Of a stretch of 64,000 bases of DNA, positions 1 to 64,000 are shown in pieces. Origin of the DNA: an uncultured Blautia sp. (lineage in GTDB: Bacteria; Bacillota; Clostridia; Lachnospirales; Lachnospiraceae); contig CAKRMK010000002.1 in the NCBI GenBank assembly GCA_934364795.1, positions 62,001 to 126,000 on the forward strand, in the 5' to 3' direction. Position 1 is the first letter of the stretch; each line of letters opens with the position of its first letter. Under the pieces are notes generated by a model. It did not search any database. It saw only the letters and a list, made by a program, of their open reading frames with translations, and was not told where the DNA came from. Position numbers and translations under genes: made by a program.

Positions 1-744
1 TGCGTATGTATCAGTGAAATCAACACTTTCCAGACGATCCTCTGTAACAGTCATTCCAGCTGCACCAAAATCAGCTTTTCCAGACTGTACAGCTGCAAGG
101 ATGGCATCAAATTCCATGTCATCAATTTCCAGCTCATATCCAAGCTTATCGCAGATTGCCTGTGCAATGTCAGCATCGATACCTACGATCTCATCTCCTT
201 CGCGGTACTCATATGGCTCGAACTCTGCGTTTGTAGCCATTACAAGAGTTCCATTGGAACGGTCAACATCTTCCGGTGATTCATAAGGTGTCTCACCAAT
301 GTTGTCACCGATATAGTTATTCATGATATCGTCAACAGTTCCATCCTCTTTAAGCTCATCAAGTGCTCCGTTGATCTTGTCAAGAAGATCATCATTGCCT
401 TTCTTCAGGCAGATTGCATATTCTTCCTCAACAAACGGCTCGTCAAGAATCTTCAGTCCTTCTGCATTCTCAACAAATTTCTGTGCTGGCTGGGAGTCAA
501 TGATCACACAGTCGATCTGGCCTGCCATAAGTGCCTGGATTGCTTCGCTTCCTTTGCTGTAACGCTTAACAGTAGCGCCATCCTTCTCATATTCACTTGC
601 TTCAATATCACCTGTTGTACCAAGCTGTACACCGATGGTAGCATTCTTCAGGTCATCTTTTGACTCTACAGTTGCTGCAGATACACCAGCTGTCATAGAA
701 ACAGCCATTACAGTACCAAGCGCTAAAGCTACTAATTTTTTCAT
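1..744 (-). CDS. Amino-acid ABC transporter substrate-binding protein (family 3), partial at left edge
   Basis: Secreted binding protein for an amino-acid ABC importer. I translated the minus strand from the ATG at 744, which has an AGGAGG site just upstream; the frame stays open to the window edge (248 codons seen). Residues 1-22 form a signal peptide ending VSAA, with no lipobox cysteine. The order of the mature part is odd. Residues about 30-120 look like the second lobe and C-terminal helix of a family 3 binding protein (TIGVQLGTTGD, then GQIDCVIID, then ALDELKEDGTVDDIM). From about residue 145 a fresh first lobe begins (LVMATNAEFEPYEY, ADIAQAICDKLGYELEI, MTVTEDRLESVDFTD). So this is either one and a half copies or a permuted protein; the missing C-terminus would decide. 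No transporter partner genes are visible here. Confidence 0.88.
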   Translation of the reverse strand, partial: MKKLVALALGTVMAVSMTAGVSAATVESKDDLKNATIGVQLGTTGDIEASEYEKDGATVKRYSKGSEAIQALMAGQIDCVIIDSQPAQKFVENAEGLKILDEPFVEEEYAICLKKGNDDLLDKINGALDELKEDGTVDDIMNNYIGDNIGETPYESPEDVDRSNGTLVMATNAEFEPYEYREGDEIVGIDADIAQAICDKLGYELEIDDMEFDAILAAVQSGKADFGAAGMTVTEDRLESVDFTDTYA

Positions 745-772
745 ATTCTTTTCCTCCTCATGTAATATACTG

Positions 773-782
773 GAACCGGTTC
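773..782. promoter_or_regulatory. Perfect palindrome GAACCGGTTC in the leader of the binding-protein gene
   Basis: A perfect 10-bp palindrome lies about 30 bp upstream of the start codon of the minus-strand binding-protein gene. It could be a repressor site, but no regulator is assigned and a short palindrome may be chance. Confidence 0.25.
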
Positions 783-803
783 AAAAAAGAAACCCGCTCA
801 TTC

Positions 804-860
804 AGACTTTTTATGTAACAGGGGATTCCAACAGAATTTCCCGTTACATGAAAAAGACTC
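804..860. repeat. Dispersed hairpin repeat, copy A
   Basis: A long inverted repeat: 804-819 pairs with 843-859 around the loop GGGGATTCCAACAGAATTTC (821-840). The same loop core (GATTCCAAC, then TAA or GAA, then a TTCC) and stem layout recur at 12321-12380 and 45770-45814. It sits in the 381-bp region between the divergent binding-protein gene and dapF. Apart from this repeat, the palindrome at 773-782 and the dapF promoter, I see nothing else in that region. Confidence 0.7.
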
Positions 861-1029
861 TGCCGGGGAATAATTATGCATATCTTACGCATATTCATTC
901 ACCTATCTTTTCCTCATTTTATCAGCTTTTTTAAAAAATGCAAGGCTTTCCATAACATTCCTTTATTATTTTCTTTTCTTCTTTTATATAATCTGGTAAA
1001 ATTTTTCTAATATCTGGAAAATTCACTTT

Positions 1030-1058
1030 TTGATAACAAAGCTGTGATATGGTATTAT
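1030..1058 (+). promoter_or_regulatory. Promoter of dapF
   Basis: TTGATA at 1030-1035 and TATTAT at 1053-1058 are separated by 17 bp, a good vegetative promoter 68 bp upstream of the dapF start codon. No operator-like repeat overlaps it. Confidence 0.6.
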
Positions 1059-1125
1059 TTACATGATTACACAAGATAACTGACATTTGATTGCAGCAAT
1101 TCTGCCGCATACAGGAGGTATTATT

Positions 1126-1980
1126 ATGAAATTTACAAAAATGCATGGTATTGGTAACGATTACGTATATGTAAACTGTTTTGAGGAAACTGTGAAAGAC
1201 CCGGCGGCAGTGGCCAAGTTTGTAAGTGACCGCCATTTCGGAATCGGTTCTGACGGTCTGATTCTCATTAAGCCCTCTGATATAGCAGACTGCGAGATGG
1301 ACATGTATAATCTGGATGGTTCCCAGGGAGCCATGTGCGGAAACGGTATCCGCTGCGTAGCCAAATATGCTTACGATTACGGTATTGTAAACAAAACCAG
1401 CATCAGCGTGGCAACCAAAAGCGGTGTCAAATATCTGGATCTTTCTATCCGTGATGGAAAAGTCAGCATGGTAAAAGTAAATATGGGCGCTCCTATTCTT
1501 CAGGCTCCCCTTATCCCGGTAGTTTCGGAATCCGAACAGGTGATAGACGCACCTATTGAAGTAGACGGCACTACTTATCATTTTACAGCAGTATCCATGG
1601 GAAATCCTCATGCAATCGTTTACATGGATGATGTAGATGGACTTGAAATCGAAAAGATCGGACCATCCTTTGAATCTCATGTAACCTTCCCTGACCGTGT
1701 AAATACAGAATTTGTGAAGGTAATCGACCGTCACACAGTTCAGATGAGAGTCTGGGAACGCGGCTCTGGAGAAACCCTTGCCTGCGGTACAGGTGCATGC
1801 GCCGTTGCTGTTGCTTCTATCCTGAACGGACTGGTTGACCGTGATGCTCCGGTGACAGTGAAGCTTCTTGGCGGTGATCTTAGCATTTTCTGGGATGAAA
1901 GCGACGATCAGGTTTATATGACCGGACCTGCAACAACTGTATTCGATGGAGAAATTGATCTGTCATTTCTTGGAGAATAA
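1126..1980 (+). CDS. dapF: Diaminopimelate epimerase
   Basis: Interconverts LL- and meso-diaminopimelate, the last step before meso-DAP is used for lysine and peptidoglycan; cytoplasmic. The 284-residue product is full length for the family. It has the N-terminal signature MKFTKMHGIGNDY, the first catalytic cysteine in MCGNGIRC (Cys71) and the second in ETLACGTGAC near the C-terminus, which together form the two-base racemase site. I chose the ATG at 1126 because GGAGG lies 8-12 bp upstream and because family members start MKFTKMHG; an in-frame start at 1087 would add 13 residues with no ribosome site. The gene stands alone between its own promoter and a hairpin terminator at 2004-2040. Confidence 0.97.
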   Translation: MKFTKMHGIGNDYVYVNCFEETVKDPAAVAKFVSDRHFGIGSDGLILIKPSDIADCEMDMYNLDGSQGAMCGNGIRCVAKYAYDYGIVNKTSISVATKSGVKYLDLSIRDGKVSMVKVNMGAPILQAPLIPVVSESEQVIDAPIEVDGTTYHFTAVSMGNPHAIVYMDDVDGLEIEKIGPSFESHVTFPDRVNTEFVKVIDRHTVQMRVWERGSGETLACGTGACAVAVASILNGLVDRDAPVTVKLLGGDLSIFWDESDDQVYMTGPATTVFDGEIDLSFLGE

Positions 1981-2003
1981 TCTTTATAAATTATGCAAAA
2001 AAG

Positions 2004-2040
2004 AGGAGTATCTTGTGATTACAGGAGATACCCCTTTTTT
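2004..2040. terminator. Bidirectional terminator between dapF and azlD
   Basis: A 10-bp stem (2004-2013 with 2026-2035, one G-T pair) is followed by a T run on the plus strand and preceded by an A run. It can therefore stop dapF from the left and azlD from the right. Confidence 0.8.
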
Positions 2041-2082
2041 GCTGTAATATTTCTAAAAAAAATACTTTCTGCAGAATATGTA

Positions 2083-2400
2083 TCATCCTGCAAACGCCAT
2101 AATTCTTTCCACAATAAACACCGCTCCACAGGCAAACAGCGCCACAGTAAGCAGACTTTTTTCTTTGTAGGCTGCAATCAGTGCCACAACAAATCCTGCA
2201 ACTGCTGAAATCACACTTGCCGTTGCTGATAAAATTGCAGGGAACGTCATTGCTGCCAGACATGCATAAGGCACATAAAATAAAAATGATTTTATAAAAG
2301 GATTGGTGATTTCTTTTTTTGCCAGAGCAAGAGGCAGCATTCGGATCAGATAAGTGACTCCTGCCATAACCAGTATGTAAATGTAAACATCAGGCTTCAT
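2083..2400 (-). CDS. azlD: AzlD-type branched-chain amino acid exporter subunit
   Basis: Small membrane subunit of the AzlCD exporter, known for branched-chain amino acid (and 4-azaleucine) efflux. The 105-residue product is almost entirely hydrophobic, with about four membrane segments and the family-like stretch VTYLIRMLPLAL near the N-terminus. The ATG at 2400 is preferred because GGAGG lies 8-12 bp upstream; the longer frame starting at 2460 would read charged residues inside azlC. It overlaps the end of azlC by 11 bp, the classical azlC-azlD arrangement implying translational coupling and joint assembly. Confidence 0.92.
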   Translation of the reverse strand: MKPDVYIYILVMAGVTYLIRMLPLALAKKEITNPFIKSFLFYVPYACLAAMTFPAILSATASVISAVAGFVVALIAAYKEKSLLTVALFACGAVFIVERIMAFAG

Positions 2401-3115
2401 TTGCTCCCTCCTTCTCATTCTCTTCTGCCACCGGACAAAGCCATGCAGCAAGTCCTGCAACCAAAATGGTAGTAATAATAATCACAAATCCGGATGACAC
2501 TTTTGATAATACCGGCACCCATGCAAACAATGCGCTGACTGCCATAGCCCCAAGAACAACCATAAGAACTGCCTTGTTCTTCTTGGAAGGAGGAATGATC
2601 ACAGCCAGGAACATTCCGTAAATTGCCACACTAAGTGCACTCATAATAAAATCAGGCAAAAGACTTCCGGAAATGGCGCCCAGCAAAGTACCAATGGTCC
2701 ATCCAGGAATGGCCACACTCATCACCCCGTAATTGTAAAAGGCACTGACCTTTCCCGGCTTACTTGCACTGACTCCAAATATCTCATCAGTCACACCAAA
2801 TGCCACTCCATAGCGATGTCCCCATGGTTCATCCCGTCGCAGCTTCTGTGAAAGTGAAAAAGACATAAGACAATAGCGCAGATTGATGATCAGCTGGGTC
2901 AGAGCCATTTCCCACAGGGAACCTCCGGCTATAATAATATCCAGTCCTGCAAACTGTCCTGCTGATGTCAGGTTGGTAAGAGATATCAGGACTGCCTGCC
3001 AGATGGTAAGTCCGCCCTGAACTGCCATCATACCAAATGTAAAGGAGACTGCCAGATACCCCAGGCCAATAGGGATTCCATCTGTAATTCCCTGCGTAAA
3101 GCTCTCTTTTTTCAT
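2390..3115 (-). CDS. azlC: AzlC-type branched-chain amino acid exporter, large subunit
   Basis: Large permease subunit of the AzlCD exporter (LIV-E family). The 241-residue product begins MKKESFTQGITDGIPIGLGYLAVSF; the GxPIGLGY element followed by hydrophobic helices is typical of AzlC. Six to eight membrane segments are visible. The ATG at 3115 has a CCGGAGGAAAT ribosome site, which excludes the longer frame from 3163. It is co-transcribed with azlD downstream. A perfect 13-bp inverted repeat at 3164-3202 lies in the leader, between this gene and the ABC permease gene upstream. Confidence 0.93.
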   Translation of the reverse strand: MKKESFTQGITDGIPIGLGYLAVSFTFGMMAVQGGLTIWQAVLISLTNLTSAGQFAGLDIIIAGGSLWEMALTQLIINLRYCLMSFSLSQKLRRDEPWGHRYGVAFGVTDEIFGVSASKPGKVSAFYNYGVMSVAIPGWTIGTLLGAISGSLLPDFIMSALSVAIYGMFLAVIIPPSKKNKAVLMVVLGAMAVSALFAWVPVLSKVSSGFVIIITTILVAGLAAWLCPVAEENEKEGANEA

Positions 3116-3163
3116 GAGAGATTTCCTCCGGTTTCTTCTGCCTGTAACAGGCTTTTTTCGCAT

Positions 3164-3202
3164 AAATAGCCTGGGAAGCTTTCACTGCCTCCCAGGCTAT
3201 TT
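3164..3202. promoter_or_regulatory. Perfect 13-bp inverted repeat upstream of azlC
   Basis: AAATAGCCTGGGA (3164-3176) pairs perfectly with TCCCAGGCTATTT (3190-3202). No T run follows on either strand, so a simple intrinsic terminator is unlikely. It may be an attenuator stem or a regulator site in front of azlCD, or a terminator without a U tract for the ABC permease gene upstream. Confidence 0.55.
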
Positions 3203-3259
3203 CATTGTAACACTTCACATCAATAAATACAACCCTGACTGTAAACTCATTATATTTCT

Positions 3260-5284
3260 TTACTTTCTCTCCACAATCTTATAATAAAGTCTCGCAGTCA
3301 GTCCGTAAATAATTCCATAGATCACAGTAAACACCAGTATGGTCACAATGGTACAGCCTGCAAACAATCCAATATTTGTCATGCTGAACAATGCCAGCAG
3401 CCTTTTTACCATTGGAAACGCCATTGCAATGTGAATAGCAGCCATTCCAAGGGGTAGGAAAAATACCATAAGAATCTGTCTGTGAATAGAAGATTTTACT
3501 TCTTTATGAGTCATGCCCACCTTTTGCATAATTTCAAACCGTGCCTTATCTTCATATCCCTCGGAAATCTGTTTGTAATAAATGATCATAGCCGCTCCCA
3601 TCAGGAACAGAAGTCCCAGGAAAATTCCAAGAAACAGGATTCCTCCAAACATACTGTAGAAACTGTCACGCAATTCATATCGGATAGAACTCATATGCAG
3701 GCTGTCCGTCTTAAGTGTTCCATTCTCTTTTTGCTGCTCATAAAATGACTGTGATAAATCCCGAAGTTTTCCTGCAGTGCTCTCCTTCTCCTGCTCAGTT
3801 CCGTTCAGATAGATATCGAATTCCAGTCCCATCAAAGAAGCTCTTCCTGCGTAAACCTGGCTTTGTTCCTCATAAATTTTCTGGAAATCTTCATCATTTA
3901 CGATCAGCTTTAAAGAGCTAAAAGAAGTAAAATTATCTCCCACATACTCATAATCCTTCAGCCATTCTTTTACCTGATAAACATTGTGATGAATTTCCAG
4001 AGATGAGCCACCTGCTTTTCCATCACTGTAAGCAAGGACCTGGCCGGGTTCCAGCGAAATTTCAGTTCCCGAAACCTGTTCATATTCTTCCTTTGGAATG
4101 ACAGTAAGCGATACCAGTTTTGCCTGCAGCTCGTTAAAGCTACTCCCATCTGACGCCAGGAAAATCAAACTGCCGTCTTTGTCCTCTACCAGTGTGGAAG
4201 AAAACGAAATTTCACAATTTATTTTGTCATAATCAGCCTGCCCCTCTATTGCATTCAGAAACTTATCTTTCGTATTTTTAAGCTCTTCAAAGGTTTTTGC
4301 CTCGTAAAGCACGCTGATATCAGAAGGACACCGTAAATTCAGAATATCTTCAATTCCGGAATTCAGGCATACCGTTGTGGAAAGCATGAGAAGAACGCCA
4401 GTACTTAAAATACAAATACTTGCCAGTCCCACTGCGTTTTGCTTCATACGGTAGATCATACCGGAAACAGCAGTAAAATTCTTAGTTTTGTAATAAAATT
4501 TCTTGTTCCAGCGAAGGATTTTCAGGAGCACTATGCTTCCTGCTGTAAAAAGAAGGTAGGTTCCTGCCATGACCAGAAGTACTGCAACGAAAAACAAAGC
4601 CAGAGCAGAAAGCGGTGATTCTGTAGTGATTGCAATATAATATCCCGCAAACAGGCAGACAAATCCTGCCAGTGCCATCAGCCATTTTGCCTTTGGCTCC
4701 TTCTCGCCTGCATTTTGTCCATGAAGAAGTTCAATTGGTTTCGCCTTATAAACCTTTCTCACATTTACCAGAAGAATCAGAACAAATATCACTCCATACA
4801 CTTCCATGCATATTCTTATAGCAGGAATACTGATTTCAAACCCGAATGCAGCCGGTACTTTTATCAGTTTCAAAAGCAGCAGAAGTGCCAGTTTGCTTCC
4901 CAGGATTCCAACAAGTATTCCGCCGATAAGACTGATCAGGGAACTGATGATTGTTTCCAGAATCATAATAATACTGATATGTTTTTTCTCCAGTCCCAGA
5001 ATATTATAAAGTCCCAGTTCTTTTTGCCTGCGCTTTATAAGAAAGCTGTTGCTGTATAATAAAAAAATAAAGGAAAAGATAATAATAACACCTACACCCA
5101 TGCCGGTAAGCATTAATACATCTGCACTGTGACGGATAGATTCCATCCCGGTATTATTATTAATAAACAGCATCATATATAACATTGCCACATCAAACAG
5201 GCACGCAAGAATATAAGGTATATAAGTCTGGCGGTTTTTCTTTATATTTACCACCGCAAGTTTTGCCAGAAGTCCATTACGCAT
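3260..5284 (-). CDS. BceB-like ABC transporter permease (FtsX-type)
   Basis: Permease of a BceAB-type ABC transporter, a group that protects Firmicutes against peptide antibiotics and often senses them. The 674-residue product has the expected plan: one N-terminal membrane segment, three grouped segments at about residues 55-180, further pairs to about residue 310, a large extracellular domain of roughly 200 residues (about 310-515), then a final FtsX group near the C-terminus. The large domain between helices is the BceB hallmark. The start at 5284 follows an AGGCGGTGA element and overlaps the ATPase stop; a GTG at 5293 is possible. No histidine kinase or response regulator is adjacent. Confidence 0.85.
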   Translation of the reverse strand: MRNGLLAKLAVVNIKKNRQTYIPYILACLFDVAMLYMMLFINNNTGMESIRHSADVLMLTGMGVGVIIIFSFIFLLYSNSFLIKRRQKELGLYNILGLEKKHISIIMILETIISSLISLIGGILVGILGSKLALLLLLKLIKVPAAFGFEISIPAIRICMEVYGVIFVLILLVNVRKVYKAKPIELLHGQNAGEKEPKAKWLMALAGFVCLFAGYYIAITTESPLSALALFFVAVLLVMAGTYLLFTAGSIVLLKILRWNKKFYYKTKNFTAVSGMIYRMKQNAVGLASICILSTGVLLMLSTTVCLNSGIEDILNLRCPSDISVLYEAKTFEELKNTKDKFLNAIEGQADYDKINCEISFSSTLVEDKDGSLIFLASDGSSFNELQAKLVSLTVIPKEEYEQVSGTEISLEPGQVLAYSDGKAGGSSLEIHHNVYQVKEWLKDYEYVGDNFTSFSSLKLIVNDEDFQKIYEEQSQVYAGRASLMGLEFDIYLNGTEQEKESTAGKLRDLSQSFYEQQKENGTLKTDSLHMSSIRYELRDSFYSMFGGILFLGIFLGLLFLMGAAMIIYYKQISEGYEDKARFEIMQKVGMTHKEVKSSIHRQILMVFFLPLGMAAIHIAMAFPMVKRLLALFSMTNIGLFAGCTIVTILVFTVIYGIIYGLTARLYYKIVERK

Positions 5285-6044
5285 GATATTCACCGCCTGT
5301 CATAAGAATTGTCAGTGTGTCAGATATCATCTGGTACATTTCTTCTTTTGTTTTTCCGCCGCGGTAAATCTGGTGGAACACTTCACCATCTTTGATAAAC
5401 AAAACTCTGGATGCACGGCTGGCAGCCTGTGCGCTGTGGGTAACCATAAGGATTGTCTGCCCCATTTCATTAATTTCGGCAAATACATCAAGAAGAGCAT
5501 TTGCAGCTTTGGAATCCAAAGCTCCTGTAGGTTCATCCGCAAGAACCAGGCGGGGCTGGGTAATAAGTGCCCTGGCTACTGCACATCTTTGCTTTTGTCC
5601 ACCTGATACTTCATAGGGATATTTTTCCAGGATTTCCGTAATGTGAAGTGCCTGTGCAATAGGACGGATTTTCTGTGCCATCTCCCGGTAATCCTCTCCT
5701 GCAAGGACTAACGGCAGGTAAATATTATCCCGCAGACTGAAAGTATCCAGAAGATTAAAATCCTGAAACACAAAGCCCAGGTTCTGTCTTCTGAAAGTGG
5801 AAATTTCTTTGTCAGAAAGATGTACCAGGCTTTTTCCGTCCAGAAGGACCTCGCCGGAAGTTGGCTTATCCAAAGTAGCAAGAATATTCAGAAGTGTGGT
5901 CTTACCGGAACCGCTTTCTCCCATAATGGCAATGAATTCTCCCTTTTCTACAGAGAAATTCACATTGGCTAAGGCCTGAACTTTATTTCCACCAAAACGG
6001 GTAGTATATATTTTTTTTACATTTGTAACTTCAAGCAATGACAT
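5277..6044 (-). CDS. BceA-like ABC transporter ATP-binding protein
   Basis: ATPase partner of the permease immediately downstream, with which it overlaps by 8 bp. The 255-residue protein has Walker A GESGSGKTT, a Q loop in FVFQDFNLLD, signature VSGGQKQR, Walker B VLADEPTGALD and the H loop VTHS. The GALD form of the Walker B end is typical of the MacB/LolD/BceA group rather than of importers. The ATG at 6044 follows AGAGAGGA. Two BceR-type boxes lie 84-118 bp upstream of the start, so control by a BceRS-like two-component system encoded elsewhere is likely. Confidence 0.9.
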   Translation of the reverse strand: MSLLEVTNVKKIYTTRFGGNKVQALANVNFSVEKGEFIAIMGESGSGKTTLLNILATLDKPTSGEVLLDGKSLVHLSDKEISTFRRQNLGFVFQDFNLLDTFSLRDNIYLPLVLAGEDYREMAQKIRPIAQALHITEILEKYPYEVSGGQKQRCAVARALITQPRLVLADEPTGALDSKAANALLDVFAEINEMGQTILMVTHSAQAASRASRVLFIKDGEVFHQIYRGGKTKEEMYQMISDTLTILMTGGEYHA

Positions 6045-6088
6045 TTTTATATCCTCTCTTTTCGTTGTACTTGTTTTCTACAATTGAC

Positions 6089-6162
6089 AGTATAAAGAAA
6101 AAAAACTTCTGCTGCCATCGAATCAGGTTACAAAATGTAAGGTTAATCTTACAAATCTGTAA
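6089..6162 (-). promoter_or_regulatory. Promoter with two tandem BceR-type boxes
   Basis: On the plus strand TTACAAATCTGTAA (6149-6162) matches TNACA-N4-TGTAA, the reported BceR half-site layout, and TTACAAAATGTAA (6128-6140) is a second copy with a 3-bp spacer. The copies start 21 bp apart, two helix turns. A minus-strand -10 TATACT lies at 6094-6089 with a poor -35 next to the nearer box, as expected of an activator-dependent promoter. Confidence 0.65.
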
Positions 6163-6203
6163 GGTCAGGAAAGACTCCTGTCCGGCAGGGTTTTTACATA
6201 CAT

Positions 6204-6275
6204 AAAAAAGCGTGTTTAAAAACAATTCCTGCAAAAATGAATTACAATCTGCAAAAATTTCTTTCAAACACGCTC
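6204..6275 (-). terminator. Terminator of the EamA gene, containing the dispersed GAGCGTGTTTGAAA motif
   Basis: AGCGTGTTT at 6209-6217 pairs with AAACACGCT at 6266-6274, and on the minus strand the stem is followed by TTTTTT. Its 5' half (GAGCGTGTTTGAAA) recurs at the ends of the tandem repeats at 30687-30984 and, degenerate, near 28872 and 31777. Confidence 0.7.
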
Positions 6276-6281
6276 CATTTA

Positions 6282-7160
6282 TTATAACAATAATAACAAA
6301 GTACCCACTACAAGCAGTACAAGCCCGATTCCGGCTTTTTTAGAAAGCTTCTCATGAAATACCAGATAAGAAAATCCTATGGTCACAAGAAGACTTAATT
6401 TGTCAATGGGAACAACCACACTTGCAGGTCCGCTTTGCAGTGCCCTGTAATAGCACAGCCAGGAACCGCCGGTTGCAAATCCGGATAAAATAAGAAAAAG
6501 CCAGCTTTTTCCATCTATGGAACGGATAGTGTCCTGTTTTTTGCTTACAAATACAACTACCCATGCCATAATCAATACTACAATAGTACGAATTGCTGTT
6601 CCAAGATTGGATTCCACGCCCTGAATTCCAACTTTTCCAAGAATGGAAGTGAGGCTGGCAAAAACAGCACTGCCAAGTGCATACAAAAGCCATGCATGCT
6701 CCCCGGATTTTTTCCCTTTTTCCTCCTGCGCTCCTGTATTCTCTTTTTTCTGAATCATAAGAAGGGTTCCCACTGCGATCAGCACCATGGATATAACCTT
6801 AATTACATTTAGCTCTTCATGAAGAAAAATAAATGCAAGAAGCATGGTTAGAACTGTACTTGACTTATCCACCGGAGTTACTTTATTAATATCTCCGATC
6901 TGTAAGGCATGGAAATAGCACAGCCAGGACGCACCTGTTGCAAGTCCTGAAAGAATCAGGAACACCAGAGTTCTAAGAGTGATGTCCCCAATGGTATTCT
7001 GACTTCCTACCAGAAATACCATAATCCATGAAAAAATAAGTACCACAATCGTCCTTAGGGCGGTTGCAACATTGGAATCCGTATTCTTAATTCCACATTT
7101 CGCAAGGATTCCTGTCAGACCAGCGAAAAGTGCTGATCCGAACGCAAACATTAGCCACAT
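6282..7160 (-). CDS. EamA/DMT-family transporter
   Basis: Ten-helix drug/metabolite-type permease. The 292-residue protein is two EamA repeats of about 140 residues that are clearly related: the first opens GSALFAGLTGILAKCGIK and the second (about residue 160) GSAVFASLTSILGKVGIQ, and each is followed by ALRT or AIRT, then IVVLI. The central linker is short and charged (QKKENTGAQEEKGKKSG). Substrate cannot be told from the sequence; amino acids, nucleosides and metabolites are all known for the family. The ATG at 7160 follows GAAAGG. It lies 57 bp after the DUF3786 gene in the same direction, perhaps in one transcript. Confidence 0.88.
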   Translation of the reverse strand: MWLMFAFGSALFAGLTGILAKCGIKNTDSNVATALRTIVVLIFSWIMVFLVGSQNTIGDITLRTLVFLILSGLATGASWLCYFHALQIGDINKVTPVDKSSTVLTMLLAFIFLHEELNVIKVISMVLIAVGTLLMIQKKENTGAQEEKGKKSGEHAWLLYALGSAVFASLTSILGKVGIQGVESNLGTAIRTIVVLIMAWVVVFVSKKQDTIRSIDGKSWLFLILSGFATGGSWLCYYRALQSGPASVVVPIDKLSLLVTIGFSYLVFHEKLSKKAGIGLVLLVVGTLLLLL

Positions 7161-7217
7161 GACTATTGCCTTCTTTCTTCTGCAGATAAAAGTGCATTTG
7201 TAATATTTTTACGCATT

Positions 7218-7847
7218 TTATGCATAAATTTCTTCTGCTGGTAAACCGGCGGCTCTTGTAAGATAATACACCGCATCTGCCGCTACGCACACTACATTTT
7301 CTTCATGCATAAATTCCGTAATTTCAGAATCAAATAACATATTCGCCTGTGCTTCAAATTCCTCGTCTTTATCCCAGAAAAGAACCGCTATATTTAAAAA
7401 CGGAAATACAGGAAGCACATATCCCACATCTCCCTGGGGAAGAAGGGTTCCTCCTAAGGCTTCGCATGCTTTTTTCAGTTCTTTGGTTTTCCCTGAAAAA
7501 GTATCCTGCAGACGGGAAATAATCGTTTTCCTGTAAGCAGCTTCAAAAGGATAGACTCTTTTCACCTGCCGGAACGCCACCAGGTTGCCAGAAGCTACCG
7601 GAGCCGGGGATGCATAGTAAAATGTGTTATAAATATTCATAACCGTGTCAAATCCCGGTCTTTTCCCATTATCTGTAATTTCTCCGGTTTTCCGGTCTAT
7701 TCGTATCCTTCTGGAAAAATAAATAATATACAATCCATCCGCATCTGCTTCCAGATTAAATTTCCTGATCAGAGCTTCCTGATCCATTTCCAGAAACTTC
7801 TGCCTCCAGTTTTCAATCACCCGTTCATAATTTGATACTTCTTTCAT
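7218..7847 (-). CDS. DUF3786 domain-containing protein
   Basis: A 209-residue soluble protein of unknown function. It resembles the DUF3786 family of anaerobic Firmicutes: a C-terminal region with GDVGYVLPVFPFLNIAVLFW, then DEEFEAQANMLFDSEITEFM, then a hydrophobic VVCVAADAVYYLTRAAG end. No signal peptide, membrane segment or cysteine cluster. The ATG at 7847 is followed by MKEVSNYERV, and the region 7848-7900 carries a modest GAGCAGG site. Nearby genes are an EamA transporter downstream and the selenium cluster upstream, but a 374-bp gap and a terminator separate it from the latter. The family assignment is from memory and untested. Confidence 0.7.
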   Translation of the reverse strand: MKEVSNYERVIENWRQKFLEMDQEALIRKFNLEADADGLYIIYFSRRIRIDRKTGEITDNGKRPGFDTVMNIYNTFYYASPAPVASGNLVAFRQVKRVYPFEAAYRKTIISRLQDTFSGKTKELKKACEALGGTLLPQGDVGYVLPVFPFLNIAVLFWDKDEEFEAQANMLFDSEITEFMHEENVVCVAADAVYYLTRAAGLPAEEIYA

Positions 7848-7939
7848 GAACCTGCTCCTTTGCCTGTGTTTTCTTCTGTTTTCGATAAATAAATTTTAAC
7901 AGACTTTTGTTGGATATGCAAATAAGAAGTGGCAGTACG

Positions 7940-7968
7940 TTGTATACAGGAACTAATTTGGGTATGAT
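7940..7968 (+). promoter_or_regulatory. Possible plus-strand promoter before a small ORF
   Basis: TTGTAT (7940-7945), 17 bp, then TATGAT (7963-7968), pointing toward the 32-codon ORF at 8055 and the terminator at 8168-8212. Match quality is moderate. Confidence 0.4.
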
Positions 7969-8054
7969 ACTTTCCAATATTTTTTCATAATATTTTCCAT
8001 CGTAACTTCCCAGGTCTGATGAAATTTACTGTATGACAGACAAATTTCTGAAAC

Positions 8055-8153
8055 ATGATGAATTGGACTCTTGAACACACTATGAATATGCTGGGAATCC
8101 CGGCAGAATGCCTGGAAAAATACAGACAGCTTTTCAATAAACCCAAGGCATAA
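8055..8153 (+). CDS. Possible 32-residue small protein
   Basis: A 32-codon frame that begins MMNWTLEHTMNMLGI and ends FNKPKA, in the 374-bp gap between DUF3786 and the selenium cluster. It has an amphipathic, helix-like composition and charged C-terminus, a candidate promoter upstream and a strong terminator 15 bp after the stop. Against it: no clear ribosome site and no recognised family. A slightly longer frame on the other strand covers the same DNA and looks less protein-like. I assign no function; a real micro-gene, a fragment, or chance are all possible. Confidence 0.35.
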   Translation: MMNWTLEHTMNMLGIPAECLEKYRQLFNKPKA

Positions 8154-8167
8154 TTCCTTCAAAAAAT

Positions 8168-8212
8168 GGCAGTGTCACAGATTATAATTGGTCTGTAACA
8201 CTGCCGCTTTTT
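8168..8212. terminator. Bidirectional terminator after the selenium cluster
   Basis: A 13-bp stem (8168-8180 with 8193-8205, one mismatch) has a T run on both sides when read on the respective strand. It ends the minus-strand selenium operon and any plus-strand transcript over the small ORF. Confidence 0.85.
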
Positions 8213-8221
8213 AATTATTAT

Positions 8222-8464
8222 TTAACTTTTCCATATCACCTGAAAGCTTCCATTTTCCAGAATTTTTGCCAGCTGCTCAACCTCATCAGAATGCCATTTT
8301 TCTGCAACCTGCACATTCCCGCAAAACTTTACACAGGTTCCACAAGAAGAACTTAAGTTCCGTGGCACTGGCATAACAGCTGCCGGATAGCCCTCCTTAT
8401 CACATTTTTTCTTAAAGGACATGGCACCAAAATGAGAAAAAAATGTGGCAATATAGCTATCCAT
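8222..8464 (-). CDS. DUF3343 protein, putative Se/S carrier
   Basis: An 80-residue protein resembling DUF3343, proposed from comparative genomics to carry selenium or sulfur. The likely functional site is SSSCGTCVKFCG, a CxxC followed by a third cysteine, at about residues 38-49. It starts MDSYIATFFSHFGAMSFKK and ends with a WHSDEVEQLAKI helix. Its ATG overlaps the stop of the TusA-like gene at 8464 (TAATG), so the two are translationally coupled. The neighbourhood with TusA, YedE and a class V aminotransferase is the main support for a selenium role; the biochemical activity is unproven. Confidence 0.82.
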   Translation of the reverse strand: MDSYIATFFSHFGAMSFKKKCDKEGYPAAVMPVPRNLSSSCGTCVKFCGNVQVAEKWHSDEVEQLAKILENGSFQVIWKS

Positions 8465-8670
8465 TATTTCTCCAGGGTCAGAATAAAATCTTCCCCGTCT
8501 TCTTTCCAGGATACCTGATACCCCTGGTGCATGGCAAAGCGTGATACATTTTCTCTTGCAGTTACGTTATCTACCATTACTGTGTATGCCTTTTCTCCTA
8601 AAGCCAGAGCATTCTTTGTACGAATCACAGGTTCCGGACAGGAAAGTCCTCTTGCATCAATCGTTTTCAT
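8464..8670 (-). CDS. yedF: TusA/YedF-like sulfurtransferase domain protein
   Basis: A 68-residue single-domain TusA fold, which carries sulfur or selenium as a persulfide or perselenide on a conserved cysteine. The active-site motif is DARGLSCPEPVIRTKNAL, with Cys11 in the CPxP element. Selenium-associated YedF proteins often carry a second, DsrE-like domain of about 120 residues; here only the TusA part is present, and the adjacent DUF3343 protein may take over that role. It lies between YedE (42 bp upstream) and DUF3343 (overlapping downstream) in one operon. Ordinary sulfur relay remains an alternative. Confidence 0.85.
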   Translation of the reverse strand: MKTIDARGLSCPEPVIRTKNALALGEKAYTVMVDNVTARENVSRFAMHQGYQVSWKEDGEDFILTLEK

Positions 8671-8712
8671 ATCTTTTCTCTCTCTTTCTTACTTCTGGGT
8701 TTCTATATTTTT

Positions 8713-9792
8713 CTACTCCTCTGCTTTACGCATAGAATTCACCGTAGCAATCACGAACAGCACAACAAATCCAATCACAACTGCAACCTTACCATTTGCT
8801 GTAGGACCTTCTCCTGAAGAAGCAAGTCCGAAATTGTGTGCAATTGCAGCACCGGCCATCAGACCAAACACTGTGATTGCAGAATCTGTATTTCCCTCTC
8901 CTGCAAGTACCAGCTGGCGAAGGGGGCATCCTCCAAGAAGAACACAGCCAAATCCAGCCAGCGCCATTCCAAGTGCATTCCAAAGCCCGTCTGTATGTGC
9001 AATTGGCTGTCCTGCAAAACCAGGATTAAAATATCCAAAAATCATATTTCCAATAAGAGCACTTACCAGAATTGCAATGAATCCCAGAAGAAGTTTCCAC
9101 TCTCCAAATAAAACTACATCACGGATACCACCAACCATGCAAAGGCGTGTTCTCTGTGCCATTGCGCCAACAAGCAGACCAGCGATCAGAGAAATTGCAA
9201 TTGCCGCATGTTTAGCTCCAGGACCTCCATCAGCCTCTGTAAAATGAATAAATGCAGGTGCTGCAATTAAAAGTACAAGAATCCCAATTTCCACAATCGG
9301 GAAAATGCCACCTTCAACAGGCTGCATTTTGTAAGAACGCTTCAATGTATAACCTTTTTTCAGGAAAAATACACCTGCAAGAATTCCAGCAACAAAACCG
9401 ATCAGGCCAAAAATTGCATTAAAGTCTCCGCCTGCAAGGCGAAGGATCATACGGAACGGACAGCCAAGAAACATAAGGCAGCCAACCATAACAAACATTC
9501 CAATCACAAAACGGGTAACAGGTGCAGATCCCCCTCTTGGCTTGAACTCTTTGGTTGCAAGTGCCAGAATACAGGAACCAAGAACCAGTCCCACGATTTC
9601 CGGACGGATATACTGCACAGCTGCCGCAGAGTGAAATCCCAGTGCTCCGGTAGTATCACGCAGGAAGCAGGCAATACAAAATCCCATATTTGCAGGATTT
9701 CCAAAATAAACCAGTGCTACCGCAATGATTCCGATAATTAACCCCGCACCAATGATTATCGGCGTTTCTTTCTTTGATAAAGTTTCTTTCAT
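8713..9792 (-). CDS. yedE: YeeE/YedE-family selenium transporter
   Basis: Integral membrane protein of the YeeE/YedE family; members next to yedF are proposed selenium-compound importers. The 359-residue protein has about ten hydrophobic segments in two related halves. Conserved cysteine motifs are FCIACFLRD near the N-terminus, GCPFRMILRLAGGD at about residue 108, RLCMVGGIRD at about 215 and GCPLRQLVLAGEGN at about 290. The paired GCPxR motifs are the family signature and probably handle the thiol/selenol cargo. The ATG at 9792 is preceded by AAGGAGGAAAGAG. It leads an operon with yedF and DUF3343 and is divergent from the class V aminotransferase gene. Confidence 0.9.
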   Translation of the reverse strand: MKETLSKKETPIIIGAGLIIGIIAVALVYFGNPANMGFCIACFLRDTTGALGFHSAAAVQYIRPEIVGLVLGSCILALATKEFKPRGGSAPVTRFVIGMFVMVGCLMFLGCPFRMILRLAGGDFNAIFGLIGFVAGILAGVFFLKKGYTLKRSYKMQPVEGGIFPIVEIGILVLLIAAPAFIHFTEADGGPGAKHAAIAISLIAGLLVGAMAQRTRLCMVGGIRDVVLFGEWKLLLGFIAILVSALIGNMIFGYFNPGFAGQPIAHTDGLWNALGMALAGFGCVLLGGCPLRQLVLAGEGNTDSAITVFGLMAGAAIAHNFGLASSGEGPTANGKVAVVIGFVVLFVIATVNSMRKAEE

Positions 9793-9983
9793 TCTCTTTC
9801 CTCCTTACGCATGCACATGAAAAAACTGCAATCATATTGTGATTCATAATTTGTACAATTCATCCAGTTTTCCCATATATAAATGCTAAATCTTTCTTAT
9901 ATTTTAACAATTTCAAACCAAATTTTCCAATTGATTTAAAGGAATATTTTTTAGTATTTATAGATTATTTCAATAAATTATTG

Positions 9984-9989
9984 TATAAT
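9984..9989 (+). promoter_or_regulatory. -10 element of the class V aminotransferase gene
   Basis: A perfect TATAAT lies 41 bp upstream of the ATG at 10030, in the 237-bp divergent region shared with yedE. No good -35 is found at 17 bp, suggesting help from an activator such as the LysR protein encoded downstream. Confidence 0.45.
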
Positions 9990-10029
9990 AAATGATATCA
10001 AAATTATCCAGGAAAGGAACGAAATACCT

Positions 10030-11259
10030 ATGAACCGAATCTATCTTGATCAGGCCAGCACCTCTTTTCCAAAAGCTCCTGGCGTGGCGCAGGCAATGAT
10101 GGATTACATGACCCAAAATGGTGCGAACGTAAACCGTGGCTGTTATTCCAGCGCTTATTCCGCTGAAGAAGTCATTTATGAAACCCGGCAGCTTCTGGCT
10201 GACCTTTTCCATTTTCCCAAATGTAAAAATGTAATTTTTACTCCCAATATAACGACCAGCCTGAATTTTATCCTGAAAGGATTTTTGAAACCCGGTGACC
10301 ACATCCTGGTTTCCGCAATGGAGCACAATGCTGTCATGCGTCCCGTCATCCAGCTTACAAGACAGGGAATCACTTTTGACCGCATTCCCTGCCGCCAGGA
10401 TGGCTCCATGATTGTAGAACAAATTGAGCCATTAATAAATCCAAATACCCGGGCAATTGTAACACTCCATGCTTCTAATGTTTGCGGAACCCAGATGCCC
10501 CTTACCCAGATTGGAGAAATCTGCCAGAAACACCATTTATTTTTTATTGTGGATTCTGCCCAGACAGCTGGTATTCTTCCCATTGATATGGAAAGCTCCC
10601 ACATTGATGCACTGGCCTTTACCGGACACAAGGGACTTCGCGGACCACAGGGAACCGGCGGCTTCCTTGTTTCCCAGGAACTCTCCCAGCTGATGGAGCC
10701 TCTGATTTCCGGTGGAACCGGAAGTGTTTCCCACACAGAAGAGATTCCCGATTTTCTTCCGGACCGCTTTGAATCCGGCACCCCAAATCTTCCGGGAATT
10801 TACGGACTGCACCAGGCACTTTTATTTTTAAAGCAGCCTTCTGAAACATTCCAAAATATCCTCCAGACATCTGACGTAGAAAATACAATTTCATGGGAGC
10901 AGACAATGAACATACTCTATGAAAGAGAAATGACTCTCACCAGCTATTTTCTGGAACGCCTTCTGGAAGTAGATGATACCGGCAAACATATTCGTATTAT
11001 TGGAAAAAAAGATCTGAAAAACCGAAATGCCGTTGTCTCCATTCAGACACCGGAAATTGACATGTCACAGGTTGCCTGGGAGCTGGACAGCAAATACAAA
11101 GTTCTCACAAGAGTAGGGCTTCACTGTGCACCAAGTGCACATAAAACTCTTGGCACTTACCCAGCCGGAACCATCCGTTTTTCTTTTGGACCGGAAAACA
11201 CAAAAGAAGAACTGGATTTTGCTGTAAAAGGACTTGAAGAAATCTTAGAACGTGCTTGA
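10030..11259 (+). CDS. Cysteine desulfurase-like class V aminotransferase
   Basis: PLP enzyme of the NifS/SufS fold; in this context a probable supplier of sulfur or selenium to the carrier proteins. The 409-residue protein has MNRIYLDQASTSFPK at the N-terminus, SAMEHNAVMRP, the PLP-binding aspartate in VDSAQTAG, the Schiff-base lysine in AFTGHKGLRGPQG and the substrate arginine in DRFESGTPN. The C-terminal GLHCAPSAHKTLGT carries the mobile-loop cysteine. An insertion of about 30 residues follows position 270. Architecture fits the class V family usually found beside selenium genes (EF2568-like). GGAAAGGAAC precedes the ATG. It is followed by the LysR gene and is divergent from yedE. Confidence 0.9.
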   Translation: MNRIYLDQASTSFPKAPGVAQAMMDYMTQNGANVNRGCYSSAYSAEEVIYETRQLLADLFHFPKCKNVIFTPNITTSLNFILKGFLKPGDHILVSAMEHNAVMRPVIQLTRQGITFDRIPCRQDGSMIVEQIEPLINPNTRAIVTLHASNVCGTQMPLTQIGEICQKHHLFFIVDSAQTAGILPIDMESSHIDALAFTGHKGLRGPQGTGGFLVSQELSQLMEPLISGGTGSVSHTEEIPDFLPDRFESGTPNLPGIYGLHQALLFLKQPSETFQNILQTSDVENTISWEQTMNILYEREMTLTSYFLERLLEVDDTGKHIRIIGKKDLKNRNAVVSIQTPEIDMSQVAWELDSKYKVLTRVGLHCAPSAHKTLGTYPAGTIRFSFGPENTKEELDFAVKGLEEILERA

Positions 11260-11374
11260 AAAAAGCTTTCTATAAAATGTACGTTATAATTTTTAGATAT
11301 GTAGATTTTGAATATTTAATTTATAAGTATTTTACCGAAAAAGAAAGGATCGGGACTTTCCCCCACGAACAGCC

Positions 11375-12298
11375 ATGGAATTTAAACAACTGGAGGCCTT
11401 TGTTGCCGTAGTAGAAAATAAAAGCTTTTCCGAAGCTGCCCGGCAGCTTAATCTGACACAGCCAACCGTAAGTGCTCATATTCAATCTCTGGAACAGGAA
11501 CTTAATTCAAGACTGCTGATCCGCACTACCAAAAAATTAACCGTAACCCAGCGCGGGCTCCAGCTCTATGACTGTGCCTCCAATATTCTGAATATGCGTA
11601 GCAACATCATAGAAGAATTTACCGGCAAAAATAAAAAAATTATTGATCTTGCTGTTTCCACCATTCCCTCTTCTTATTTATTGCCGGAAATTCTTGGTGC
11701 ATTCACAAACCAGCTTTCAGACGTATACTTTCATTCCTGGCAGTCTGACAGCTTTGGTGCTGTCTCTAAGGTTCTGGATGGAAGCGTAGACCTTGGACTT
11801 GTGGGAAATACCTTTGATGAACCAGACTGCTGTTTTGTTCCCTTCCGGCAGGATAAACTGGTAATCGCCACCCCAGTAAACGAACATTACCTGAAATATC
11901 AGCAAAAAGCAGATCTTGGCACCCTGAATTTTTCAGACTTTCTTAACGAGCCATTTATCATGAGGGAAAACGGTTCCGGAACCAAAAAAGAAATCGACCG
12001 CTATCTGGAAAAAAATCATATTTCAGATACCTCTTTACATATTGTGGCAAGAATGAATGATCTGGAAGCCATCCGAAAGTCTGTGGCAGAAGGACTTGGC
12101 ATTTCTATTTTATCAGCCTGCTCTGCTCAGGATCTTGCAGATACCCACCAGATTCTTATGTTTCCCATCAACCATACTGCTGCCACCCGGACATTTTATA
12201 TTGTTTATAACAAAAACAGGATTTTGAAACCACATGTGAAACAATTTCTGAAATTCGTAAAACATTTTTATGATAATCCTGACAAACAATACATGTAA
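11375..12298 (+). CDS. LysR-family regulator of the selenium cluster
   Basis: A 307-residue LysR-type regulator: N-terminal winged helix (MEFKQLEAFVAVVENKSFSE, LTQPTVSAHIQSLEQEL) followed by a periplasmic-binding-protein-like effector domain from about residue 90. It resembles the CysL/CysB-type branch and probably belongs to the selenium-metabolism LysR group described beside yedE/yedF. It is 115 bp downstream of the aminotransferase in the same direction and may control the divergent region at 9793-10029. The ribosome site is weak. Terminated at 12373-12424. Confidence 0.85.
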   Translation: MEFKQLEAFVAVVENKSFSEAARQLNLTQPTVSAHIQSLEQELNSRLLIRTTKKLTVTQRGLQLYDCASNILNMRSNIIEEFTGKNKKIIDLAVSTIPSSYLLPEILGAFTNQLSDVYFHSWQSDSFGAVSKVLDGSVDLGLVGNTFDEPDCCFVPFRQDKLVIATPVNEHYLKYQQKADLGTLNFSDFLNEPFIMRENGSGTKKEIDRYLEKNHISDTSLHIVARMNDLEAIRKSVAEGLGISILSACSAQDLADTHQILMFPINHTAATRTFYIVYNKNRILKPHVKQFLKFVKHFYDNPDKQYM

Positions 12299-12320
12299 AA
12301 AGCTTCTGGATTCTGACGGA

Positions 12321-12380
12321 CAGGGCTTTTTATATAACAGAAGATTCCAACATAACTTCCTGTTACATAAAAAAGCCCTG
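12321..12380. repeat. Dispersed hairpin repeat, copy B
   Basis: CAGGGCTTTTTATATAACAG (12321-12340) pairs almost perfectly with 12360-12380; the loop contains GATTCCAAC and ACTTCC as in the copies at 804-860 and 45770-45814. Located between the convergent lysR and ctc genes. Confidence 0.75.
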
Positions 12381-12424
12381 CATAAGAATTTTTTGTTTTT
12401 TTCTCTCATGCAAGACTTTTTTAT
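12373..12424. terminator. Bidirectional terminator between lysR and ctc
   Basis: AAGCCCTGCATAAG (12373-12386) pairs with CTCATGCAAGACTT (12404-12417) using G-T pairs, with a T run after it on the plus strand and, read on the minus strand, another. It shares its left arm with repeat copy B, so two alternative hairpins are possible. Confidence 0.7.
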
Positions 12425-12485
12425 TTACTTTTTTTATTTAGTTCTTTATTTGTTTCTTATTTTTCTGATGTCATTAAGCATCTGC

Positions 12486-13079
12486 TTATTTCTCTTCAGC
12501 AGCTTCCTCTGTATCTGTATCAGTTTCCGGAACTACATTGTGTACCGGTGTTACAGTTGCAATAACGGCTTCCATATCTGTTGTGATATGAATGTTTTTA
12601 TTTTTAGCAATTTCAAGGTCTTTCACACGAAGAGTATCACCAATCTTCATACCGGCAACATCAACTTTAATTTTATCAACCAGATCAGCCGGAAGTGCTT
12701 TATATGCAACTTCTTTTAACTCATCCTGCAGAACACCGGAAATAACCTTCTCTTCATTTTCCAGAATGATCTCAGCAACGGAATGTACCATTTCATTGCT
12801 TACCAGTGCCTGGAAATCAACCTCTTCTACTGTATGTGCAAGTGGATTGTAATCAACTTCCTTAATCAGCGCATCGTAGGTTTTACCTTCCAGCTCCAGC
12901 ATTACCTGGCTTCCTTTGTTATTGTTCTTCAGAAGAACTTCAATTTCTTTCTTAGTGAACTTAAGGGGAATGGAACCTTCGATTTCTCTGCCGAACAGGT
13001 TACCTGTTACGTATCCTTCTCTTCTTAATTTCTTTGCTTTGACGTCCATGCTTCTTTTTTCAGCTTTTAAAGTATTCAT
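12486..13079 (-). CDS. ctc: 50S ribosomal protein L25/general stress protein Ctc
   Basis: Binds 5S rRNA in the large ribosomal subunit; the longer Ctc form adds a C-terminal TL5 domain. The 197-residue protein has the N-terminal L25 fold (MNTLKAEKRSMDVKAKKLRREGYVTGNLFG, then a GSQVMLELEGKTYDALIKEVDYNP element, then EVDFQALV) and a TL5 domain from about residue 97 ending in an acidic tail (TDTDTEEAAEEK). The arginine-lysine rich start and length fit Ctc. The ATG at 13079 follows an AGGAAAAGATA site. A minus-strand TATAAT near 13157 may be its -10. Stands alone. Confidence 0.93.
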   Translation of the reverse strand: MNTLKAEKRSMDVKAKKLRREGYVTGNLFGREIEGSIPLKFTKKEIEVLLKNNNKGSQVMLELEGKTYDALIKEVDYNPLAHTVEEVDFQALVSNEMVHSVAEIILENEEKVISGVLQDELKEVAYKALPADLVDKIKVDVAGMKIGDTLRVKDLEIAKNKNIHITTDMEAVIATVTPVHNVVPETDTDTEEAAEEK

Positions 13080-13308
13080 TTATCTTTTCCTCCAAATTCT
13101 GAATCGCTTAGCAGCCTTCAACAAAGAGGTTTTGTTAAGTACTTCTTTTTTCTTTTTACGTGCCTTATTATAGTCACCTGTCCCCATTATGATTAACCAA
13201 ACTTATTTTTTTCCCAGGGCTTTTTTTGTAAAAATTGCTTCTTGATTTTCCTGCCGATGTGAGCTATAAATAAATTGATAGTCGTCACATTTCAGGTACA
13301 TTCAGATA

Positions 13309-14196
13309 TCAGAGATTGCTCTCTTTTCTATTTGCATTTTTTCTCATATAATTTCCCATATTGGTAAGGCTTACAAGTGTGGTTATAAGGAAAGCCCCTG
13401 GAATGAGAATGATCCACCAGGAATTTGTCATTAGTGCTTTTTCAGAAAGTGACAGCATACTTCCCCAGGATATAACTTCTACAGGAAGCCCGATTCCCAT
13501 AAAACTTAAGGTAGATTCTGAAATAATGGCATTTCTCACATTCATAATCACCATAAACATAATAGACGATATAAAATTCGGAACAAGGTGACTCCAAAGT
13601 ATATGAAAGAACCCGCCGCCCATACATCTTGATGCAATAACGTACTCACTGTTTCTGATCTGTCTTACCTCTGTGCGTACCACCTTGGCAATACTTGTCC
13701 AGCTGGTAAATCCAATCACTACTGACAAACTGAAAATATTCGCCTTTCCCATAATTGCCTGCAATAACACCACCAGCAGCAAAGATGGAATACTAAGAAA
13801 AATTTCCGTAAAACGCATAATCAGATTATCAAGCCATCTTGGGGCCATACCACTAAAAGCCCCGATAACCACTGCAATAACAACAGATATTGCAGTGGAA
13901 AAAATACCGATCATCAAAGAGATTCTGCCCCCATACCAGATCATGGAAAAAATATCTCTTCCCATTGTGTCTGTACCAAACAAAAATTCCTTTCCGGGCG
14001 CTTTATTATAATTAAGCAGATCCATATATGTTGGGTTTTTGGTCATTATCAGTTCCGCGAACAGACATCCTACAAAAATCAATAACAAAACAATTATTGA
14101 AAGTACAGGTTTTCCTTTTATTTTATGATTTTTTATAACAATTTTATCATTTTTATTTTCCCGCACACCAACTATTTCAAATGGGGCATCTGTCAT
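13309..14196 (-). CDS. Peptide/nickel-type ABC transporter permease (DppC/OppC family)
   Basis: Second permease of the first peptide/nickel-type importer. The 295-residue protein has a cytoplasmic N-terminal stretch, the OppC_N membrane segment at about 30-55, TDTMGRDIFSMIWYGGRISL (typical of DppC proteins just before the core) and the BPD transmembrane domain to the end, including the ATPase-coupling loop EYVIASRCMGGG. It is the last gene of a five-gene operon and overlaps the upstream permease by 4 bp (ATGA). No convincing terminator follows before ctc. Confidence 0.9.
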   Translation of the reverse strand: MTDAPFEIVGVRENKNDKIVIKNHKIKGKPVLSIIVLLLIFVGCLFAELIMTKNPTYMDLLNYNKAPGKEFLFGTDTMGRDIFSMIWYGGRISLMIGIFSTAISVVIAVVIGAFSGMAPRWLDNLIMRFTEIFLSIPSLLLVVLLQAIMGKANIFSLSVVIGFTSWTSIAKVVRTEVRQIRNSEYVIASRCMGGGFFHILWSHLVPNFISSIMFMVIMNVRNAIISESTLSFMGIGLPVEVISWGSMLSLSEKALMTNSWWIILIPGAFLITTLVSLTNMGNYMRKNANRKESNL

Positions 14197-15215
14197 AAAT
14201 GGGTCACCTCCGCCATCTCTGTCACTTCATTTTCTTTCATTCGTGGATCAATATGTTCATTTATAATCTGGCTTAACATATTACAGAAAATTACCAGAAT
14301 CCCTGACAGAATACATAAAATCATCAGCAGATTATAATCATGATATCTGGCACTTTCATAAGACAGTGCACCAATTCCCGGATAAGAAAATACACTTTCC
14401 ACCACAAAGGTTCCTCCAAGGACATGAGGAACTGCAATTGCCATAATACTAAGATAAGCAGGCATCACATTTCGCAGGCAATGTTTAAAAAGAATGGAAT
14501 TTTTTCCTGCTCCTTTTGACTTTGCAAGAAGCACATAATCCTCTCTTACTTCCTCCAGTATCTTGTTACGTATCATATAAGCGTAATACCAGAGGTGCTC
14601 AAAGGTTACAACGATAAGAGGCATAATAAGATGTACAATCCGATCTCCTATATCACCTGATTTTCCAACAGAATATGCCCCACTGCTTGGTAAAACCCGC
14701 AGTGTTACGGAAAAAACCAGAATCAGTACAATTGACAGCCAAAATTCCGGAATACAGCTGGATATAGTTCCCGCCTTACACAAAATCCGGTCTGGCCATC
14801 TGTCTTCGTGCCACGCACAGAAAACTCCTAATAAAAGTGCTCCCACAAAAATAAAAAGAAACCCAATTCCCCCAAGAAGCAGCGTATTTACAATTCTTCC
14901 GCTGATTACCTGTACAACATCCTGTTTATATTTAAAAGAGATACCAAAATTGCCATGAAATACATTTCCAAGCCACTTCACATACTGTACATAAACAGGT
15001 TTATTTAATCCCAGTTTTTCCATTGCCCATTCCCGCTGTACCGGACTCATTTTCTCCGCCCGTTCTCCATAATAAGATACCAGAGGATCTCCTGGCGCAA
15101 GCCGTGCCACATAAAATACCACAATGGATAAAACCAGAACACTGAATAAAAAAATAAAAAGTTTTTTCCCATAATAGACAACCGGATTATGCTTTATCAC
15201 TGTCATTTCTGTCAT
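14193..15215 (-). CDS. Peptide/nickel-type ABC transporter permease (DppB/OppB family)
   Basis: First permease of the importer. The 340-residue protein has one N-terminal membrane helix (LFIFLFSVLVLSIVVFYVARLAPGDP), a periplasmic stretch, then five helices of the BPD fold with the coupling loop EDYVLLAKSKGAGKNSILFKH. RLAPGDP is typical of DppB. The start overlaps the preceding ATPase by 29 bp; the ATG at 15215 has GGAG only 3 bp away, while an ATG three codons on has it 12 bp away, so the exact start is uncertain. Confidence 0.88.
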   Translation of the reverse strand: MTEMTVIKHNPVVYYGKKLFIFLFSVLVLSIVVFYVARLAPGDPLVSYYGERAEKMSPVQREWAMEKLGLNKPVYVQYVKWLGNVFHGNFGISFKYKQDVVQVISGRIVNTLLLGGIGFLFIFVGALLLGVFCAWHEDRWPDRILCKAGTISSCIPEFWLSIVLILVFSVTLRVLPSSGAYSVGKSGDIGDRIVHLIMPLIVVTFEHLWYYAYMIRNKILEEVREDYVLLAKSKGAGKNSILFKHCLRNVMPAYLSIMAIAVPHVLGGTFVVESVFSYPGIGALSYESARYHDYNLLMILCILSGILVIFCNMLSQIINEHIDPRMKENEVTEMAEVTHL

Positions 15216-16113
15216 TTTCTCCTTCCGGTACTTTTAATACAAAATGGTCAGGAAAAACTTCCTGTAGCTGGCCCTTTTCCAAATTTCTCTCTTTATAGAT
15301 CTGTACTTTTCGCTTTCTCTCCTTTACAGGATCTGGTATTGGTATCGCTGATAAAAGACTTTTGGTATATTCATGCTGTGGATTGGAAAATACTTCTTCT
15401 GTATTTCCAAGTTCAACAATTTTCCCCCGATACATCACGCCAACTCTGTCGCACAGATATTCTACCATGGCAAGATCATGTGCAATGAATAAAAAAGTAA
15501 ATCCATGTTCTTCCTGCAAATGTCTGAACAGATTGATGACCTGTGCCTGTATGGATACATCAAGAGAAGCCACCGGTTCATCTGCCACCAGAAATTCCGG
15601 CTCCATACCAAGTGCCCTTGCAATTGCCACTCTCTGCCTTTGTCCACCTGACAGCTCTGACGGATAGTGATCAAGATAATCTGCATCCATTCCCACATAA
15701 TGCATCTGAAATTCAGCTTCTTTACCATAACTGCCTCTTGGCGGCACAATATGATTTATCCTCATAGGCTCCTCAATAATGGCAGACACTTTCATTCTCT
15801 GATTCAGACTTGAGGCAGAATCCTGAAAAATCATCTGCCTTTTGGTCTGCAGCATTTTTTTATTTTTCTGAAATTCTTTTTTATCATAAATATCAATCCC
15901 ATGATATAAAATTTTCCCAGATCCAGGCTGATAAATATTCATAAGACATCTTGCCACTGTTGATTTTCCAGATCCGGATTCTCCTATAAGTCCCAGGACT
16001 TCTCCTTTGTAAATCTGGAAAGAAATATCGTCCACAGCACGGATAACCGCCTTTTTTGTCAAATGGAACTGATGAGTCAGATGCTTCACATCTACTAATA
16101 CTTCTTTTTTCAA
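15187..16113 (-). CDS. Peptide/nickel-type ABC transporter ATP-binding protein (DppF/OppF-like)
   Basis: ATPase of the first importer. The 308-residue protein has Walker A GLIGESGSGKST, a Q loop in RQMIFQDSASSLN, signature LSGGQRQR, Walker B FLVADEPVASLD and H loop FIAHDLAMVEY, followed by the oligopeptide/dipeptide C-terminal extension (NPQHEYTKSLLSAIP). It overlaps the companion ATPase gene by 4 bp. The 40 residues after LSAIPIPDP are a variable charged tail. Confidence 0.92.
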   Translation of the reverse strand: MKKEVLVDVKHLTHQFHLTKKAVIRAVDDISFQIYKGEVLGLIGESGSGKSTVARCLMNIYQPGSGKILYHGIDIYDKKEFQKNKKMLQTKRQMIFQDSASSLNQRMKVSAIIEEPMRINHIVPPRGSYGKEAEFQMHYVGMDADYLDHYPSELSGGQRQRVAIARALGMEPEFLVADEPVASLDVSIQAQVINLFRHLQEEHGFTFLFIAHDLAMVEYLCDRVGVMYRGKIVELGNTEEVFSNPQHEYTKSLLSAIPIPDPVKERKRKVQIYKERNLEKGQLQEVFPDHFVLKVPEGENDRNDSDKA

Positions 16114-17120
16114 AGCAGTTTTCCTCCTACCGGTGGAATAATTTTGGGTGCCCGGCTGTCCAAAAGCCAGGTAGCTGCAAAATGGGTATCTGTAATCTGA
16201 AACATTGGCGGCATTTCTTCATAATCAATTCCAAGTGCATATTCATTCCTGCATGCATAGGCATCCCCTTTTGGAGGATTCACAAGAGAAGGCGGCATTC
16301 CCGGAATTGTATAAAGTTTTTCCTTTTTCTTTACAAAAAATGGCAAAGATCGCATAAGCCCCCATGTATAAGGATGTCTTGGGTCATAATAAACTTCTTC
16401 TGCTGTTCCGATTTCTACGATTTTACCGGCATACATTACAGCCACACGGTCTGCTGCCCTTGCAACAACCCCAAGATCATGAGATACCAGAATCGTAGCT
16501 GTCCCCATTTTTTCCTGGATTTCCCGCAGAAGATCCAGAATCTGGGCCTGAATGGTCACATCCAAAGCAGTGGTAGGCTCATCCGCAAATAATATTTCCG
16601 GATCCGATGCAAGGGCAATTGCCATAACACACCGCTGCCTCATTCCTCCGGAAAAATTATAAGGATAAGAATGATATCTTTCCCTGGCATGTTCAATTCC
16701 TACCAGCTCCATCAGTTGAATTACTTTTTGATATACCTGTTCTTTTGTTTTTCTTCTGTCATGGATTAAAATTGCCTCTGCAATCTGCTGTCCAATTTTC
16801 ATAGTAGGATTCAAAGATGTCATAGGATCCTGAAAAATCATGGAAAAAAACTTCCCACGGATTTTTTGCATATCCCTTTCTTTATATCTGGTAATATCTG
16901 TTCCTTTTAACAGAATAGTTCCTTCTTTGATTCTGGCACTTTTGGGAAGCAGTTTCATAATACTTTTGCATAAAACACTTTTCCCACATCCGGATTCTCC
17001 TACAATTGCAAGAACTTCTCCTTTTTTCAGAGAAAAAGAAACATCTCTGACAGCCTGCACTTCCCCCTTTGGACTTTCAAAACTGACTGACAGATTCCTG
17101 ACTTCCAGTATGTTTTCCAT
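16110..17120 (-). CDS. Peptide/nickel-type ABC transporter ATP-binding protein (DppD/OppD-like)
   Basis: Second ATPase of the first importer, 336 residues. Walker A AIVGESGCGKS, Q loop FSMIFQDPMTSLN, signature FSGGMRQRCVMA, Walker B ILFADEPTTALD, H loop LVSHDLGVVAR, then the C-terminal OppD/F extension with PYTWGLMRSLP and a single pair of cysteine-containing motifs. The last 60 residues (MPPMFQITDTHFAATWLLD) are of the type that often binds an Fe-S cluster in DppD. I chose the ATG at 17120, preceded by AAGAGGTACAAA; the longer frame from 17180 has no ribosome site. Confidence 0.92.
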   Translation of the reverse strand: MENILEVRNLSVSFESPKGEVQAVRDVSFSLKKGEVLAIVGESGCGKSVLCKSIMKLLPKSARIKEGTILLKGTDITRYKERDMQKIRGKFFSMIFQDPMTSLNPTMKIGQQIAEAILIHDRRKTKEQVYQKVIQLMELVGIEHARERYHSYPYNFSGGMRQRCVMAIALASDPEILFADEPTTALDVTIQAQILDLLREIQEKMGTATILVSHDLGVVARAADRVAVMYAGKIVEIGTAEEVYYDPRHPYTWGLMRSLPFFVKKKEKLYTIPGMPPSLVNPPKGDAYACRNEYALGIDYEEMPPMFQITDTHFAATWLLDSRAPKIIPPVGGKLL

Positions 17121-17195
17121 TTTGTACCTCTTGGATAAAGGGCTGCCGTTCATTTGATAAACAGCAACCCCAAACATCACTTTTCTTTTTAATTT

Positions 17196-18740
17196 TTAAT
17201 TTTCTTCTGTAATGGTCCAGTCGGCCACGTTCCAGAAAATACCAACTCCATGATGCCCCATGACAGTATCAGGATCAATTCCCCGGATATCAGCATCTGC
17301 CACATAATTTGCATCAATATAACAGATAAAGGCGTATGCCGGATCCTTTGCCAGCTCAACCTGGAATTTATCATATGCTTCTGCACGTACTGCCGGATCA
17401 TCTGACTGGCGTGCTTCTGTCAGATACTTATCCACCAGTTCATTGGAATATCCGGAATAGTTTGCACCTTTATCAGTACCAAATACCTTGTAAGTGTGAT
17501 CATCTGCATCAAATGGACTTCCCCAGCCGATCAGATATGCCATCTGTCCGCCCCAGTCGACCTGTGCAGGAATTTCAACGGTAACATCCATACCGATCTG
17601 CTGAAGCTGCTGTGCTGCAATCTGTGCCATATCTACACGAACCTGATCTCCGGCACCCACACTGATTACAAATCCTACCTTTTCGCCATCACGATAATAG
17701 AATCCGTCATCTCCCATTTCGCATCCTGCATCTTCCAGAACTGCTTTTGCTTTTTGTGGATCATAATCATAATGTTCCACATCTTCATTGTTATAAATAT
17801 TTCTCTGAAGGGGACCATAGGCAGTCATTCCCTGTCCCAGAAGAACAGCATTAATAATCGCTTCCCGGTCAATTCCATAACATACTGCGGGAATGAGATC
17901 TCTGTTTTTCTGCCAGTACTCATTCCAGAAATTAAACAAAATACCTCTGTAATCTGAAGTTTTCATATCATAACAGGTATAGGCCTGATCATTTGTAAAT
18001 GTAGCAGCATCCTTTGGTGTCAGTAAAGCCAGATCCAGCTCTCCGGATTTCAGCTGCATTGCTTTTGCATTATCATCCGTCACAATCTTAAATACTATTG
18101 TATCAATATTTGGCTCCCCTTTAAAATAATCCTCATTCTTAACTAAAGTAATCGCCTGTCCCTCGTCCCAGCTTTCCAGTTTGTAAGGTCCGGTGCCTAT
18201 AGGATTACGGAAAAAATCAGAGGTCTGCATATCTTCCCCTTCAAGAAGATGCTTCGGAAGAACTGCCATTGTCATATAGTCCAGAAATGCAACATTAGGA
18301 GCATCCAGCTTAAAAGCGACTGTATAATCATCAATTACTGTGATTTCCTCCACATCTTCATAGTTCGGTGCATTCTCCGAACCATTTTCCGGATTCATGA
18401 TCGCTTCAATGGTAAATTTAACATCATCAGCTGTGAATGGTTCCCCATCGTGCCATTTTACATTTTTGGCAAGGTGAAAGGTATAAGTGCAGCTTGTCTC
18501 ATCATAATCCCAGCTTTCTGCCAGTCCCGGAACCACCTGGTTGTCTCCGTCATGTGCTGTCAGTCCGTTATAAATCAGAATATTTATTTCTCCATGCTCA
18601 TCCATGGCCGGATTGATTCTGGTATAATCTCCACTTCCGTATACCAATGTTTCATTTCCTTCTTCTGCAAATACAGAGCCTGCCGGAACAATCGCCAGTA
18701 CCCCCGCCAGAATTATCCCCATTAGTCTTTTCTTTTTCAT
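17196..18740 (-). CDS. Peptide/nickel-type ABC transporter substrate-binding protein
   Basis: Family 5 extracytoplasmic binding protein of the first importer, 514 residues. Signal peptide MKKKRLMGIILAGVLAIVPAGSVFA is followed directly by EEGNETLVYGSGDY with no lipobox cysteine, so it may be anchored otherwise. Family 5 landmarks: GLAESWDYDETSCTYTFHL, KWHDGEPFTADDVKFT and IGTGPYKLESW. The protein ends MGHHGVGIFWNVADWTITEEN. Ligand unknown; peptides, nickel complexes or opine-like metallophores are all family possibilities. ATG at 18740 follows AAAGGAGAGGCAG. It is the first gene of the operon; twin palindromes lie about 130-160 bp upstream. Confidence 0.92.
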   Translation of the reverse strand: MKKKRLMGIILAGVLAIVPAGSVFAEEGNETLVYGSGDYTRINPAMDEHGEINILIYNGLTAHDGDNQVVPGLAESWDYDETSCTYTFHLAKNVKWHDGEPFTADDVKFTIEAIMNPENGSENAPNYEDVEEITVIDDYTVAFKLDAPNVAFLDYMTMAVLPKHLLEGEDMQTSDFFRNPIGTGPYKLESWDEGQAITLVKNEDYFKGEPNIDTIVFKIVTDDNAKAMQLKSGELDLALLTPKDAATFTNDQAYTCYDMKTSDYRGILFNFWNEYWQKNRDLIPAVCYGIDREAIINAVLLGQGMTAYGPLQRNIYNNEDVEHYDYDPQKAKAVLEDAGCEMGDDGFYYRDGEKVGFVISVGAGDQVRVDMAQIAAQQLQQIGMDVTVEIPAQVDWGGQMAYLIGWGSPFDADDHTYKVFGTDKGANYSGYSNELVDKYLTEARQSDDPAVRAEAYDKFQVELAKDPAYAFICYIDANYVADADIRGIDPDTVMGHHGVGIFWNVADWTITEEN

Positions 18741-18868
18741 AGTTGTCTGCCTCTCCTTTATTTTTCTGGTGTGCAAAAGCAGTTCGCGCCAATAGCGTAT
18801 GATATCATTCTCTTATGAAAAGAAAAGCAGTCATAAGTTTCCTACTTACAACTGTTTTCTATAAAAAT

Positions 18869-18902
18869 TTACATGTAATTTTAGTGGAGGTCTTACATGT
18901 AA
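18869..18902. promoter_or_regulatory. Two TTACATGTAA palindromes upstream of the first importer operon
   Basis: Perfect 10-bp palindromes at 18869-18878 and 18893-18902, starting 24 bp apart, lie in the 347-bp gap before the first peptide/nickel-type operon. The spacing suggests a dimeric regulator bound twice on about the same face of the helix. No regulator is assigned. Otherwise this gap holds no gene I can support. Confidence 0.5.
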
Positions 18903-19087
18903 CTATGTATAAGAATTCGCATTTCAGGCTTATGCCCTGCCTCGCTACTAAAATAATTGTAACAGATTTTCCTACTGTCACAAGCTCCCTGGGGGGATAT
19001 TCTGCCATTCCTATTTTGCATGAAATATTCATTTTATGGAATACCTGTATTTTCTATGCTGTCAAAAAGAATATTGCTTTACAGAAT

Positions 19088-19846
19088 TTAAAATACTGCA
19101 TCTACCAGTTTTTTCGTATATTCCTCTTTCGGCTCGTTAATAATGTCATCCGGACGTCCGCTTTCCACAAGCTTTCCCTCATATAATACCAGCACTTTAT
19201 CACAGAACATCTGAACCAGTGCCAGATTATGACAGATAAAAATAAAAGACAGTCCGCTTTGCTCCTTTAATTCTTCCAGAAGCCCCATAATCTGTTTTTG
19301 AATGGTCACGTCAAGAGCACTGGTGGCCTCATCGCAGATCAGCACCTTTGGTTCTACTGCCAGAGCCCTTGCAATGGCAGCACGCTGACACTGGCCGCCG
19401 CTTACTTCATGGGGATACCTTTTTGCAAACTCCGGTTCCAGGCCACATTGCAGCAACAGCTTTTTCACTTTTTCTTCTACATCCTTTTTCTTCATCCCAC
19501 CATTGCGAAGACTTTCTCCGATTCCGTCTCCCAGTGTCCTCCTGGGATCAAAAGATCCCACAGGATTTTGAAAAACCATCTGGATATTTCCGTATACATC
19601 CTTAAGCTGTCTTTGCTTTAATCTGGTAATATCCTTTCCTTCAAACTTTAATGTGCCATCTGTTATATCTGTCAGACGGGTAATCATTTTTGCCAGCGTA
19701 CTTTTACCAGAACCGGATTCCCCTACAATTCCCAGCGTTTCTCCGGTTTTTAATGTAAAACTCACATCATCCACTGCTTTAAATGGCTTTTTTCCCTGAC
19801 TGATAAATACCTTTGTTAAATGTTCTGCCTCTAAAAGTACACTCAT
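19088..19846 (-). CDS. NikE-like ABC transporter ATP-binding protein
   Basis: ATPase of the second peptide/nickel-type importer. At 252 residues it lacks the long C-terminal extension of DppF and is closer to NikE/CntF in size. Walker A GIVGESGSGKST, Q loop IQMVFQNPVGSFDP, signature VSGGQCQR, Walker B VLICDEATSALD, H loop FICHNLALVQ. It overlaps the companion ATPase by 4 bp and is the last gene of its operon. No clear terminator follows. Confidence 0.9.
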   Translation of the reverse strand: MSVLLEAEHLTKVFISQGKKPFKAVDDVSFTLKTGETLGIVGESGSGKSTLAKMITRLTDITDGTLKFEGKDITRLKQRQLKDVYGNIQMVFQNPVGSFDPRRTLGDGIGESLRNGGMKKKDVEEKVKKLLLQCGLEPEFAKRYPHEVSGGQCQRAAIARALAVEPKVLICDEATSALDVTIQKQIMGLLEELKEQSGLSFIFICHNLALVQMFCDKVLVLYEGKLVESGRPDDIINEPKEEYTKKLVDAVF

Positions 19847-20637
19847 ATTCTTACCTTTCTCTTAAGCTCAGGCACTGCTTCCAGCAATTTTTTTGTATAA
19901 GGATCCTGTGGATGATCTAATACCATTTTCGCTTCTCCATATTCCACTGTCTTTCCATTTTTTAGAACCAGTACGGAATCTGCCATTGCACGGACCACAC
20001 TAATATCATGAGTTACAATCACAATTGAAGTTCCAAACAGTTCTCTGAGATTTAACATCTCATTTACCACCTGCCTCTGTACAGATACATCCAGGGCACT
20101 GGTAGGTTCATCTGCAAACAGAACTGGCGGATTCATCAGCATGGCTATGGCAATGCCCGCTCTTTGATTCATTCCACCGGATAATTCAAAGGGATAGCTG
20201 TCCCACACTCTCTGGCTGTCCTTGAAATTCAGTTTTTCAAACAGCTCCATTGCCCTATCTTTTGCCTGGGCTTTTGTTACTTTTTTGTGGGCACGCATAC
20301 TCTCATAGATCTGATCACCAATTGTACGGATAGGGCAAAGAGAGGCACCAGCATCCTGAAAAATCATACCAATTTTTGCACCTCTGATCTTTCTTTTCTC
20401 TTTTTCCGGGATATCCAGAATATTCTGCTCTATAAAGCAGATATCACCTCTTGTAACCAGACCATCCTGGCCAAGAAGTCCCATTGCTGCTTTTATCAGA
20501 GTACTTTTCCCGCTTCCTGATTCCCCCACCAGGCCCAGGATCTCACCTGGTTCAATGGAAAAATTCACGTTATGAACCACTGCTTTCCCGCCAAATGATA
20601 TCTCCACGCTATCATAGGTCAGTATTTTATTTTCCAT
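19843..20637 (-). CDS. NikD-like ABC transporter ATP-binding protein
   Basis: Companion ATPase of the second importer, 264 residues. Walker A GLVGESGSGKST, Q loop IGMIFQDAGASLCP, signature LSGGMNQRAGIA, Walker B VLFADEPTSALD, H loop IVTHDISVVRA. Short size again recalls NikD/CntD. Ribosome site GGAGGAGTCAG precedes the ATG at 20637. A 100-bp gap separates it from the binding protein upstream; same direction. Confidence 0.9.
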   Translation of the reverse strand: MENKILTYDSVEISFGGKAVVHNVNFSIEPGEILGLVGESGSGKSTLIKAAMGLLGQDGLVTRGDICFIEQNILDIPEKEKRKIRGAKIGMIFQDAGASLCPIRTIGDQIYESMRAHKKVTKAQAKDRAMELFEKLNFKDSQRVWDSYPFELSGGMNQRAGIAIAMLMNPPVLFADEPTSALDVSVQRQVVNEMLNLRELFGTSIVIVTHDISVVRAMADSVLVLKNGKTVEYGEAKMVLDHPQDPYTKKLLEAVPELKRKVRI

Positions 20638-20737
20638 TTATTGCTGACTCCTCCTACTTCTCTTTCTGGGAAAATATACCTAAAAACTATATTTGCCAGC
20701 CATTGCATCTTCGTTATCTGCAACAGCTGGCTTTTAA

Positions 20738-22276
20738 TCAATCAATATCCAAATCTGCAGTTAATTCGTAGTAATCACACGGGTGAGCCACAAGACCAGT
20801 TACATTCGACTGCATGATCATGCTCATTCTTAAATGAGAACAAAATACATAAGCATTATCATCCAATATTGTCTGCTGCATCTGGATTCCAAGTTCAGAG
20901 CGTTTATCTACATCAAACTCTGTTTCCAGCTGGGCCGCAAGTTCTTCCAGCTTATCACTGTGATAATGCCCATTATTGGAAACAGAGGAATCCAGTGCAC
21001 AGGAAGTAAAGAAATACTGTGGATCTCCTGTAGGCGCCGTTACCATAGCACTTGCATATACATCCCAAAGTGTAGGATCTTTACGGATGGTATTGCTATC
21101 AGATGTACAATTTACCTGAACATCCATTCCAATGTCCTTCAATGTTGCCTGCGCAGACTCTGCCAAAAGCGGGAGCTCCTGGCGACTTGGATAAGTAAGC
21201 CAGCGGATTACAAGCTTCTGTCCATCTTTTTCGCGAATTCCATCTCCATCTGTATCTATCCAGCCTGCCTCCTCCAAAATCTGTTTTGCAGCATCAGGAT
21301 CATAACTTTCTGTTGTAAGATTCTCTCCTCCAAAAGAGAAAGTATCCGGAAATGCTCCCACAGCCGGATATCCATATCCATTAAGCAGAACCGATACAAA
21401 GCTGTCTTTATCAATTCCCATCGCAATTGCTTTACGAACGGCTGGATCAGAGGTTACTGGACTTTCAAAATTCATCCATGCATAAAATGCACGGCTTGTT
21501 GGAGTACTGGTAAAAGTAAAATCATCATTTTCAAATAACGGATAACTTGCATATGCCATACCGTAGGCAGCATTAATTTCTCCTGCCTGAAGTGCAAATG
21601 CCAGTGTATCACCATCTGAAATAGTACGAACGGTAATCTCATCTATATTGACATCGCCATTCCAGTAATTTTCATTTTTTTCAAGTGTAAGATGATCATC
21701 TGTTACCAGATCCGTTGCCACATATGGGCCGGTTCCGATTACAATTCCATTATCTGTGATTCCCGCCTGCATATCAATAATACAGCCATAAGGATCACTT
21801 AAATAATTGATCAGTGCCGGCTTTGGTTCCGTTGTTTTGATCGTAATTGTATTACCATCAGCCTCTATACTGTCAATGCAAAGATCTCCGGCAGCACGTT
21901 CATTATTTGCAATCAGTCCCTCAAGGGATTCTTTTACTGCCTCGCCATCACAGACACGTCCGTTAGAAAAAACGACTCCATCATTTAAGGTGATTTTCCA
22001 GGTCAGCTCATCCACATTTTCATATTCTTTTGCAACCCATGGTTCGATTTCCATAATATCGGAATAACGAAATAAAGTTTCTCCAACTCCATAACGGATA
22101 CACGCCCATCCGGCATATGTATTCTGCGGATTAATATCTGCCTCTTCATTCTCTGCATTGAAAGTAGTGTCACCAAATACAAATGGTTTTTTGTCAGCAG
22201 CAAAAGCAGGCATTGCCGTTATTCCCATTGTCATGCCTGCCACTAATGCAATTGCCAGAAATTTCTTTGTTTTCAT
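20738..22276 (-). CDS. Peptide/nickel-type ABC transporter substrate-binding protein
   Basis: Family 5 binding protein of the second importer, 512 residues. Signal peptide MKTKKFLAIALVAGMTMGITAMPAFA, no lipobox. The mature start differs from ordinary peptide binders: KPFVFGDTTFNAENEEADINPQNTYAGWACIRYGVGETLFRYS, with the YGVGETL element seen in NikA-like proteins. Later landmarks are WKITLNDGVVFSNG, IGTGPYVATD and a C-terminal GLVAHPCDYYELTADLDID. Nickel or a metal-ligand complex is a reasonable guess, unproven. GGGAGGATT precedes the ATG. Lies between the permease pair and the ATPase pair. Confidence 0.9.
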   Translation of the reverse strand: MKTKKFLAIALVAGMTMGITAMPAFAADKKPFVFGDTTFNAENEEADINPQNTYAGWACIRYGVGETLFRYSDIMEIEPWVAKEYENVDELTWKITLNDGVVFSNGRVCDGEAVKESLEGLIANNERAAGDLCIDSIEADGNTITIKTTEPKPALINYLSDPYGCIIDMQAGITDNGIVIGTGPYVATDLVTDDHLTLEKNENYWNGDVNIDEITVRTISDGDTLAFALQAGEINAAYGMAYASYPLFENDDFTFTSTPTSRAFYAWMNFESPVTSDPAVRKAIAMGIDKDSFVSVLLNGYGYPAVGAFPDTFSFGGENLTTESYDPDAAKQILEEAGWIDTDGDGIREKDGQKLVIRWLTYPSRQELPLLAESAQATLKDIGMDVQVNCTSDSNTIRKDPTLWDVYASAMVTAPTGDPQYFFTSCALDSSVSNNGHYHSDKLEELAAQLETEFDVDKRSELGIQMQQTILDDNAYVFCSHLRMSMIMQSNVTGLVAHPCDYYELTADLDID

Positions 22277-22380
22277 TTTTAATCCTCCCTGTATTCTCAG
22301 ATTCTTATGTCTTCGTAAAAATGCTGTTCAGAATTTTTTCTGTACCAGCATCATGAATCTGCACTTCAAAATCATCAACC

Positions 22381-23235
22381 TTATAATCTGCTGCTTTTAG
22401 GATCAAGGTAATCGCGAACCGTGTCTCCCAGCAGGTTAAAAATAGCCACTGATACAAAAATTGCAATTCCCGGAGAAAGCACAACCCATGGATATGTCTG
22501 GATCATACTGCGGCCACTGCTCATCATACTTCCCCATTCAGCCATTGGAATCTGTGCTCCAAGTCCCAGAAAAGATAAACCAGCCAGTTCCATCATCATA
22601 GTACCAATATCCAGCATAGCTGTTACCAGAACCGGTCCCATCATATTGGGAAGAACATGTCTTATCATAACCTGAGCCCAGTTGTCACCTGCCAGTATTG
22701 CAGCGTGAATATACGGTTCATTTTTTAATGCTAATGTCTGGCTTCTTGCAATACGTGAATACTTTGGCCAACTGATCACAGCAAGGGCAATAATGGCATT
22801 TTGGATACCACCTCCCAAAATTGCAGCAATTGCCATCGCAAATACAAGCCCGGGAAAAGCAAGACAGACATCTGAAATACGCATCATAACAGAATCCATG
22901 ATTCCTCCAAAATATCCACAGCATACCCCTACAACAGTTCCAAATATTGAAATTACTGCAACCAGAATGAAGGTAGAAAAAATACTGGCTCTGGCTCCAC
23001 TGATCACTCTTGACAGCATATCTCTTCCATAAGTATCAGTCCCCATTGGATGTGCCAGGCTTGGAGCCTGAAGGGCACTTGACAGATCCTGGGTATATGG
23101 ATCATAAGGGCAAAGTTTTTCAGAAAAGACTGCAAGTATCACAAGCCCTGCTGCCAGAATCATAAAAAAGATCAGTTTTTGTTTTATATAATTTTTCTTA
23201 ATTTTCTGTACACGTACCGTTATGTTTTTTTTCAA
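22381..23235 (-). CDS. Nickel/peptide-type ABC transporter permease (NikC/DppC family)
   Basis: Second permease of the second importer. I place the start at a TTG at 23235, which has GGGAGG 9 bp upstream, overlaps the stop of the first permease (TTGA) and gives a 284-residue protein of normal size; the open frame to 23328 would overlap the neighbour by 97 bp and read as non-membrane sequence. Landmarks: one N-terminal helix, then CPYDPYTQDLSSALQAPSLAHPMGTDTYGRDMLSRV cut here into AHPMGTDTYGRDMLSRV, the BPD domain and the coupling loop EPYIHAAILAGDN. Confidence 0.86.
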   Translation of the reverse strand: MKKNITVRVQKIKKNYIKQKLIFFMILAAGLVILAVFSEKLCPYDPYTQDLSSALQAPSLAHPMGTDTYGRDMLSRVISGARASIFSTFILVAVISIFGTVVGVCCGYFGGIMDSVMMRISDVCLAFPGLVFAMAIAAILGGGIQNAIIALAVISWPKYSRIARSQTLALKNEPYIHAAILAGDNWAQVMIRHVLPNMMGPVLVTAMLDIGTMMMELAGLSFLGLGAQIPMAEWGSMMSSGRSMIQTYPWVVLSPGIAIFVSVAIFNLLGDTVRDYLDPKSSRL

Positions 23236-24176
23236 TTTTTCATACCTCCCAGACGGATTCTTGGATCCAGGAAACGATATGACAGGTCTGTAAGTAGATT
23301 TACCAGAACATAAATAATCGCCATCCACATAACATAAGCCTGAATAATGGGATAATCACGCATTGAAATCGCATCTACCGCCATTTTTCCCACACCATCC
23401 CACATAAAAATAGATTCCACAATTGCAGTTCCACCAAGCAGATTTCCAACAGAAAGCATCAACAGGGTGATAATGGTTACCAGAGAGGCCTTCATAATGC
23501 TCTTCCATAAAGTAACAGAAAGTTTTACCCCCCGTGCCTTTGCACCAGCCACATAATCCTTTCCAAGCTCATCCAGCACAGTAGCCCGGACCTGACGAAG
23601 ATATTTCGCTGACATGGCAATTGCCAGGGTAATTGCAGGCATTGCAACGCTTTTCAAGCTGACTTCCTTTGCAATGACAGGAAAAATCCGCAACTTTATA
23701 GCAAGAAAATACATCAGCAACAGAGAAACAAAAAAATTGGGGAGGCTGTTTCCTATAAAACTGCATAAGCGGATAACATAATCCAGTATTGTATTCTGTT
23801 TCACCGCTGCCAGAATTCCCAGAGGAATAGATATTACGATTGTAAGCAGAATTGATGTTACCGTCAGAAGCAATGTTGCCGGAAGTTTTGACAAAAAGGT
23901 ATCAAAAACCGGAAATCCAGACACATAACTGTTCCCCATATTTCCCTGAAGTAATTTGCCCAGCCATACAAAATATTGGGTCAGAAATGGTTTATCGAGT
24001 CCTAACTGTTCCCTTGCTGCATCCAGTGTTGCTTCTGAAACTACAGCTCCTGTGTTTTCCATTTTCTGTGTTACAACATCACTGCCTGCAATTCTCATCA
24101 TTCCATATGACAGGAATGTAATTGCAAACAAAATGGGAATCAGCTGCAGCAGACGTTTAATTGCATATTTTTTCAT
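23232..24176 (-). CDS. Nickel/peptide-type ABC transporter permease (NikB/DppB family)
   Basis: First permease of the second importer and first structural gene of its operon, 314 residues. N-terminal helix YAIKRLLQLIPILFAITFLSY, then RIAGSDVV, five BPD helices and the coupling loop KDYVAGAKARGVKLSVTLWKS. The start at 24176 follows GGAGAAAAACAA; the longer frame from 24209 is not supported. The LysR gene upstream is on the same strand and separated by a terminator, so the importer probably has its own promoter in the 159-bp gap. Confidence 0.9.
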   Translation of the reverse strand: MKKYAIKRLLQLIPILFAITFLSYGMMRIAGSDVVTQKMENTGAVVSEATLDAAREQLGLDKPFLTQYFVWLGKLLQGNMGNSYVSGFPVFDTFLSKLPATLLLTVTSILLTIVISIPLGILAAVKQNTILDYVIRLCSFIGNSLPNFFVSLLLMYFLAIKLRIFPVIAKEVSLKSVAMPAITLAIAMSAKYLRQVRATVLDELGKDYVAGAKARGVKLSVTLWKSIMKASLVTIITLLMLSVGNLLGGTAIVESIFMWDGVGKMAVDAISMRDYPIIQAYVMWMAIIYVLVNLLTDLSYRFLDPRIRLGGMKN

Positions 24177-24255
24177 TTGTTTTTCTCCATTATCTATATA
24201 GGAACGCACCCGTCAGTGCCATCAATATATTATTCAGACCGTTGTATAGTTTATC

Positions 24256-24298
24256 AAAAACAAAAACGGTTCACAACCCACCCAGGGGGTTATGAACC
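24256..24298 (-). terminator. Terminator of the LysR gene
   Basis: GGTTCACAACCC (24268-24279) pairs with GGGTTATGAACC (24287-24298); on the minus strand a T-rich tract follows. It separates the lysR gene from the importer operon downstream. Confidence 0.75.
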
Positions 24299-24335
24299 AT
24301 TCTATATTTGCATGTATTTTCATTTTTTTGGAATA

Positions 24336-25286
24336 TCAGTTTTGGAGAATATCCGTTTTCAGTTTTTCATTCAGAAAGCATAAAAATTCTTCAATAAGCT
24401 CATCTGTATCATCATTTTTTCTTCTGATATATCCAAAAAAGATTTTATTCTTTTTGAATTTCAGGGGAATTCCAAAATTAACTGCCTTCTTATCATCGGA
24501 AAGATAACTTCCACTGATATTGGAAAGTTCTGTTTCCCGCAACATTTTTTCCATAATATAGTCACTGTTTGTAATCACTGCTACATCCAGATTTTCCCAG
24601 CTAAATGTTCCCTTTTTTTCTTTGTCGCTTAATTCCAGGAATTCATCACGGTAGTTCTGAATAAACCGTAAGGATTTCATTTGTTCCATACTTACCAGTG
24701 GCTTCGCCACAGTATTGTTTTTTTCAGCACATTCCTGATACAGAGAATTCAATTTTCCAGGATAAAAAGTTGCCGTGCTCTCCTGCATTACCTGAAATAC
24801 AAGGCGGTTTCTTGCCAATTCGTACTGAAATTCTTTCTTTTGCTGTTCCATCACATATACAAACCCGATATCTGACAAATAGTCCCGCACCCGTTCCATT
24901 ACAGTCCGCACACCTGCTGTGTAAATTTCAAAATGATAGTCTTTGTCATAATTTTTTTTATAAAATTCTACGAACTGGTTGGTAAACCAGGAACTGGGAT
25001 TCAGGGAAATACGAAGATATTTGGTCATATTCTGCTTTCCCATTTCTTCCAGCATTCTGGAATCACTTACCATTCTGCATGCATAACGGTAGGCTTCACG
25101 GCCTTTGGCTGTAAGTGAAATCCCCCGAGGCATACGATCAAACAACACAATTCCCATTTCATTTTCCAGTGCTTTGATAGCCTTACTCACACTTGGCTGA
25201 GTGGTATAGAGAAGTTTGGCCGCCTCACTTATAGAACCTGTTTCAGCACATACGATAAAATATTTTAATTGTTTTAAATCTAACAT
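24336..25286 (-). CDS. LysR-family transcriptional regulator
   Basis: A 316-residue LysR protein with the N-terminal winged helix MLDLKQLKYFIVCAETGSISEAAKLLYTTQPSVSKAIKALENEM shown here by its positions 1-44 (key element TTQPSVSKAI) and a long effector domain. It probably controls the adjacent importer, as is common for LysR genes, but the direction is the same rather than divergent, so this is inference. The ATG at 25286 follows AGAAAGGACAG. The upstream DNA is not intergenic in origin: it is the truncated start of a peptide deformylase gene whose frame runs into this one. Confidence 0.85.
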   Translation of the reverse strand: MLDLKQLKYFIVCAETGSISEAAKLLYTTQPSVSKAIKALENEMGIVLFDRMPRGISLTAKGREAYRYACRMVSDSRMLEEMGKQNMTKYLRISLNPSSWFTNQFVEFYKKNYDKDYHFEIYTAGVRTVMERVRDYLSDIGFVYVMEQQKKEFQYELARNRLVFQVMQESTATFYPGKLNSLYQECAEKNNTVAKPLVSMEQMKSLRFIQNYRDEFLELSDKEKKGTFSWENLDVAVITNSDYIMEKMLRETELSNISGSYLSDDKKAVNFGIPLKFKKNKIFFGYIRRKNDDTDELIEEFLCFLNEKLKTDILQN

Positions 25287-25410
25287 ATCTGTCCTTTCTA
25301 TGAGGCTTTAATGTGTACAGAAGATCCTGGGCGATGTGGCTGTCTGCTTTTGTTGCCTTCTCTGACTTCTGGCTTAGAAACCAGGTGTCATGCATAATTT
25401 CTCTTACCAT
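25243..25410 (-). pseudogene. N-terminal remnant of a peptide deformylase gene
   Basis: From an ATG at 25410, preceded by AGGAGAAAAATT, the minus strand reads MVREIMHDTWFLSQKSEKAT, then KADSHIAQDLLYTLKPH. This matches my memory of the first 37 residues of Lachnospiraceae-type peptide deformylases, which cotranslationally remove the N-formyl group. After PHR the similarity stops at about 25300, exactly where the LysR gene's ribosome site and start begin; the frame runs on for 17 unrelated codons into lysR and ends at 25243. None of the metal-binding motifs (GHExDH) remain. I read it as a deletion or insertion junction. A functional leader peptide that reuses the remnant cannot be excluded. Confidence 0.7.
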
Positions 25411-25425
25411 AATTTTTCTCCTGTT

Positions 25426-25818
25426 TTATGATAACCATTTAGTTTCAATCTCTTTTTGTAATTCTACAAACATTTCGTAGAATTTTTCTTTTGCATCCCG
25501 CACAATTCCCAGGGCAATTTTCTGATTATAAGAATGTGTTACATTATTCCTCGCCTGCAATCCTTGAAGCCATAGTGTTTCGTCTTTGATCATTCCCGCT
25601 TTATAAGCTGTTTTTAAAATTATTTTTGGAGAACCTGTAGCACCTTCCTCAAACCCATGCATTTCCAAAATCTCTTTCATCATCTTCCATGATTGTTCAA
25701 AACAAATTTCATATAATCCCACCAGACCGGTTAAAACAACATTATCGTAAGGCTCTGTATAATTATAAATCTCTTTCATATTTTTCAATGAAGAACAAAA
25801 ATTTTCATATTTTTTCAT
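25426..25818 (-). CDS. HEPN-domain toxin / nucleotidyltransferase substrate-binding protein (HI0074-like)
   Basis: Likely toxin half of an MNT/HEPN toxin-antitoxin module. The 130-residue helical protein contains RNNVTHSY, an exact R-X4-H-X-Y motif (Arg90, His95, Tyr97), which in HepT is the RNase site and the tyrosine that the antitoxin AMPylates. The order of helices and the LEMHGFEEG element fit the HI0074 family. The ATG at 25818 follows AGAAGGGAAAA and overlaps the MNT gene by 14 bp; the open frame to 25872 lies inside that gene. Lies next to the deformylase remnant. Confidence 0.85.
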   Translation of the reverse strand: MKKYENFCSSLKNMKEIYNYTEPYDNVVLTGLVGLYEICFEQSWKMMKEILEMHGFEEGATGSPKIILKTAYKAGMIKDETLWLQGLQARNNVTHSYNQKIALGIVRDAKEKFYEMFVELQKEIETKWLS

Positions 25819-26098
25819 ATAATATTTTCCCTTCTCTAAAAATTGATTCACGTAATTCATCCTGCATCTCACTGTCCAGATTTACAATATCAAATTCCAA
25901 CAGGGTTTGGGTCTCTTCATCCACATCCAATGCAAAACGCTCAAAATCACCACCAGTCACAGCCAGATCAATATCACTTGTCCTTTTAAAATCTCCTCTT
26001 GCCCGTGAACCAAACAATATTACCTTATCTATGTTATATTGATGTGCCAAATCACAAATTTCCTTTATTACTTCTTTTTTTATTCCTGTTGTCTCCAT
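25805..26098 (-). CDS. MNT-type nucleotidyltransferase antitoxin
   Basis: A 97-residue minimal nucleotidyltransferase. The catalytic motif is complete: GS (30-31), ten residues, then DID with Asp42 and Asp44 (GSRARGDFKRTSDIDLA), and LEFDIVNL carries the third acidic residue. In MntA/HepT systems the MNT protein inactivates the HEPN RNase by AMP transfer. It precedes the HEPN gene and overlaps it by 14 bp, the usual coupling. AAAGGAACAAGT precedes the ATG. Confidence 0.88.
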   Translation of the reverse strand: METTGIKKEVIKEICDLAHQYNIDKVILFGSRARGDFKRTSDIDLAVTGGDFERFALDVDEETQTLLEFDIVNLDSEMQDELRESIFREGKILYEKI

Positions 26099-26208
26099 AC
26101 TTGTTCCTTTCCAAAAGTTCTCTCTTCCACTTTAACATATCTGGTCTGGAAGTCAACTGATTGTTATTATGCGCTTACATATGTGCTTAGCAGCCTGCAA
26201 TTTCTTAT

Positions 26209-26313
26209 TTGACAATCTTTCTCACCTATGTTATCATTCAAATCACATAAAACCCAGTGAATAACTAGGTGATACAAACAAATAACAGATTAAAATACCC
26301 CAATAACAGATTA
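26209..26313 (+). promoter_or_regulatory. Promoter and direct repeats of the amino-acid ABC operon
   Basis: TTGACA (26209-26214), 17 bp, TATCAT (26232-26237) form a strong promoter. Downstream in the leader the 12-mer AATAACAGATTA occurs twice, at 26281-26292 and 26302-26313, 21 bp apart, a possible operator for two dimers on one helix face. The second copy overlaps the ribosome site region. Confidence 0.55.
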
Positions 26314-26327
26314 TGAGGAGGAAAATC

Positions 26328-27203
26328 ATGAGAAAAAGCATTGTAACTTTAGGACTTACCGCAGTATTGACAGGAGTTTTGGCAGCATGCACCATGGTTT
26401 ACGCTGATTCTGATGAGCTTTCCCAGATTCAGGAATCAGGTACACTTAAAGTTGGTGTGGAGGGCACCTATCCTCCATACACTTATCACGATGATGACGG
26501 AACCCTTACCGGCTTTGATGTAGACGTAGCCAAGGCAATCGCAGATAAACTTGGTGTAGAGGCAGATTTCACTGAATCCGACTGGGATTCTCTTCTTGCA
26601 GGAATCGACAGCGGACGTCTTGACACCGTTATCAATGCAGTAAGCATTACAGACGAACGCGAGGAAAAATATGACTTTGCAGGACCTTATTTTTACATTA
26701 CACAGCAGATCGTAGTTGCCAAAGATAACGATGATATCGTAGACATGGCATCCCTTGATGGCAAAAAAATGGCGAATACAGCCACCACAGCATATCTGGA
26801 TCTTCTTGAGGACGCAGGTGTATCCCTGGTTCAGATCAGCACCGCTGATGAAGCTGTTTCCCTGATTTCATCTGGCCGTGCAGACTTTACTACCTTCAAC
26901 TCCGTTGTATTCAACGAATATCTCAAACAGCATCCGGATGCAAATTTAAAGGTTGCTTTCGTTATCCCGGATGTACAGGATGAATACGGCGTGCCTGTGA
27001 AAAAGGGCGAAACCGCATTGTATGACGCCATTCAGAATGCCATTGATGAGTTAAAAGAGGACGGCACTTTAAGCCAGCTTTCCATGGACTACTTTGACAC
27101 AGATTTCACACAGCCGGAGGATGCTGCCACAGATTCCAGCAAAGCAGATTCCGATACGACAGATTCTGATGATTCAACGACTACAGATTCTGACGCAGAA
27201 TAA
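26328..27203 (+). CDS. Polar amino-acid ABC transporter substrate-binding lipoprotein
   Basis: Family 3 binding protein of a three-gene amino-acid importer, 291 residues. The start at 26328 is preceded by GAGGAGGAAAATC; the ORF's first ATG at 26313 is part of that ribosome site. The signal peptide ends in the lipobox VLAAC (Cys21), so the protein is a membrane-anchored lipoprotein. Landmarks: TLKVGVEGTYPPYTY, FDVDVAKAIADKLGVEADF, AVSITDEREEKYDFAGPYF and the C-terminal ELKEDGTLSQLS. Normal lobe order, unlike the gene at 1-744. A 40-residue Asp/Ser/Thr-rich tail (ADSDTTDSDDSTTTDSDAE) is unusual for the family. Cystine or another polar amino acid is plausible. Confidence 0.92.
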   Translation: MRKSIVTLGLTAVLTGVLAACTMVYADSDELSQIQESGTLKVGVEGTYPPYTYHDDDGTLTGFDVDVAKAIADKLGVEADFTESDWDSLLAGIDSGRLDTVINAVSITDEREEKYDFAGPYFYITQQIVVAKDNDDIVDMASLDGKKMANTATTAYLDLLEDAGVSLVQISTADEAVSLISSGRADFTTFNSVVFNEYLKQHPDANLKVAFVIPDVQDEYGVPVKKGETALYDAIQNAIDELKEDGTLSQLSMDYFDTDFTQPEDAATDSSKADSDTTDSDDSTTTDSDAE

Positions 27204-27245
27204 ACAGCTATATAGAACAAAAGCCACACAAAAAAGGAAACAATT

Positions 27246-27923
27246 ATGACTGAACGATTAGCAGGGATCCTGGTATCTTCTTTTACCAGGATCCTTATTC
27301 CGGGAATTAAAGTTACCATTCCCCTTACCTTAATTTCTTTTGTATTTGGATGTATCATTGCCCTCTTTCTTGCAATTGTACAAACTGCAAATATAAAAGG
27401 ACTGAAACAGTTTGCAAGATTTTACATATGGATTTTCAGAGGAACTCCTTTGATCGTGCAGCTGTTTATTATCTTCTTCGGACTTCCTTCCGTAGGAATT
27501 ATTCTGGATGCATTTCCTTCTGCAGTCATTGCATTTGCCCTGAATCTGGGTGCATACAATGCAGAAGTTTTCCGTTCTGCCATCCAGGCAGTTCCGGCAG
27601 GACAGACAGAAGCAGCTTATATGATCGGGCTTAATTATCCCCAGACCATGTTCCGTATTGTAATGCCACAGGCTTTCCGTATTGCTTTTCCACCCCTTTT
27701 TAACTCCCTGATCGGGCTGACAAAGGATACTTCCCTTGCATCCAGCATTACAGTAGTAGAATTATTTACCACTGCACAGCAGATTGCAGCAAGGACCTAT
27801 GAGCCCTTTGCATTATACTGTGAAGCGGCTGTAATTTATCTGATGATCTGTACGGTACTGACATGGATTCAGCACTATTTTGAAAAAAAACTGACCTGGA
27901 GCAAACCAGTTCCAGAGAAATAA
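27246..27923 (+). CDS. Amino-acid ABC transporter permease (HisM/GlnP type)
   Basis: Permease of the amino-acid importer, 225 residues with five membrane segments. Family landmarks are the N-terminal GIKVTIPLTLISFVFGCI, YIWIFRGTPLIVQLFI (the FRGTPxLVQ motif) and the coupling loop EAAYMIGLNYPQTMFRIVMPQAF cut here to EAAYMIGLNYPQTMFRIV. Lies 42 bp after the binding protein and 103 bp before the ATPase; same strand, one operon. Confidence 0.93.
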   Translation: MTERLAGILVSSFTRILIPGIKVTIPLTLISFVFGCIIALFLAIVQTANIKGLKQFARFYIWIFRGTPLIVQLFIIFFGLPSVGIILDAFPSAVIAFALNLGAYNAEVFRSAIQAVPAGQTEAAYMIGLNYPQTMFRIVMPQAFRIAFPPLFNSLIGLTKDTSLASSITVVELFTTAQQIAARTYEPFALYCEAAVIYLMICTVLTWIQHYFEKKLTWSKPVPEK

Positions 27924-28026
27924 AAAAGTTCCGGGAACTAAACCAGGAAAACGAAAGCATCCGAGGAATAAGGGAGTTTCTAAAATAAAAATACGTAACT
28001 TTCAAAAAAGAATGTGAGAAAAAAGT

Positions 28027-28773
28027 ATGCTGGAAGTAAAAAATATCCATAAAAAATTTGGACCAAATGAAGTTTTAAAGGGTGTGGATTTTAAGGTTGA
28101 AAAGGGTTCTGTAATCGCAGTTCTTGGTAACAGTGGTTCCGGAAAAACCACACTTCTTAGATGTATCAGCTTCCTGGAACAGGCAGATGCAGGTGAAATT
28201 TCTTTCGATGATTTTCATAAAGATATCACAGCCGTAAGCAAAAAAGAAATCAAACAGCTGCGGATGAAAATGGGATTTGTCTTTCAGGGCTATAATCTTT
28301 TCCGCAACAAAACTGCCCTGCAAAATGTGCTGGAGGGGCTTACCGTTGCCCGCAAAATCCCAGCAGATGAAGCAAAGAAAACCGCTATGAAAGTCTTAGA
28401 AAAAGTGGGTATGGCAGACCGTGCCAATTTCTATCCTGACCAGCTTTCCGGAGGCCAGCAGCAGCGTGTTGCCATTGCAAGAGCCATCGCCTATAACCCA
28501 GAAGTAGTGCTTTTTGATGAGCCTACCTCTGCCCTTGATCCAAGACTTACAGGGGAAGTCCTTGAGGTTATGAGAAAGCTTGCTGATGAGGGAACTACCA
28601 TGGTTGTGGTAACTCACGAAATGGATTTCGCAAGAAAAGCAGCCAACTGGGTGGTCTACATGGAGGATGGCGTTATTGTAGAAGAGGGTCCTTCCAAAGA
28701 ATTTTTTGAACACCCCTCAAATGAAAAGACACGGAAATTTTTGCATATGACAAACAAAGAAGCTGATATTTAA
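28027..28773 (+). CDS. Amino-acid ABC transporter ATP-binding protein (GlnQ type)
   Basis: ATPase of the amino-acid importer, 248 residues. Walker A VLGNSGSGKTT, Q loop MGFVFQGYNLF, signature LSGGQQQRVAIARA, Walker B VLFDEPTSALDP, H loop VVTHEMDFAR. The ribosome site is weak (GTGAG), so expression may depend on coupling with the genes upstream. Terminated by the hairpin at 28797-28819. Confidence 0.93.
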   Translation: MLEVKNIHKKFGPNEVLKGVDFKVEKGSVIAVLGNSGSGKTTLLRCISFLEQADAGEISFDDFHKDITAVSKKEIKQLRMKMGFVFQGYNLFRNKTALQNVLEGLTVARKIPADEAKKTAMKVLEKVGMADRANFYPDQLSGGQQQRVAIARAIAYNPEVVLFDEPTSALDPRLTGEVLEVMRKLADEGTTMVVVTHEMDFARKAANWVVYMEDGVIVEEGPSKEFFEHPSNEKTRKFLHMTNKEADI

Positions 28774-28796
28774 TAATAACTTCTTTACCAGAAAAA

Positions 28797-28819
28797 GTCC
28801 TGCTTTGCAGGACCTTTTT
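28797..28819 (+). terminator. Terminator of the amino-acid ABC operon
   Basis: GTCCTGC (28797-28803), a TTT loop, GCAGGAC (28807-28813) and TTTTT. An A run on the left makes it usable from the other side too, for the fusion gene ending at 28895. Confidence 0.88.
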
Positions 28820-28894
28820 GTAATAAGCCATTACCCAAAAACACTGCCAGTTTAATGCTGTTAATGCATATTCCAGAGCATGTCTGAAAAAGGC

Positions 28895-30628
28895 TTAGAC
28901 AGTTTTTCTCGCAGCAATAGCAAACATAGGAGTAGGATTATAAAAGGCATCCTTCTCTTTATATACTCTTTTACTTACTCCAAGATCAATTGAAATCTGC
29001 TCCATTTCTACTTTTCCAAGTTCTTCCACATCCCATGCAGGACGGATATAGGAACTGATTGGAAGCTGACGTTTGATATCTTCGCACTCCTGCATCAGGG
29101 AATTTCCAAGCTGATTATGTGCGTGATTCTCCGGCAGATCAGAAGTTTCAGCAAAGTTTGTTGCACCATAATTTGCATCAAAATTCAGAAGCAATCCGCC
29201 TGGTTTTAATACCCGGCTCCACTCTTTATAAGCCTGTGCTGCCTCTGGCAAAGTCCAGGTAAGATTACGTGAAATAACCACATCAAAGCTCTGATCAGGA
29301 AAGCTTAAATGCTCTGCATCCATTACCTGAAACTCACATTCTGTTCCTTCCTCTTTTGCCAGATTTCTGGCATTTTCAATCATATCCGGTGTTAAATCTG
29401 TACCAGTAACATTGTGTCCCTGCTTTGCAAGAAGAATGGTAAAAAATCCGGTTCCACAGCCTACATCTAAAATTTTAAGCAACTTGTTCTGGCTGGTTAT
29501 TTTGTCGTTTATGACCTTAGAATCGTTTTTTAAGCAGAGATATTTCTGTATTTCGTCCAGCCATCTCATCGCAAGAGGACTGTGCAGTTCCGCTCTTCTT
29601 TGTTCCAGAAAGCTGTCACTTCTCTTTGTCCAGTAAGCCGCTATTTTTTCTTTCCTGTCATCCTCTTCATAGCTGATTCGTCCGTAAGCTACCATCGGGC
29701 CATCCTTTAACACCTGCAAAGATCCGGTCTGATAAAGGATCACTCCCTCTCCATAAGCTACACTTGTTTCCAGAATATTATCTTCATAATCCTTTACATA
29801 ACCAAGGATTTCTCCCTCTGTAAATAAGTCTCCCGGCTTCTTCTGTGGATACCATAAACCATCACATGAGGCAGACTGATACTGTACCTGCGTTACATTT
29901 AAGGGATAGTATTTACGCATACTTCTGTGTCCGTCATAAATTCCAAGAAATCTTAAAATGCTTCGCACATCCCTTTTCATGGAGCGCACTTCTTCTGTAT
30001 CCCATCCCCCCATCTGGCCCCTTTCCAGAAGCACAGATGGAATTCCACAGGCAGCAGCATAGTTATAACATCCACCGGAAGAAACTTCGGATTTTACCAT
30101 ATAAGGTACATCTACCTGTTCTGCCATCTGGCAGGATATTTTCACTACTTCTGCATCTGCTTTTCCTGCATAATATACATATGGAGTCAGCTTTTCATAG
30201 TCATCTCCACTGTGAAGATCAATATAATAATCAGCTATTTTATGCAGCTCTTCTACTACTGCATATGCCAGCTTTTCATATGTAGTACCATCCTTTTTTC
30301 CCGGAAAAACACGGTTCAGGTTTTGTCCGTTTTCTCTTGAAAGGGAGCCGTAACGATGCTCAAATTCCTCTCTTGCAACCACCTTTACAATTACAACTGT
30401 ACCGGTCATTTTTTCAATTTTCAGATCTCTTCCAAGCTCTACTGCACTCTGGATTCCCACGTATTCTCCGGCATGGACACCAGCTGTGATAAGAGCTGTT
30501 TTTCCTGTTTCTGTACCTCTTATAATGGTAGCTGGAAGTGTAAATTCATCATTTCCAATAGTGATAAAACCATGAACTCTTTGCCCTGGTTTTGCTTTTA
30601 ATCCACCAATATTTATAATATCGTTCAT
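28895..30628 (-). CDS. Fusion of an AstE/AspA-type M14 zinc deacylase with a class I SAM methyltransferase
   Basis: A 577-residue two-domain enzyme. Residues about 1-325 are a succinylglutamate desuccinylase/aspartoacylase-like deacylase: zinc ligands His52 and Glu55 in AGVHAGEYVG, the substrate motif GQNLNRVFPG, the third ligand in DLHSGD and a catalytic glutamate in VLLERGQMG. From about residue 331 (AYWTKRSDSF) runs a Rossmann methyltransferase with motif I LDVGCGTGFF (about 387), DLTPDM, MDAEHLSF, FDVVISRNLTW and a LLNFDANY strand. The ATG at 30628 follows CGGAGAAAAACA; the longer frame from 30838 lies in repeat DNA. The methyltransferase part is related to the next gene (30990-31760). 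Substrate unknown; an N-acyl amino acid, peptide or metallophore delivered by nearby importers is a guess. Confidence 0.88.
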   Translation of the reverse strand: MNDIINIGGLKAKPGQRVHGFITIGNDEFTLPATIIRGTETGKTALITAGVHAGEYVGIQSAVELGRDLKIEKMTGTVVIVKVVAREEFEHRYGSLSRENGQNLNRVFPGKKDGTTYEKLAYAVVEELHKIADYYIDLHSGDDYEKLTPYVYYAGKADAEVVKISCQMAEQVDVPYMVKSEVSSGGCYNYAAACGIPSVLLERGQMGGWDTEEVRSMKRDVRSILRFLGIYDGHRSMRKYYPLNVTQVQYQSASCDGLWYPQKKPGDLFTEGEILGYVKDYEDNILETSVAYGEGVILYQTGSLQVLKDGPMVAYGRISYEEDDRKEKIAAYWTKRSDSFLEQRRAELHSPLAMRWLDEIQKYLCLKNDSKVINDKITSQNKLLKILDVGCGTGFFTILLAKQGHNVTGTDLTPDMIENARNLAKEEGTECEFQVMDAEHLSFPDQSFDVVISRNLTWTLPEAAQAYKEWSRVLKPGGLLLNFDANYGATNFAETSDLPENHAHNQLGNSLMQECEDIKRQLPISSYIRPAWDVEELGKVEMEQISIDLGVSKRVYKEKDAFYNPTPMFAIAARKTV

Positions 30629-30686
30629 TGTTTTTCTCCGTAATTTCTTTAATAAATATAAAGCTTTTAAACTTAGATTCTGCCTA

Positions 30687-30848
30687 GAGCATGCCCCTAA
30701 AAGGCTTTCTGCAAGATGTGCGTCACAATTTGTGGGAGATTTTACCCAGATGAGGGCGTCGTAGCGGGCTACGACAACCGAATTTGGGTGAAATATACCG
30801 CAAAGTGGGGCGTGCAGATTGCGGGAATGTTTTTTCAAACACGCTCTA
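30687..30848. repeat. Tandem structured repeat, unit 1 (162 bp)
   Basis: First of two direct repeats, starting GAGCATGCCCCTAAAAGGC. It folds on paper into nested stems: 30739-30748 with 30785-30794, and inside it GTCGTAG (30758-30764), loop CGGG, CTACGAC (30769-30775). The far end (GCGTGCAGATT, TTTTTTCAAACACGCTC) is related to the terminator motif at 6204-6275. Together the two units fill the 361-bp gap between the fusion gene and the second methyltransferase. Confidence 0.75.
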
Positions 30849-30984
30849 GAGCATGCCCCTAAAAGGCTTTCTGCAAGATGTGCGTCACAATTTGTGGGAA
30901 ATTTTGTTCGGATGAACGCGCCGTAGCGGGCTACTGCAACTGAATTCGGGCAAAATATACCCCAAAGTATGGTATGCAGATTTT
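30849..30984. repeat. Tandem structured repeat, unit 2
   Basis: Second unit, identical to unit 1 for its first 52 bases and diverged in the middle, yet keeping the same stems: 30901-30910 with 30947-30956 and the CGGG-loop hairpin 30920-30926 with 30931-30937. Base changes on one arm are largely matched on the other. The end is truncated where the methyltransferase gene begins. Confidence 0.72.
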
Positions 30985-30989
30985 TATAT

Positions 30990-31760
30990 TTACCTGGTTA
31001 CCTTCACCATAAACATGGGCGTGGAACCATAATTCAGCTTTTCTTCCTCACTCCATACCTGCTGCCAGATCTCTTCATCAACCTGGATATTCGCTGCTCC
31101 CAGACTTTCCAGAACTTTCACATCCCATATAGGACGCTTTGCTTCAGAAAGTGGAACCTGCAGGGCAATTTTTTCCATACGGTCAATATCTGTACACAGA
31201 TAATGATCATCCAGGCTTACTTTTTCCACATTTTTCCGGTCATTTTCGTAGGCTTCACGTTTCTTCTCATCGTAAAGATAGCCGTACCAGTTAGCATCAA
31301 AATTAAGAAGCTTTCCACCCTTTTTCAGCACCCTGAGCCACTCTTTGTAGGCCATATCCGGGTGTGGAAGATTCCAGGTAAGATTTCTTGAAATCACCAC
31401 ATCGAAGCTCTCACTTTCAAAAGATAATGCCTGGGCATCCATCCTTTTAAATTCTATATTTCTGCTTTTTTCCCCAATAAATTTTTCTGCATTTTCCGCA
31501 GCTTTTTCCAGCATTCCCGGTGTATAGTCAACTGCGGTCACATGATATCCAGCCTCTGCAAGGATCATTGGGAAAAAACCTGGACCTGTACCAATATCCA
31601 GAATCCGCAGTTCTTCTTTTTTCTTATCTGGAAAATTACTTTCCAGTGTTTTCAGCCAGGCACTTTTTTGTATGCCTTTCAGTTCTTTTTCATTTACTTC
31701 CGAATACCCCTCTGTCCGGGTACTCCAGTAGCTTTCTATTTCATTCAGTAATTGATCCAC
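30990..31760 (-). CDS. Class I SAM-dependent methyltransferase
   Basis: A 256-residue methyltransferase closely related to the C-terminal half of the fusion protein downstream: both have an ESYWSTR or AAYWTKR start, motif I (LDIGTGPGFF here), DYTPGMLE, MDAQALSFESESFDVVISRN, LTWNLP, KEWLRVLKKGGKLLNFDANW and an RPIWDV segment. I use a GTG at 31760 because GCGGAGG lies 8 bp upstream; the open frame to 31808 has no ribosome site. Substrate unknown. The pairing with a fused paralogue suggests two successive methylations or two related substrates. Confidence 0.87.
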   Translation of the reverse strand: MDQLLNEIESYWSTRTEGYSEVNEKELKGIQKSAWLKTLESNFPDKKKEELRILDIGTGPGFFPMILAEAGYHVTAVDYTPGMLEKAAENAEKFIGEKSRNIEFKRMDAQALSFESESFDVVISRNLTWNLPHPDMAYKEWLRVLKKGGKLLNFDANWYGYLYDEKKREAYENDRKNVEKVSLDDHYLCTDIDRMEKIALQVPLSEAKRPIWDVKVLESLGAANIQVDEEIWQQVWSEEEKLNYGSTPMFMVKVTR

Positions 31761-31825
31761 CTGTTTTTCCTCCGCTTTAGAGTGTGTCTGAAAAAATTTT
31801 CCTGGCACTCACTGTTAAAATTTTA

Positions 31826-32112
31826 TCAAAAGCGTTTCTTTTCCGCAAGCCCCCAGGGGGGATGAACTCCTGTATAATTCGCATAAAAAACAGACAGGAC
31901 TGTATTTCTACAATCCTGCCTTTGTTCCCCATCGCGGACATGCTCCAGACATTCCTCCAGTGTGGCTACATAGCTCTCTTCCAGATAGCCTTCTGCTGCC
32001 AGACGCTTCAGCATATCCTTCTCTGAAAGAAACTGGTGATAGTCTCCGGAATATGTTGCATTTCCACCTGGCTTTTGTGCAACTCCTGGGTAAGAAAAAG
32101 CTCTTCTAGCAT
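31826..32112 (-). pseudogene. Small unrecognised gene, probably frameshifted
   Basis: The minus strand has an ATG at 32112 with GAAGG 9 bp upstream that reads MLEELFLTQELHKSQVEMQ and stops after 34 codons at 32008. An overlapping second frame continues with sensible sequence, MLKRLAAEGYLEESYVATLE, then CLEHVRDGEQRQDC, to a stop at 31826. The second frame can be opened back to a GTG at 32128 with no ribosome site. The simplest reading is one gene of about 95 codons broken by a single-base shift near 32015-32030. I do not recognise the product. Two overlapping small genes, or one gene starting at the GTG, are alternatives. Confidence 0.45.
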
Positions 32113-32193
32113 GATTCAATACCTTCACTTTTATGTCGAATTCTCTGTTATCCCTGCAATTTATTTTTTAATAACAGCTATAGATGCTTTCCT

Positions 32194-33198
32194 TTATCTG
32201 GCTGTATTTTCAGCTGCAATTTCATCAATTTTCTCAAGCTCTTCTTGTGTAAATGGTGCACAGTGAATCGCTTTTATATTGTCAAGGATCTGCTGGGAAC
32301 GAGATGCGCCAATGAGCACACTGGTCACTTCTTCCTGTGCAAGAAGCCAGCCTAAAGCCATTTCTGAAAGCTTTTCGCCGCGCTCCCCGGCCATCTCATT
32401 CAGCTCACGAATCTGCTGCAAGCGTTCTTTGGTAAGGGTACTTTCTTTTAAAAATCTACCATCAGTACGAATACGGCTGTCTTCTGGAATTCCATTGAGA
32501 TAGCGGTCTGTAAGCTGTCCCTGTGCAAGGGGACTGAATGTTATAAGACCTTTTTTCAGAATTTTGGTAGTCTTTTTCAAACCATTTTTCTCTACGGTTC
32601 TGTCAAAAATAGAATATCGGTTCTGATTAATTACGAAAGGACAATGCATTTCCTGCAAAATTTCCGCTGCCTGTGACAGAGCTTTTCCGTCATAATTGGA
32701 AAGTCCCACATATAATGCTTTTCCACTTAGAACAGCACTGGCCAGGGCTCCCATCGTCTCCTCAAGAGGTGTATCTGGATCCATTCTGTGATGATAAAAA
32801 ATATCCACATAATCCAGTCCCATGCGCTTCAGGCTCTGATCCAGGCTTGCCAGAAGGTATTTGCGGCTGCCCCAGTTACCATAAGGTCCATCCCACATTT
32901 CATATCCGGCCTTTGTTGTAATGATCAGCTCATCCCGGTATTTTCCCAGATCTTCCTTCATGATCCTGCCGAAATTGATCTCTGCACTTCCCGGCTGCGG
33001 GCCATAATTATTAGCCAGGTCAAACTGTGTAATTCCATTGTCAAAAGCTGTAAAACACAGCTCTTCCATATTCTCAAAGCTGGCTGTATCCCCGAAATTA
33101 TGCCATAGTCCAAGAGAAACCTTTGGCAGCATCAGACCACTTTCACCGCAGCGGTTGTACTCCATTACTGTGTAACGATCTTTTGAAGCAGTATACAT
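32194..33198 (-). CDS. Aldo/keto reductase (YghZ/GprA-like)
   Basis: NADPH-dependent oxidoreductase with a TIM-barrel fold, 334 residues. The catalytic tetrad is visible: Asp and Tyr in FDLANNYG, Lys in ITTKAGY and His in IFYHHRMD. The GPQPGSAE and MWDGPYGNWGSRKYL segments fit the YghZ (glyceraldehyde 3-phosphate reductase) branch, which also includes potassium channel beta subunits. The protein ends with a cofactor-binding SVLIGASRSQQILDN element. GGAGGGG precedes the start. Physiological substrate cannot be told. Confidence 0.92.
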   Translation of the reverse strand: MYTASKDRYTVMEYNRCGESGLMLPKVSLGLWHNFGDTASFENMEELCFTAFDNGITQFDLANNYGPQPGSAEINFGRIMKEDLGKYRDELIITTKAGYEMWDGPYGNWGSRKYLLASLDQSLKRMGLDYVDIFYHHRMDPDTPLEETMGALASAVLSGKALYVGLSNYDGKALSQAAEILQEMHCPFVINQNRYSIFDRTVEKNGLKKTTKILKKGLITFSPLAQGQLTDRYLNGIPEDSRIRTDGRFLKESTLTKERLQQIRELNEMAGERGEKLSEMALGWLLAQEEVTSVLIGASRSQQILDNIKAIHCAPFTQEELEKIDEIAAENTAR

Positions 33199-33329
33199 AA
33201 TTTACCCCTCCTGAAATCCATTAATAATCCTATTATACTACTGTAAAATGAATTTGTCATAGAAATTTCCACTCTGGATTTTGTTCTGGATTTTCTGGAT
33301 TTTGTCCTGATTTTGTGCCTTTAAAAATA

Positions 33330-33365
33330 TTTACACATTACAATTCCTATAGTATAATGTGTAAA
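33330..33365 (+). promoter_or_regulatory. MATE gene promoter embedded in a perfect 11-bp inverted repeat
   Basis: TTTACACATTA (33330-33340) and TAATGTGTAAA (33355-33365) are perfect inverted repeats 14 bp apart. The promoter TTTACA-N17-TATAAT (33330-33335, 33353-33358) lies wholly inside them, so a bound regulator would cover both -35 and -10. Confidence 0.7.
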
Positions 33366-33427
33366 CATTTATTAAAAGGAAAAGTTATTGTATCCAGCTT
33401 TATTTACAGCTTACAGAAAGGATTAAA

Positions 33428-34717
33428 ATGTTAAAACAATTTTTCAAATATATCTCCCAAAGTATTGCCGGAATGATCGGAATTTCCGTATATATCCTGG
33501 CTGATACTTTTTTTATTTCTGTTCATTCCGGTGCAGATGGCCTGGCCGTACTGAATCTGATCTTACCAGTTTACGGACTGGTTTATGCCATCGGCGCAAT
33601 GATTGGAATCGGTTCTGCAACCAGATACACCATCAATAAAGCCAGACAGGAAAACACAGATTTTTATTTTACCCAGTCTGTTTTCTGGTGTCTGATCTGC
33701 AGTATTCCATTTATACTCACAGGAGTTTTTGCACCTGAAAAGTTCCTTGAAATCCTTGGTGGTGACAGGCAGCTGATTTCTCTTGGCAGAGGCTATTTGC
33801 GTATTATGCTGATCACCACACCACTTTTTATGTCCAATTATACCTTCACTGCATTTGCCAGAAATGACCATGCCACTTCCCGTGCCATGGCAGGTGCAAT
33901 TGCAGGAAGCATGTTTAATATTGTGTTTGATTATATCTTTATGTTTCCAATGGGACTGGGGCTTTCCGGTGCTGCACTGGCCACTGCTTTTTCTCCTGCT
34001 ATTACCATGCTGATCTGCACGACACACTACCTTGGCAGCAAAAATCATGTTGGATTTAAGTGGAAAAGTCCTTCCCTGAAGCACCTGATTTCCTGCTGCC
34101 AGCTTGGTATTTCCGCATTTGTAGGAGAGCTTTCTTCTGCAATCATCACCATTATTTTTAACATGCTGCTTCTTGGAATAGCGGGAAATATTGGTGTTGC
34201 CGCGTATGGAGTAATTGCAAATCTTTCTCTTGTTGCCATGTCTATTTTTAATGGTCTGGCACAGGGCGCACAGCCGCTGATCAGCAAAAACTATGGAAAA
34301 GGCAACCTGAAAAATGTAAAAAACCTCCTGAAATGGAGTCTTATTTCCTGTCTGATTCTGGAAATTATTATTGTTTTTATTTCCTGGGGATTTACAGATA
34401 ACTTAATCGGAATTTTTAACAGTGAGAATAATCTGGAGCTTCTAAAATATGCACACACCGGACTTCGTATTTATTTCCTTGGATTTCTTTTTGCAGGAAT
34501 CAATATTATGCTGGTAGCTTATTTTTCTGCAACTGACAACGCACTTCCAGCCATCACAGGCTCCCTTATGCGTGGCATTTTTGCCATTGCTTTTTGTGCA
34601 GTGATTCTTTCAAAGATCCTTGGAATAAACGGTGTATGGGGTTCCTTTTTAGGATCAGAGGTTCTCACCTTTGCAGCTGTTATGATACTTTCCAGAATAA
34701 ATAAGGAAACTACGTAA
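33428..34717 (+). CDS. MATE-family efflux transporter
   Basis: Twelve-helix multidrug/metabolite exporter driven by sodium or protons, 429 residues. Two homologous halves can be followed: an N-terminal half from QFFKYISQSIAGMIGISVYILADTFFI and a second half from about residue 225 (CCQLGISAFVGELSSAIITII). AQGAQPLISKNYGKG at about residue 277 is the MATE signature in the second half. MepA-like by length and style. Ribosome site AAAGGATTAAA. Its promoter lies in an inverted repeat, implying tight control; the DtxR-type gene follows 107 bp downstream with its own promoter. Confidence 0.93.
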   Translation: MLKQFFKYISQSIAGMIGISVYILADTFFISVHSGADGLAVLNLILPVYGLVYAIGAMIGIGSATRYTINKARQENTDFYFTQSVFWCLICSIPFILTGVFAPEKFLEILGGDRQLISLGRGYLRIMLITTPLFMSNYTFTAFARNDHATSRAMAGAIAGSMFNIVFDYIFMFPMGLGLSGAALATAFSPAITMLICTTHYLGSKNHVGFKWKSPSLKHLISCCQLGISAFVGELSSAIITIIFNMLLLGIAGNIGVAAYGVIANLSLVAMSIFNGLAQGAQPLISKNYGKGNLKNVKNLLKWSLISCLILEIIIVFISWGFTDNLIGIFNSENNLELLKYAHTGLRIYFLGFLFAGINIMLVAYFSATDNALPAITGSLMRGIFAIAFCAVILSKILGINGVWGSFLGSEVLTFAAVMILSRINKETT

Positions 34718-34772
34718 ACTTTTTTATTCCACAAAAAATAATTGCCCAAATCTGGAATCTATGGTATTCTAT

Positions 34773-34785
34773 AAGTATTATACTT
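34773..34785 (+). promoter_or_regulatory. Palindrome over the -10 of the DtxR-family gene
   Basis: AAGTATTATACTT is a perfect odd-centred palindrome; TATACT (34779-34784) in it can act as -10 for the regulator gene at 34824. A possible autoregulatory operator. Confidence 0.4.
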
Positions 34786-34823
34786 GTACAGAGACACAAG
34801 CTAGAAAATTGAGGTGATCTATC

Positions 34824-35192
34824 GTGAAATCAAATGAATCCGCTGAGAACTATCTTGAGACAATTCTTGTCCTCAGCAAAAAGAAACCCGTTGTCCGTTC
34901 CGTTGATATTGCTGATGAACTTGGTTTTAAGAAATCAAGTGTCAGTGTTGCCATGAAGAATCTTCGTGAAAAGAACCATATCACTGTAACTCCTGAAGGA
35001 TATATCTACCTGACTGAATCTGGTCAGAAGATCGCAGATATGATTTATGAACGTCATGAATTTTTGTCATCCTGGCTGATCAGCCTTGGTGTGGATCCGG
35101 CCACAGCTACTTCAGATGCCTGCCGTATTGAGCATGTTATCAGCCCGGAGAGCTTTACCGCTATCAAGGAACATCTTGCTCCAGATAAATAA
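34824..35192 (+). CDS. DtxR/MntR-family metal-dependent regulator
   Basis: A 122-residue regulator with an N-terminal winged helix (SAENYLETILVLSKKKPVVRSVDIADELGFKKSSVSVAMKNL, key element ADELGFKKSSVSVAM) and a dimerisation/metal-binding domain. Metal-ligand candidates are Glu and His in MIYERHEFLSSWL, and CRIEHVIS, which are the positions used by MntR/DtxR proteins. No SH3-like third domain, as in MntR. Manganese or iron cannot be separated by eye. GAGGTGATCTATC precedes the start (ATG at 34824). Confidence 0.92.
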   Translation: MKSNESAENYLETILVLSKKKPVVRSVDIADELGFKKSSVSVAMKNLREKNHITVTPEGYIYLTESGQKIADMIYERHEFLSSWLISLGVDPATATSDACRIEHVISPESFTAIKEHLAPDK

Positions 35193-35199
35193 ACATATA

Positions 35200-35289
35200 A
35201 AAAGACCTGTCCCCTCTTTTTCATTTTAGCATCGGTTCTTAAACCATGTTTTCAAACAGGCTTTAGAAGCTTTGGGAGTCAGGTCTTTT
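35200..35289. terminator. Long-range inverted repeat between the DtxR-type gene and glgB
   Basis: AAAAGACCTG (35200-35209) and CAGGTCTTTT (35280-35289) are perfect complements 70 bp apart, with T-rich DNA on both sides. It may act as a terminator for the two convergent genes; the loop holds a GCTTTAGAAGC hairpin. Confidence 0.5.
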
Positions 35290-35313
35290 CTCTTTAACTT
35301 TTCTTTAAATTTT

Positions 35314-37095
35314 TTATTTCACCAGATAATATCTCGCAGAAAATGGTCCCATTTTAAAGACTGCTTTTCCACCTTTTATCTCTTTTTCCTTTTTCGTATA
35401 GCGTTTTTTACCGCCATATTTCACCATGTCACTTGCAAGGAGAAGTTCATATCCGGCATAATCTTTTTCCAGTGTATATTCCTGTGTTTCATCCGAGAAA
35501 TTAAATACCGCAAGAACCTTCTGTTCCCCGCTGATTCGTTCAAACAGATACATACATTTTTGTTCCTGGTGACAGTCTACCCAGCAAAAACCTCCCTGGG
35601 TGAAATCCCTCTGGAAAAATGCATTGTTCTTCAGATAACATTTGTTCAGGTCTGCCATGAATTTATGGAAAGCTTCATGAATAGGGAATTTCAGCAAACC
35701 CCAGTCCAGCTCATCCTTTTCGCACCACTCTTTTAACTGTGCCAGTTCATTTCCCATGAAATTCAGTTTGGCACCCGGGTGTGCATACATATACATATAA
35801 AAGGCTCTCGCCTGTGGGAATTTTCCGTCATAGCCACCGTTCATCTTCTGGGCGATGGTAGCCTTTCCATGGACTACTTCATCGTGGGATAATGGAAGAA
35901 TATAACGCTCATTATAAAAATACATCATGGAAAAAGTCAGTTTATGATACTTTTCCCTTCTTTCATTTGCATCTGCCTGGAAATAAGATAAAGTATCATG
36001 CATCCAGCCAAGATCCCACTTATAATCAAAGCCAAGACCGCCTTCCCATACAGGCTTTGTCACGCCCTGATAAGGTGTGGAATCCTCTGCAAAAAGAAGA
36101 CACTCCGGAATACGCTCTTTAAGCCCCTGATTCATGGTACGGATAAATTTCAATGCTGCCAGATTTTCCCCCCGCTGCTGATCTCCCTGCCAGTAGATCA
36201 GATTTCCAACTGCATCCATACGAAGTCCGTCAAAATGGAACTCTTTCATCCAATAATATGCGGATGACTGAAGGAAACTGCACACCTCGCCTCTGGAATG
36301 CATAAAATTACAGCTTCCCCATTCATTACGGCCAACAGCCATATTGGGATATTCATACAACGCAGTTCCATCATATTCAGCCAATGCATAATCATTCACT
36401 GCAAAATGCACTGGAACAAAGTCCAGGATTACACCAATACCTCCCTGATGACACTGATCTACAAATGATTTCAGTTCTTCCGGCTTCCCATATCTGGAAG
36501 TAGGGCTGAAATATCCGGTATCCTGATAGCCCCAGGATTCATCACATGGATACTCACAAAGAGGCATAATTTCCACATAATTATAGCCGTGTTCTTTTAA
36601 ATATGTGATGAGAACAGGGGCAAGCTCTTCATAGGTATACCAGTCCTCCTGCCCTTCTCCTCTTTTTTTCCAGGAACCAAAATGCATTTCATAAATATTT
36701 ACAGGCTTGTCATATCCTGCTTTACGGTTTTTCAGCCATTTTTCATCCTTAAATTTATAGCCGCCAAGTGCATAGGTTTTGGAAGCGGTTCCAGGACGCA
36801 TTTCACTGTAAAAAGCATAAGGATCTGCGTGATCTACAAAAGAGCCATCCTGACGGTAAATTCTGTATTTATACATTAATTCAGAGCCAACACCTAACAT
36901 GGTGCACTCCCAGAAGTTGCCATCATGTACGCGGTTCATGGGCGTCTCTGTCCAGCCATTGAATTCTCCGATTACAGATACCCTCTGCGCCGCCGGTGCA
37001 AAGGTACGAAAAGTAGTGCCACCTTCCCATACATGAGCCCCCAGATACTCATATGCTTCAAATTCTTTTCCCGTATAAAAATTGTAAAAATCCAT
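35314..37095 (-). CDS. glgB: 1,4-alpha-glucan branching enzyme
   Basis: Forms alpha-1,6 branches in glycogen; cytoplasmic GH13 enzyme. The 593-residue protein has an N-terminal CBM48 domain (GAHVWEGGTTFRTFAPAAQRVSVIGEFNGW, key part FAPAAQRVSVIG) and the four GH13 regions: DFVPVHFA, GLRMDAV with the nucleophile Asp, the acid/base Glu in FAEDST and LSHDEVVHGK. It ends with a beta-sandwich domain (VLAVFNFSDETQEYTL). The ATG at 37095 has GGGAGAGGG in front, so the open frame to 37110 is not used. No other glycogen genes are adjacent. Divergent from a TetR gene; the shared region holds two CAAC-N4-GTTG palindromes. Confidence 0.96.
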   Translation of the reverse strand: MDFYNFYTGKEFEAYEYLGAHVWEGGTTFRTFAPAAQRVSVIGEFNGWTETPMNRVHDGNFWECTMLGVGSELMYKYRIYRQDGSFVDHADPYAFYSEMRPGTASKTYALGGYKFKDEKWLKNRKAGYDKPVNIYEMHFGSWKKRGEGQEDWYTYEELAPVLITYLKEHGYNYVEIMPLCEYPCDESWGYQDTGYFSPTSRYGKPEELKSFVDQCHQGGIGVILDFVPVHFAVNDYALAEYDGTALYEYPNMAVGRNEWGSCNFMHSRGEVCSFLQSSAYYWMKEFHFDGLRMDAVGNLIYWQGDQQRGENLAALKFIRTMNQGLKERIPECLLFAEDSTPYQGVTKPVWEGGLGFDYKWDLGWMHDTLSYFQADANERREKYHKLTFSMMYFYNERYILPLSHDEVVHGKATIAQKMNGGYDGKFPQARAFYMYMYAHPGAKLNFMGNELAQLKEWCEKDELDWGLLKFPIHEAFHKFMADLNKCYLKNNAFFQRDFTQGGFCWVDCHQEQKCMYLFERISGEQKVLAVFNFSDETQEYTLEKDYAGYELLLASDMVKYGGKKRYTKKEKEIKGGKAVFKMGPFSARYYLVK

Positions 37096-37150
37096 ATAAC
37101 CCTCTCCCATATTTTATAAATTACACAAAAAAGTACGCAAAAAAGTTTTC

Positions 37151-37232
37151 CAACTACAGTTGTTTTTCCTTATATCAGCAAGTATAATTGGATGGGAATA
37201 AAAAATCCACCAACAAAAAACAACTTTAGTTG
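37151..37232 (+). promoter_or_regulatory. TetR-gene promoter with two CAAC-N4-GTTG operators
   Basis: CAACTACAGTTG (37151-37162) and CAACTTTAGTTG (37221-37232) are palindromes with 70 bp between equal positions. The plus-strand promoter TTGTTT-N17-TATAAT (37160-37165, 37183-37188) starts inside the first; the second lies just after the expected transcription start. Probable autoregulation, with possible effect on divergent glgB. Confidence 0.65.
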
Positions 37233-37335
37233 GTTATCCAACTTTTTTCTAAATATGTTGTTTTACTTTAACCCAAACAGATATGCCTACCGTCTGGAAC
37301 TTCCAGAATTTCCATCACAAAAAGGACATCACATT

Positions 37336-37881
37336 ATGGATATCAGAATTGAAAAAACGCGCCAGAGCATTATCAACGCATTTATTGAACTACGTTCCCA
37401 CAAAGAGCTGGAACGGATCACCATCAAGGAATTATGCGAAAAAGCACAGATAAACAAATCTACCTTTTACGCCCATTATCAGGATATTTACAATCTTTCA
37501 GACACACTGGAAAAAGAAGTGGTTGTTTCCATTATGGAAAACATAAGCCATCCTGAAAAAGTCCTGGAAAACACTGCTGATTTTTCCAGGGAACTTTTTA
37601 TGGGATTTCTGGCAAAGGACTCTCTGATCGGAATTCTTTTTTCCGGAAGCCGCAGCAAATGCCTGGTACAAAAAATTGAACAGGCATTAAAGGAACTGGT
37701 TTTCGGTGCTTATCCCCACTATCAGGATGATCCGGATATTAATATCATGCTCACCTACATTCTTTATGGATGCTACTATGCCTTTTATGAAAACCGGAAA
37801 TATGGGGATGTACCGGTGCTTTCCACCATCACAGCCCTTACCGGTGAAACCGCTTCTGCAACACTTCATAAAAAACTGTAA
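37336..37881 (+). CDS. TetR-family transcriptional regulator
   Basis: A 181-residue regulator. The N-terminal DNA-binding domain reads MDIRIEKTRQSIINAFIELR, then ITIKELCEKAQINKSTFYAHY, the TetR helix-turn-helix. The ligand domain is helical with a C-terminal YGCYYAFYENRKYGD element, similar to TetR/AcrR proteins of the dihydroxyacetone-kinase-operon-regulator type (a guess). The ATG at 37336 has AAAAGGACATC upstream; the open frame back to 37192 crosses the promoter and operator and is rejected. Followed at 54 bp by recQ. Confidence 0.9.
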   Translation: MDIRIEKTRQSIINAFIELRSHKELERITIKELCEKAQINKSTFYAHYQDIYNLSDTLEKEVVVSIMENISHPEKVLENTADFSRELFMGFLAKDSLIGILFSGSRSKCLVQKIEQALKELVFGAYPHYQDDPDINIMLTYILYGCYYAFYENRKYGDVPVLSTITALTGETASATLHKKL

Positions 37882-37935
37882 AAAATTTCCAGATACACTC
37901 CAACAGTCTCACTTACAATATCATGGAGGAATACT

Positions 37936-39822
37936 ATGCCATCATCCAAATTTATTACAATTACAGAGTATAATGCTGCTTCCAGTCAGGCAACTCCTCT
38001 GCAGATTTTAAAAACCTATTTTGGTTACAGTTCTTTCAGAGAGGGGCAGGAAGAACTCATAAACACCATTTTATCCGGCCGGGATGCCCTTGCAATCATG
38101 CCTACCGGTGCCGGGAAATCCCTTTGTTATCAGGTTCCTGCCTTACTTCTTCCTGGCATTACACTGGTAATTTCCCCGCTTATTTCCCTGATGCAGGATC
38201 AGGTAAAATCACTAAATGAAGCCGGAATCCATGCTGCATATATTAATTCTTCTCTTACAGAAGGACAGATCAATAAAGCCCTTTCCTTTGCCGCAAAAGG
38301 TGTCTATAAGATCATTTACGTGGCTCCGGAGCGGCTGGAAACAGCTTCTTTTCTTGCTTTTGCTCTACATACACCTATTTCTATGGTCACAGTAGATGAG
38401 GCGCATTGTATCTCCCAGTGGGGACAGGATTTTCGTCCAAGCTACCTGAAAATCATAAATTTTGTGGAACAATTGCCTGGCAATCCTGTTCTTAGTGCCT
38501 TCACTGCCACAGCCACCGAAGTTGTAAAAAACGACATTGCACGAATCCTGAAACTAAAAAATCCCAATATTATTATCACCGGTTTTGACCGTAAAAATCT
38601 CTACTATCAGGTAGAACATCTTACAGGAAAACAGAAGGATACTTTCATTCTAAATTACATAGAAAACCATCCAAATGAAAGCGGAATCATCTACTGTGCA
38701 ACCAGAAAAAATGTAGACACCTTATATGAAAAACTGTTAAAGCAGGGCATTTCTGTCACACGTTATCATGCAGGAATGAACACAGATGTCAGAAAGAAAA
38801 GCCAGGATGATTTTATCTACGACAGAGTCCAGATTGTAATTGCCACCAATGCCTTTGGCATGGGAATTGACAAGTCTAACGTACGTTTTGTGATCCATTA
38901 CAACATGCCCCAGAGTATGGAAAATTACTACCAGGAAGCAGGTCGTGCAGGACGGGATGGAGAACCGGCATCCTGCATTCTTCTGTTTTCTACGCAGGAT
39001 GTTATGATCAGCAAAATGCTCCTTGGAAGCAAAGATTTTGAGGGAATGAATCTTGCAGAAATGGAGCAGGTACGCCATCAGGATGCACGGCGGCTTCAGC
39101 TTATGGAAGGCTATTGCATGACTACATCCTGCCTTCGGAATTATATTCTGGAATACTTTGGTGAAAGCACAGAGCATCCCTGTGACAATTGCGGAAACTG
39201 CCATCAGGAATTTACAGAAATGGATATGACCCAGGATGCCAAATGGGTGATCGGATGCATTAGCGAAATGCATGGAAGATACGGACAGGCACTTGTAATT
39301 GGTACTCTTCTTGGCTCCAAGAAAGCCAGACTTAGAGAAATAGGCGCCACCTCCTATAATTGTTATGGTATGCTGAAAAACCGCACAGAAAGCGATTTAC
39401 GTCTCCTGATCAGCCAGATGGTACAAATGGATTATATAGTACAGACAGAGGGGGAATACAGTGTTCTGAAAGTAGGAAATATTGAAGAATTACAAAGAAA
39501 AAATGCACAGATTATGGTTAAGAAATTTAAAGAAAAAGAAAAAATTTCAGCTGCTAAAAACCGTAAAAATCCATATGCCAACACTTATTTACCTGCTCTT
39601 TTTGAGGCTCTACGCCAGCTCAGACTGCAGATTGCAAAAGAAGAATCTGTGCCTCCATACATCGTTTTTGCAGACAAAACCCTCATTGATATGTGCGAAA
39701 AGCTGCCACAAAATGAAGAAGAAATGCTGGATGTTTCCGGTGTTGGACAAAACAAATTAAAGAAATATGGACAACGTTTTTTACAGGAAATTGCTTCATT
39801 TCTTGCTGTGAATAAGCAGTAA
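37936..39822 (+). CDS. recQ: ATP-dependent DNA helicase RecQ
   Basis: 3'-5' helicase for recombination repair and replication-fork rescue, 628 residues. Helicase motifs: the Q/0 region YFGYSSFREGQEELI, Walker A MPTGAGKSLCYQVP, DEAH box VDEAHCISQWGQDFRP with the RecQ aromatic-rich loop, motif V NAFGMGIDKSNVRFVIHY, motif VI QEAGRAGRDG. The zinc-binding RQC cysteines are in SCLRNYILEYFGE and CDNCGNC, followed by the winged helix and a C-terminal HRDC domain ending LDVSGVGQNKLKKYGQRFL. GGAGGAATACT precedes the ATG. Confidence 0.96.
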   Translation: MPSSKFITITEYNAASSQATPLQILKTYFGYSSFREGQEELINTILSGRDALAIMPTGAGKSLCYQVPALLLPGITLVISPLISLMQDQVKSLNEAGIHAAYINSSLTEGQINKALSFAAKGVYKIIYVAPERLETASFLAFALHTPISMVTVDEAHCISQWGQDFRPSYLKIINFVEQLPGNPVLSAFTATATEVVKNDIARILKLKNPNIIITGFDRKNLYYQVEHLTGKQKDTFILNYIENHPNESGIIYCATRKNVDTLYEKLLKQGISVTRYHAGMNTDVRKKSQDDFIYDRVQIVIATNAFGMGIDKSNVRFVIHYNMPQSMENYYQEAGRAGRDGEPASCILLFSTQDVMISKMLLGSKDFEGMNLAEMEQVRHQDARRLQLMEGYCMTTSCLRNYILEYFGESTEHPCDNCGNCHQEFTEMDMTQDAKWVIGCISEMHGRYGQALVIGTLLGSKKARLREIGATSYNCYGMLKNRTESDLRLLISQMVQMDYIVQTEGEYSVLKVGNIEELQRKNAQIMVKKFKEKEKISAAKNRKNPYANTYLPALFEALRQLRLQIAKEESVPPYIVFADKTLIDMCEKLPQNEEEMLDVSGVGQNKLKKYGQRFLQEIASFLAVNKQ

Positions 39823-39981
39823 CTCCTATATAACAAATCAGTCCAAAAGGAACCCTGCTATACAGAATTTTCTAACTGCAGCGGGCCATCTTGGGTGACA
39901 TCTGTCATTTCATCAAAAGACAATTCTGCCCAACAGTTTTTTATCAATCACTATTTTTTCTTTTACAAATAAGCAGCAAAA

Positions 39982-40030
39982 GGGGCATGCTGCAAAGTTG
40001 TTTTTTCAAACATCTTTTGCAACACGCCCC
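39982..40030 (-). terminator. Terminator of pflA
   Basis: GGGGCATGCTGCAAA (39982-39996) pairs with TTTGCAACACGCCCC (40016-40030) with G-T pairs; on the minus strand TTTTG follows. The loop (TTTTTTCAAACA) and arms resemble the end of the tandem repeat unit at 30687-30848. Confidence 0.7.
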
Positions 40031-40042
40031 AAAACATCTTTC

Positions 40043-40771
40043 TCAAATAGCCCCAAGTATCTTCCGGGCATTGTCAACCCGTTCTTTTGTCGGCGGCTTT
40101 ACTCCCTCAAGAGGATAGGGAATTCCAAGTTTTTCCCATTTAAAAGTGCCAAGTGTATGATAAGGAAGCACTTCCACACGCTCCACATTTTTCAGGGTAT
40201 GGATAAAATCTGCAAGTTGATGCAGATATTCATCCTTATCACTGCCGCCCGGAACCAGTACATGGCGGATCCACACAGGTTTTCCCATATCTGAAAGCTC
40301 CCTTGCCATAGCAAGAATGTTCTGGTTGGTCTGACCGGTAAGCTTTATATGCTCCTGCTCATTGATCTGTTTGATATCAAGAAGCAAAAGATCTGTATAT
40401 TTCATCAGCTCCAGCCATTTAGAATGCCAGGGTTCTTTCGTCGTATAAGGGTTTCCACTGGTATCCAAAGTGGTATGAACCCCTGCTTCTTTTGCCTTTT
40501 TAAATAACTCTGTGAGAAAATCCATCTGTAAAAGTGGCTCTCCGCCACTTACTGTAATGCCGCCTTTTTCTCCCCAGTAAGTCTTAAAACGAAGGGCTGT
40601 TTTTAACAGCTGATCTGTAGTGTATTCTTTTCCGTCTGTCATATTCCAGGTATCCGGATTGTGACAAAACTGGCAACGCATGGCACAGCCTGAAAGAAAA
40701 ATTACATATCTTACTCCGGGTCCGTCTACAGAACCGAAGCTTTCCAGAGAATGAACATAGCCTTTTAACAT
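40043..40771 (-). CDS. pflA: Pyruvate formate-lyase-activating enzyme
   Basis: Radical SAM enzyme that puts the glycyl radical on PflB. The 242-residue protein has the cluster motif CAMRCQFCHNPDTW (CxxxCxxC) at about residue 30, the GG element in GGITVSGGEPLLQ and later DIKQINEQEHIKLTG, KPVWIRHVLVPG. Lies 48 bp after pflB in the same direction; one operon under the Rex-type promoter at 43126-43176. Confidence 0.96.
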   Translation of the reverse strand: MLKGYVHSLESFGSVDGPGVRYVIFLSGCAMRCQFCHNPDTWNMTDGKEYTTDQLLKTALRFKTYWGEKGGITVSGGEPLLQMDFLTELFKKAKEAGVHTTLDTSGNPYTTKEPWHSKWLELMKYTDLLLLDIKQINEQEHIKLTGQTNQNILAMARELSDMGKPVWIRHVLVPGGSDKDEYLHQLADFIHTLKNVERVEVLPYHTLGTFKWEKLGIPYPLEGVKPPTKERVDNARKILGAI

Positions 40772-40819
40772 GTCTGCTTCCTTTACTTATTTGTCACATG
40801 TCTATATTCTGCAAATTTT

Positions 40820-43075
40820 TTACATAGTTTCGTGACAGGTTCTTGCGATAACATCAAGCTGCTGCTCTCTTGTCAGGTCGATGAATTTAACTGCATAACC
40901 GGAAACACGGATTGTGAAGTTTGCATACTCTTCTTTTTCCGGATGCTCCATAGCATCGATCAATTTTTCTTTGCCAAATACGTTTACGTTCAGGTGATGT
41001 GCACCCTGATCGAAATAACCGTCAAGTACATGAACCAGGTTATCTGTACGCTCTTCATTTGTATGTCCAAGTGCGTCCGGATTAATGGTCTGTGTATTGG
41101 AAATTCCGTCCAGCGCATCCTCATAGTCAAGCTTTGCGACAGAATTCAGGGAAGCAAGAAGTCCGTTCTGCTCTGCTCCGTAAGATGGGTTTGCACCAGG
41201 TGCCAGAGGCTCGCCAGCCTTTCTTCCATCCGGAAGTGCTCCTGTAGCTTTACCATAAACAACGTTGGATGTAATAGTAAGAATGGAGGTGGTTGGCTTG
41301 GAATCACGGTAGGTATGAATGTGTTTCAGTTTATCCATAAATGTGGAAAGCAGGTTTCTTGCGATCTCATCTGCTCTGTCATCATCATTACCATAACGTG
41401 GGAAATCACCTTCAACCTGGAAGTCTGTGGTAATTCCATCCTCATCACGGATAGCTTTTACTTTTGCATATTTAATAGCGGACAGAGAGTCAACTACATG
41501 TGAAAATCCTGCGATACCAGTTGCAAAAGAACGGTCAACTTTCGTGTCGATCAGAGCCATCTCAGCTGCCTCATAGTAATATTTATCATGCATGTAGTGG
41601 ATCATATTCAGAGTTCCTACATACAGATGAGCCAGCCAGTCCATCATCTGGTCATATTTCTGAATAACTTCATCGTAATCAAGATACTCCGAAGTAATCG
41701 GCTTGTACTCTGGTCCTACCTGTGTTTTTAACTTCTCATCAACACCACCGTTGATTGCATAAAGAAGGCATTTTGCAAGGTTTGCACGAGCTCCAAAGAA
41801 CTGCATTTCCTTACCTGTTTCTGTTGCAGATACACAGCAGCAGATAGAATAGTCATCGCCCCAAACCGGACGCATAACATCATCATTCTCATACTGGATA
41901 GAACTTGTTGTTACAGAAATATTAGCAGCATATTTCTTGAAGTTCTCCGGCAGTTTGGAAGAATAAAGTACGGTAAGGTTTGGCTCCGGAGCCGGTCCCA
42001 TATCCTCAAGAGTATGAAGGAAACGGTAGTCATTCTTTGTTACCATATGACGTCCGTCCACTCCAATACCTGCAACCTCAAGAGTTGCCCATACCGGGTC
42101 ACCGGAGAACAGCTGGTTGTAGGACTCGATTCTTGCAAATTTAACCATACGGAATTTCATTACCATGTGGTCAACAAGCTCCTGTGCCTCTTTCTCTGTG
42201 ATCACGCCGTTCTTTAAGTCTCTTTCAATATAGATATCAAGGAATGTGGAAATACGTCCAACACTCATTGCAGCACCATTCTGTGTCTTGATTGCTGCAA
42301 GATATCCAAAGTACAGCCACTGGAATGCCTCATGTGCATTTTTTGCCGGCTGTGAAATATCATAACCATAGATCTTCGCCATTTCTTTCATTCCCTTAAG
42401 GGCACGGATCTGATCTGCGATTTCCTCACGAAGCTGGAAATCATAACGTCTCATTCCCTGGCGGTCACTTGCTGCGAAGTCTTTCTCTTTTCCTTCGATC
42501 AGAGCATCGATACCGTACAGAGCCACACGTCTGTAGTCACCTACAATACGTCCACGGCCGTAAGTATCCGGAAGTCCGGTAAGAATATGGCTGTGACGGG
42601 CTTTTTTCATTTCTGGTGTGTAAATGTCAAATACACCCTGGTTATGTGTTTTGAACTCATATTTTGTAAACATGTCATGGATCTGCGGATCTACTTTATA
42701 GCCGTACATTTCGCATGCCTGCTCTGCCATTTTGATTCCGCCGTATGGCATAAATGCACGCTTCAGAGGCTTGTCTGTCTGAAGTCCTACAACCTTCTCA
42801 AGGTCTTTGAGATCTTCATCAATATATCCTGGTCCATATGCAGTAAGACCTGTAACAACTTTTGTTTCCATATCAAGCACACCGTTGTTGGCACGCTCTT
42901 TTTTCTGCAGTTCCTGCAGCTTGCCCCACAGTTTGTCTGTTGCCTCTGTTGGGTCTTCCAGGAAGGAATCGTCTCCGTCATAAGGGGTATAATTGTGACG
43001 GATAAAATCTCGAACATTGATCTGTTCTTTCCAACGATTACCACTGAAGCCTTCCCACTGTGCAAAATCTTTCAT
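40820..43075 (-). CDS. pflB: Formate C-acetyltransferase (pyruvate formate-lyase)
   Basis: Converts pyruvate and CoA to acetyl-CoA and formate under anaerobic conditions. The 751-residue protein has the catalytic cysteine pair in [13 protein letters not shown], the C-terminal [12 protein letters not shown] with the radical glycine at residue 726, and the N-terminal [19 protein letters not shown] typical of genuine Pfl rather than of glycerol or choline lyases. Ribosome site GAAAGAGGTACAAG. First gene of the pflB-pflA operon. Confidence 0.98.
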
Positions 43076-43125
43076 TCTTGTACCTCTTTCTTTTTATTTT
43101 GTATTTCTCCGCGTATATTGAAGAA

Positions 43126-43176
43126 TTGTTATTGGTTTAACAATTGTAGTATACGGGATTGTTTTTTCGCCGTCAA
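43126..43176 (-). promoter_or_regulatory. pflB promoter with Rex-type operator
   Basis: Minus-strand TTGACG (43176-43171), 17 bp, TATACT (43153-43148). Directly downstream TTGTTATTGGTTTAACAA (43126-43143) matches the Rex consensus TTGTTAANNNNTTAACAA with one mismatch, so binding would block initiation when NADH is low. The rest of the 338-bp gap (43188-43413) has only a small CAGGAC/GTCCTG hairpin at 43234-43249, perhaps a terminator for the ATPase operon. Confidence 0.8.
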
Positions 43177-43413
43177 TCGGTTTGACGTATGCTTTTAATA
43201 AAATACAATCTGTCTGGAAACAAATGGAAATTGCAGGACATAAGTCCTGTATTTTGTAGGTTTTCAAATTTTATGCCGTACGTTTTTTCAGTGGTATTCA
43301 TTTTATATTTGATAATTTTTCTCATCTCTTTCTGATAATTTTTTTCATTTTACTTAAAGTGCCAAAAACAGCTCTGTTTATTGAATTATTATTATTTGAG
43401 ACAAATGTCCTTT

Positions 43414-43638
43414 TTATACACAATATGCCAGAAACATATTCCGGCAAAAATTCCTGTCAGAATATATTTCAGGCATATCCTTTATTGCTTTTTTAACAAC
43501 TGCAATTATGGCACCAATTACACTTATAACACCGTAAATTTTCCGGGATTCCGGATCTTCTTTCTCCTGTGTCAGGTAATAAATTCCTGCACAGACAATC
43601 AAAAGTCCTACGATAAGTCCAATTATTTTAACAGTCAT
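43414..43638 (-). CDS. Small membrane protein in the metal-ATPase operon
   Basis: A 74-residue unrecognised protein. Residues 1-25 (MTVKIIGLIVGLLIVCAGIYYL) are one membrane helix, followed by a charged TQEKEDPESRK stretch, a second hydrophobic piece (YGVISVIGAIIAVV) and a basic/cysteine-containing tail. The ATG at 43638 overlaps the stop of the P-type ATPase (TAATG) and has GGAAG 8 bp upstream, so it is translationally coupled to it. A role in metal handling is inferred only from this. Confidence 0.7.
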   Translation of the reverse strand: MTVKIIGLIVGLLIVCAGIYYLTQEKEDPESRKIYGVISVIGAIIAVVKKAIKDMPEIYSDRNFCRNMFLAYCV

Positions 43639-45527
43639 TATTTTTTCTTCCATTTCAATAAAAATGCTGAATTTGTTATTACAAGTACGGAACCTGCGTT
43701 ATGCACCAGTGCACCTACAATAGGATTCAGGATTCCGGTAATTGCCAACACAATGGCAATGAAATTTAACGTCATGGAAAAGGTCATATTCAACTTGATT
43801 GTGGTCATCATACGCTTGGAAAGGGCTATAAGGTGAGGCAGTTCTTTGACTTCATCATCCACAAGAGCAATATCTGCAGCATCCACTGCAATATCACTTC
43901 CAACGCCACCCATGGCAATTCCTACTTCTGCACGTTTCAGTGCCGGGGCATCATTGATTCCGTCTCCAATCATACAGACCATTTTATTTTCCTGCTGGTA
44001 TCCATCAATATATTTCAGCTTATCTTCCGGCAGACAGTTTGCACGTACTTCCCAGATATGAAGCTGGGATGCAATTGTTTTGGCAGCATTTTCATGGTCG
44101 CCTGTCAGAAGAACCGACTGGACTCCCAGACTGGAAAGGGAATCAATCATTCCTGCGCTTTCTTCCCGTAAGGTATCAGAAAGAGCTATAAATCCGGCAT
44201 ATTCATTATTAATTGCCACATAAGTAACGGTACAGCCAAGGTTTATATACTTATCGGCTAAATCAACGTCTTTCATTCCAGTGTCAGATGTAATTTCCGC
44301 ACCATATTCCTGGAGAAGTTCCGTATTTCCTGCCAGAATTTTCTTTTCATCTACTACTGCACACACACCACGACCGGGAATCATCCGGAAATCTTCCACA
44401 CCTGAAAGTGTGGCTCCTTCTTTTTTGCAACAGCTTACAATTGCCTTTCCAAGGGGATGTTCGGAAAGCTGTTCCGCAGATGCTGTCAGTCTGTAAATGT
44501 CATTATTGTTATAATTTTTGTTATTACTGATGGCTGCAACTACTTTTAGTGTGCCGTATGTTAAAGTTCCTGTTTTATCAAAGGCGAGCACTTTTACCTT
44601 TGAAAGACGTTCCAGGGCATCACCCTCTCGCACAAGAAAACCGTGTTTGGTAGCATTTCCAATTGCTGCCATGATAGCAGTAGGAGTGGCAAGCACAAGA
44701 GCACAGGGACAAAATACAACCAGAATAGTTACGGCGCGGATGATCTCACCGGAAATCAGCCAGGTAAGTGCAGCCGCACTTAAAGCGATTACTACGATCC
44801 AGGTAGCCCAGCTGTCTGCGATTCCTACAATCTTTGCTTTACCTGCATCCGCGGACTGAACCAGTTTTATCATTCTCTGAATAGAACTGTCCGCCCCTAC
44901 TTTGGAAGCTTCCATCTCAAAAGCACCAAACTGGTTTACCGTACCACTGGAGACTTCATCTCCAACTGTTTTATCAACAGGAAGGGATTCTCCTGTCATA
45001 ACAGCCTGATTCACGGATGTCTGTCCTGAAATGATAACGCCGTCTACCGGCACCCCTTCTCCAGGAAGCACTCTAAGGATATCTCCTACCTGCACTTTTT
45101 CTGCTGGAATTACAGTTTCTTTTCCATCTTTTATCACCCTTGCTGTCTGTGGGGTAAGATGGACCAGCTTTTCAATTCCAGCTCTTGCCCGGGCTACTGT
45201 CAACTCTTCCAGAAGTCCGCCAAGCTGCATGATAAATGCCACTTCTCCTGCTGCAAAGTCCTCTCCAATGCAGACAGATGCAATCAGCGCCAGAGACACC
45301 AGCACATCCGCCTTAATATCAAATTCCGTTACCAGTCCAATAACAGCTTCCAAAATGATCGGAATGCCGCATAAAATAATGGCCACCCATGCCATGTCAA
45401 AGGAAAATGGCGAAATTCCCGCTAAACTGCAGATAATGGCAATCCCAGCTATTACAAGAAAGGTAATATCTTTTTTGGTTCCGCCTAATTCCAGTAACTC
45501 TTCCAACTTTCCAATTAGATTTTTCAT
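43638..45527 (-). CDS. Heavy-metal-translocating P1B-type ATPase
   Basis: Metal efflux pump of 629 residues. There is no N-terminal HMA or His-rich metal-binding domain; the protein starts directly with membrane helices. Landmarks: actuator TGES, membrane metal site FCPCALVLATPTA, phosphorylation site DKTGTLTYG, HP motif SEHPLGKAI, ATP-binding GDGINDAPAL. The last helices (PIVGALVHNAGSVLVITNSAFLL) resemble Zn/Cd-type pumps more than CopA, whereas the promoter carries a CsoR-like box, which would favour copper. I leave the metal open. The ATG at 45527 follows AGAGGGATACG. The small membrane protein is coupled downstream. Confidence 0.93.
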   Translation of the reverse strand: MKNLIGKLEELLELGGTKKDITFLVIAGIAIICSLAGISPFSFDMAWVAIILCGIPIILEAVIGLVTEFDIKADVLVSLALIASVCIGEDFAAGEVAFIMQLGGLLEELTVARARAGIEKLVHLTPQTARVIKDGKETVIPAEKVQVGDILRVLPGEGVPVDGVIISGQTSVNQAVMTGESLPVDKTVGDEVSSGTVNQFGAFEMEASKVGADSSIQRMIKLVQSADAGKAKIVGIADSWATWIVVIALSAAALTWLISGEIIRAVTILVVFCPCALVLATPTAIMAAIGNATKHGFLVREGDALERLSKVKVLAFDKTGTLTYGTLKVVAAISNNKNYNNNDIYRLTASAEQLSEHPLGKAIVSCCKKEGATLSGVEDFRMIPGRGVCAVVDEKKILAGNTELLQEYGAEITSDTGMKDVDLADKYINLGCTVTYVAINNEYAGFIALSDTLREESAGMIDSLSSLGVQSVLLTGDHENAAKTIASQLHIWEVRANCLPEDKLKYIDGYQQENKMVCMIGDGINDAPALKRAEVGIAMGGVGSDIAVDAADIALVDDEVKELPHLIALSKRMMTTIKLNMTFSMTLNFIAIVLAITGILNPIVGALVHNAGSVLVITNSAFLLKWKKK

Positions 45528-45543
45528 CGTATCCCTCTTTTCT

Positions 45544-45594
45544 ATACCATATGGGGTATGGGTTTATTATACTTATAGGGGTATATGTTGTCAA
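45544..45594 (-). promoter_or_regulatory. Metal-ATPase promoter with CsoR-like operator in the spacer
   Basis: Minus-strand TTGACA (45594-45589), 17 bp, TATAAT (45571-45566): a perfect promoter. The spacer contains ATATACCCCTATAAG (45586-45572), like CsoR/FrmR-family boxes, and ATACCCCATATGGTAT (45559-45544), a second A/T-flanked C-tract palindrome, lies just past the start point. The csoR gene is 2.7 kb away at 48219. Confidence 0.72.
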
Positions 45595-45616
45595 TTATGG
45601 AAATTGAGAATATTTT
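45588..45616 (+). promoter_or_regulatory. Divergent plus-strand promoter for a candidate small RNA
   Basis: TTGTCA (45588-45593), 17 bp, TATTTT (45611-45616). Its -35 overlaps the -35 of the metal-ATPase promoter on the other strand, so the two would share regulation. Confidence 0.45.
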
Positions 45617-45622
45617 TCATTT

Positions 45623-45773
45623 TCTTATATTTTTAAATCTTGCTGGAATTTTTTTTCAAACTCCTGTCGCACAAGAAAGAATCCAGCTTGCAGGATTCTC
45701 CGCCTACGGCGGGTCGCCTCGAGCGACATTTACCTTTCCGCCGTAGTGCGATCCTGCCCGGTAGGGCTTTTTT
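45623..45773 (+). ncRNA. Candidate structured small RNA of about 150 nt
   Basis: Between the ATPase promoter and ppk1 the plus strand holds a GC-rich three-way junction: closing stem 45667-45671 with 45747-45751; hairpin 45678-45684 with 45693-45699; and CTACGGCGG (45704-45712) with CCGCCGTAG (45738-45746), inside which GTCGC pairs with GCGAC (45713-45717, 45723-45727). It is followed by GCCC-GGTA-GGGC and six T (45756-45773), a textbook terminator, and preceded by a possible promoter. No ORF fits. It may be an independent RNA or an extended form of the dispersed repeat that follows. The start is inferred. Confidence 0.5.
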
Positions 45774-45814
45774 ATGCAATAGGGGATTCCAACGTAATTT
45801 CCTATTGCAAAAAA
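45770..45814. repeat. Dispersed hairpin repeat, copy C
   Basis: TTTATGCAATAGG (45771-45783) pairs with CCTATTGCAAA (45801-45811) around the loop GGATTCCAACGTAATTT (45784-45800). The stem differs from copies A and B by paired changes (GTAAC/GTTAC there, GCAAT/ATTGC here). Confidence 0.75.
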
Positions 45815-45837
45815 AATCACGGCTCCCCACCGTGATT
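45815..45837. terminator. Terminator of ppk1
   Basis: AATCACGG (45815-45822) and CCGTGATT (45830-45837), with A/T runs on both sides; strong, bidirectional, 30 bp after the ppk1 stop. Confidence 0.88.
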
Positions 45838-45866
45838 TTTTTGCATTTCTCTGCTGTATTGACTTT

Positions 45867-47996
45867 TTATGATTTTGTTGCTATTTTACCAGCTGCTTTT
45901 TCAGAATTGCTGTAAGCCATGGCATAAAACAGTTCCTGGGAATTCAGTTTTGTCTCATTTAACTCTCTGTCTACATAGTTTCCGCTGGAAGTCAGACGTT
46001 TTCCCTTTTCATCATCATTCATCATGGTTTCAAACATCCAGTCAAGGTGTGCTTTTAATTTCTCATCCAGTACCGGAGCTGCTACTTCCACTCGCCGAAT
46101 GGTATTTCTTGTCATAAAGTCGGCAGATGCAATATAAGCTTTTTCCTGTTCCTTTGTTCCAAAACGGTAAATTCTGGAATGCTCCAGGAAACGGCCTACA
46201 ATGCTGACAACCTTAATATTTTCTGTATAGCCTTTCACCTCTGGAATCAGACAGCAGATTCCTCTGACGATCATTTCTATTTTTACACCAGCCTGGGAAG
46301 CTTCCACCAGTTTATTGATGATTACCTTGTCTGTCAGAGAATTAATCTTTATTCCAATATATCCTTCTTCTCCCTTTTTCACATGATTTATTTCTTCATC
46401 AATCATATCACAAACTTTATTTTGCAGACATTTTGGTGCTACCAGAAGATAATCTGTCTTTTCCACAGTTTCGCCTTTTAAAAGTGCTGCAAATACCTTT
46501 GCACCTTCTTTTCCAATCTCCTGGTTTGCAGTAATCAGAGATAAATCTGTGTAAAGTGCAGAAGTTTTTTCATTATAGTTTCCGGTTCCGATCTGAGTGA
46601 TATAGGAAACACCCTCCTGCGTTTTTCTGGAAATCAGGCATAATTTTGAATGTACTTTAAATCCATTCAGGCCATAAATCACCCGGCATCCTGCATCCTC
46701 CAGGATTCTGGAGTACTCAATATTACTTTCTTCATCAAAACGGGCACGAAGCTCTACCAGAACCACTACTTCTTTTCCATTTTCTGCTGCTTCCACCAGA
46801 GCATCCACAATCTGGCTCTTATCTGCCAAACGGTAAAGTGTCATTTTAATGGATACCACACTGTCATCCCGGGCAGCTTCATTCAGCAAATTAATAAATG
46901 GTTTTATACTTTCAAAAGGATAGGATAACAGTACATCCTTTTTCATGATCTGCGGAATAAGTGGTTCTTTTGCATCCAGGTTAGGCGTCATTCTTGGAGT
47001 ACGGCGCTGATAAAAAAGTGGTCTTTCTTCTGTATTTTCAGCTGTACTTTGCTCTGTATTTCTTAAATATCCCTGAATTGCAAATACAAAAGACAGATCC
47101 AGAGGCACTCTTGACAGGAATACATGATCTTTTTTCACATTGATTTCTTTGCATAAGGAACTGATCAGCTTTTTATTCAGTTCTCTGGAAAGTTCCAGTC
47201 TTACCGGACTCATACGTTTTCTCTGTTTGATCAGATTTTCCATTGCCTCTCTGTAATCCAGATCCTCATCATAAATAGTTTCTGTATCAATATCTGCATT
47301 TCTTGTAACACGAAGAAGAGATTTTTCTTTCACTACATAATTTTTAAACATTTTAGGAAGAAAATGAAGAATCAGCTCTTCTGAAAGCATAAATGTGCCT
47401 TTTCTGGTCGGAATATCAATCAGACGTCTGAACACGTTGTTACTGCAGGGAATAATGGCAACTCTTGTTTTTCCACCTTTAGTTTCAAGCAGTGCCACTG
47501 CATAAATGTCTTTATTTTTCAAAAACGGGAAAGGTTGCTGTTTGCTCACAATATTTGCAGACAGATATGGAGCAATCTCATTGTCAAAATAAGTTTCCAG
47601 AAGCTTTCCTTCTTCTGCTGATAATTTATTAAAATTAATCAGACGAATTCCTTTTGGTTCCAGTTCTCCCATAAGCTGTTCATAGATCACCGCTTTTTTC
47701 TGATCCAGTTCCCTGGTTTCCTTCAGGATTGCATTTACCTGTTCCTCACTGGTCATGTTGGTCTTATTTTCACGAACCACTTCCTCTGATTCCATCTGAT
47801 CCATAAGCGTACCTACACGAACTCTGTAAAATTCATCCAGATTTGACTGGTAAATAGATGCAAATGTCAGTCTTTCTGCAAGAGGTACTGCCGGATTTCC
47901 AGCCTCGTTCAGTACTCTTTCGTTAAATTTCAGCCAGGAGAGTTCTCGGTTCATCATATAGGGAAAAGGTGCTGTTTTGTTTTTCACTTTTTTCAT
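45867..47996 (-). CDS. ppk1: Polyphosphate kinase 1
   Basis: Makes polyphosphate from ATP reversibly. The 709-residue protein shows the PPK1 order: N-domain with NRELSWLKFNERVLNEA and FASIYQSNLDEFYRVRVG, head domain, then the two PLD-like catalytic domains. The autophosphorylated histidine lies in LNGFKVHSKLCLI; other landmarks are ESIKPFINLLNEAA, VELRARFDEESNI, YITQIGTGNYNEKTSALYTDLS cut here to IGTGNYNEKTSALYTD, and DFMTRNTIRRVEV near the C-terminus. The ATG at 47996 follows a GAAAGGAATTATT site. Stands alone between csoR and the small-RNA/ATPase region. Confidence 0.96.
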   Translation of the reverse strand: MKKVKNKTAPFPYMMNRELSWLKFNERVLNEAGNPAVPLAERLTFASIYQSNLDEFYRVRVGTLMDQMESEEVVRENKTNMTSEEQVNAILKETRELDQKKAVIYEQLMGELEPKGIRLINFNKLSAEEGKLLETYFDNEIAPYLSANIVSKQQPFPFLKNKDIYAVALLETKGGKTRVAIIPCSNNVFRRLIDIPTRKGTFMLSEELILHFLPKMFKNYVVKEKSLLRVTRNADIDTETIYDEDLDYREAMENLIKQRKRMSPVRLELSRELNKKLISSLCKEINVKKDHVFLSRVPLDLSFVFAIQGYLRNTEQSTAENTEERPLFYQRRTPRMTPNLDAKEPLIPQIMKKDVLLSYPFESIKPFINLLNEAARDDSVVSIKMTLYRLADKSQIVDALVEAAENGKEVVVLVELRARFDEESNIEYSRILEDAGCRVIYGLNGFKVHSKLCLISRKTQEGVSYITQIGTGNYNEKTSALYTDLSLITANQEIGKEGAKVFAALLKGETVEKTDYLLVAPKCLQNKVCDMIDEEINHVKKGEEGYIGIKINSLTDKVIINKLVEASQAGVKIEMIVRGICCLIPEVKGYTENIKVVSIVGRFLEHSRIYRFGTKEQEKAYIASADFMTRNTIRRVEVAAPVLDEKLKAHLDWMFETMMNDDEKGKRLTSSGNYVDRELNETKLNSQELFYAMAYSNSEKAAGKIATKS

Positions 47997-48141
47997 TTGA
48001 ATAATTCCTTTCTCAAAACATTTCCATTTGGATTGCAGAAATAGATTTTTTCATTCAAACCAAACATTTCCACAATGGTTCTAATATTAAAATTCCTGTA
48101 TGAAATTGAGAAGCTGCCTGTGTTAAGTTTGTGTAAAATAC

Positions 48142-48170
48142 AAAAACGGATTGCTCTTCACAAGCAATCC
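48142..48170 (-). terminator. Terminator of csoR
   Basis: GGATTGC (48148-48154) and GCAATCC (48164-48170) form a stem; on the minus strand it is followed by G and five T. Confidence 0.88.
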
Positions 48171-48218
48171 TGTTTTTGACATAGTATATAGATAAATATT
48201 TCAGAAGTTGAAAATAAG

Positions 48219-48494
48219 TCAGCTCATATTGGAAAAGCGCTCTACTGCTTTTGTAAAGCTTTCAATCGTTTTATCTGCATCTCCATGCTCAATTCCATCG
48301 CGGACACAATGTTTGATATGTCCCTCCAGAACTACTTTGCCGCAGCCATGAAGTGCTGACTTTGCAGCGTTGATCTGTGAAAGAACATCCTCACATGGAA
48401 CGTCTTCATCAATCATCCTGTCAATTGCCTGCACCTGTCCTATAATTTTTTTCAGCCTGCGATGCAGGTTTGCTGAATCCATACACTGTTTCAT
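48219..48494 (-). CDS. csoR: CsoR-family metal-sensing repressor
   Basis: A helical DUF156 repressor of about 91 residues. The copper-type C-H-C ligand set is present: the cysteine in DVPCEDVL, and the His and Cys in EGHIKHCV (spacing HxxxC). QINAAKSALHGCG is the central family motif. Binding of Cu(I) is expected to release it from DNA. Two starts are possible: the ATG at 48506, which abuts the AAAGG site, and the ATG at 48494, which has the site 12 bp away and sits 4 bp past the stop of an upstream frame; I prefer the latter. The CsoR-like box at the ATPase promoter is the likely target. Confidence 0.9.
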   Translation of the reverse strand: MKQCMDSANLHRRLKKIIGQVQAIDRMIDEDVPCEDVLSQINAAKSALHGCGKVVLEGHIKHCVRDGIEHGDADKTIESFTKAVERFSNMS

Positions 48495-48498
48495 CAGA

Positions 48499-48641
48499 TT
48501 ACACATCCTTTCCGATCAGCACTTTTTTTGCATCAAATGCAAAACCATAATGCAAAATATGGCTTTCCAGCAATCCTCGGCTGATCAACTCTGTATCGTA
48601 TTTTTTTCCGTTGTAATTACTGTATTCTCAAATTTATGCAT
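48499..48641 (-). pseudogene. Possible small gene upstream of csoR, split by an A7 tract
   Basis: From an ATG at 48641 the minus strand reads MHKFENTVITTEK and soon stops. In the next frame, joined at a run of seven A, it reads KKYDTELISRGLLESHILHY, then GFAFDAKKVLIGKDV and a stop at 48499, just before the csoR start. The joined frame looks like real protein and its last codons contain the csoR ribosome site. I do not recognise it. A frameshifted gene, slippage at the A tract, or chance are all open; no ribosome site is seen for the ATG. The rest of the 320-bp gap (48642-48826) holds only the hairpin at 48759-48786. Confidence 0.35.
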
Positions 48642-48758
48642 TTACTTTAACATTTATATTGTTAATTTACAAGCAATCTGGTGATTTTTCAATATCCTGG
48701 CAAGCTATTGTGATGAGATAAATCAGATGGCAGATATGCCTTGAACTATGTTACAAAG

Positions 48759-48786
48759 GCGGAACCCCCATCTGGAGATTCCGCCC
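48759..48786 (-). terminator. Hairpin after the DUF1275 gene
   Basis: GGCGGAA (48759-48765) pairs with TTCCGCC (48780-48786) with further inner pairs. On the minus strand only three T follow, so termination may be partial. Confidence 0.6.
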
Positions 48787-48826
48787 ATATAAATTCTTTC
48801 TTTTTTTCTGACAGGCATTTACACTC

Positions 48827-49516
48827 TTACTGCCAGTGATGCTCCGCCTCTTCAATTTCCTCAATAAACATGAGAAGAAAACTGATCAGCAGTAAAATAC
48901 TGGAAACCCAGATAGCTCTGTATCCGTAAGCAAGGGAAAGCCTTCCGCCAATTCCTGCGCCAATGGCAAACAAAAGAATAATGGAAAAATAACACAATGC
49001 CTGTCCCAGAAGTTTGTGATTATGGTTTCGCATGTAAGCTGATAATGCTGCGGTACCACTTCTTAAGTTTCCGATACACATGGTGCTGGCATATGCGTAT
49101 CCCTCAACTTTTCGGAACGTCTGCACCTGTAAGGCACAGGAAAAAGATACCAGAGTCGTTGCCAGGACATTCATATTCCCCGGCACAAAGCCTACCAGAA
49201 ACAGCAGGATAATCTCTACCAGAAGGATTCCCTGACGCCAGTGAAGACGTTTCGCATAGCGGAATTTGTCCTGAATACGTTCCGCTACCAGCACTCCAAG
49301 GAAAAATGCAGTCAGAGGAATCAGATAGTGTAATCCTGCACTCCACTCCCGGTTCATAAACCGCTCACTCATCAGTACCACATTTCCGGTCTGGGCATTG
49401 GAAAAAACGCCGTCGCGAGTAAAGTAGGTATAGGCATCCTGAAATCCTCCTGACACAGCAAGAAATGCACTGTTTATAAAAGTTTCCGAGGTCTGTACCC
49501 TCTTGTGATGGTCCAT
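48827..49516 (-). CDS. DUF1275/YoaK-family membrane protein
   Basis: A 229-residue membrane protein with about six helices, resembling YoaK/DUF1275, whose function is not established. Landmarks: LAVSGGFQDAYTYFTRDGVFSNAQTGNVVLMS near the N-terminus (key part GGFQDAYTY and NAQTGN) and the later MCIGNLRSGTAAL, which repeats the GN theme. The ATG at 49516 has AAGGAACTTTTG upstream; the open frame to 49576 is rejected. A single-gene unit. Confidence 0.88.
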   Translation of the reverse strand: MDHHKRVQTSETFINSAFLAVSGGFQDAYTYFTRDGVFSNAQTGNVVLMSERFMNREWSAGLHYLIPLTAFFLGVLVAERIQDKFRYAKRLHWRQGILLVEIILLFLVGFVPGNMNVLATTLVSFSCALQVQTFRKVEGYAYASTMCIGNLRSGTAALSAYMRNHNHKLLGQALCYFSIILLFAIGAGIGGRLSLAYGYRAIWVSSILLLISFLLMFIEEIEEAEHHWQ

Positions 49517-49656
49517 CAAAAGTTCCTTCTTTCTATAAATCTTATATAGCAGTGACAAAACACGTATATTTCCCATTAATATACTTCAAAATTGCGAATC
49601 TGTAAAGTCCGCTATTGCATTTTATAAAATGCGATCCAACAGCACTGCTGGCCTTT

Positions 49657-50223
49657 TTAGTCCTCTTTATGCTCTTCCAGATATTCTTTCCGGCCCTCTT
49701 CATAAAGGTTGTTTCCTTCGCTGTCAATGATGACAACTAGCGGCATATCTTCCACATAAAGCTTGCGAAGTGCTTCTGCCCCAAGATCCTCATATGCGAT
49801 CAGCTCTGCTTTTTTGATGCATTTTGCAAGAAGAGCACCTGCACCGCCAATAGCTCCAAAGTAAACGCCATCGTATTTTTTCATGGCTTCTACCACTTCT
49901 GGAAGACGGGCTCCTTTTCCAATCATACCACGGGCACCTACGGACATCATGGTTGGTGCATAGGCATCCATACGGCCGCTGGTTGTAGGGCCTGCGGAAC
50001 CGATTACCTGACCTGGTTTTGCAGGAGTTGGTCCTACATAATAAATAGTTGCATCTGTTGGATCAAATGGAATTTTTTCGCCCTTTGCAAGAGCTTCGCA
50101 CATACGCTTATGGCCTGCATCACGGGATGTATAAATAGTTCCGGTAAGCAGGACCTGATCTCCTGCATGAAGTGTTTTTGCCAGTTCTTTTGTCAGAGGC
50201 AGTGTAATTTTTCTTCTTTCCAT
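49657..50223 (-). CDS. fumB: Fumarate hydratase, Fe-S type, beta subunit
   Basis: C-terminal (beta) half of the heterodimeric oxygen-sensitive fumarase, 188 residues. Landmarks: LTGTIYTSRDAGHKRM, then YVGPTPAKPGQVIGSAGPTTSGRMD (catalytic GPTTSGRMD), MIGKG and GAIGGAGALLAKCI. The ATG at 50223 has GGAGGTGATC upstream and lies 2 bp after the alpha-subunit stop. Malate and fumarate interconversion links the dehydrogenase and the fumarate-reductase-like genes of the same array. Confidence 0.95.
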   Translation of the reverse strand: MERRKITLPLTKELAKTLHAGDQVLLTGTIYTSRDAGHKRMCEALAKGEKIPFDPTDATIYYVGPTPAKPGQVIGSAGPTTSGRMDAYAPTMMSVGARGMIGKGARLPEVVEAMKKYDGVYFGAIGGAGALLAKCIKKAELIAYEDLGAEALRKLYVEDMPLVVIIDSEGNNLYEEGRKEYLEEHKED

Positions 50224-50225
50224 GA

Positions 50226-51068
50226 TCAGATCACCTCCGTTTTGTGACGGGTAACATGACAGTTGATATTGACTGCACATGGCATTCCTGCAATATGAGT
50301 AGGCATTGTTTCAATATTCAGACCAATGGCTGTGGTTCTTCCACCAAAGCCCTGAGGTCCGATTCCAAGCTTATTTACTTTTTCAAGCATTTCATCCTCA
50401 AGGTCTGCATAGAACGGATCCGGGTTATGGGAATCCAGCGGACGCATCAGTGCTTTCTTTGCAAGAAGCGCACATTTATCAAAAGTTCCACCGATTCCAA
50501 CACCAACTACCATAGGCGGGCATGGGTTCGGGCCAGCTGTCTCAACTACCTCCAAGATGAAATCTTTGATTCCCTGAAGACCTGCTGATGGCTTGAACAT
50601 ACGGATCATACTCATATTCTCACTTCCGAAGCCTTTGGGACCAACTGTAATCTTAATGTTCTCACCTGGTACAATTTCTGTGTAAAGCATAGCCGGTGTA
50701 TTATCCCCTGTGTTTCCACGGCGAACCGGATCTTTTACAACAGATTTGCGAAGATAGCCGTTTGTATAGCCACGGCGGACACCTTCATCTACTGCTTCTC
50801 TTAAATCGCCGCCTGTAATATGTACATCCTGTCCGATTTCCAGGAAAACACATGCCATTCCTGTATCCTGACAGATCGGTACACATTCATTGTCTGCAAT
50901 GTCAAAGTTTTCAATAATATTGTCAAGGATGCCCTGTGCGATTGCACCATCCTCACATGCACGACAGCTCTTAATGGCATCCTTTACGTCTTTTGGAAGA
51001 TGCTCATTCGCTTCGATGCAAAGCTTTTCGACTACGTCTGTAATCTGGCTTGCCTGAATTTCACGCAT
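50226..51068 (-). CDS. fumA: Fumarate hydratase, Fe-S type, alpha subunit
   Basis: Catalytic Fe-S subunit, 280 residues. The three cluster cysteines are in CVPICQDTGMACVFLEIG and PNPCPPMVVGVGIGGTFDKC. The cluster iron binds the substrate hydroxyl directly, as in aconitase. The ATG at 51068 is preferred to the GTG at 51077, since AGGAG lies 10 bp before the former and touches the latter. A strong hairpin at 51101-51134 separates it from the flavoprotein gene upstream, so fumAB may be partly a separate transcript. Confidence 0.95.
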   Translation of the reverse strand: MREIQASQITDVVEKLCIEANEHLPKDVKDAIKSCRACEDGAIAQGILDNIIENFDIADNECVPICQDTGMACVFLEIGQDVHITGGDLREAVDEGVRRGYTNGYLRKSVVKDPVRRGNTGDNTPAMLYTEIVPGENIKITVGPKGFGSENMSMIRMFKPSAGLQGIKDFILEVVETAGPNPCPPMVVGVGIGGTFDKCALLAKKALMRPLDSHNPDPFYADLEDEMLEKVNKLGIGPQGFGGRTTAIGLNIETMPTHIAGMPCAVNINCHVTRHKTEVI

Positions 51069-51100
51069 ACGACTCACTCTCCTGTTCTTTTATAGGGAAA

Positions 51101-51134
51101 GCCCAGGCAGATTGCATCTGTCAATCTGCAGGGC
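51101..51134 (-). terminator. Hairpin between frdA-like gene and fumA
   Basis: GCCCAGGCAGATTG (51101-51114) pairs with CAATCTGCAGGGC (51122-51134). On the minus strand it is followed by TTTCCC, a poor U tract, so partial termination or RNA stability control before fumAB is likely. Confidence 0.6.
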
Positions 51135-51180
51135 TTACCTGTTTTTAGAGAATTTTTATCATTTCTCTATTTTAACATAC

Positions 51181-52794
51181 TTATCGCTGTTCATGACGGG
51201 CATATTTAGGCAGCAGCAATGGAGATACCTTATCTGTGTGCACATCTGCTTCTTTTAACTCTTCTGCATATGCATAAATATGATTTAGGTTCATTTCCCC
51301 AAGTTCTACATTTTTGCATTTTGCAGCTGCTTTTTTACCTGCATTTCTTCCGAATACGATTACATCCAGAAGAGAGTTACCCATCAGTCTGTTTCTTCCG
51401 TGGATTCCGCCAGCTGCTTCTCCTGCAACTAAAAGGTTTGGAATCTCTTTTGTAAATCCGTCTCCGTCAATCTCCAGACCACCATTCTGATAATGAAGTG
51501 TAGGATAAATAACAATCGGAACCTTTCTCATGTCAATTCCATAGTTCATATACATACGGAACATAGCCGGAATTCTCTTTTCGATAGTTCCCTCGCCTCC
51601 AAGGATTTCAATCATTGGAGTATCCAGCCATACACCCATACGTCCGCCAGGAACCTCTACACCGCGTCCCTCTTCGCATTCACGGATAACACCGGAAGCA
51701 TTTACGTCACGGGTTTCCAGCGGATGAATGTAAGCTTCTCCGTTTGCATTTACAAGCTGAGCGCCAACGGAACGAACTTTCTCTGTTACCAGGGCACCAA
51801 GGATCTGTGAAGGATAAATTGCTCCTGTTGGATGATACTGGATAGAATCCTGGTAAAGAAGGGAAGCACCTGCTCTGTATCCCAGTACAAGTCCGTCTGC
51901 AGTTGCGCCATAGTGGTTGGAAGTAGGGAATCCCTGATAATGCATTCTTCCTGCACCACCGGTTGCAATTACAACTGTCTTTGCTCTTGCAACAGAATAA
52001 TCTCCTGTTTCCATGTTAAGAAGGACGGCACCTGCAACCTGTCCTTTTTCATCTTTAAGAAGTTCAACAGCAGAAGTAAATTCCACTACCGGAATGCCAA
52101 GGTTCAGGACCTCGTCTCTGATGGTACGCATGATTTCAGATCCGGAATAATCTTTTGCAGCATGCATTCTCTTTCTGGAAGTACCGCCGCCATGAGTTGT
52201 AACCATGGTTCCGTCTTCTGCTTTATCAAACTCAACGCCAAGGTCGTTCAGCCATTTGATTGCATCCGGAGCTTCCATTACAAGTCTTTTTACCAGTTCC
52301 GGCTTTGCAGCAAAATGTCCGCCGCCGAAGCAGTCCAGATAATGCTGTACAGGAGAATCATTTTCTTTATCAGCAGCCTGGATTCCACCTTCTGCCATCA
52401 TGGTGTTGGCATCACCAATACGAAGTTTTGTAACGATCATAACATTTGCACCGGCATTGTGTGCTTCGATGGCACAGGAAGAACCTGCACCGCCGCCACC
52501 GATTACCAGTACATCTACATCATAATCAATTTTTGTAAAGTCAATTTTTTCATTAAGCAGACGGCTTGTTGAATGCAGCATTTCTGTCAGTTCCAGAGGA
52601 GCTTTCTGTCCTTTGTTTGGTCCTACTTTAATTTCTGCGAATGCGTCTGGGTTATAATCCGGATGGAATTTCTTAAGAAGAGCGTCTTTCTCATCAGCTG
52701 TCAGACGTCTTGGCTCTGTTGCCATACGCTGTGCTCTTGTAGCCTCTACCTTTTTGATGGATTCCATCATATTTTCTGGATATGGTGCATACAT
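51181..52794 (-). CDS. Fumarate reductase-like flavoprotein subunit
   Basis: Soluble FAD subunit of the FrdA/SdhA/TfrA family, 537 residues. After an unusual 90-residue N-terminal extension comes the FAD fold VDVLVIGGGGAGSSCAIEA. Substrate motifs are conserved: IQYHPTGAI, TRDVNASGVI, PTLHYQNGG and HGRNRLMGNSLLDVIVFGR. The position of the histidine that binds FAD covalently in FrdA (SHTVAAEGG) is asparagine here (ANTMMAEGG), so FAD is probably non-covalent, as in methanogen TfrA. No membrane anchor gene is nearby. Lies 15 bp after its iron-sulfur partner at the end of the hdr-flx array. Confidence 0.9.
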   Translation of the reverse strand: MYAPYPENMMESIKKVEATRAQRMATEPRRLTADEKDALLKKFHPDYNPDAFAEIKVGPNKGQKAPLELTEMLHSTSRLLNEKIDFTKIDYDVDVLVIGGGGAGSSCAIEAHNAGANVMIVTKLRIGDANTMMAEGGIQAADKENDSPVQHYLDCFGGGHFAAKPELVKRLVMEAPDAIKWLNDLGVEFDKAEDGTMVTTHGGGTSRKRMHAAKDYSGSEIMRTIRDEVLNLGIPVVEFTSAVELLKDEKGQVAGAVLLNMETGDYSVARAKTVVIATGGAGRMHYQGFPTSNHYGATADGLVLGYRAGASLLYQDSIQYHPTGAIYPSQILGALVTEKVRSVGAQLVNANGEAYIHPLETRDVNASGVIRECEEGRGVEVPGGRMGVWLDTPMIEILGGEGTIEKRIPAMFRMYMNYGIDMRKVPIVIYPTLHYQNGGLEIDGDGFTKEIPNLLVAGEAAGGIHGRNRLMGNSLLDVIVFGRNAGKKAAAKCKNVELGEMNLNHIYAYAEELKEADVHTDKVSPLLLPKYARHEQR

Positions 52795-52809
52795 GTTTTT
52801 ACGCCCTCC

Positions 52810-53484
52810 TTATTTCTCAATATCTCTGTTGTTGTAAAGTTCTTCCATGTCTGTGATTGGTTTCTGCATGATCTGCTCGATCAGGTCATCAAATTTGCCT
52901 TCGTGAATCTCTTCTACACGTTTTTCAAGATGTTCACTCTTAGGTGCAATATATTTACCTGTGAGACGTCTTGCCAGAAGACCTACCATTGGATGAGAAA
53001 TACCAGCCGGGCATCTTACAGAACAGCATCCGCAGCTTACGCAGTCAAAGGATTCCTCTGCACATTTCTCAAGTTCGCCTCTCTGTGCATATGCGATATA
53101 CTGCATAACATTTAATCCCTGGGTACATGCTTTTGTGCAGGCATTACATCCGATACAGCTGTAGATTTCCGGATAGAGTTCCATCATTACCTGCTGGTTC
53201 GGCTGAAGATCTTCAATGTTATAAAGCCTCTTGTCTGTTGGGAAGAACGGGATGCTTGCTACATACATGCCTTCCTGTACCTGAGTCTGACAGGCAAGGC
53301 AGGTTTTCAGCTCGTTGTCACCTTTGATTCTGTAGATGGTGGCACAGGCGCCGCAGAATCCGTGACGGCAGCCGCAGCCTCTTTTCAGGGTGTAGCCTGC
53401 GTATTCCATTGCCGTCATAATAGTCAGGTCAGCAGGTACGGTGTATTTTTTACCGAAGAAATATACGTTTACCATATTTTCCAT
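52810..53484 (-). CDS. Fumarate reductase-like iron-sulfur subunit
   Basis: A 224-residue electron carrier. The N-terminal plant-type 2Fe-2S domain has CGCRHGFCGAC and CLAC. The C-terminal half has two cubane motifs, CIGCNACTKAC and CVSCGCCSVRCPAG, so two 4Fe-4S clusters rather than the 4Fe-4S/3Fe-4S pair of FrdB. It matches the N-terminal part of methanogen TfrB but lacks its CCG domain, which here is supplied by HdrB. Ribosome site AAAGGAACTCC. It would connect the Hdr/Flx module to the flavoprotein. Confidence 0.88.
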   Translation of the reverse strand: MENMVNVYFFGKKYTVPADLTIMTAMEYAGYTLKRGCGCRHGFCGACATIYRIKGDNELKTCLACQTQVQEGMYVASIPFFPTDKRLYNIEDLQPNQQVMMELYPEIYSCIGCNACTKACTQGLNVMQYIAYAQRGELEKCAEESFDCVSCGCCSVRCPAGISHPMVGLLARRLTGKYIAPKSEHLEKRVEEIHEGKFDDLIEQIMQKPITDMEELYNNRDIEK

Positions 53485-53538
53485 GTTGGGAGTTCCTTTC
53501 TTCTGATTGTCAATTACTAACTCTATTTTTCCATTTGC

Positions 53539-54393
53539 TTAATATTCGTCAGGTAACTGGTCGATTTCGTCCATTCTGAAAACCGGGCCATCTTTACATA
53601 CGTACTTGGAACCAATGTTGCAGCGTCCACATTTGCCGATACCGCACTTCATACGAAGCTCCAGAGTTGTATAAACCTGTGTTCTTGTAAATCCAAGTTC
53701 TTCAAGGCCCTGGAGAACGAATTTGATCATGATTGGCGGACCGCAGACAAGGGCTACTTTGTTGGTATCGAAGCCGATTTCCTTTAAGTAGGTGGGTACG
53801 AAACCTACATGGCCGTCCCAGCCTTCCTGCTCACGGTCAATAGTCAGGTAGACGTTTACGTCTTTGGCGTTCATCCAAACTTCCTGGATTTCTTTTAATT
53901 TCACCAGATCATCAGCGGAACGGGAACCATAGAGAATGTCTACTGTACCGTAATCGTCACGATTGTCCAGAACGTAATTGATAACAGAACGAAGTGGCGC
54001 AAGACCAATACCTCCGGCAATAAACAGAAGATTTTTGCCTTTTAACTTATCTTCAACCGGGAAATGATTTCCATATGGTCCACGGACTGTGATCTCATCT
54101 CCAACCTGAAGGCTGTGAAGATAAGAAGTCAGTTCACCGCATTTTTTAATACTGAATTCCTGATATTCTTTGTTGGTAGGAGAAGAAGTAATGGAAAACA
54201 TACCTTCGCTTACCCCTGGTGCACAAACCATTGCACACTGTCCTGGCATATGCTCAAAAAGCTTTCCGCCGTCCGGAGCAGTTACACAGAAAGTTTTTAC
54301 ATCCGGTGTCTCCTCATGGATATCTGTGATCACACCAACCTGCGGGATCAGCGTATCCAGTGTATAATTTTTATGACAGGTACACTCGCTCAT
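53539..54393 (-). CDS. flxA: FlxA-like FAD/NAD(P)H-binding subunit
   Basis: NAD(P)H dehydrogenase subunit related to AsrB, PyrK and FloxA, 284 residues. A ferredoxin-reductase FAD domain (GPYGNHFPV, FSITSSP) is followed by an NAD(P) domain (LLFIAGGIGLAPLRSVI, LVCGPPIMI) and a C-terminal 2Fe-2S site in MKCGIGKCGRCNIGSKYVC. It is the likely entry point for NADH electrons. ATG overlaps the stop of the flxB-like gene by 1 bp. Confidence 0.9.
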   Translation of the reverse strand: MSECTCHKNYTLDTLIPQVGVITDIHEETPDVKTFCVTAPDGGKLFEHMPGQCAMVCAPGVSEGMFSITSSPTNKEYQEFSIKKCGELTSYLHSLQVGDEITVRGPYGNHFPVEDKLKGKNLLFIAGGIGLAPLRSVINYVLDNRDDYGTVDILYGSRSADDLVKLKEIQEVWMNAKDVNVYLTIDREQEGWDGHVGFVPTYLKEIGFDTNKVALVCGPPIMIKFVLQGLEELGFTRTQVYTTLELRMKCGIGKCGRCNIGSKYVCKDGPVFRMDEIDQLPDEY

Positions 54394-55433
54394 TACTTTT
54401 CACCTCCATGCTTTTCAAAAGCCTTGATCACCTTTACAATGTTCAGGGATGACGGGCATTTTTCCACGCAGCGGCCACATCCCACACAGGAATACATGCC
54501 GTTATTGTTAGCCGGGAAATAAACAAGCTTGTGCATAAATCTCTGACGAAATCTCTGCATCTGGCTGGTACGGTTATTTCCATGAGCCATCATTGTGAAA
54601 TCAGAATACATACAGGAATCCCAGCAGCGGTAGCGTTTGATGCCGTGTCCTGTATCATAATCCTTGATATCATAGCACTGGCAGGTCGGACACACAAAAG
54701 TACAGGTTCCGCATGCCAGACAAGGTTTATAAAGGGTTTCCCATACAGGGGAGTTAAATTTCTCATCTGTAGCGTTTCCATCCCAGCCTTCCAGGGAAAG
54801 ATGGGTGTATGGAAGTTTTTCCACAATGTTATGGATTGCTTCTTTTTCAGCAGAAACTTTCTCTTCGTCAGAAGCGTCTGCCTCTGTAAGAAGATCTTTT
54901 ACAGAATCCGTAAGTGCCTGGCCTTTTTCGCTTACTGCTTTCCAGTAAAGAGTTCCCTCTACCATCCAGACAGCAACATCTGCTGCCGGATCTGCCGCAT
55001 CTGTTCCAAATACTTTACAGAAACAGGATTCCTCTGGTTCATGGCAGGCCATGGCAACAATCGTTCCATGCTCTCTTCTTGCTGCATAAAAGGTATCTAC
55101 AGGATCTGCAAGGAAAACCTTATCCAGAACCTCAACACCTTTTACATCACAGGCTTTCATGCCAAATACAACAAATGGACGGCTTCTTAATTCTTCCGGT
55201 TCTACTGTCAGCTTCTTTCCGTCACGGACACAGGTATAAAGTGTCTCGCTCTGTGGGAAAAAAGCATCCTTACCGGATTTTACGGTTTTTAATGTATCAA
55301 GATCTGCCTCTTCTTCCTGGCTCCACAGACCGAAATTTGTCTGTCCGGCTTTTTTGATCGGAAGGATCAGATCCTGGCTTTCTGCGATTTTCCGGAATAA
55401 TGCTTCCAGATTTTCTTTTTCAATCTTATACAT
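54393..55433 (-). CDS. flxB: FlxB-like 4Fe-4S subunit (AsrA/HdrL-related)
   Basis: A 346-residue iron-sulfur protein of the AsrA type. The N-terminal 210 residues contain FGMKACDVKGVEVLDKVF and MACHEPEESCFC; the C-terminal part has CLACGTCTFVCPTCQC and CVGCGRCVEKCPSSLNI, two 4Fe-4S sites, with RYRCWDSCMY between. Such proteins pass electrons from FlxA. It follows the flxC-like gene by 3 bp and overlaps flxA by 1 bp. Confidence 0.87.
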   Translation of the reverse strand: MYKIEKENLEALFRKIAESQDLILPIKKAGQTNFGLWSQEEEADLDTLKTVKSGKDAFFPQSETLYTCVRDGKKLTVEPEELRSRPFVVFGMKACDVKGVEVLDKVFLADPVDTFYAARREHGTIVAMACHEPEESCFCKVFGTDAADPAADVAVWMVEGTLYWKAVSEKGQALTDSVKDLLTEADASDEEKVSAEKEAIHNIVEKLPYTHLSLEGWDGNATDEKFNSPVWETLYKPCLACGTCTFVCPTCQCYDIKDYDTGHGIKRYRCWDSCMYSDFTMMAHGNNRTSQMQRFRQRFMHKLVYFPANNNGMYSCVGCGRCVEKCPSSLNIVKVIKAFEKHGGEK

Positions 55434-55436
55434 ACA

Positions 55437-56411
55437 TTATCCCCTTTCTGCCACTATGCCAGGCTCCACATCATCAAATGTAAAGCTTGTAAGCGGTCCT
55501 TTAGACTCTGCATCTGCTCCAGCCTGGTATTCACCATAGAATGTATCAATATCCTTGATAAATTTACGGTTGAACAGATGAAGCGGAATACCCTGGGGAC
55601 AAACACGGCTGCACTCGCCGCAGTCTGTACATCTTCCTGCAACATGGAAAGCACGGATAATGTGGAACATTTTTTCCTCAAAAGAATCCACATTTGCTTT
55701 CTGTGCACTGTCGAACTTGGTGCTGTCAAATACACATTTACGGCAGCTGCATGCAGGGCAGGCATTACGGCATGCATTGCAGCGGATACATTTGCTAAGC
55801 TCTTTCTGAAAAAATGCAAAGCGTTCTTCCGGGCTCATTTTTTCAATTTTCTCAACTTCTGCAAAACGGTCTGCATCTTTTGTATCTTTGGATTCACCGA
55901 TGATCTCGTCATAGATCATGTGCTCTTTTCCCTTACATACATGGCAGCGTTCCAGCATGGCATCTTTGTAAGCTGCAGTCTTATCACCGTAGATTGTGGA
56001 AATGTTAAGTGTTTCACAATCATCTGTAAGCTCTGCACCGGAAATACTCTGGATTCCTTTGATTCCCATTTTACGAAGCTTTTCCACGTCCAGCTTTCCT
56101 TTACATCCAACACCAATAATATAGGCTTTTTCGCGATCTACACGGTGTTCCTTGATCAGCTGGTTAAAACTATAAGTATCACAAGGCTTCAGACAGACAA
56201 GTGTCTTACCTTCTAATTTGGAAGCCTCGATCATCATCTTGCTTAAATTCGCACCGCAGAAACCGTTATAAACAAATTCATCCAGGCTTTCTGCTGTTTC
56301 AAAATATGCTGCTTCCGGATTGTAAGGCAGGTCTCCGGCTTTCCAGCCAAGAACACGTACTACGGTTCCATCTGCCAGCAATTCTTTTGCACGGTTGATC
56401 AGTTCCTGCAT
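55437..56411 (-). CDS. flxC: FlxC-like 4Fe-4S subunit (F420-hydrogenase beta-related)
   Basis: A 324-residue iron-sulfur protein. The first 190 residues (FCGANLSKMMIEASK, LVCLKPCDTYSFNQLIKEH, GVGCKGKLDV) resemble the FrhB/FdhB-type domain; the rest has CIRCNACRNACPACSC and CTDCGECSRVCPQGIPLH, two 4Fe-4S sites. In Desulfovibrio FloxABCD the corresponding subunit lies between FloxB and the MvhD-like FloxD. Its ATG overlaps the mvhD-like gene by 13 bp; GGAGGATTTAAG lies in front. Confidence 0.87.
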   Translation of the reverse strand: MQELINRAKELLADGTVVRVLGWKAGDLPYNPEAAYFETAESLDEFVYNGFCGANLSKMMIEASKLEGKTLVCLKPCDTYSFNQLIKEHRVDREKAYIIGVGCKGKLDVEKLRKMGIKGIQSISGAELTDDCETLNISTIYGDKTAAYKDAMLERCHVCKGKEHMIYDEIIGESKDTKDADRFAEVEKIEKMSPEERFAFFQKELSKCIRCNACRNACPACSCRKCVFDSTKFDSAQKANVDSFEEKMFHIIRAFHVAGRCTDCGECSRVCPQGIPLHLFNRKFIKDIDTFYGEYQAGADAESKGPLTSFTFDDVEPGIVAERG

Positions 56412-56842
56412 CTTAAATCCTCCAATCTCACGTTTTTACCCAGAGAATGGATCTTTTCCACAAATTCATTCATAGTCTGGGAGAATTTTACACCTTCTGC
56501 GGCAGATACCCACTCTACACGAGTACGTCCGTTTTCCACACCGATATAATCTAACATGGAAAAAAGAAGTGTCATACGTCTCCTTGCATAATAGTTTCCG
56601 GTTGTATAGTGGCAGTCTCCCGGATGGCAGCCGCACATGATCACACCGTCAGCGCCCTTTTCAAAAGCACGCAGGATAAACATTGGATTCACACGGCAGG
56701 AGCATGGTACACGGATGATCTTTACATCTGCCGGATAGGAAAGACGGCTGCTTCCTGCAAGATCTGCACCGGCGTAACTGCACCAGTTACAGCAAAAAGC
56801 CACGATCTTTGGTCTGAATTCTTCTTTTGCTTCTATCGACAT
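56399..56842 (-). CDS. flxD: MvhD/FlxD-like hydrogenase iron-sulfur subunit
   Basis: A 147-residue 2Fe-2S protein of the MvhD family, which docks on HdrA and feeds it electrons. Cysteine motifs: FCCNWCSYAGADLAG, RVPCSCRVNPMFIL and MCGCHPGDCHY, the family hallmarks. The ATG at 56842 has GGAGGTAGATG in front; the open frame to 56941 lies inside hdrA. It overlaps hdrA by 10 bp. Confidence 0.92.
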   Translation of the reverse strand: MSIEAKEEFRPKIVAFCCNWCSYAGADLAGSSRLSYPADVKIIRVPCSCRVNPMFILRAFEKGADGVIMCGCHPGDCHYTTGNYYARRRMTLLFSMLDYIGVENGRTRVEWVSAAEGVKFSQTMNEFVEKIHSLGKNVRLEDLRCRN

Positions 56843-58821
56843 ATTGCATCTACCTCCGCTAAAATCTGTCTGTTGGAGAATCCCTGAAGATCCATTGCTC
56901 CGGACGGACAGGTTACTGTACAAGCACCACAGCCCTGGCAAAGAGCATTATTTACAACCGCTACCCTTCTTGTCTCACGGATTCCATGGTCGTTGACCTG
57001 TTTTTCCTCATAAGAAATTGCACCATATGGGCACACATTTGCACACTGGGAGCATCCGTTGCAAAGAAGTTCATCGGAATGAGCTGTACATGGGTTGGTG
57101 GTCAGCTTGTCTTTTGCAAGAAGGCCGATTGCCTTTACTGCTGCCGCACCTGCCTGTGCTACAGTCTCCGGAATGTCTTTTGGACCCTGGCACACACCGG
57201 AAAGGAAAATACCAGCTGTAGGTGACTCTACCGGACGGAGCTTTGCATGTGCCTCTGTAAGGAAATTATTCGTGTCAATACTAGCAGTAAGCATAGTTGC
57301 AATTTTTCTTACATCTTTATTTGGCTCAATGGCAGCTGCAAGGACAACCATATCTGCTTCCATAAGGATCTGTTTGTTTTCCAGAAGGTCAGAAGCCTGA
57401 ACCATAAGTGTTCCGTCTGGCTGCGGAATTACTTTTCCTACCTGGCCTTTTACATAATTTACACCGTAATCTTCAACTGCTCTTCTGTAGAACTCATCAA
57501 AGTTTTTACCTGGAGTACGGACATCAATGTAGAATACCGTTACGTTTGTATCCGGATATTTATCGCGGATGAGCATTGCATGTTTTGCAGTATACATACA
57601 GCAGATTTTGGAGCAATAGCTCTTTCCTCTTTCGTCAGAGCAACGGCTTCCCACGCACTGGACGAATACAATATTCTTCGGAGCTTTTCCATCAGAAAGT
57701 CTCTCAAGATGGCCTTTTGTAGGGCCGGCTGCATTCATGATACGCTCAAGTTCAAGGGAGGTAATAACGTCCTTGCTCTGGCTGTAAGCGTACTCATCAT
57801 ATTTATCAAGAGGGATCACATCGAAACCGGTTGCAACAACGATGGCACCGTATTTCTGTGTAACAATCTCATCTTTTTGCTCATAATCAATAGCACCGGC
57901 TGCACAAACCTTGGAGCAGGCACCACATTTTCCGGTTTTGAATTTGATACAGTTTTCACGGTCGATTACCGGAACATTTGGGATAGCCTGTGCGAACGGA
58001 ATGTAGATGGCACTTCTGTTGTTAAGGCCCCTGTTAAATTCATTTGGATTTTTCTTTGACGGACATTTGGATGAACACACTCCACATCCTGTACATTTGT
58101 CCATATCCACACTTCTTGCTTTTTTACGGATGTCAACAGTGAAATCTCCAACAAAGCCGCTTACTTTCTCAACTTCACTGTATGTATAAATGTTGATCTT
58201 CTCATGTGCTGCTGCCTCTACCATCTTTGGTGTGAGGATACATGCAGAACAGTCAAGTGTAGGGAAGGTTTTGTCAAGCTGGGACATTCTTCCGCCGATA
58301 CTTGGAAGCTTTTCCACAATATCAACTTCATAACCTGCCTCTGCAATATCAAGCGCAGACTGGATTCCGGCAATACCTCCGCCGATTACAAGGGCGCGTT
58401 TTGTTACAAGGCTTTCTCCTGGCTGAAGAGGAGCATCTAAGTTTACTTTTGCGATTGCTGCTCTTGCAAGGATCACTGCCTTTAAGGTCGCTTCTTCCAT
58501 ATCTTTATGGATCCAGGAGCAATGCTCACGGATGTTTGCGATTTCTACCATATATGGATTTAAGCCCGCTTTCTGGGCTGCTTTACGGAAAGTAGCCTCA
58601 TGCATACGGGGGGAACAGGAACAGACTACAATTCCTGTCAGATTTTTCTCATGGATGGCATTAATGATTTTGGCCTGTCCTGCTTCAGAACACATATACT
58701 GGTAATCTTCTGCATGGACAACTCCTGGCTCTTTTGCTGCCATTTCCACTACTTTTTTTACATCGACTGTGGCTGCAATGTTTGTACCACAATGACATAC
58801 AAATACACCTATTCTCTGCAC
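56833..58821 (-). CDS. hdrA: CoB-CoM heterodisulfide reductase subunit A-like (bifurcating flavoprotein)
   Basis: Flavoprotein HdrA, the electron-bifurcating core in methanogens, 662 residues. Landmarks: N-terminal FVCHCGTNI, the FAD motif LVIGGGIAGIQSALDIAEAG, IGGRMSQLDKTFPTLDCSACILTPKM, 4Fe-4S motifs CTGCGVCSSKCPSK and CIKFKTGKCGACSKVC, and a C-terminal ferredoxin domain with CNGCSQCANVCPYGAI and CQGCGACTVTCPSGAM. No in-frame UGA. I use the GTG at 58821, which has AGGAGGT 9 bp upstream at the hdrC stop; the frame to 58854 is less likely. It overlaps flxD. Confidence 0.93.
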   Translation of the reverse strand: MQRIGVFVCHCGTNIAATVDVKKVVEMAAKEPGVVHAEDYQYMCSEAGQAKIINAIHEKNLTGIVVCSCSPRMHEATFRKAAQKAGLNPYMVEIANIREHCSWIHKDMEEATLKAVILARAAIAKVNLDAPLQPGESLVTKRALVIGGGIAGIQSALDIAEAGYEVDIVEKLPSIGGRMSQLDKTFPTLDCSACILTPKMVEAAAHEKINIYTYSEVEKVSGFVGDFTVDIRKKARSVDMDKCTGCGVCSSKCPSKKNPNEFNRGLNNRSAIYIPFAQAIPNVPVIDRENCIKFKTGKCGACSKVCAAGAIDYEQKDEIVTQKYGAIVVATGFDVIPLDKYDEYAYSQSKDVITSLELERIMNAAGPTKGHLERLSDGKAPKNIVFVQCVGSRCSDERGKSYCSKICCMYTAKHAMLIRDKYPDTNVTVFYIDVRTPGKNFDEFYRRAVEDYGVNYVKGQVGKVIPQPDGTLMVQASDLLENKQILMEADMVVLAAAIEPNKDVRKIATMLTASIDTNNFLTEAHAKLRPVESPTAGIFLSGVCQGPKDIPETVAQAGAAAVKAIGLLAKDKLTTNPCTAHSDELLCNGCSQCANVCPYGAISYEEKQVNDHGIRETRRVAVVNNALCQGCGACTVTCPSGAMDLQGFSNRQILAEVDAICR

Positions 58822-58828
58822 TTTTTTC

Positions 58829-59230
58829 TCACCTCCTGTATCTTCTGAATGCACTTACCAGAAGCTGCTGGGGAGTTTCCTCGTCAATCAGCTGTGGGAT
58901 TTCGTCTGCTGTCAGATAGTTCTGTCCACGTTCACGGACAACGATCTGTCTGGCTGCATCGATCAGTTTTCCTGGTTTTACATCTCTTGGGCAGCGCTCT
59001 ACGCAGGCAAAACAGGAAAGACATTTCCATAAGGATTTTGACTGTGCAAGTGCTTCTATGTTGCCGTTCTGTACATAAGTTACAAACTGGTGAGGTTTGA
59101 TATCCATCTCATTAAATGCAGGACAGGTTGCAGAGCATTTGCCACATTTCATACATTTCAGGGGATTGACTCCTGAAATCTCTTTGATTCGTGCTGCTGC
59201 ATTTTCTGTATTTCCATATGTATAAGCCAT
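58829..59230 (-). CDS. hdrC: HdrC-like 4Fe-4S electron carrier
   Basis: A 133-residue double 4Fe-4S protein that wires HdrA to HdrB. Motifs: CMKCGKCSATCPAFNEMDIKP and CLSCFACVERCPRDVKPG. In one operon with hdrB (overlapping by 1 bp) and hdrA (7 bp gap). Confidence 0.93.
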   Translation of the reverse strand: MAYTYGNTENAAARIKEISGVNPLKCMKCGKCSATCPAFNEMDIKPHQFVTYVQNGNIEALAQSKSLWKCLSCFACVERCPRDVKPGKLIDAARQIVVRERGQNYLTADEIPQLIDEETPQQLLVSAFRRYRR

Positions 59231-60024
59231 TACTTCGCCACCTCCTCTTTTACTCCGAGAGCTTCTGCAAGAAGTTCTGTAAAATAGTAAACAGGAATGG
59301 TACCGTTTCCGTTCTTTTTCAGGTTATACATGCAAAGTGGACAGGCGGTAATAAGCATATCTGCTTCAAAACCGTTTGCACTGCCCATGATCTTTTTACA
59401 CATATTCTGTGCCATTTCTTTTTCCTTCAGGGAAATGTAACCGCCACAACATTCATTGCGGTATGGGTAAATCACAGGCTCTGCTCCCAGGGCACGGATA
59501 AAATCTTCCATAATGGTTGGATTTTCCGGATTATCAAATGCCATGATTTTTCCCGGTCTTAAAAGCAGGCATCCGTAGTAGGCACCGATTTTTTTGCCTG
59601 TTAAAGGATTGACTACTTTCTTTTTGATCTCGTCAAATCCAACTTTGTCACGGAGCACTTCCAGATAATGAAGGACATTTGTCTCTCCCTCATATGGAGT
59701 GTCCAGTTTCAGATAATTGTTGGCTCTTGTGCGAATGTCTTCCACATTTTTCATGTCGTCATTTACACGTTTGAGCACATGATGACAGGCTGAACAGACA
59801 GTAATCAGATCCTGACCTTTTTCTTTTGCATCGTTTAGCGCACGGACAGAAGAAAGCTTGGTGGCAATTTCATCGCTGCCAAGGGGATATACACCTCCAC
59901 AGCACTGCCAGTCCTTAATTTCTTCCATTTCGAAACCCAGCGCTTTTGCAGAAACTCTGGCATATGCATCCAGATCTTTTGCCTTATTCTTCAGGGTACA
60001 TCCTGGATAATAACTGTACTTCAT
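59230..60024 (-). CDS. hdrB: HdrB-like CCG-domain subunit
   Basis: Subunit with two CCG domains that bind non-cubane 4Fe-4S clusters and perform disulfide or related chemistry in HdrB, 264 residues. The motifs are WQCCGGVYPLG, VCSACHHVLKRV, then YGCLLLRP, RNECCGGYISL and ACPLCMYNLKK. The ATG at 60024 has AAAGGAACAACAG in front; the open frame to 60072 is rejected. What disulfide (if any) it reduces is unknown: CoM/CoB are not expected in this organism, so it may instead relay electrons to the fumarate-reductase-like subunits. Confidence 0.92.
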   Translation of the reverse strand: MKYSYYPGCTLKNKAKDLDAYARVSAKALGFEMEEIKDWQCCGGVYPLGSDEIATKLSSVRALNDAKEKGQDLITVCSACHHVLKRVNDDMKNVEDIRTRANNYLKLDTPYEGETNVLHYLEVLRDKVGFDEIKKKVVNPLTGKKIGAYYGCLLLRPGKIMAFDNPENPTIMEDFIRALGAEPVIYPYRNECCGGYISLKEKEMAQNMCKKIMGSANGFEADMLITACPLCMYNLKKNGNGTIPVYYFTELLAEALGVKEEVAK

Positions 60025-60181
60025 GCTTCTGTTGTTCCTTTCTGGTAACTGTAAAACAAAAATGTTACCCATTCTTAAATAATTTTTCAGGCGGAAATGA
60101 TTTTTTTAATACGCATCAGAAGCCACAGCTTACTGCTTTTCGCAATAGAAACTATGGCGTCCCTGCTAAATCTTTCCCTTT

Positions 60182-61129
60182 TTACAGTTCAATCTGTGCA
60201 ATAACTTCTTTCAGTGCATTTGCACTCTTTTTCAGAAGTTCTACTTCTTCTTTGTTCATACGCATCTGAACTTTTCCCTGTGTACCATTTGGACCTACAA
60301 GGGTAAGGGTACTAAGGCATACATCTTCAATTCCGTACTCTCCGTGAAGCATGGAGGATACAGTGGCCAGGGAATCAGAAGCAGCCAGGATCAGACCTAC
60401 CAGCTGGCAAACAGTTGCAGATACTGCATAGAAGGTTGCACCTTTTTTGGCAATAACCTTTCCACCTGATTTCTGAACATATTCAAGCATGGCTTCTTTG
60501 TCCAGAGGCTTTATGTCTTTTCCGTGTGCTTTCATTTCTTCGTAGTACTCATCTGTGCTAAGACCTGAAATATAAGCACCTGTCCACGGAATGAAAGAAG
60601 TGTCGCCGTGCTCTCCAAATACATAGGCGTGAATGTTTCCCTGGGCTACCCCAAAGTGTTCGGAAAGTCCATAGCGAAGTCTTGCAGTATCAAGAATGGT
60701 TCCGGAACCCATGATCTGATTTTCCGGCAGTCCGGAAATCTTGGTAAATACGTAAGTCATAATGTCAACCGGGTTGCTTACAATAATGTACTTGGCATCT
60801 GGAGCTTCTTTTACAATCTGAGGGGTAATGCTTTTCAGAATGTTTACGTTTGTCTGGGTAAGCTCAATTCTGGTCTGGCCAGGTTTACGGGCAATTCCGG
60901 AGGTAATGATTACAATATCGGAATCCTTTGCATCAGCGTAATCTCCTGCAACCAGGGAAACCGGACTTCTGAAGCAGGTTCCCTGCTCAATGTCCATTAC
61001 CTCTCCTTCTACCTTTTCTTTGTTAATGTCGATCAGAACAATTTCAGAAGCGATTTCATCATGTGCCAGTGTGTAAGCGATTGTGGAGCCTACACTTCCC
61101 GCTCCGATAATGGTGATTTTGCTGCTCAT
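60182..61129 (-). CDS. Malate/lactate dehydrogenase family protein (malate-type residue)
   Basis: NAD-dependent 2-hydroxyacid dehydrogenase of 315 residues. NAD motif IIGAGSVGSTIAYTL, Asp in VLIDINKEK (NAD-specific), catalytic His in FGEHGDTSFIPW, and the substrate loop SGIARKPGQTR. At the specificity position (102 in LDH numbering) it has Arg, as in malate dehydrogenases (LARKPG), where lactate dehydrogenases have Gln (NQKPG). With fumarase and a fumarate-reductase-like enzyme in the same array, malate formation from oxaloacetate is the better reading, although relatives are often labelled lactate dehydrogenase. First gene of the array. Confidence 0.85.
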   Translation of the reverse strand: MSSKITIIGAGSVGSTIAYTLAHDEIASEIVLIDINKEKVEGEVMDIEQGTCFRSPVSLVAGDYADAKDSDIVIITSGIARKPGQTRIELTQTNVNILKSITPQIVKEAPDAKYIIVSNPVDIMTYVFTKISGLPENQIMGSGTILDTARLRYGLSEHFGVAQGNIHAYVFGEHGDTSFIPWTGAYISGLSTDEYYEEMKAHGKDIKPLDKEAMLEYVQKSGGKVIAKKGATFYAVSATVCQLVGLILAASDSLATVSSMLHGEYGIEDVCLSTLTLVGPNGTQGKVQMRMNKEEVELLKKSANALKEVIAQIEL

Positions 61130-61234
61130 AATAAACTCCTTTCATGGGGTTTGTGGAATTGTGCCAGTTTTCCCTCATATTATGTTATTTTTCGTGGGAT
61201 TCATTGGTTTTTCCCCTGTGTTGTCCTTTGTTTC

Positions 61235-61252
61235 TTGTTTATTTTTTAACAA
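61235..61252 (-). promoter_or_regulatory. Rex-type operator upstream of the dehydrogenase-hdr array
   Basis: TTGTTTATTTTTTAACAA matches TTGTTAANNNNTTAACAA with one mismatch in each strand's terms. It lies 106 bp upstream of the dehydrogenase start. The 585-bp gap 61130-61714 also holds the hairpin at 61297-61360 and AT-rich DNA; no gene is seen in it. Confidence 0.68.
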
Positions 61253-61296
61253 TCAAAGTTAGAAAAAAAGCGGGTCAAACTTTATTTTCTGCCTTT

Positions 61297-61360
61297 TGAC
61301 ATGACCTGACCTGGAATTGCAGACTGATTCCGCTCTGTTTTCCCAGGTCAAGCCATGTCA
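61297..61360. promoter_or_regulatory. 18-bp stem-loop in the leader of the array
   Basis: TGACATGACCTGACCTGG (61297-61314) pairs with CCAGGTCAAGCCATGTCA (61343-61360), 16 Watson-Crick and 2 G-T pairs, with an inner GGAAT/GATTCC hairpin. No T run follows, so it is more likely a leader RNA structure or protein site than a terminator. Confidence 0.55.
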
Positions 61361-61667
61361 TTTCCTGTTTTCTTGCAAACAATTCTCAACAAAAGAACTT
61401 TCCCTCTTCGTCTCCGCATAAAATATTTGTTTTTCTCCGCTTTATCTAAAATAACACAATGACAATCTTTTAACAACTATTTTTTGAATTTTTTTATCAT
61501 TTTTTATTTTTCTACATATTGTACAAATTTGCATATAAGTTTTTGGGTATTTTTAACTCTCAAATAATTATGTATGACACCAACTAATATACAGCAAAAT
61601 ATGCTTTATAAGACGTCAATCCTTCCACCACAATGCAATCCTGCCCGGCAGAGCAATTCATGGATAT

Positions 61668-61697
61668 CAGGTCAGAGGAAAAATACTTTTTCCCCCT
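61668..61697. terminator. Weak hairpin after pepT
   Basis: GTCAGAGGAAAAA pairs with TTTTTCCCCCTGAC just after the pepT stop. The stem is A/T rich inside and lacks a clear U tract on the minus strand; probable but weak terminator. Confidence 0.45.
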
Positions 61698-61714
61698 GAC
61701 ATCTTATTGTAATA

Positions 61715-62932
61715 TCAACATGCATACAGTTTCACAATATTCTTCAGATTCTCTACCGCATAATCCATGCCCTCTACTGTAATGTGCTCACATGGACCGT
61801 GGAATGCATAACCGCCTGTTCCAAGATTTGGGCAGGGAAGTCCCATAAAGGACAGTCTTGCGCCATCTGTACCTCCTCGGATGGCAACTGTTACCGGATT
61901 CAGTCCAGATTCCTGCACGGCTTTCTTTGCATTATCGATCAGGTGCATACATGGTTCAATTTTTTCTTTCATGTTGCGGTACTGCTCTTTGATGGTAAGA
62001 GTTACAGTACCCTGGCCGTACTTTTCGTTGAGAAGCTTCGCAATGTGTTTCATCATTTCCTGGCGGCATGCAAACATGGCGCTGTCATGATCACGGATGA
62101 TATAATCCAGACTTGCTTCTGACACATCACCGCTCATCTCACAGAGATGGAAAAATCCCTCATATTCTTCTGTATTTGCAGGTGTATCCCCAGATGGAAG
62201 CATGCTGTTAAACTCCATGGCAACCAAAGCTGCATTAATCATGGTATTTTTGCTGCTGCCCGGATGTACGGAAAATCCTTTAATCTTTACTTTCGCACCG
62301 GCAGCATTAAAGTTTTCATACTCAATTTCATTTTCTGCGCCGCCGTCAACTGTATAGGCAAAATCAGCCCCAAATCCTTTCACATCAAAAAAGTCAGCTC
62401 CCCGTCCCACTTCCTCATCCGGAGTAAAACCAATACAGATTTTTCCATGAGGAATGTTCTCCTGAATGATCTGCTCTGCCATTGTCATGATTTCAGCCAC
62501 ACCAGCTTTATCATCCGCACCAAGAAGAGTAGTTCCATCTGTGGTAATGAGAGTTCTTCCTTTTAATGCTGACAGATGGGGAAAATCTTTCAAAGTAAGA
62601 GTATATTCGCTGTTTCCCAGCTTCACATCCCGGCCATCATAATCAGGGATAATCTGGGGATTTACATTTTCTCCAGAAAAATCAGGAGCAGTATCCATAT
62701 GCGCGATAAAGCCGATTGCAGGCTTTTCTTCCAGACCTTTTGTTGCAGGAATCATACCGTATACATAACACTTATCATCAATACGGACGTCCTGCACTCC
62801 GATTTTTTTCAGTTCTTCTGCCAGCTTATTGCCAAGATCAAACTGCCGTCTGGTGGAAGGCACAGCCTCCTGTTCGTCCTCACTTGTTGTATAAATTTTC
62901 ACATAGTCAAGCAAACGTTCATATGCACGCAT
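61715..62932 (-). CDS. pepT: Peptidase T (tripeptide aminopeptidase)
   Basis: Zinc aminopeptidase of family M20B that removes the N-terminal residue of tripeptides, 405 residues. Metal site motifs: FIAHMDTAPDFSG, TTDGTTLLGADDKAGVAEIM (the bridging Asp), GFTPDEEVGRGADFFD (general base and ligand Glu) and the C-terminal GTGGYAFHGPCEHI with the last His. The dimerisation domain starts at about residue 205. Ribosome site AAGGAGAAGAAAA precedes the ATG. Cytoplasmic; lies 59 bp downstream of the hydrogenase gene in the same direction. Confidence 0.96.
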   Translation of the reverse strand: MRAYERLLDYVKIYTTSEDEQEAVPSTRRQFDLGNKLAEELKKIGVQDVRIDDKCYVYGMIPATKGLEEKPAIGFIAHMDTAPDFSGENVNPQIIPDYDGRDVKLGNSEYTLTLKDFPHLSALKGRTLITTDGTTLLGADDKAGVAEIMTMAEQIIQENIPHGKICIGFTPDEEVGRGADFFDVKGFGADFAYTVDGGAENEIEYENFNAAGAKVKIKGFSVHPGSSKNTMINAALVAMEFNSMLPSGDTPANTEEYEGFFHLCEMSGDVSEASLDYIIRDHDSAMFACRQEMMKHIAKLLNEKYGQGTVTLTIKEQYRNMKEKIEPCMHLIDNAKKAVQESGLNPVTVAIRGGTDGARLSFMGLPCPNLGTGGYAFHGPCEHITVEGMDYAVENLKNIVKLYAC

Positions 62933-62991
62933 TTTTCTTCTCCTTTTAAGACGGATATTCCGTTCTTTTTTGATTTTTTATGGTGTTACAA

Positions 62992-64000
62992 TTACAATTC
63001 TTCCAGTTTCTCAAGTTCGCCGCCAAATGAAGTATCCATACACTCTTCAAATGCAGCCTCTTTTTTCATTTTATCCAGTGCCACTGCTGCTTTCTTTACA
63101 GTCTGCACCGTTCCTGCGCCTGCTATACATCCGCCAGGACATGCCATTCCCTCTAGCAGATAACCGTTGTATTTTCCGGCTTTGGCTGCCATCATCATTT
63201 TTTTACATTCCTGAAGTCCATTAGCACTGACTACCTTTACTTCCCGGTCAGGATCCATACGTTTCACTGCTTTTACTACAGCAGCTGCAACACCGCCGCT
63301 GGCTGCAAAACCACGGCCGTCACTGCTTGCTGAAGAAAGTGGCTCTTCTTCAGGAATGTCTGCAAAATCAACACCTTTTGCTTCAAACATACCCTGAACT
63401 TCTTCAAATGTAAGTACAAAATCCACATAACTGCGAACTGATTTGCGGCTTGCCTCCAGCTTCTTGGCAGCACAGGGACCAACAAAAACGATCTTGCAGT
63501 CTGGTTCTTCCTGTTTCAGAAGTCTTGCAGTCAGTACCATAGGGGTCAGTGCCATGGAAATACAGTTTGCAAACTGCGGAAACATTTTTTTCGCCATTAC
63601 AGACCATGCAGGACAGCAGGATGTTCCCATAAAGGGGATTTTCTCCGGTACTTCCTCCATAAAATCTTTAGCTTCTTCAATGGTGCAAAGATCCGCTCCG
63701 ACTGCAACTTCTTTAATATCCGTGAAACCAAGAGCCTTAAAAGCACCTCGAAGCTGGGTATTTTTCAGTGCAGGCTCAAACTGCCCAGCTACAGCCGGTG
63801 CCACAATGGCGTATACCGATGTCTCACTTTTTAGTGCCATGATGGTCTGATAGATCTGCCCTTTATCTACAATAGCGCTAAACGGACAGCTTACCAGACA
63901 CATTCCACAGGAAACACATTTGTCATAGTCGATTTCAGCTCTGCCATATTCATCAGAATGGATGGCTCCCATTCCACATGCTTTTGCACAGGGGCGCTCC
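62992..64000 (-). CDS. [FeFe] hydrogenase large subunit, partial at right edge
   Basis: C-terminal 335 codons of an iron-only hydrogenase; the frame stays open at the edge. First comes a two-cluster ferredoxin domain (PCAKACGMGAI, CVSCGMCLVSCPFSAI). The H-cluster motifs follow: L1 GTSCCPAW, L2 FVGPCAAKKLE and L3 EGMACPGGCIAGAG. L2 has Gly where standard catalytic enzymes have Met (MPCxxKxxE), and the sequence ends soon after L3, which points to a non-standard group (group B or a sensory type) rather than the bifurcating HydA. The proton-transfer cysteine in TSCCP is kept. No HydB/HydC genes are downstream; pepT follows. Confidence 0.92.
   Translation of the reverse strand, partial: ERPCAKACGMGAIHSDEYGRAEIDYDKCVSCGMCLVSCPFSAIVDKGQIYQTIMALKSETSVYAIVAPAVAGQFEPALKNTQLRGAFKALGFTDIKEVAVGADLCTIEEAKDFMEEVPEKIPFMGTSCCPAWSVMAKKMFPQFANCISMALTPMVLTARLLKQEEPDCKIVFVGPCAAKKLEASRKSVRSYVDFVLTFEEVQGMFEAKGVDFADIPEEEPLSSASSDGRGFAASGGVAAAVVKAVKRMDPDREVKVVSANGLQECKKMMMAAKAGKYNGYLLEGMACPGGCIAGAGTVQTVKKAAVALDKMKKEAAFEECMDTSFGGELEKLEEL

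Follow-up and report, generated by a model that had tools for sequence, protein, structure and literature searches.

Introduction

TfrAB of methanogens is a soluble thiol:fumarate reductase, and the usual activity of HdrB is the reduction of disulfides. The FlxABCD-HdrABC of Desulfovibrio was reportedly described by Ramos in 2015, and a 2014 paper by Meyer is said, by its title, to link Hdr-Flox with the reduction of endogenous fumarate in D. alaskensis. The concept of a Flx-Hdr-linked, ferredoxin-reducing fumarate reductase is already in print: in the excerpted text of PMC7282089 its authors propose such an enzyme, encoded by the 'succinate operon', for Pseudoclostridium thermosuccinogenes. 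In tubeworm symbionts and Thioflavicoccus tfrAB is interspersed with flxABCD-hdrABC and accompanied by korABCD, and a joint complex has been suggested (excerpts of PMC6315080). The fumarate reductase of Blautia luti was assayed with reduced methylviologen as donor, its plain NADH dependence being assumed (PMC12773636).

Here we analyse a related locus in a 64,000 nucleotide stretch (the window) of an uncultured Blautia sp. An earlier note on this DNA had known of no characterised bifurcating fumarate reductase of such composition; this still holds for the purified enzyme, none being found in the open-licence literature, but the linked concept itself had been published, as the excerpts of PMC7282089 show. 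In the same open-licence literature neither NADH nor ferredoxin activity was found for any such enzyme.

Results

Open reading frames and family searches delimited a cluster of 12 genes, mdh-hdrBCA-flxDCBA-frdB-frdA-fumAB, at 61129-49657, all on the minus strand (Table 1). The co-directional, nearly unbroken order from the dehydrogenase to fumAB given in the earlier note was recovered gene by gene; with the likelier starts the junctions are mostly overlaps or gaps of less than 60 bases, the larger gaps lying ahead of hdrB (~157 bases) and fumA (~103 bases). An Rfam scan of the whole window gave no match at the gathering score. Promoter-like sites in the region were not enriched (18, shuffle mean 23.9) and terminator-like sites (18, compared with 10.8 in shuffles) lay mostly within genes, so that neither promoter nor terminator is claimed.

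Table 1. Genes of the cluster, with window coordinates
Gene	Product or features	Coordinates	Strand	Basis
mdh	LDH/MDH-superfamily dehydrogenase, predicted NAD malate dehydrogenase	60182..61129	-	family match; Arg before KPG
hdrB	two CCG domains, all ten non-cubane [4Fe-4S] ligand Cys	59230..60072, likelier start 60024	-	families, solved HdrB chains
hdrC	two [4Fe-4S] motifs	58829..59230	-	families; 8 Cys invariant
hdrA	FAD and Fe-S subunit, candidate bifurcation site	56833..58854	-	alignment to 5odc HdrA
flxD	MvhD/FlpD-like	56399..56941, likelier start 56842	-	PF02662
flxC	[4Fe-4S] protein	55437..56411	-	family searches
flxB	sulfhydrogenase-beta/AsrA-like Fe-S protein	54393..55433	-	family searches
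flxA	FAD/NAD-binding reductase-like subunit, putative NADH entry	53539..54393	-	PF00970, PF00175, PF10418
frdB-like	[2Fe-2S] domain and HdrC-like two-[4Fe-4S] domain	52810..53484	-	domain searches, alignments
frdA-like	flavoprotein, Asn130 in place of covalent-FAD His	51181..52794	-	families, alignments
fumA	class I fumarase alpha	50226..51077	-	NF004885, 416.9 bits, cut-off 276
fumB	class I fumarase beta	49657..50280, likelier start 50223	-	NF005310, 294.8 bits, cut-off 238

The cluster is not a product of chance, since its gene set recurs across 80 related loci, which were picked by FrdB similarity and counted only where they extend far enough: FlxA was present in 74/74, HdrB in 65/65, FrdA in 77/77, FumA in 72/76 and MDH in 55/63. 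Inter-gene distance correlations over 58 loci were discarded as evidence of a complex, because with FrdB-selected loci and genes that are all linked they cannot tell contact from linkage.

All seven HdrABC-FlxABCD subunits are coded in the one cluster. HdrA is nearest to solved HdrA chains and aligns over nearly its full length, inserted Cys motif included, with the HdrA of 5odc, an electron-bifurcating enzyme of methanogens. HdrB is likewise nearest to solved HdrB chains and has two complete CCG cluster motifs, whose ten Cys, presumably the ligands of the non-cubane [4Fe-4S] clusters, are invariant in 79 rows and again in a 24-row alignment, which took in rows longer than 250 aa; the eight Cys of HdrC are invariant in 80 rows. 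Proteins cut by locus ends or having no fitting start were excluded from the 79- and 80-row alignments and from the FrdA tree.

FrdA retains in the alignment the catalytic residues of fumarate reductases, carries a 90-aa N-terminal extension and lacks the C-terminal helical region; in 73/73 rows Asn occupies the position of the covalent-FAD His. TfrA is still the best NCBIfam family for this flavoprotein, at 331.7 bits against a curated cut-off of 718, while the TfrB profile gave FrdB 32.6 bits against 385. It had been claimed in the earlier note that HdrB and a shortened Fe-S subunit together replace TfrB. Such a replacement is in agreement with the hdrC-hdrB-frdB-frdA clusters described below, but FrdB is more than shortened, for a dicluster domain resembling HdrC makes up the second half of the protein. 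No CCG domain was found in FrdB, and HdrB is a separate gene with no fusion to the Fe-S subunit; the reading frames around FrdB in the 40 FrdB genomes of the class measure 225-267 aa. The structure model of FrdB was weak (pLDDT 68.6, pTM 0.44). One 675-aa protein (P0191) was not accepted as a natural FrdB-FrdA fusion: its FrdB part ends at about residue 170 and its FrdA part lacks the first ~32 residues, a pattern suggestive of a deletion or of an assembly join.

The proposed absence of a membrane anchor was confirmed insofar as none of the 12 genes has a stretch at the hydropathy threshold of 1.8 (MDH comes nearest, 1.77), and the operon holds no anchor subunits of the complex II or quinol:fumarate reductase type. 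FumA and FumB both exceed their NCBIfam cut-offs. The dehydrogenase exceeds the cut-off for L-lactate dehydrogenase, but this identity was dropped, since its specificity position holds Arg, not Gln, and Arg precedes KPG in 64/64 operon homologues; we take this Arg to be the malate-type residue.

Among 291 genomes of the class FrdB was found in 40 (a weak partial match in G277, covering 58 residues of a 447-aa frame, was not counted), and these contain FlxC of this type in 40/40 and HdrB of this type in 39/40; four weak FlxC matches (G041, G069, G074, G159) were tallied separately. The earlier note had made its reading depend on hdr-flx genes not occurring apart from the frd pair. In the class sample the pair co-occurs with hdr-flx in 40/40 genomes, but separation did appear in the wider phylum, where the pair stands alone or beside other neighbours and flxC-like genes without the pair are common (92/121 genomes). 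FrdB changes partners there: 26/31 frdB loci have no adjoining hdrBCA-flxDCBA, therefore hdr-flx is not the sole possible donor of FrdB. Some of these 26 retain hdrB or hdrC-hdrB next to frdB, which favours HdrB as the adaptor. Three loci read hdrC-hdrB-frdB-frdA with no adjoining hdrA or flx, and L211, on a short contig, reads hdrC-hdrB-frdB only; all four genomes carry flxC-like genes elsewhere, so coupling in trans would be possible there. In 13/31 loci frdB adjoins neither hdrA, hdrB nor flx, the neighbours being membrane Fe-S genes in five and malic enzyme, pyruvate carboxylase, MDH or nothing in eight (two of these eight, L194 and L212, are truncated by a contig start). A FlxC match is absent altogether from 3/32 FrdB genomes of this sample, and the five wider-sample genomes with frd linked to hdr-flx are spread over separate parts of the FrdA tree.

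Discussion

The operon probably codes for a cytoplasmic branch from oxaloacetate to succinate, which would be fed by NADH through Hdr-Flx and would probably bifurcate electrons at HdrA, with HdrC and HdrB leading to FrdB and FrdA. Gene content and residues support the earlier proposal that a malate-fumarate-succinate operon codes for a soluble, NADH-linked fumarate reductase with room for ferredoxin reduction. MDH would convert oxaloacetate to malate, FumAB malate to fumarate, and FrdA fumarate to succinate, supplied by a soluble assembly of the NADH dehydrogenase/heterodisulfide-reductase type. FlxA would take the hydride from NADH; the electrons would travel via FlxB/FlxC, then FlxD, and reach the HdrA FAD. 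There they would probably be split, one going to ferredoxin and the other reaching FrdB and FrdA by way of HdrC and then HdrB with its two non-cubane clusters. The net reaction would be 2 NADH + fumarate + oxidised ferredoxin (2 e-) -> 2 NAD+ + succinate + reduced ferredoxin. We infer the complex, the HdrB-to-FrdB path and the bifurcation; HdrB is likely a relay to the Fe-S subunit.

It is unlikely that Hdr-Flx hands both NADH electrons to FrdBA and reduces no ferredoxin. The fermentation of Blautia luti has been modelled with an NADH-dependent fumarate reductase (PMC12773636) and the literature covered contains no measurement of ferredoxin coupling, but the HdrA of the cluster matches the methanogen chain over nearly its whole length, a seven-subunit donor would be costly for a downhill step of 350 mV, and in P. 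thermosuccinogenes succinate was lost when H2 was added, which according to the authors of PMC7282089 (excerpts) is consistent with coupling to ferredoxin; a redox potential lowered by Na2S, on the other hand, acted in the opposite direction to added H2.

A second reading, which we consider quite improbable, replaces the single wire with a thiol pool: HdrABC-FlxABCD would reduce a small disulfide or thiol protein at HdrB and FrdAB would draw on the thiols. A thiol intermediate is conceivable because disulfide reduction is the usual reaction of HdrB, whose cluster ligands are all retained; methanogen TfrB uses thiols, and the hdrC-hdrB-frdB-frdA clusters resemble a split TfrAB. Against this, there is no thiol or carrier gene within the conserved cluster, and since FrdB has no CCG domain, thiol oxidation would once more need HdrB as its site.

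That the two are co-expressed but separate, with ferredoxin, another flavoprotein or a membrane module as the donor of FrdAB and a different acceptor for hdr-flx, would suit the 13 frdB loci with no such neighbours and the three genomes with no FlxC match; it is very unlikely in view of the 40/40 co-occurrence in the class and of the linkage in five more genomes, which fall into separate parts of the FrdA tree. Operation in reverse, as succinate oxidation with ferredoxin-driven confurcation to NADH, hardly deserves credit, for although Hdr-type enzymes can be reversible and the same genes would do, Asn stands at the covalent-FAD position in every row and both Blautia luti and P. thermosuccinogenes form succinate from sugars (PMC12773636; excerpts of PMC7282089).

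Going beyond the NADH-fed, probably bifurcating branch preferred here, we tentatively suggest, at somewhat less than even confidence, that FrdBA is a portable fumarate-reducing head, characterised by Asn where the covalent-FAD His would stand, by an N-terminal docking segment and by an Fe-S subunit mimicking HdrC. Its native contact would be HdrB, HdrBC-FrdBA being a split thiol:fumarate reductase to which HdrA-Flx, a double-HdrA/MvhD set or membrane Fe-S modules would be attached in different lineages. With HdrA-Flx attached, as in gut Blautia and its relatives, it would be a true flavin-based bifurcating fumarate reductase feeding ferredoxin to Rnf, so that succinate formation would conserve energy without quinones.

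If the bifurcating reading is true, common Blautia-type gut bacteria form succinate with a soluble, ferredoxin-charging enzyme, doing with fumarate what the bifurcating step does with crotonyl-CoA, and gain ~0.56 ATP extra per succinate over the plain NADH route, with Rnf/ATP-synthase stoichiometries of 2 H+ per 2 e- and 3.6 H+ per ATP (PMC12773636). Blautia luti is cultured, therefore the proposal is directly testable; its locus has no adjacent mdh. Blautia wexlerae has a second FrdAB-like pair, so an activity in extracts cannot be assigned in the genus. With the hdrC-hdrB-frdB-frdA clusters one could ask, in a minimal system, if HdrB wires directly into a fumarate reductase.

Compared with complex II and quinol:fumarate reductase, FrdA has the catalytic residues in common, while the covalent-FAD His and the anchor subunits are absent from the Blautia operon. 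With methanogen TfrAB the cluster shares its best flavoprotein model and an HdrB-type partner, but here HdrB has a gene of its own next to HdrAC, a CCG domain is missing from FrdB and the scores are far below the TfrA and TfrB cut-offs. The Desulfovibrio FlxABCD-HdrABC consists of the same seven kinds of subunit. Four clusters of the class sample (L158-L161) have HdrC-HdrA-FlxDCBA as in Blautia, but no CCG motif and no FrdB; in L159 a methylenetetrahydrofolate reductase stands in front, and in L160 a distant (31%) FrdA-like match lies ~4 kb away. The tubeworm symbionts and Thioflavicoccus are sulfur oxidisers with the reductive TCA cycle (excerpts of PMC6315080), whereas Blautia has a branch with mdh and fumAB. 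Judged by gene list, the operon of P. thermosuccinogenes in the excerpts of PMC7282089 combines, like that of Blautia, fumarase, hdr-flx and frd; there, however, fumarase stands ahead of hdr-flx, with a possible transporter coming after, whereas in Blautia the class I fumAB comes after frdA and mdh ahead of hdrB. The Blautia cluster is real and coherent, and its gene content makes it a further case of the proposed Flx-Hdr-linked kind of fumarate reductase.

Gene content and conservation of the operon

The twelve-gene hdr-flx-frd-fum array claimed in the earlier note proved right, both gene order and domain assignments being in agreement, and none of the twelve operon proteins reached the threshold for a membrane stretch. 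The operon malate dehydrogenase also scores over the curated L-lactate dehydrogenase cut-off, which is an annotation trap. A [FeFe] hydrogenase of the monomeric group B1 lies 1.9 kb upstream of the operon as a fragment, truncated by the window end (401 bits against a cut-off of 450).

Features of the operon (window positions) and of two other loci (positions within the locus)
Feature	Position	Strand	Assignment
Operon	61129 to 49657	minus	mdh, hdrB, hdrC, hdrA, flxD, flxC, flxB, flxA, frdB, frdA, fumA, fumB (gene calls)
mdh	60182-61129	minus	malate dehydrogenase
HdrB		minus	CCG domains (domain search)
HdrC		minus	two [4Fe-4S] motifs (domain search)
HdrA		minus	matched across nearly full length (domain search)
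FlxD		minus	FlpD (domain search)
FlxC, FlxB		minus	Fe-S proteins (domain search)
FlxA		minus	FAD/NAD reductase (domain search)
FrdB		minus	[2Fe-2S] + [4Fe-4S] (domain search)
FrdA		minus	FAD_binding_2 (domain search)
FumA, FumB		minus	each fumarase half over curated cut-off
Hydrogenase fragment	62992-63999		group B1 [FeFe], C-terminal part
L177 (Blautia wexlerae)	2746-5533		second FrdAB-like pair, 518 and 236 aa
L189	6831-10491		hdrC-hdrB-frdB-frdA, neither hdrA nor flx adjoining

Genome contigs were scanned for FrdB-encoding stretches and the best 80 of at least 587 were taken; among the matches listed, B. wexlerae is the closest named isolate by FrdB (96%). The twelve-gene order was present in full at 51 of these 80 loci, while the remaining 29 were without mdh or ended at a contig edge, and in L063 both mdh and fumAB were missing. 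When each gene was counted only at those of the 80 loci extending far enough to show it, FlxA was found in 74/74, HdrB in 65/65, FrdA in 77/77, FumA in 72/76 and MDH in 55/63. Among L001-L080, picked by FrdB similarity, frdA fell into two classes, with about 80% (49/74) and 88-98% (25/74) identity to the window gene; the split is not visible in hdrABC, flx or fumA distances, and the pattern looks as if frdA might have been swapped in place. The second FrdAB-like pair of B. wexlerae adjoins a 179-aa protein reading as membrane-spanning, on a 6.1-kb contig.

Linkage within the class

Among 291 genomes from the class of B. wexlerae, the FrdB family was detected in 40 (51-96% identity), with a clear gap below them, the next match being weak, partial and confined to one genome; FlxC of the operon kind and HdrB were each found in 41. 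All 40 FrdB genomes carried FlxC, 38 on the same contig and two (G259, G278) on separate contigs, and 39 carried HdrB, sometimes on a different contig. The exceptions, G036 and G228 without FrdB and G075 without HdrB, are all truncated where contigs stop: one contig is only 5340 bases long, in another HdrB lies 18 bases from an end, and one breaks off within flxC. This tight FrdB-FlxC-HdrB linkage is an addition of the present analysis.

The gene order differs in Tindallia magadiensis (fumA-fumB-frdB-frdA-hdrBCA-flxDCBA). In L165 a class II fumarase (NCBIfam, 738.8 bits against a cut-off of 664.75) is placed between mdh and hdrB, L164 has the same reading, and no fumAB was found in either locus; since an unrelated enzyme takes the same step, the malate-fumarate-succinate pathway is supported.

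Four class genomes (L158-L161) had only a distant FlxC, in clusters containing HdrC, HdrA and FlxDCBA; in L159, the one scanned in detail, methylenetetrahydrofolate reductase stands in front. No HdrB-type CCG motif occurred in the 11.8-16 kb fetched for any of the four, compared with two in each of the five FrdBA-type loci tested, and within this small sample HdrB accompanies FrdBA. The rule is not general, because complexes of this sort that include HdrB are known from acetogens (Moorella). L160 also has, about 4 kb off, a match to FrdA that is distant (31%).

Partners of FrdBA in the wider phylum

The earlier note had tied hdr-flx to the FrdBA pair; this held in the class but not throughout a second set of 348 genomes from the wider phylum, where FlxC-like genes were found in 121, 92 of them without FrdB, and the FrdB family in 32, three of them (G360, G363, G581) without a FlxC match. 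DNA was fetched round 31 of the FrdB matches, G001 (B. wexlerae) being left aside, and hdrB was visible next to frdB in 15. The hdrBCA-flxDCBA set stood beside frdB at five loci. At nine (L183-L187, L206-L209) the order was hdrB-hdrA-second large hdrA-flxD-flxC-like-frdB-frdA without flxA or flxB, although fused, cut or partly resolved in L184, L187 and L208; hdrB was visible in six and outside the fetched stretch in three, and complete copies of the second hdrA encode 1053-1098 aa, the one in L187 1489 aa. Minimal hdrC-hdrB-frdB-frdA clusters, adjoined by neither hdrA nor flx, were found at three loci (L189, L190, L193), and L211 carries hdrC-hdrB-frdB on a 3.8-kb contig stopping before frdA. 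Five loci had membrane Fe-S genes beside frdB (L204 and L205 assigned by motif and hydropathy only), and eight had malic enzyme, pyruvate carboxylase, MDH or nothing (Pfam check for L191, L199 and L202; L194 and L212 truncated by the contig start). These neighbour types indicate that hdr-flx is not obligatory for FrdBA.

In the FrdA tree (43 rows) the hdr-flx label requires five changes, at least four forced by well-supported branches, thus the linkage was gained or lost repeatedly. One supported group of the HdrB tree takes in all but one of its 17 hdr-flx rows (16); with the roots of both trees uncertain, the comparison points to reshuffling of modules.

Discussion

An hdr-flx-linked fumarate reductase remains the likely reading of the operon, but the novelty claimed for it does not stand, the kind having been proposed already for Pseudoclostridium thermosuccinogenes, where a succinate operon is described (PMC7282089). 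In sulfur bacteria tfrAB occurs with flxABCD-hdrABC and a complex was suggested by the authors (PMC6315080), and a title cited in PMC5861303 ties Hdr-Flox to fumarate reduction in Desulfovibrio alaskensis. A study of B. luti, whose main text does not contain the terms Hdr and Flx, found frdAB to be transcribed and measured two activities in extract, a fumarate reductase assayed with methylviologen (504 mU/mg on glucose) and an MDH that depends on NADH (PMC12773636). The MDH activity may come from another gene, since no mdh adjoins the operon in the fetched B. luti locus (L003). The window operon belongs to this proposed kind, for which neither enzymology nor a purified enzyme was found in the open-licence literature searched.

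Besides the class linkage, the present analysis adds the partner swapping of FrdBA outside the class, the likeness of one half of FrdB to HdrC, the Asn that FrdA has at the covalent-FAD position, and the minimal clusters. From the last, HdrB/C would be the likeliest adaptor for FrdBA, with the caution that all four genomes concerned (G337, G539, G562, G585) carry flxC-like genes elsewhere. Compared with TfrAB, the thiol:fumarate reductase of methanogens, these minimal clusters represent a split TfrAB-like arrangement.
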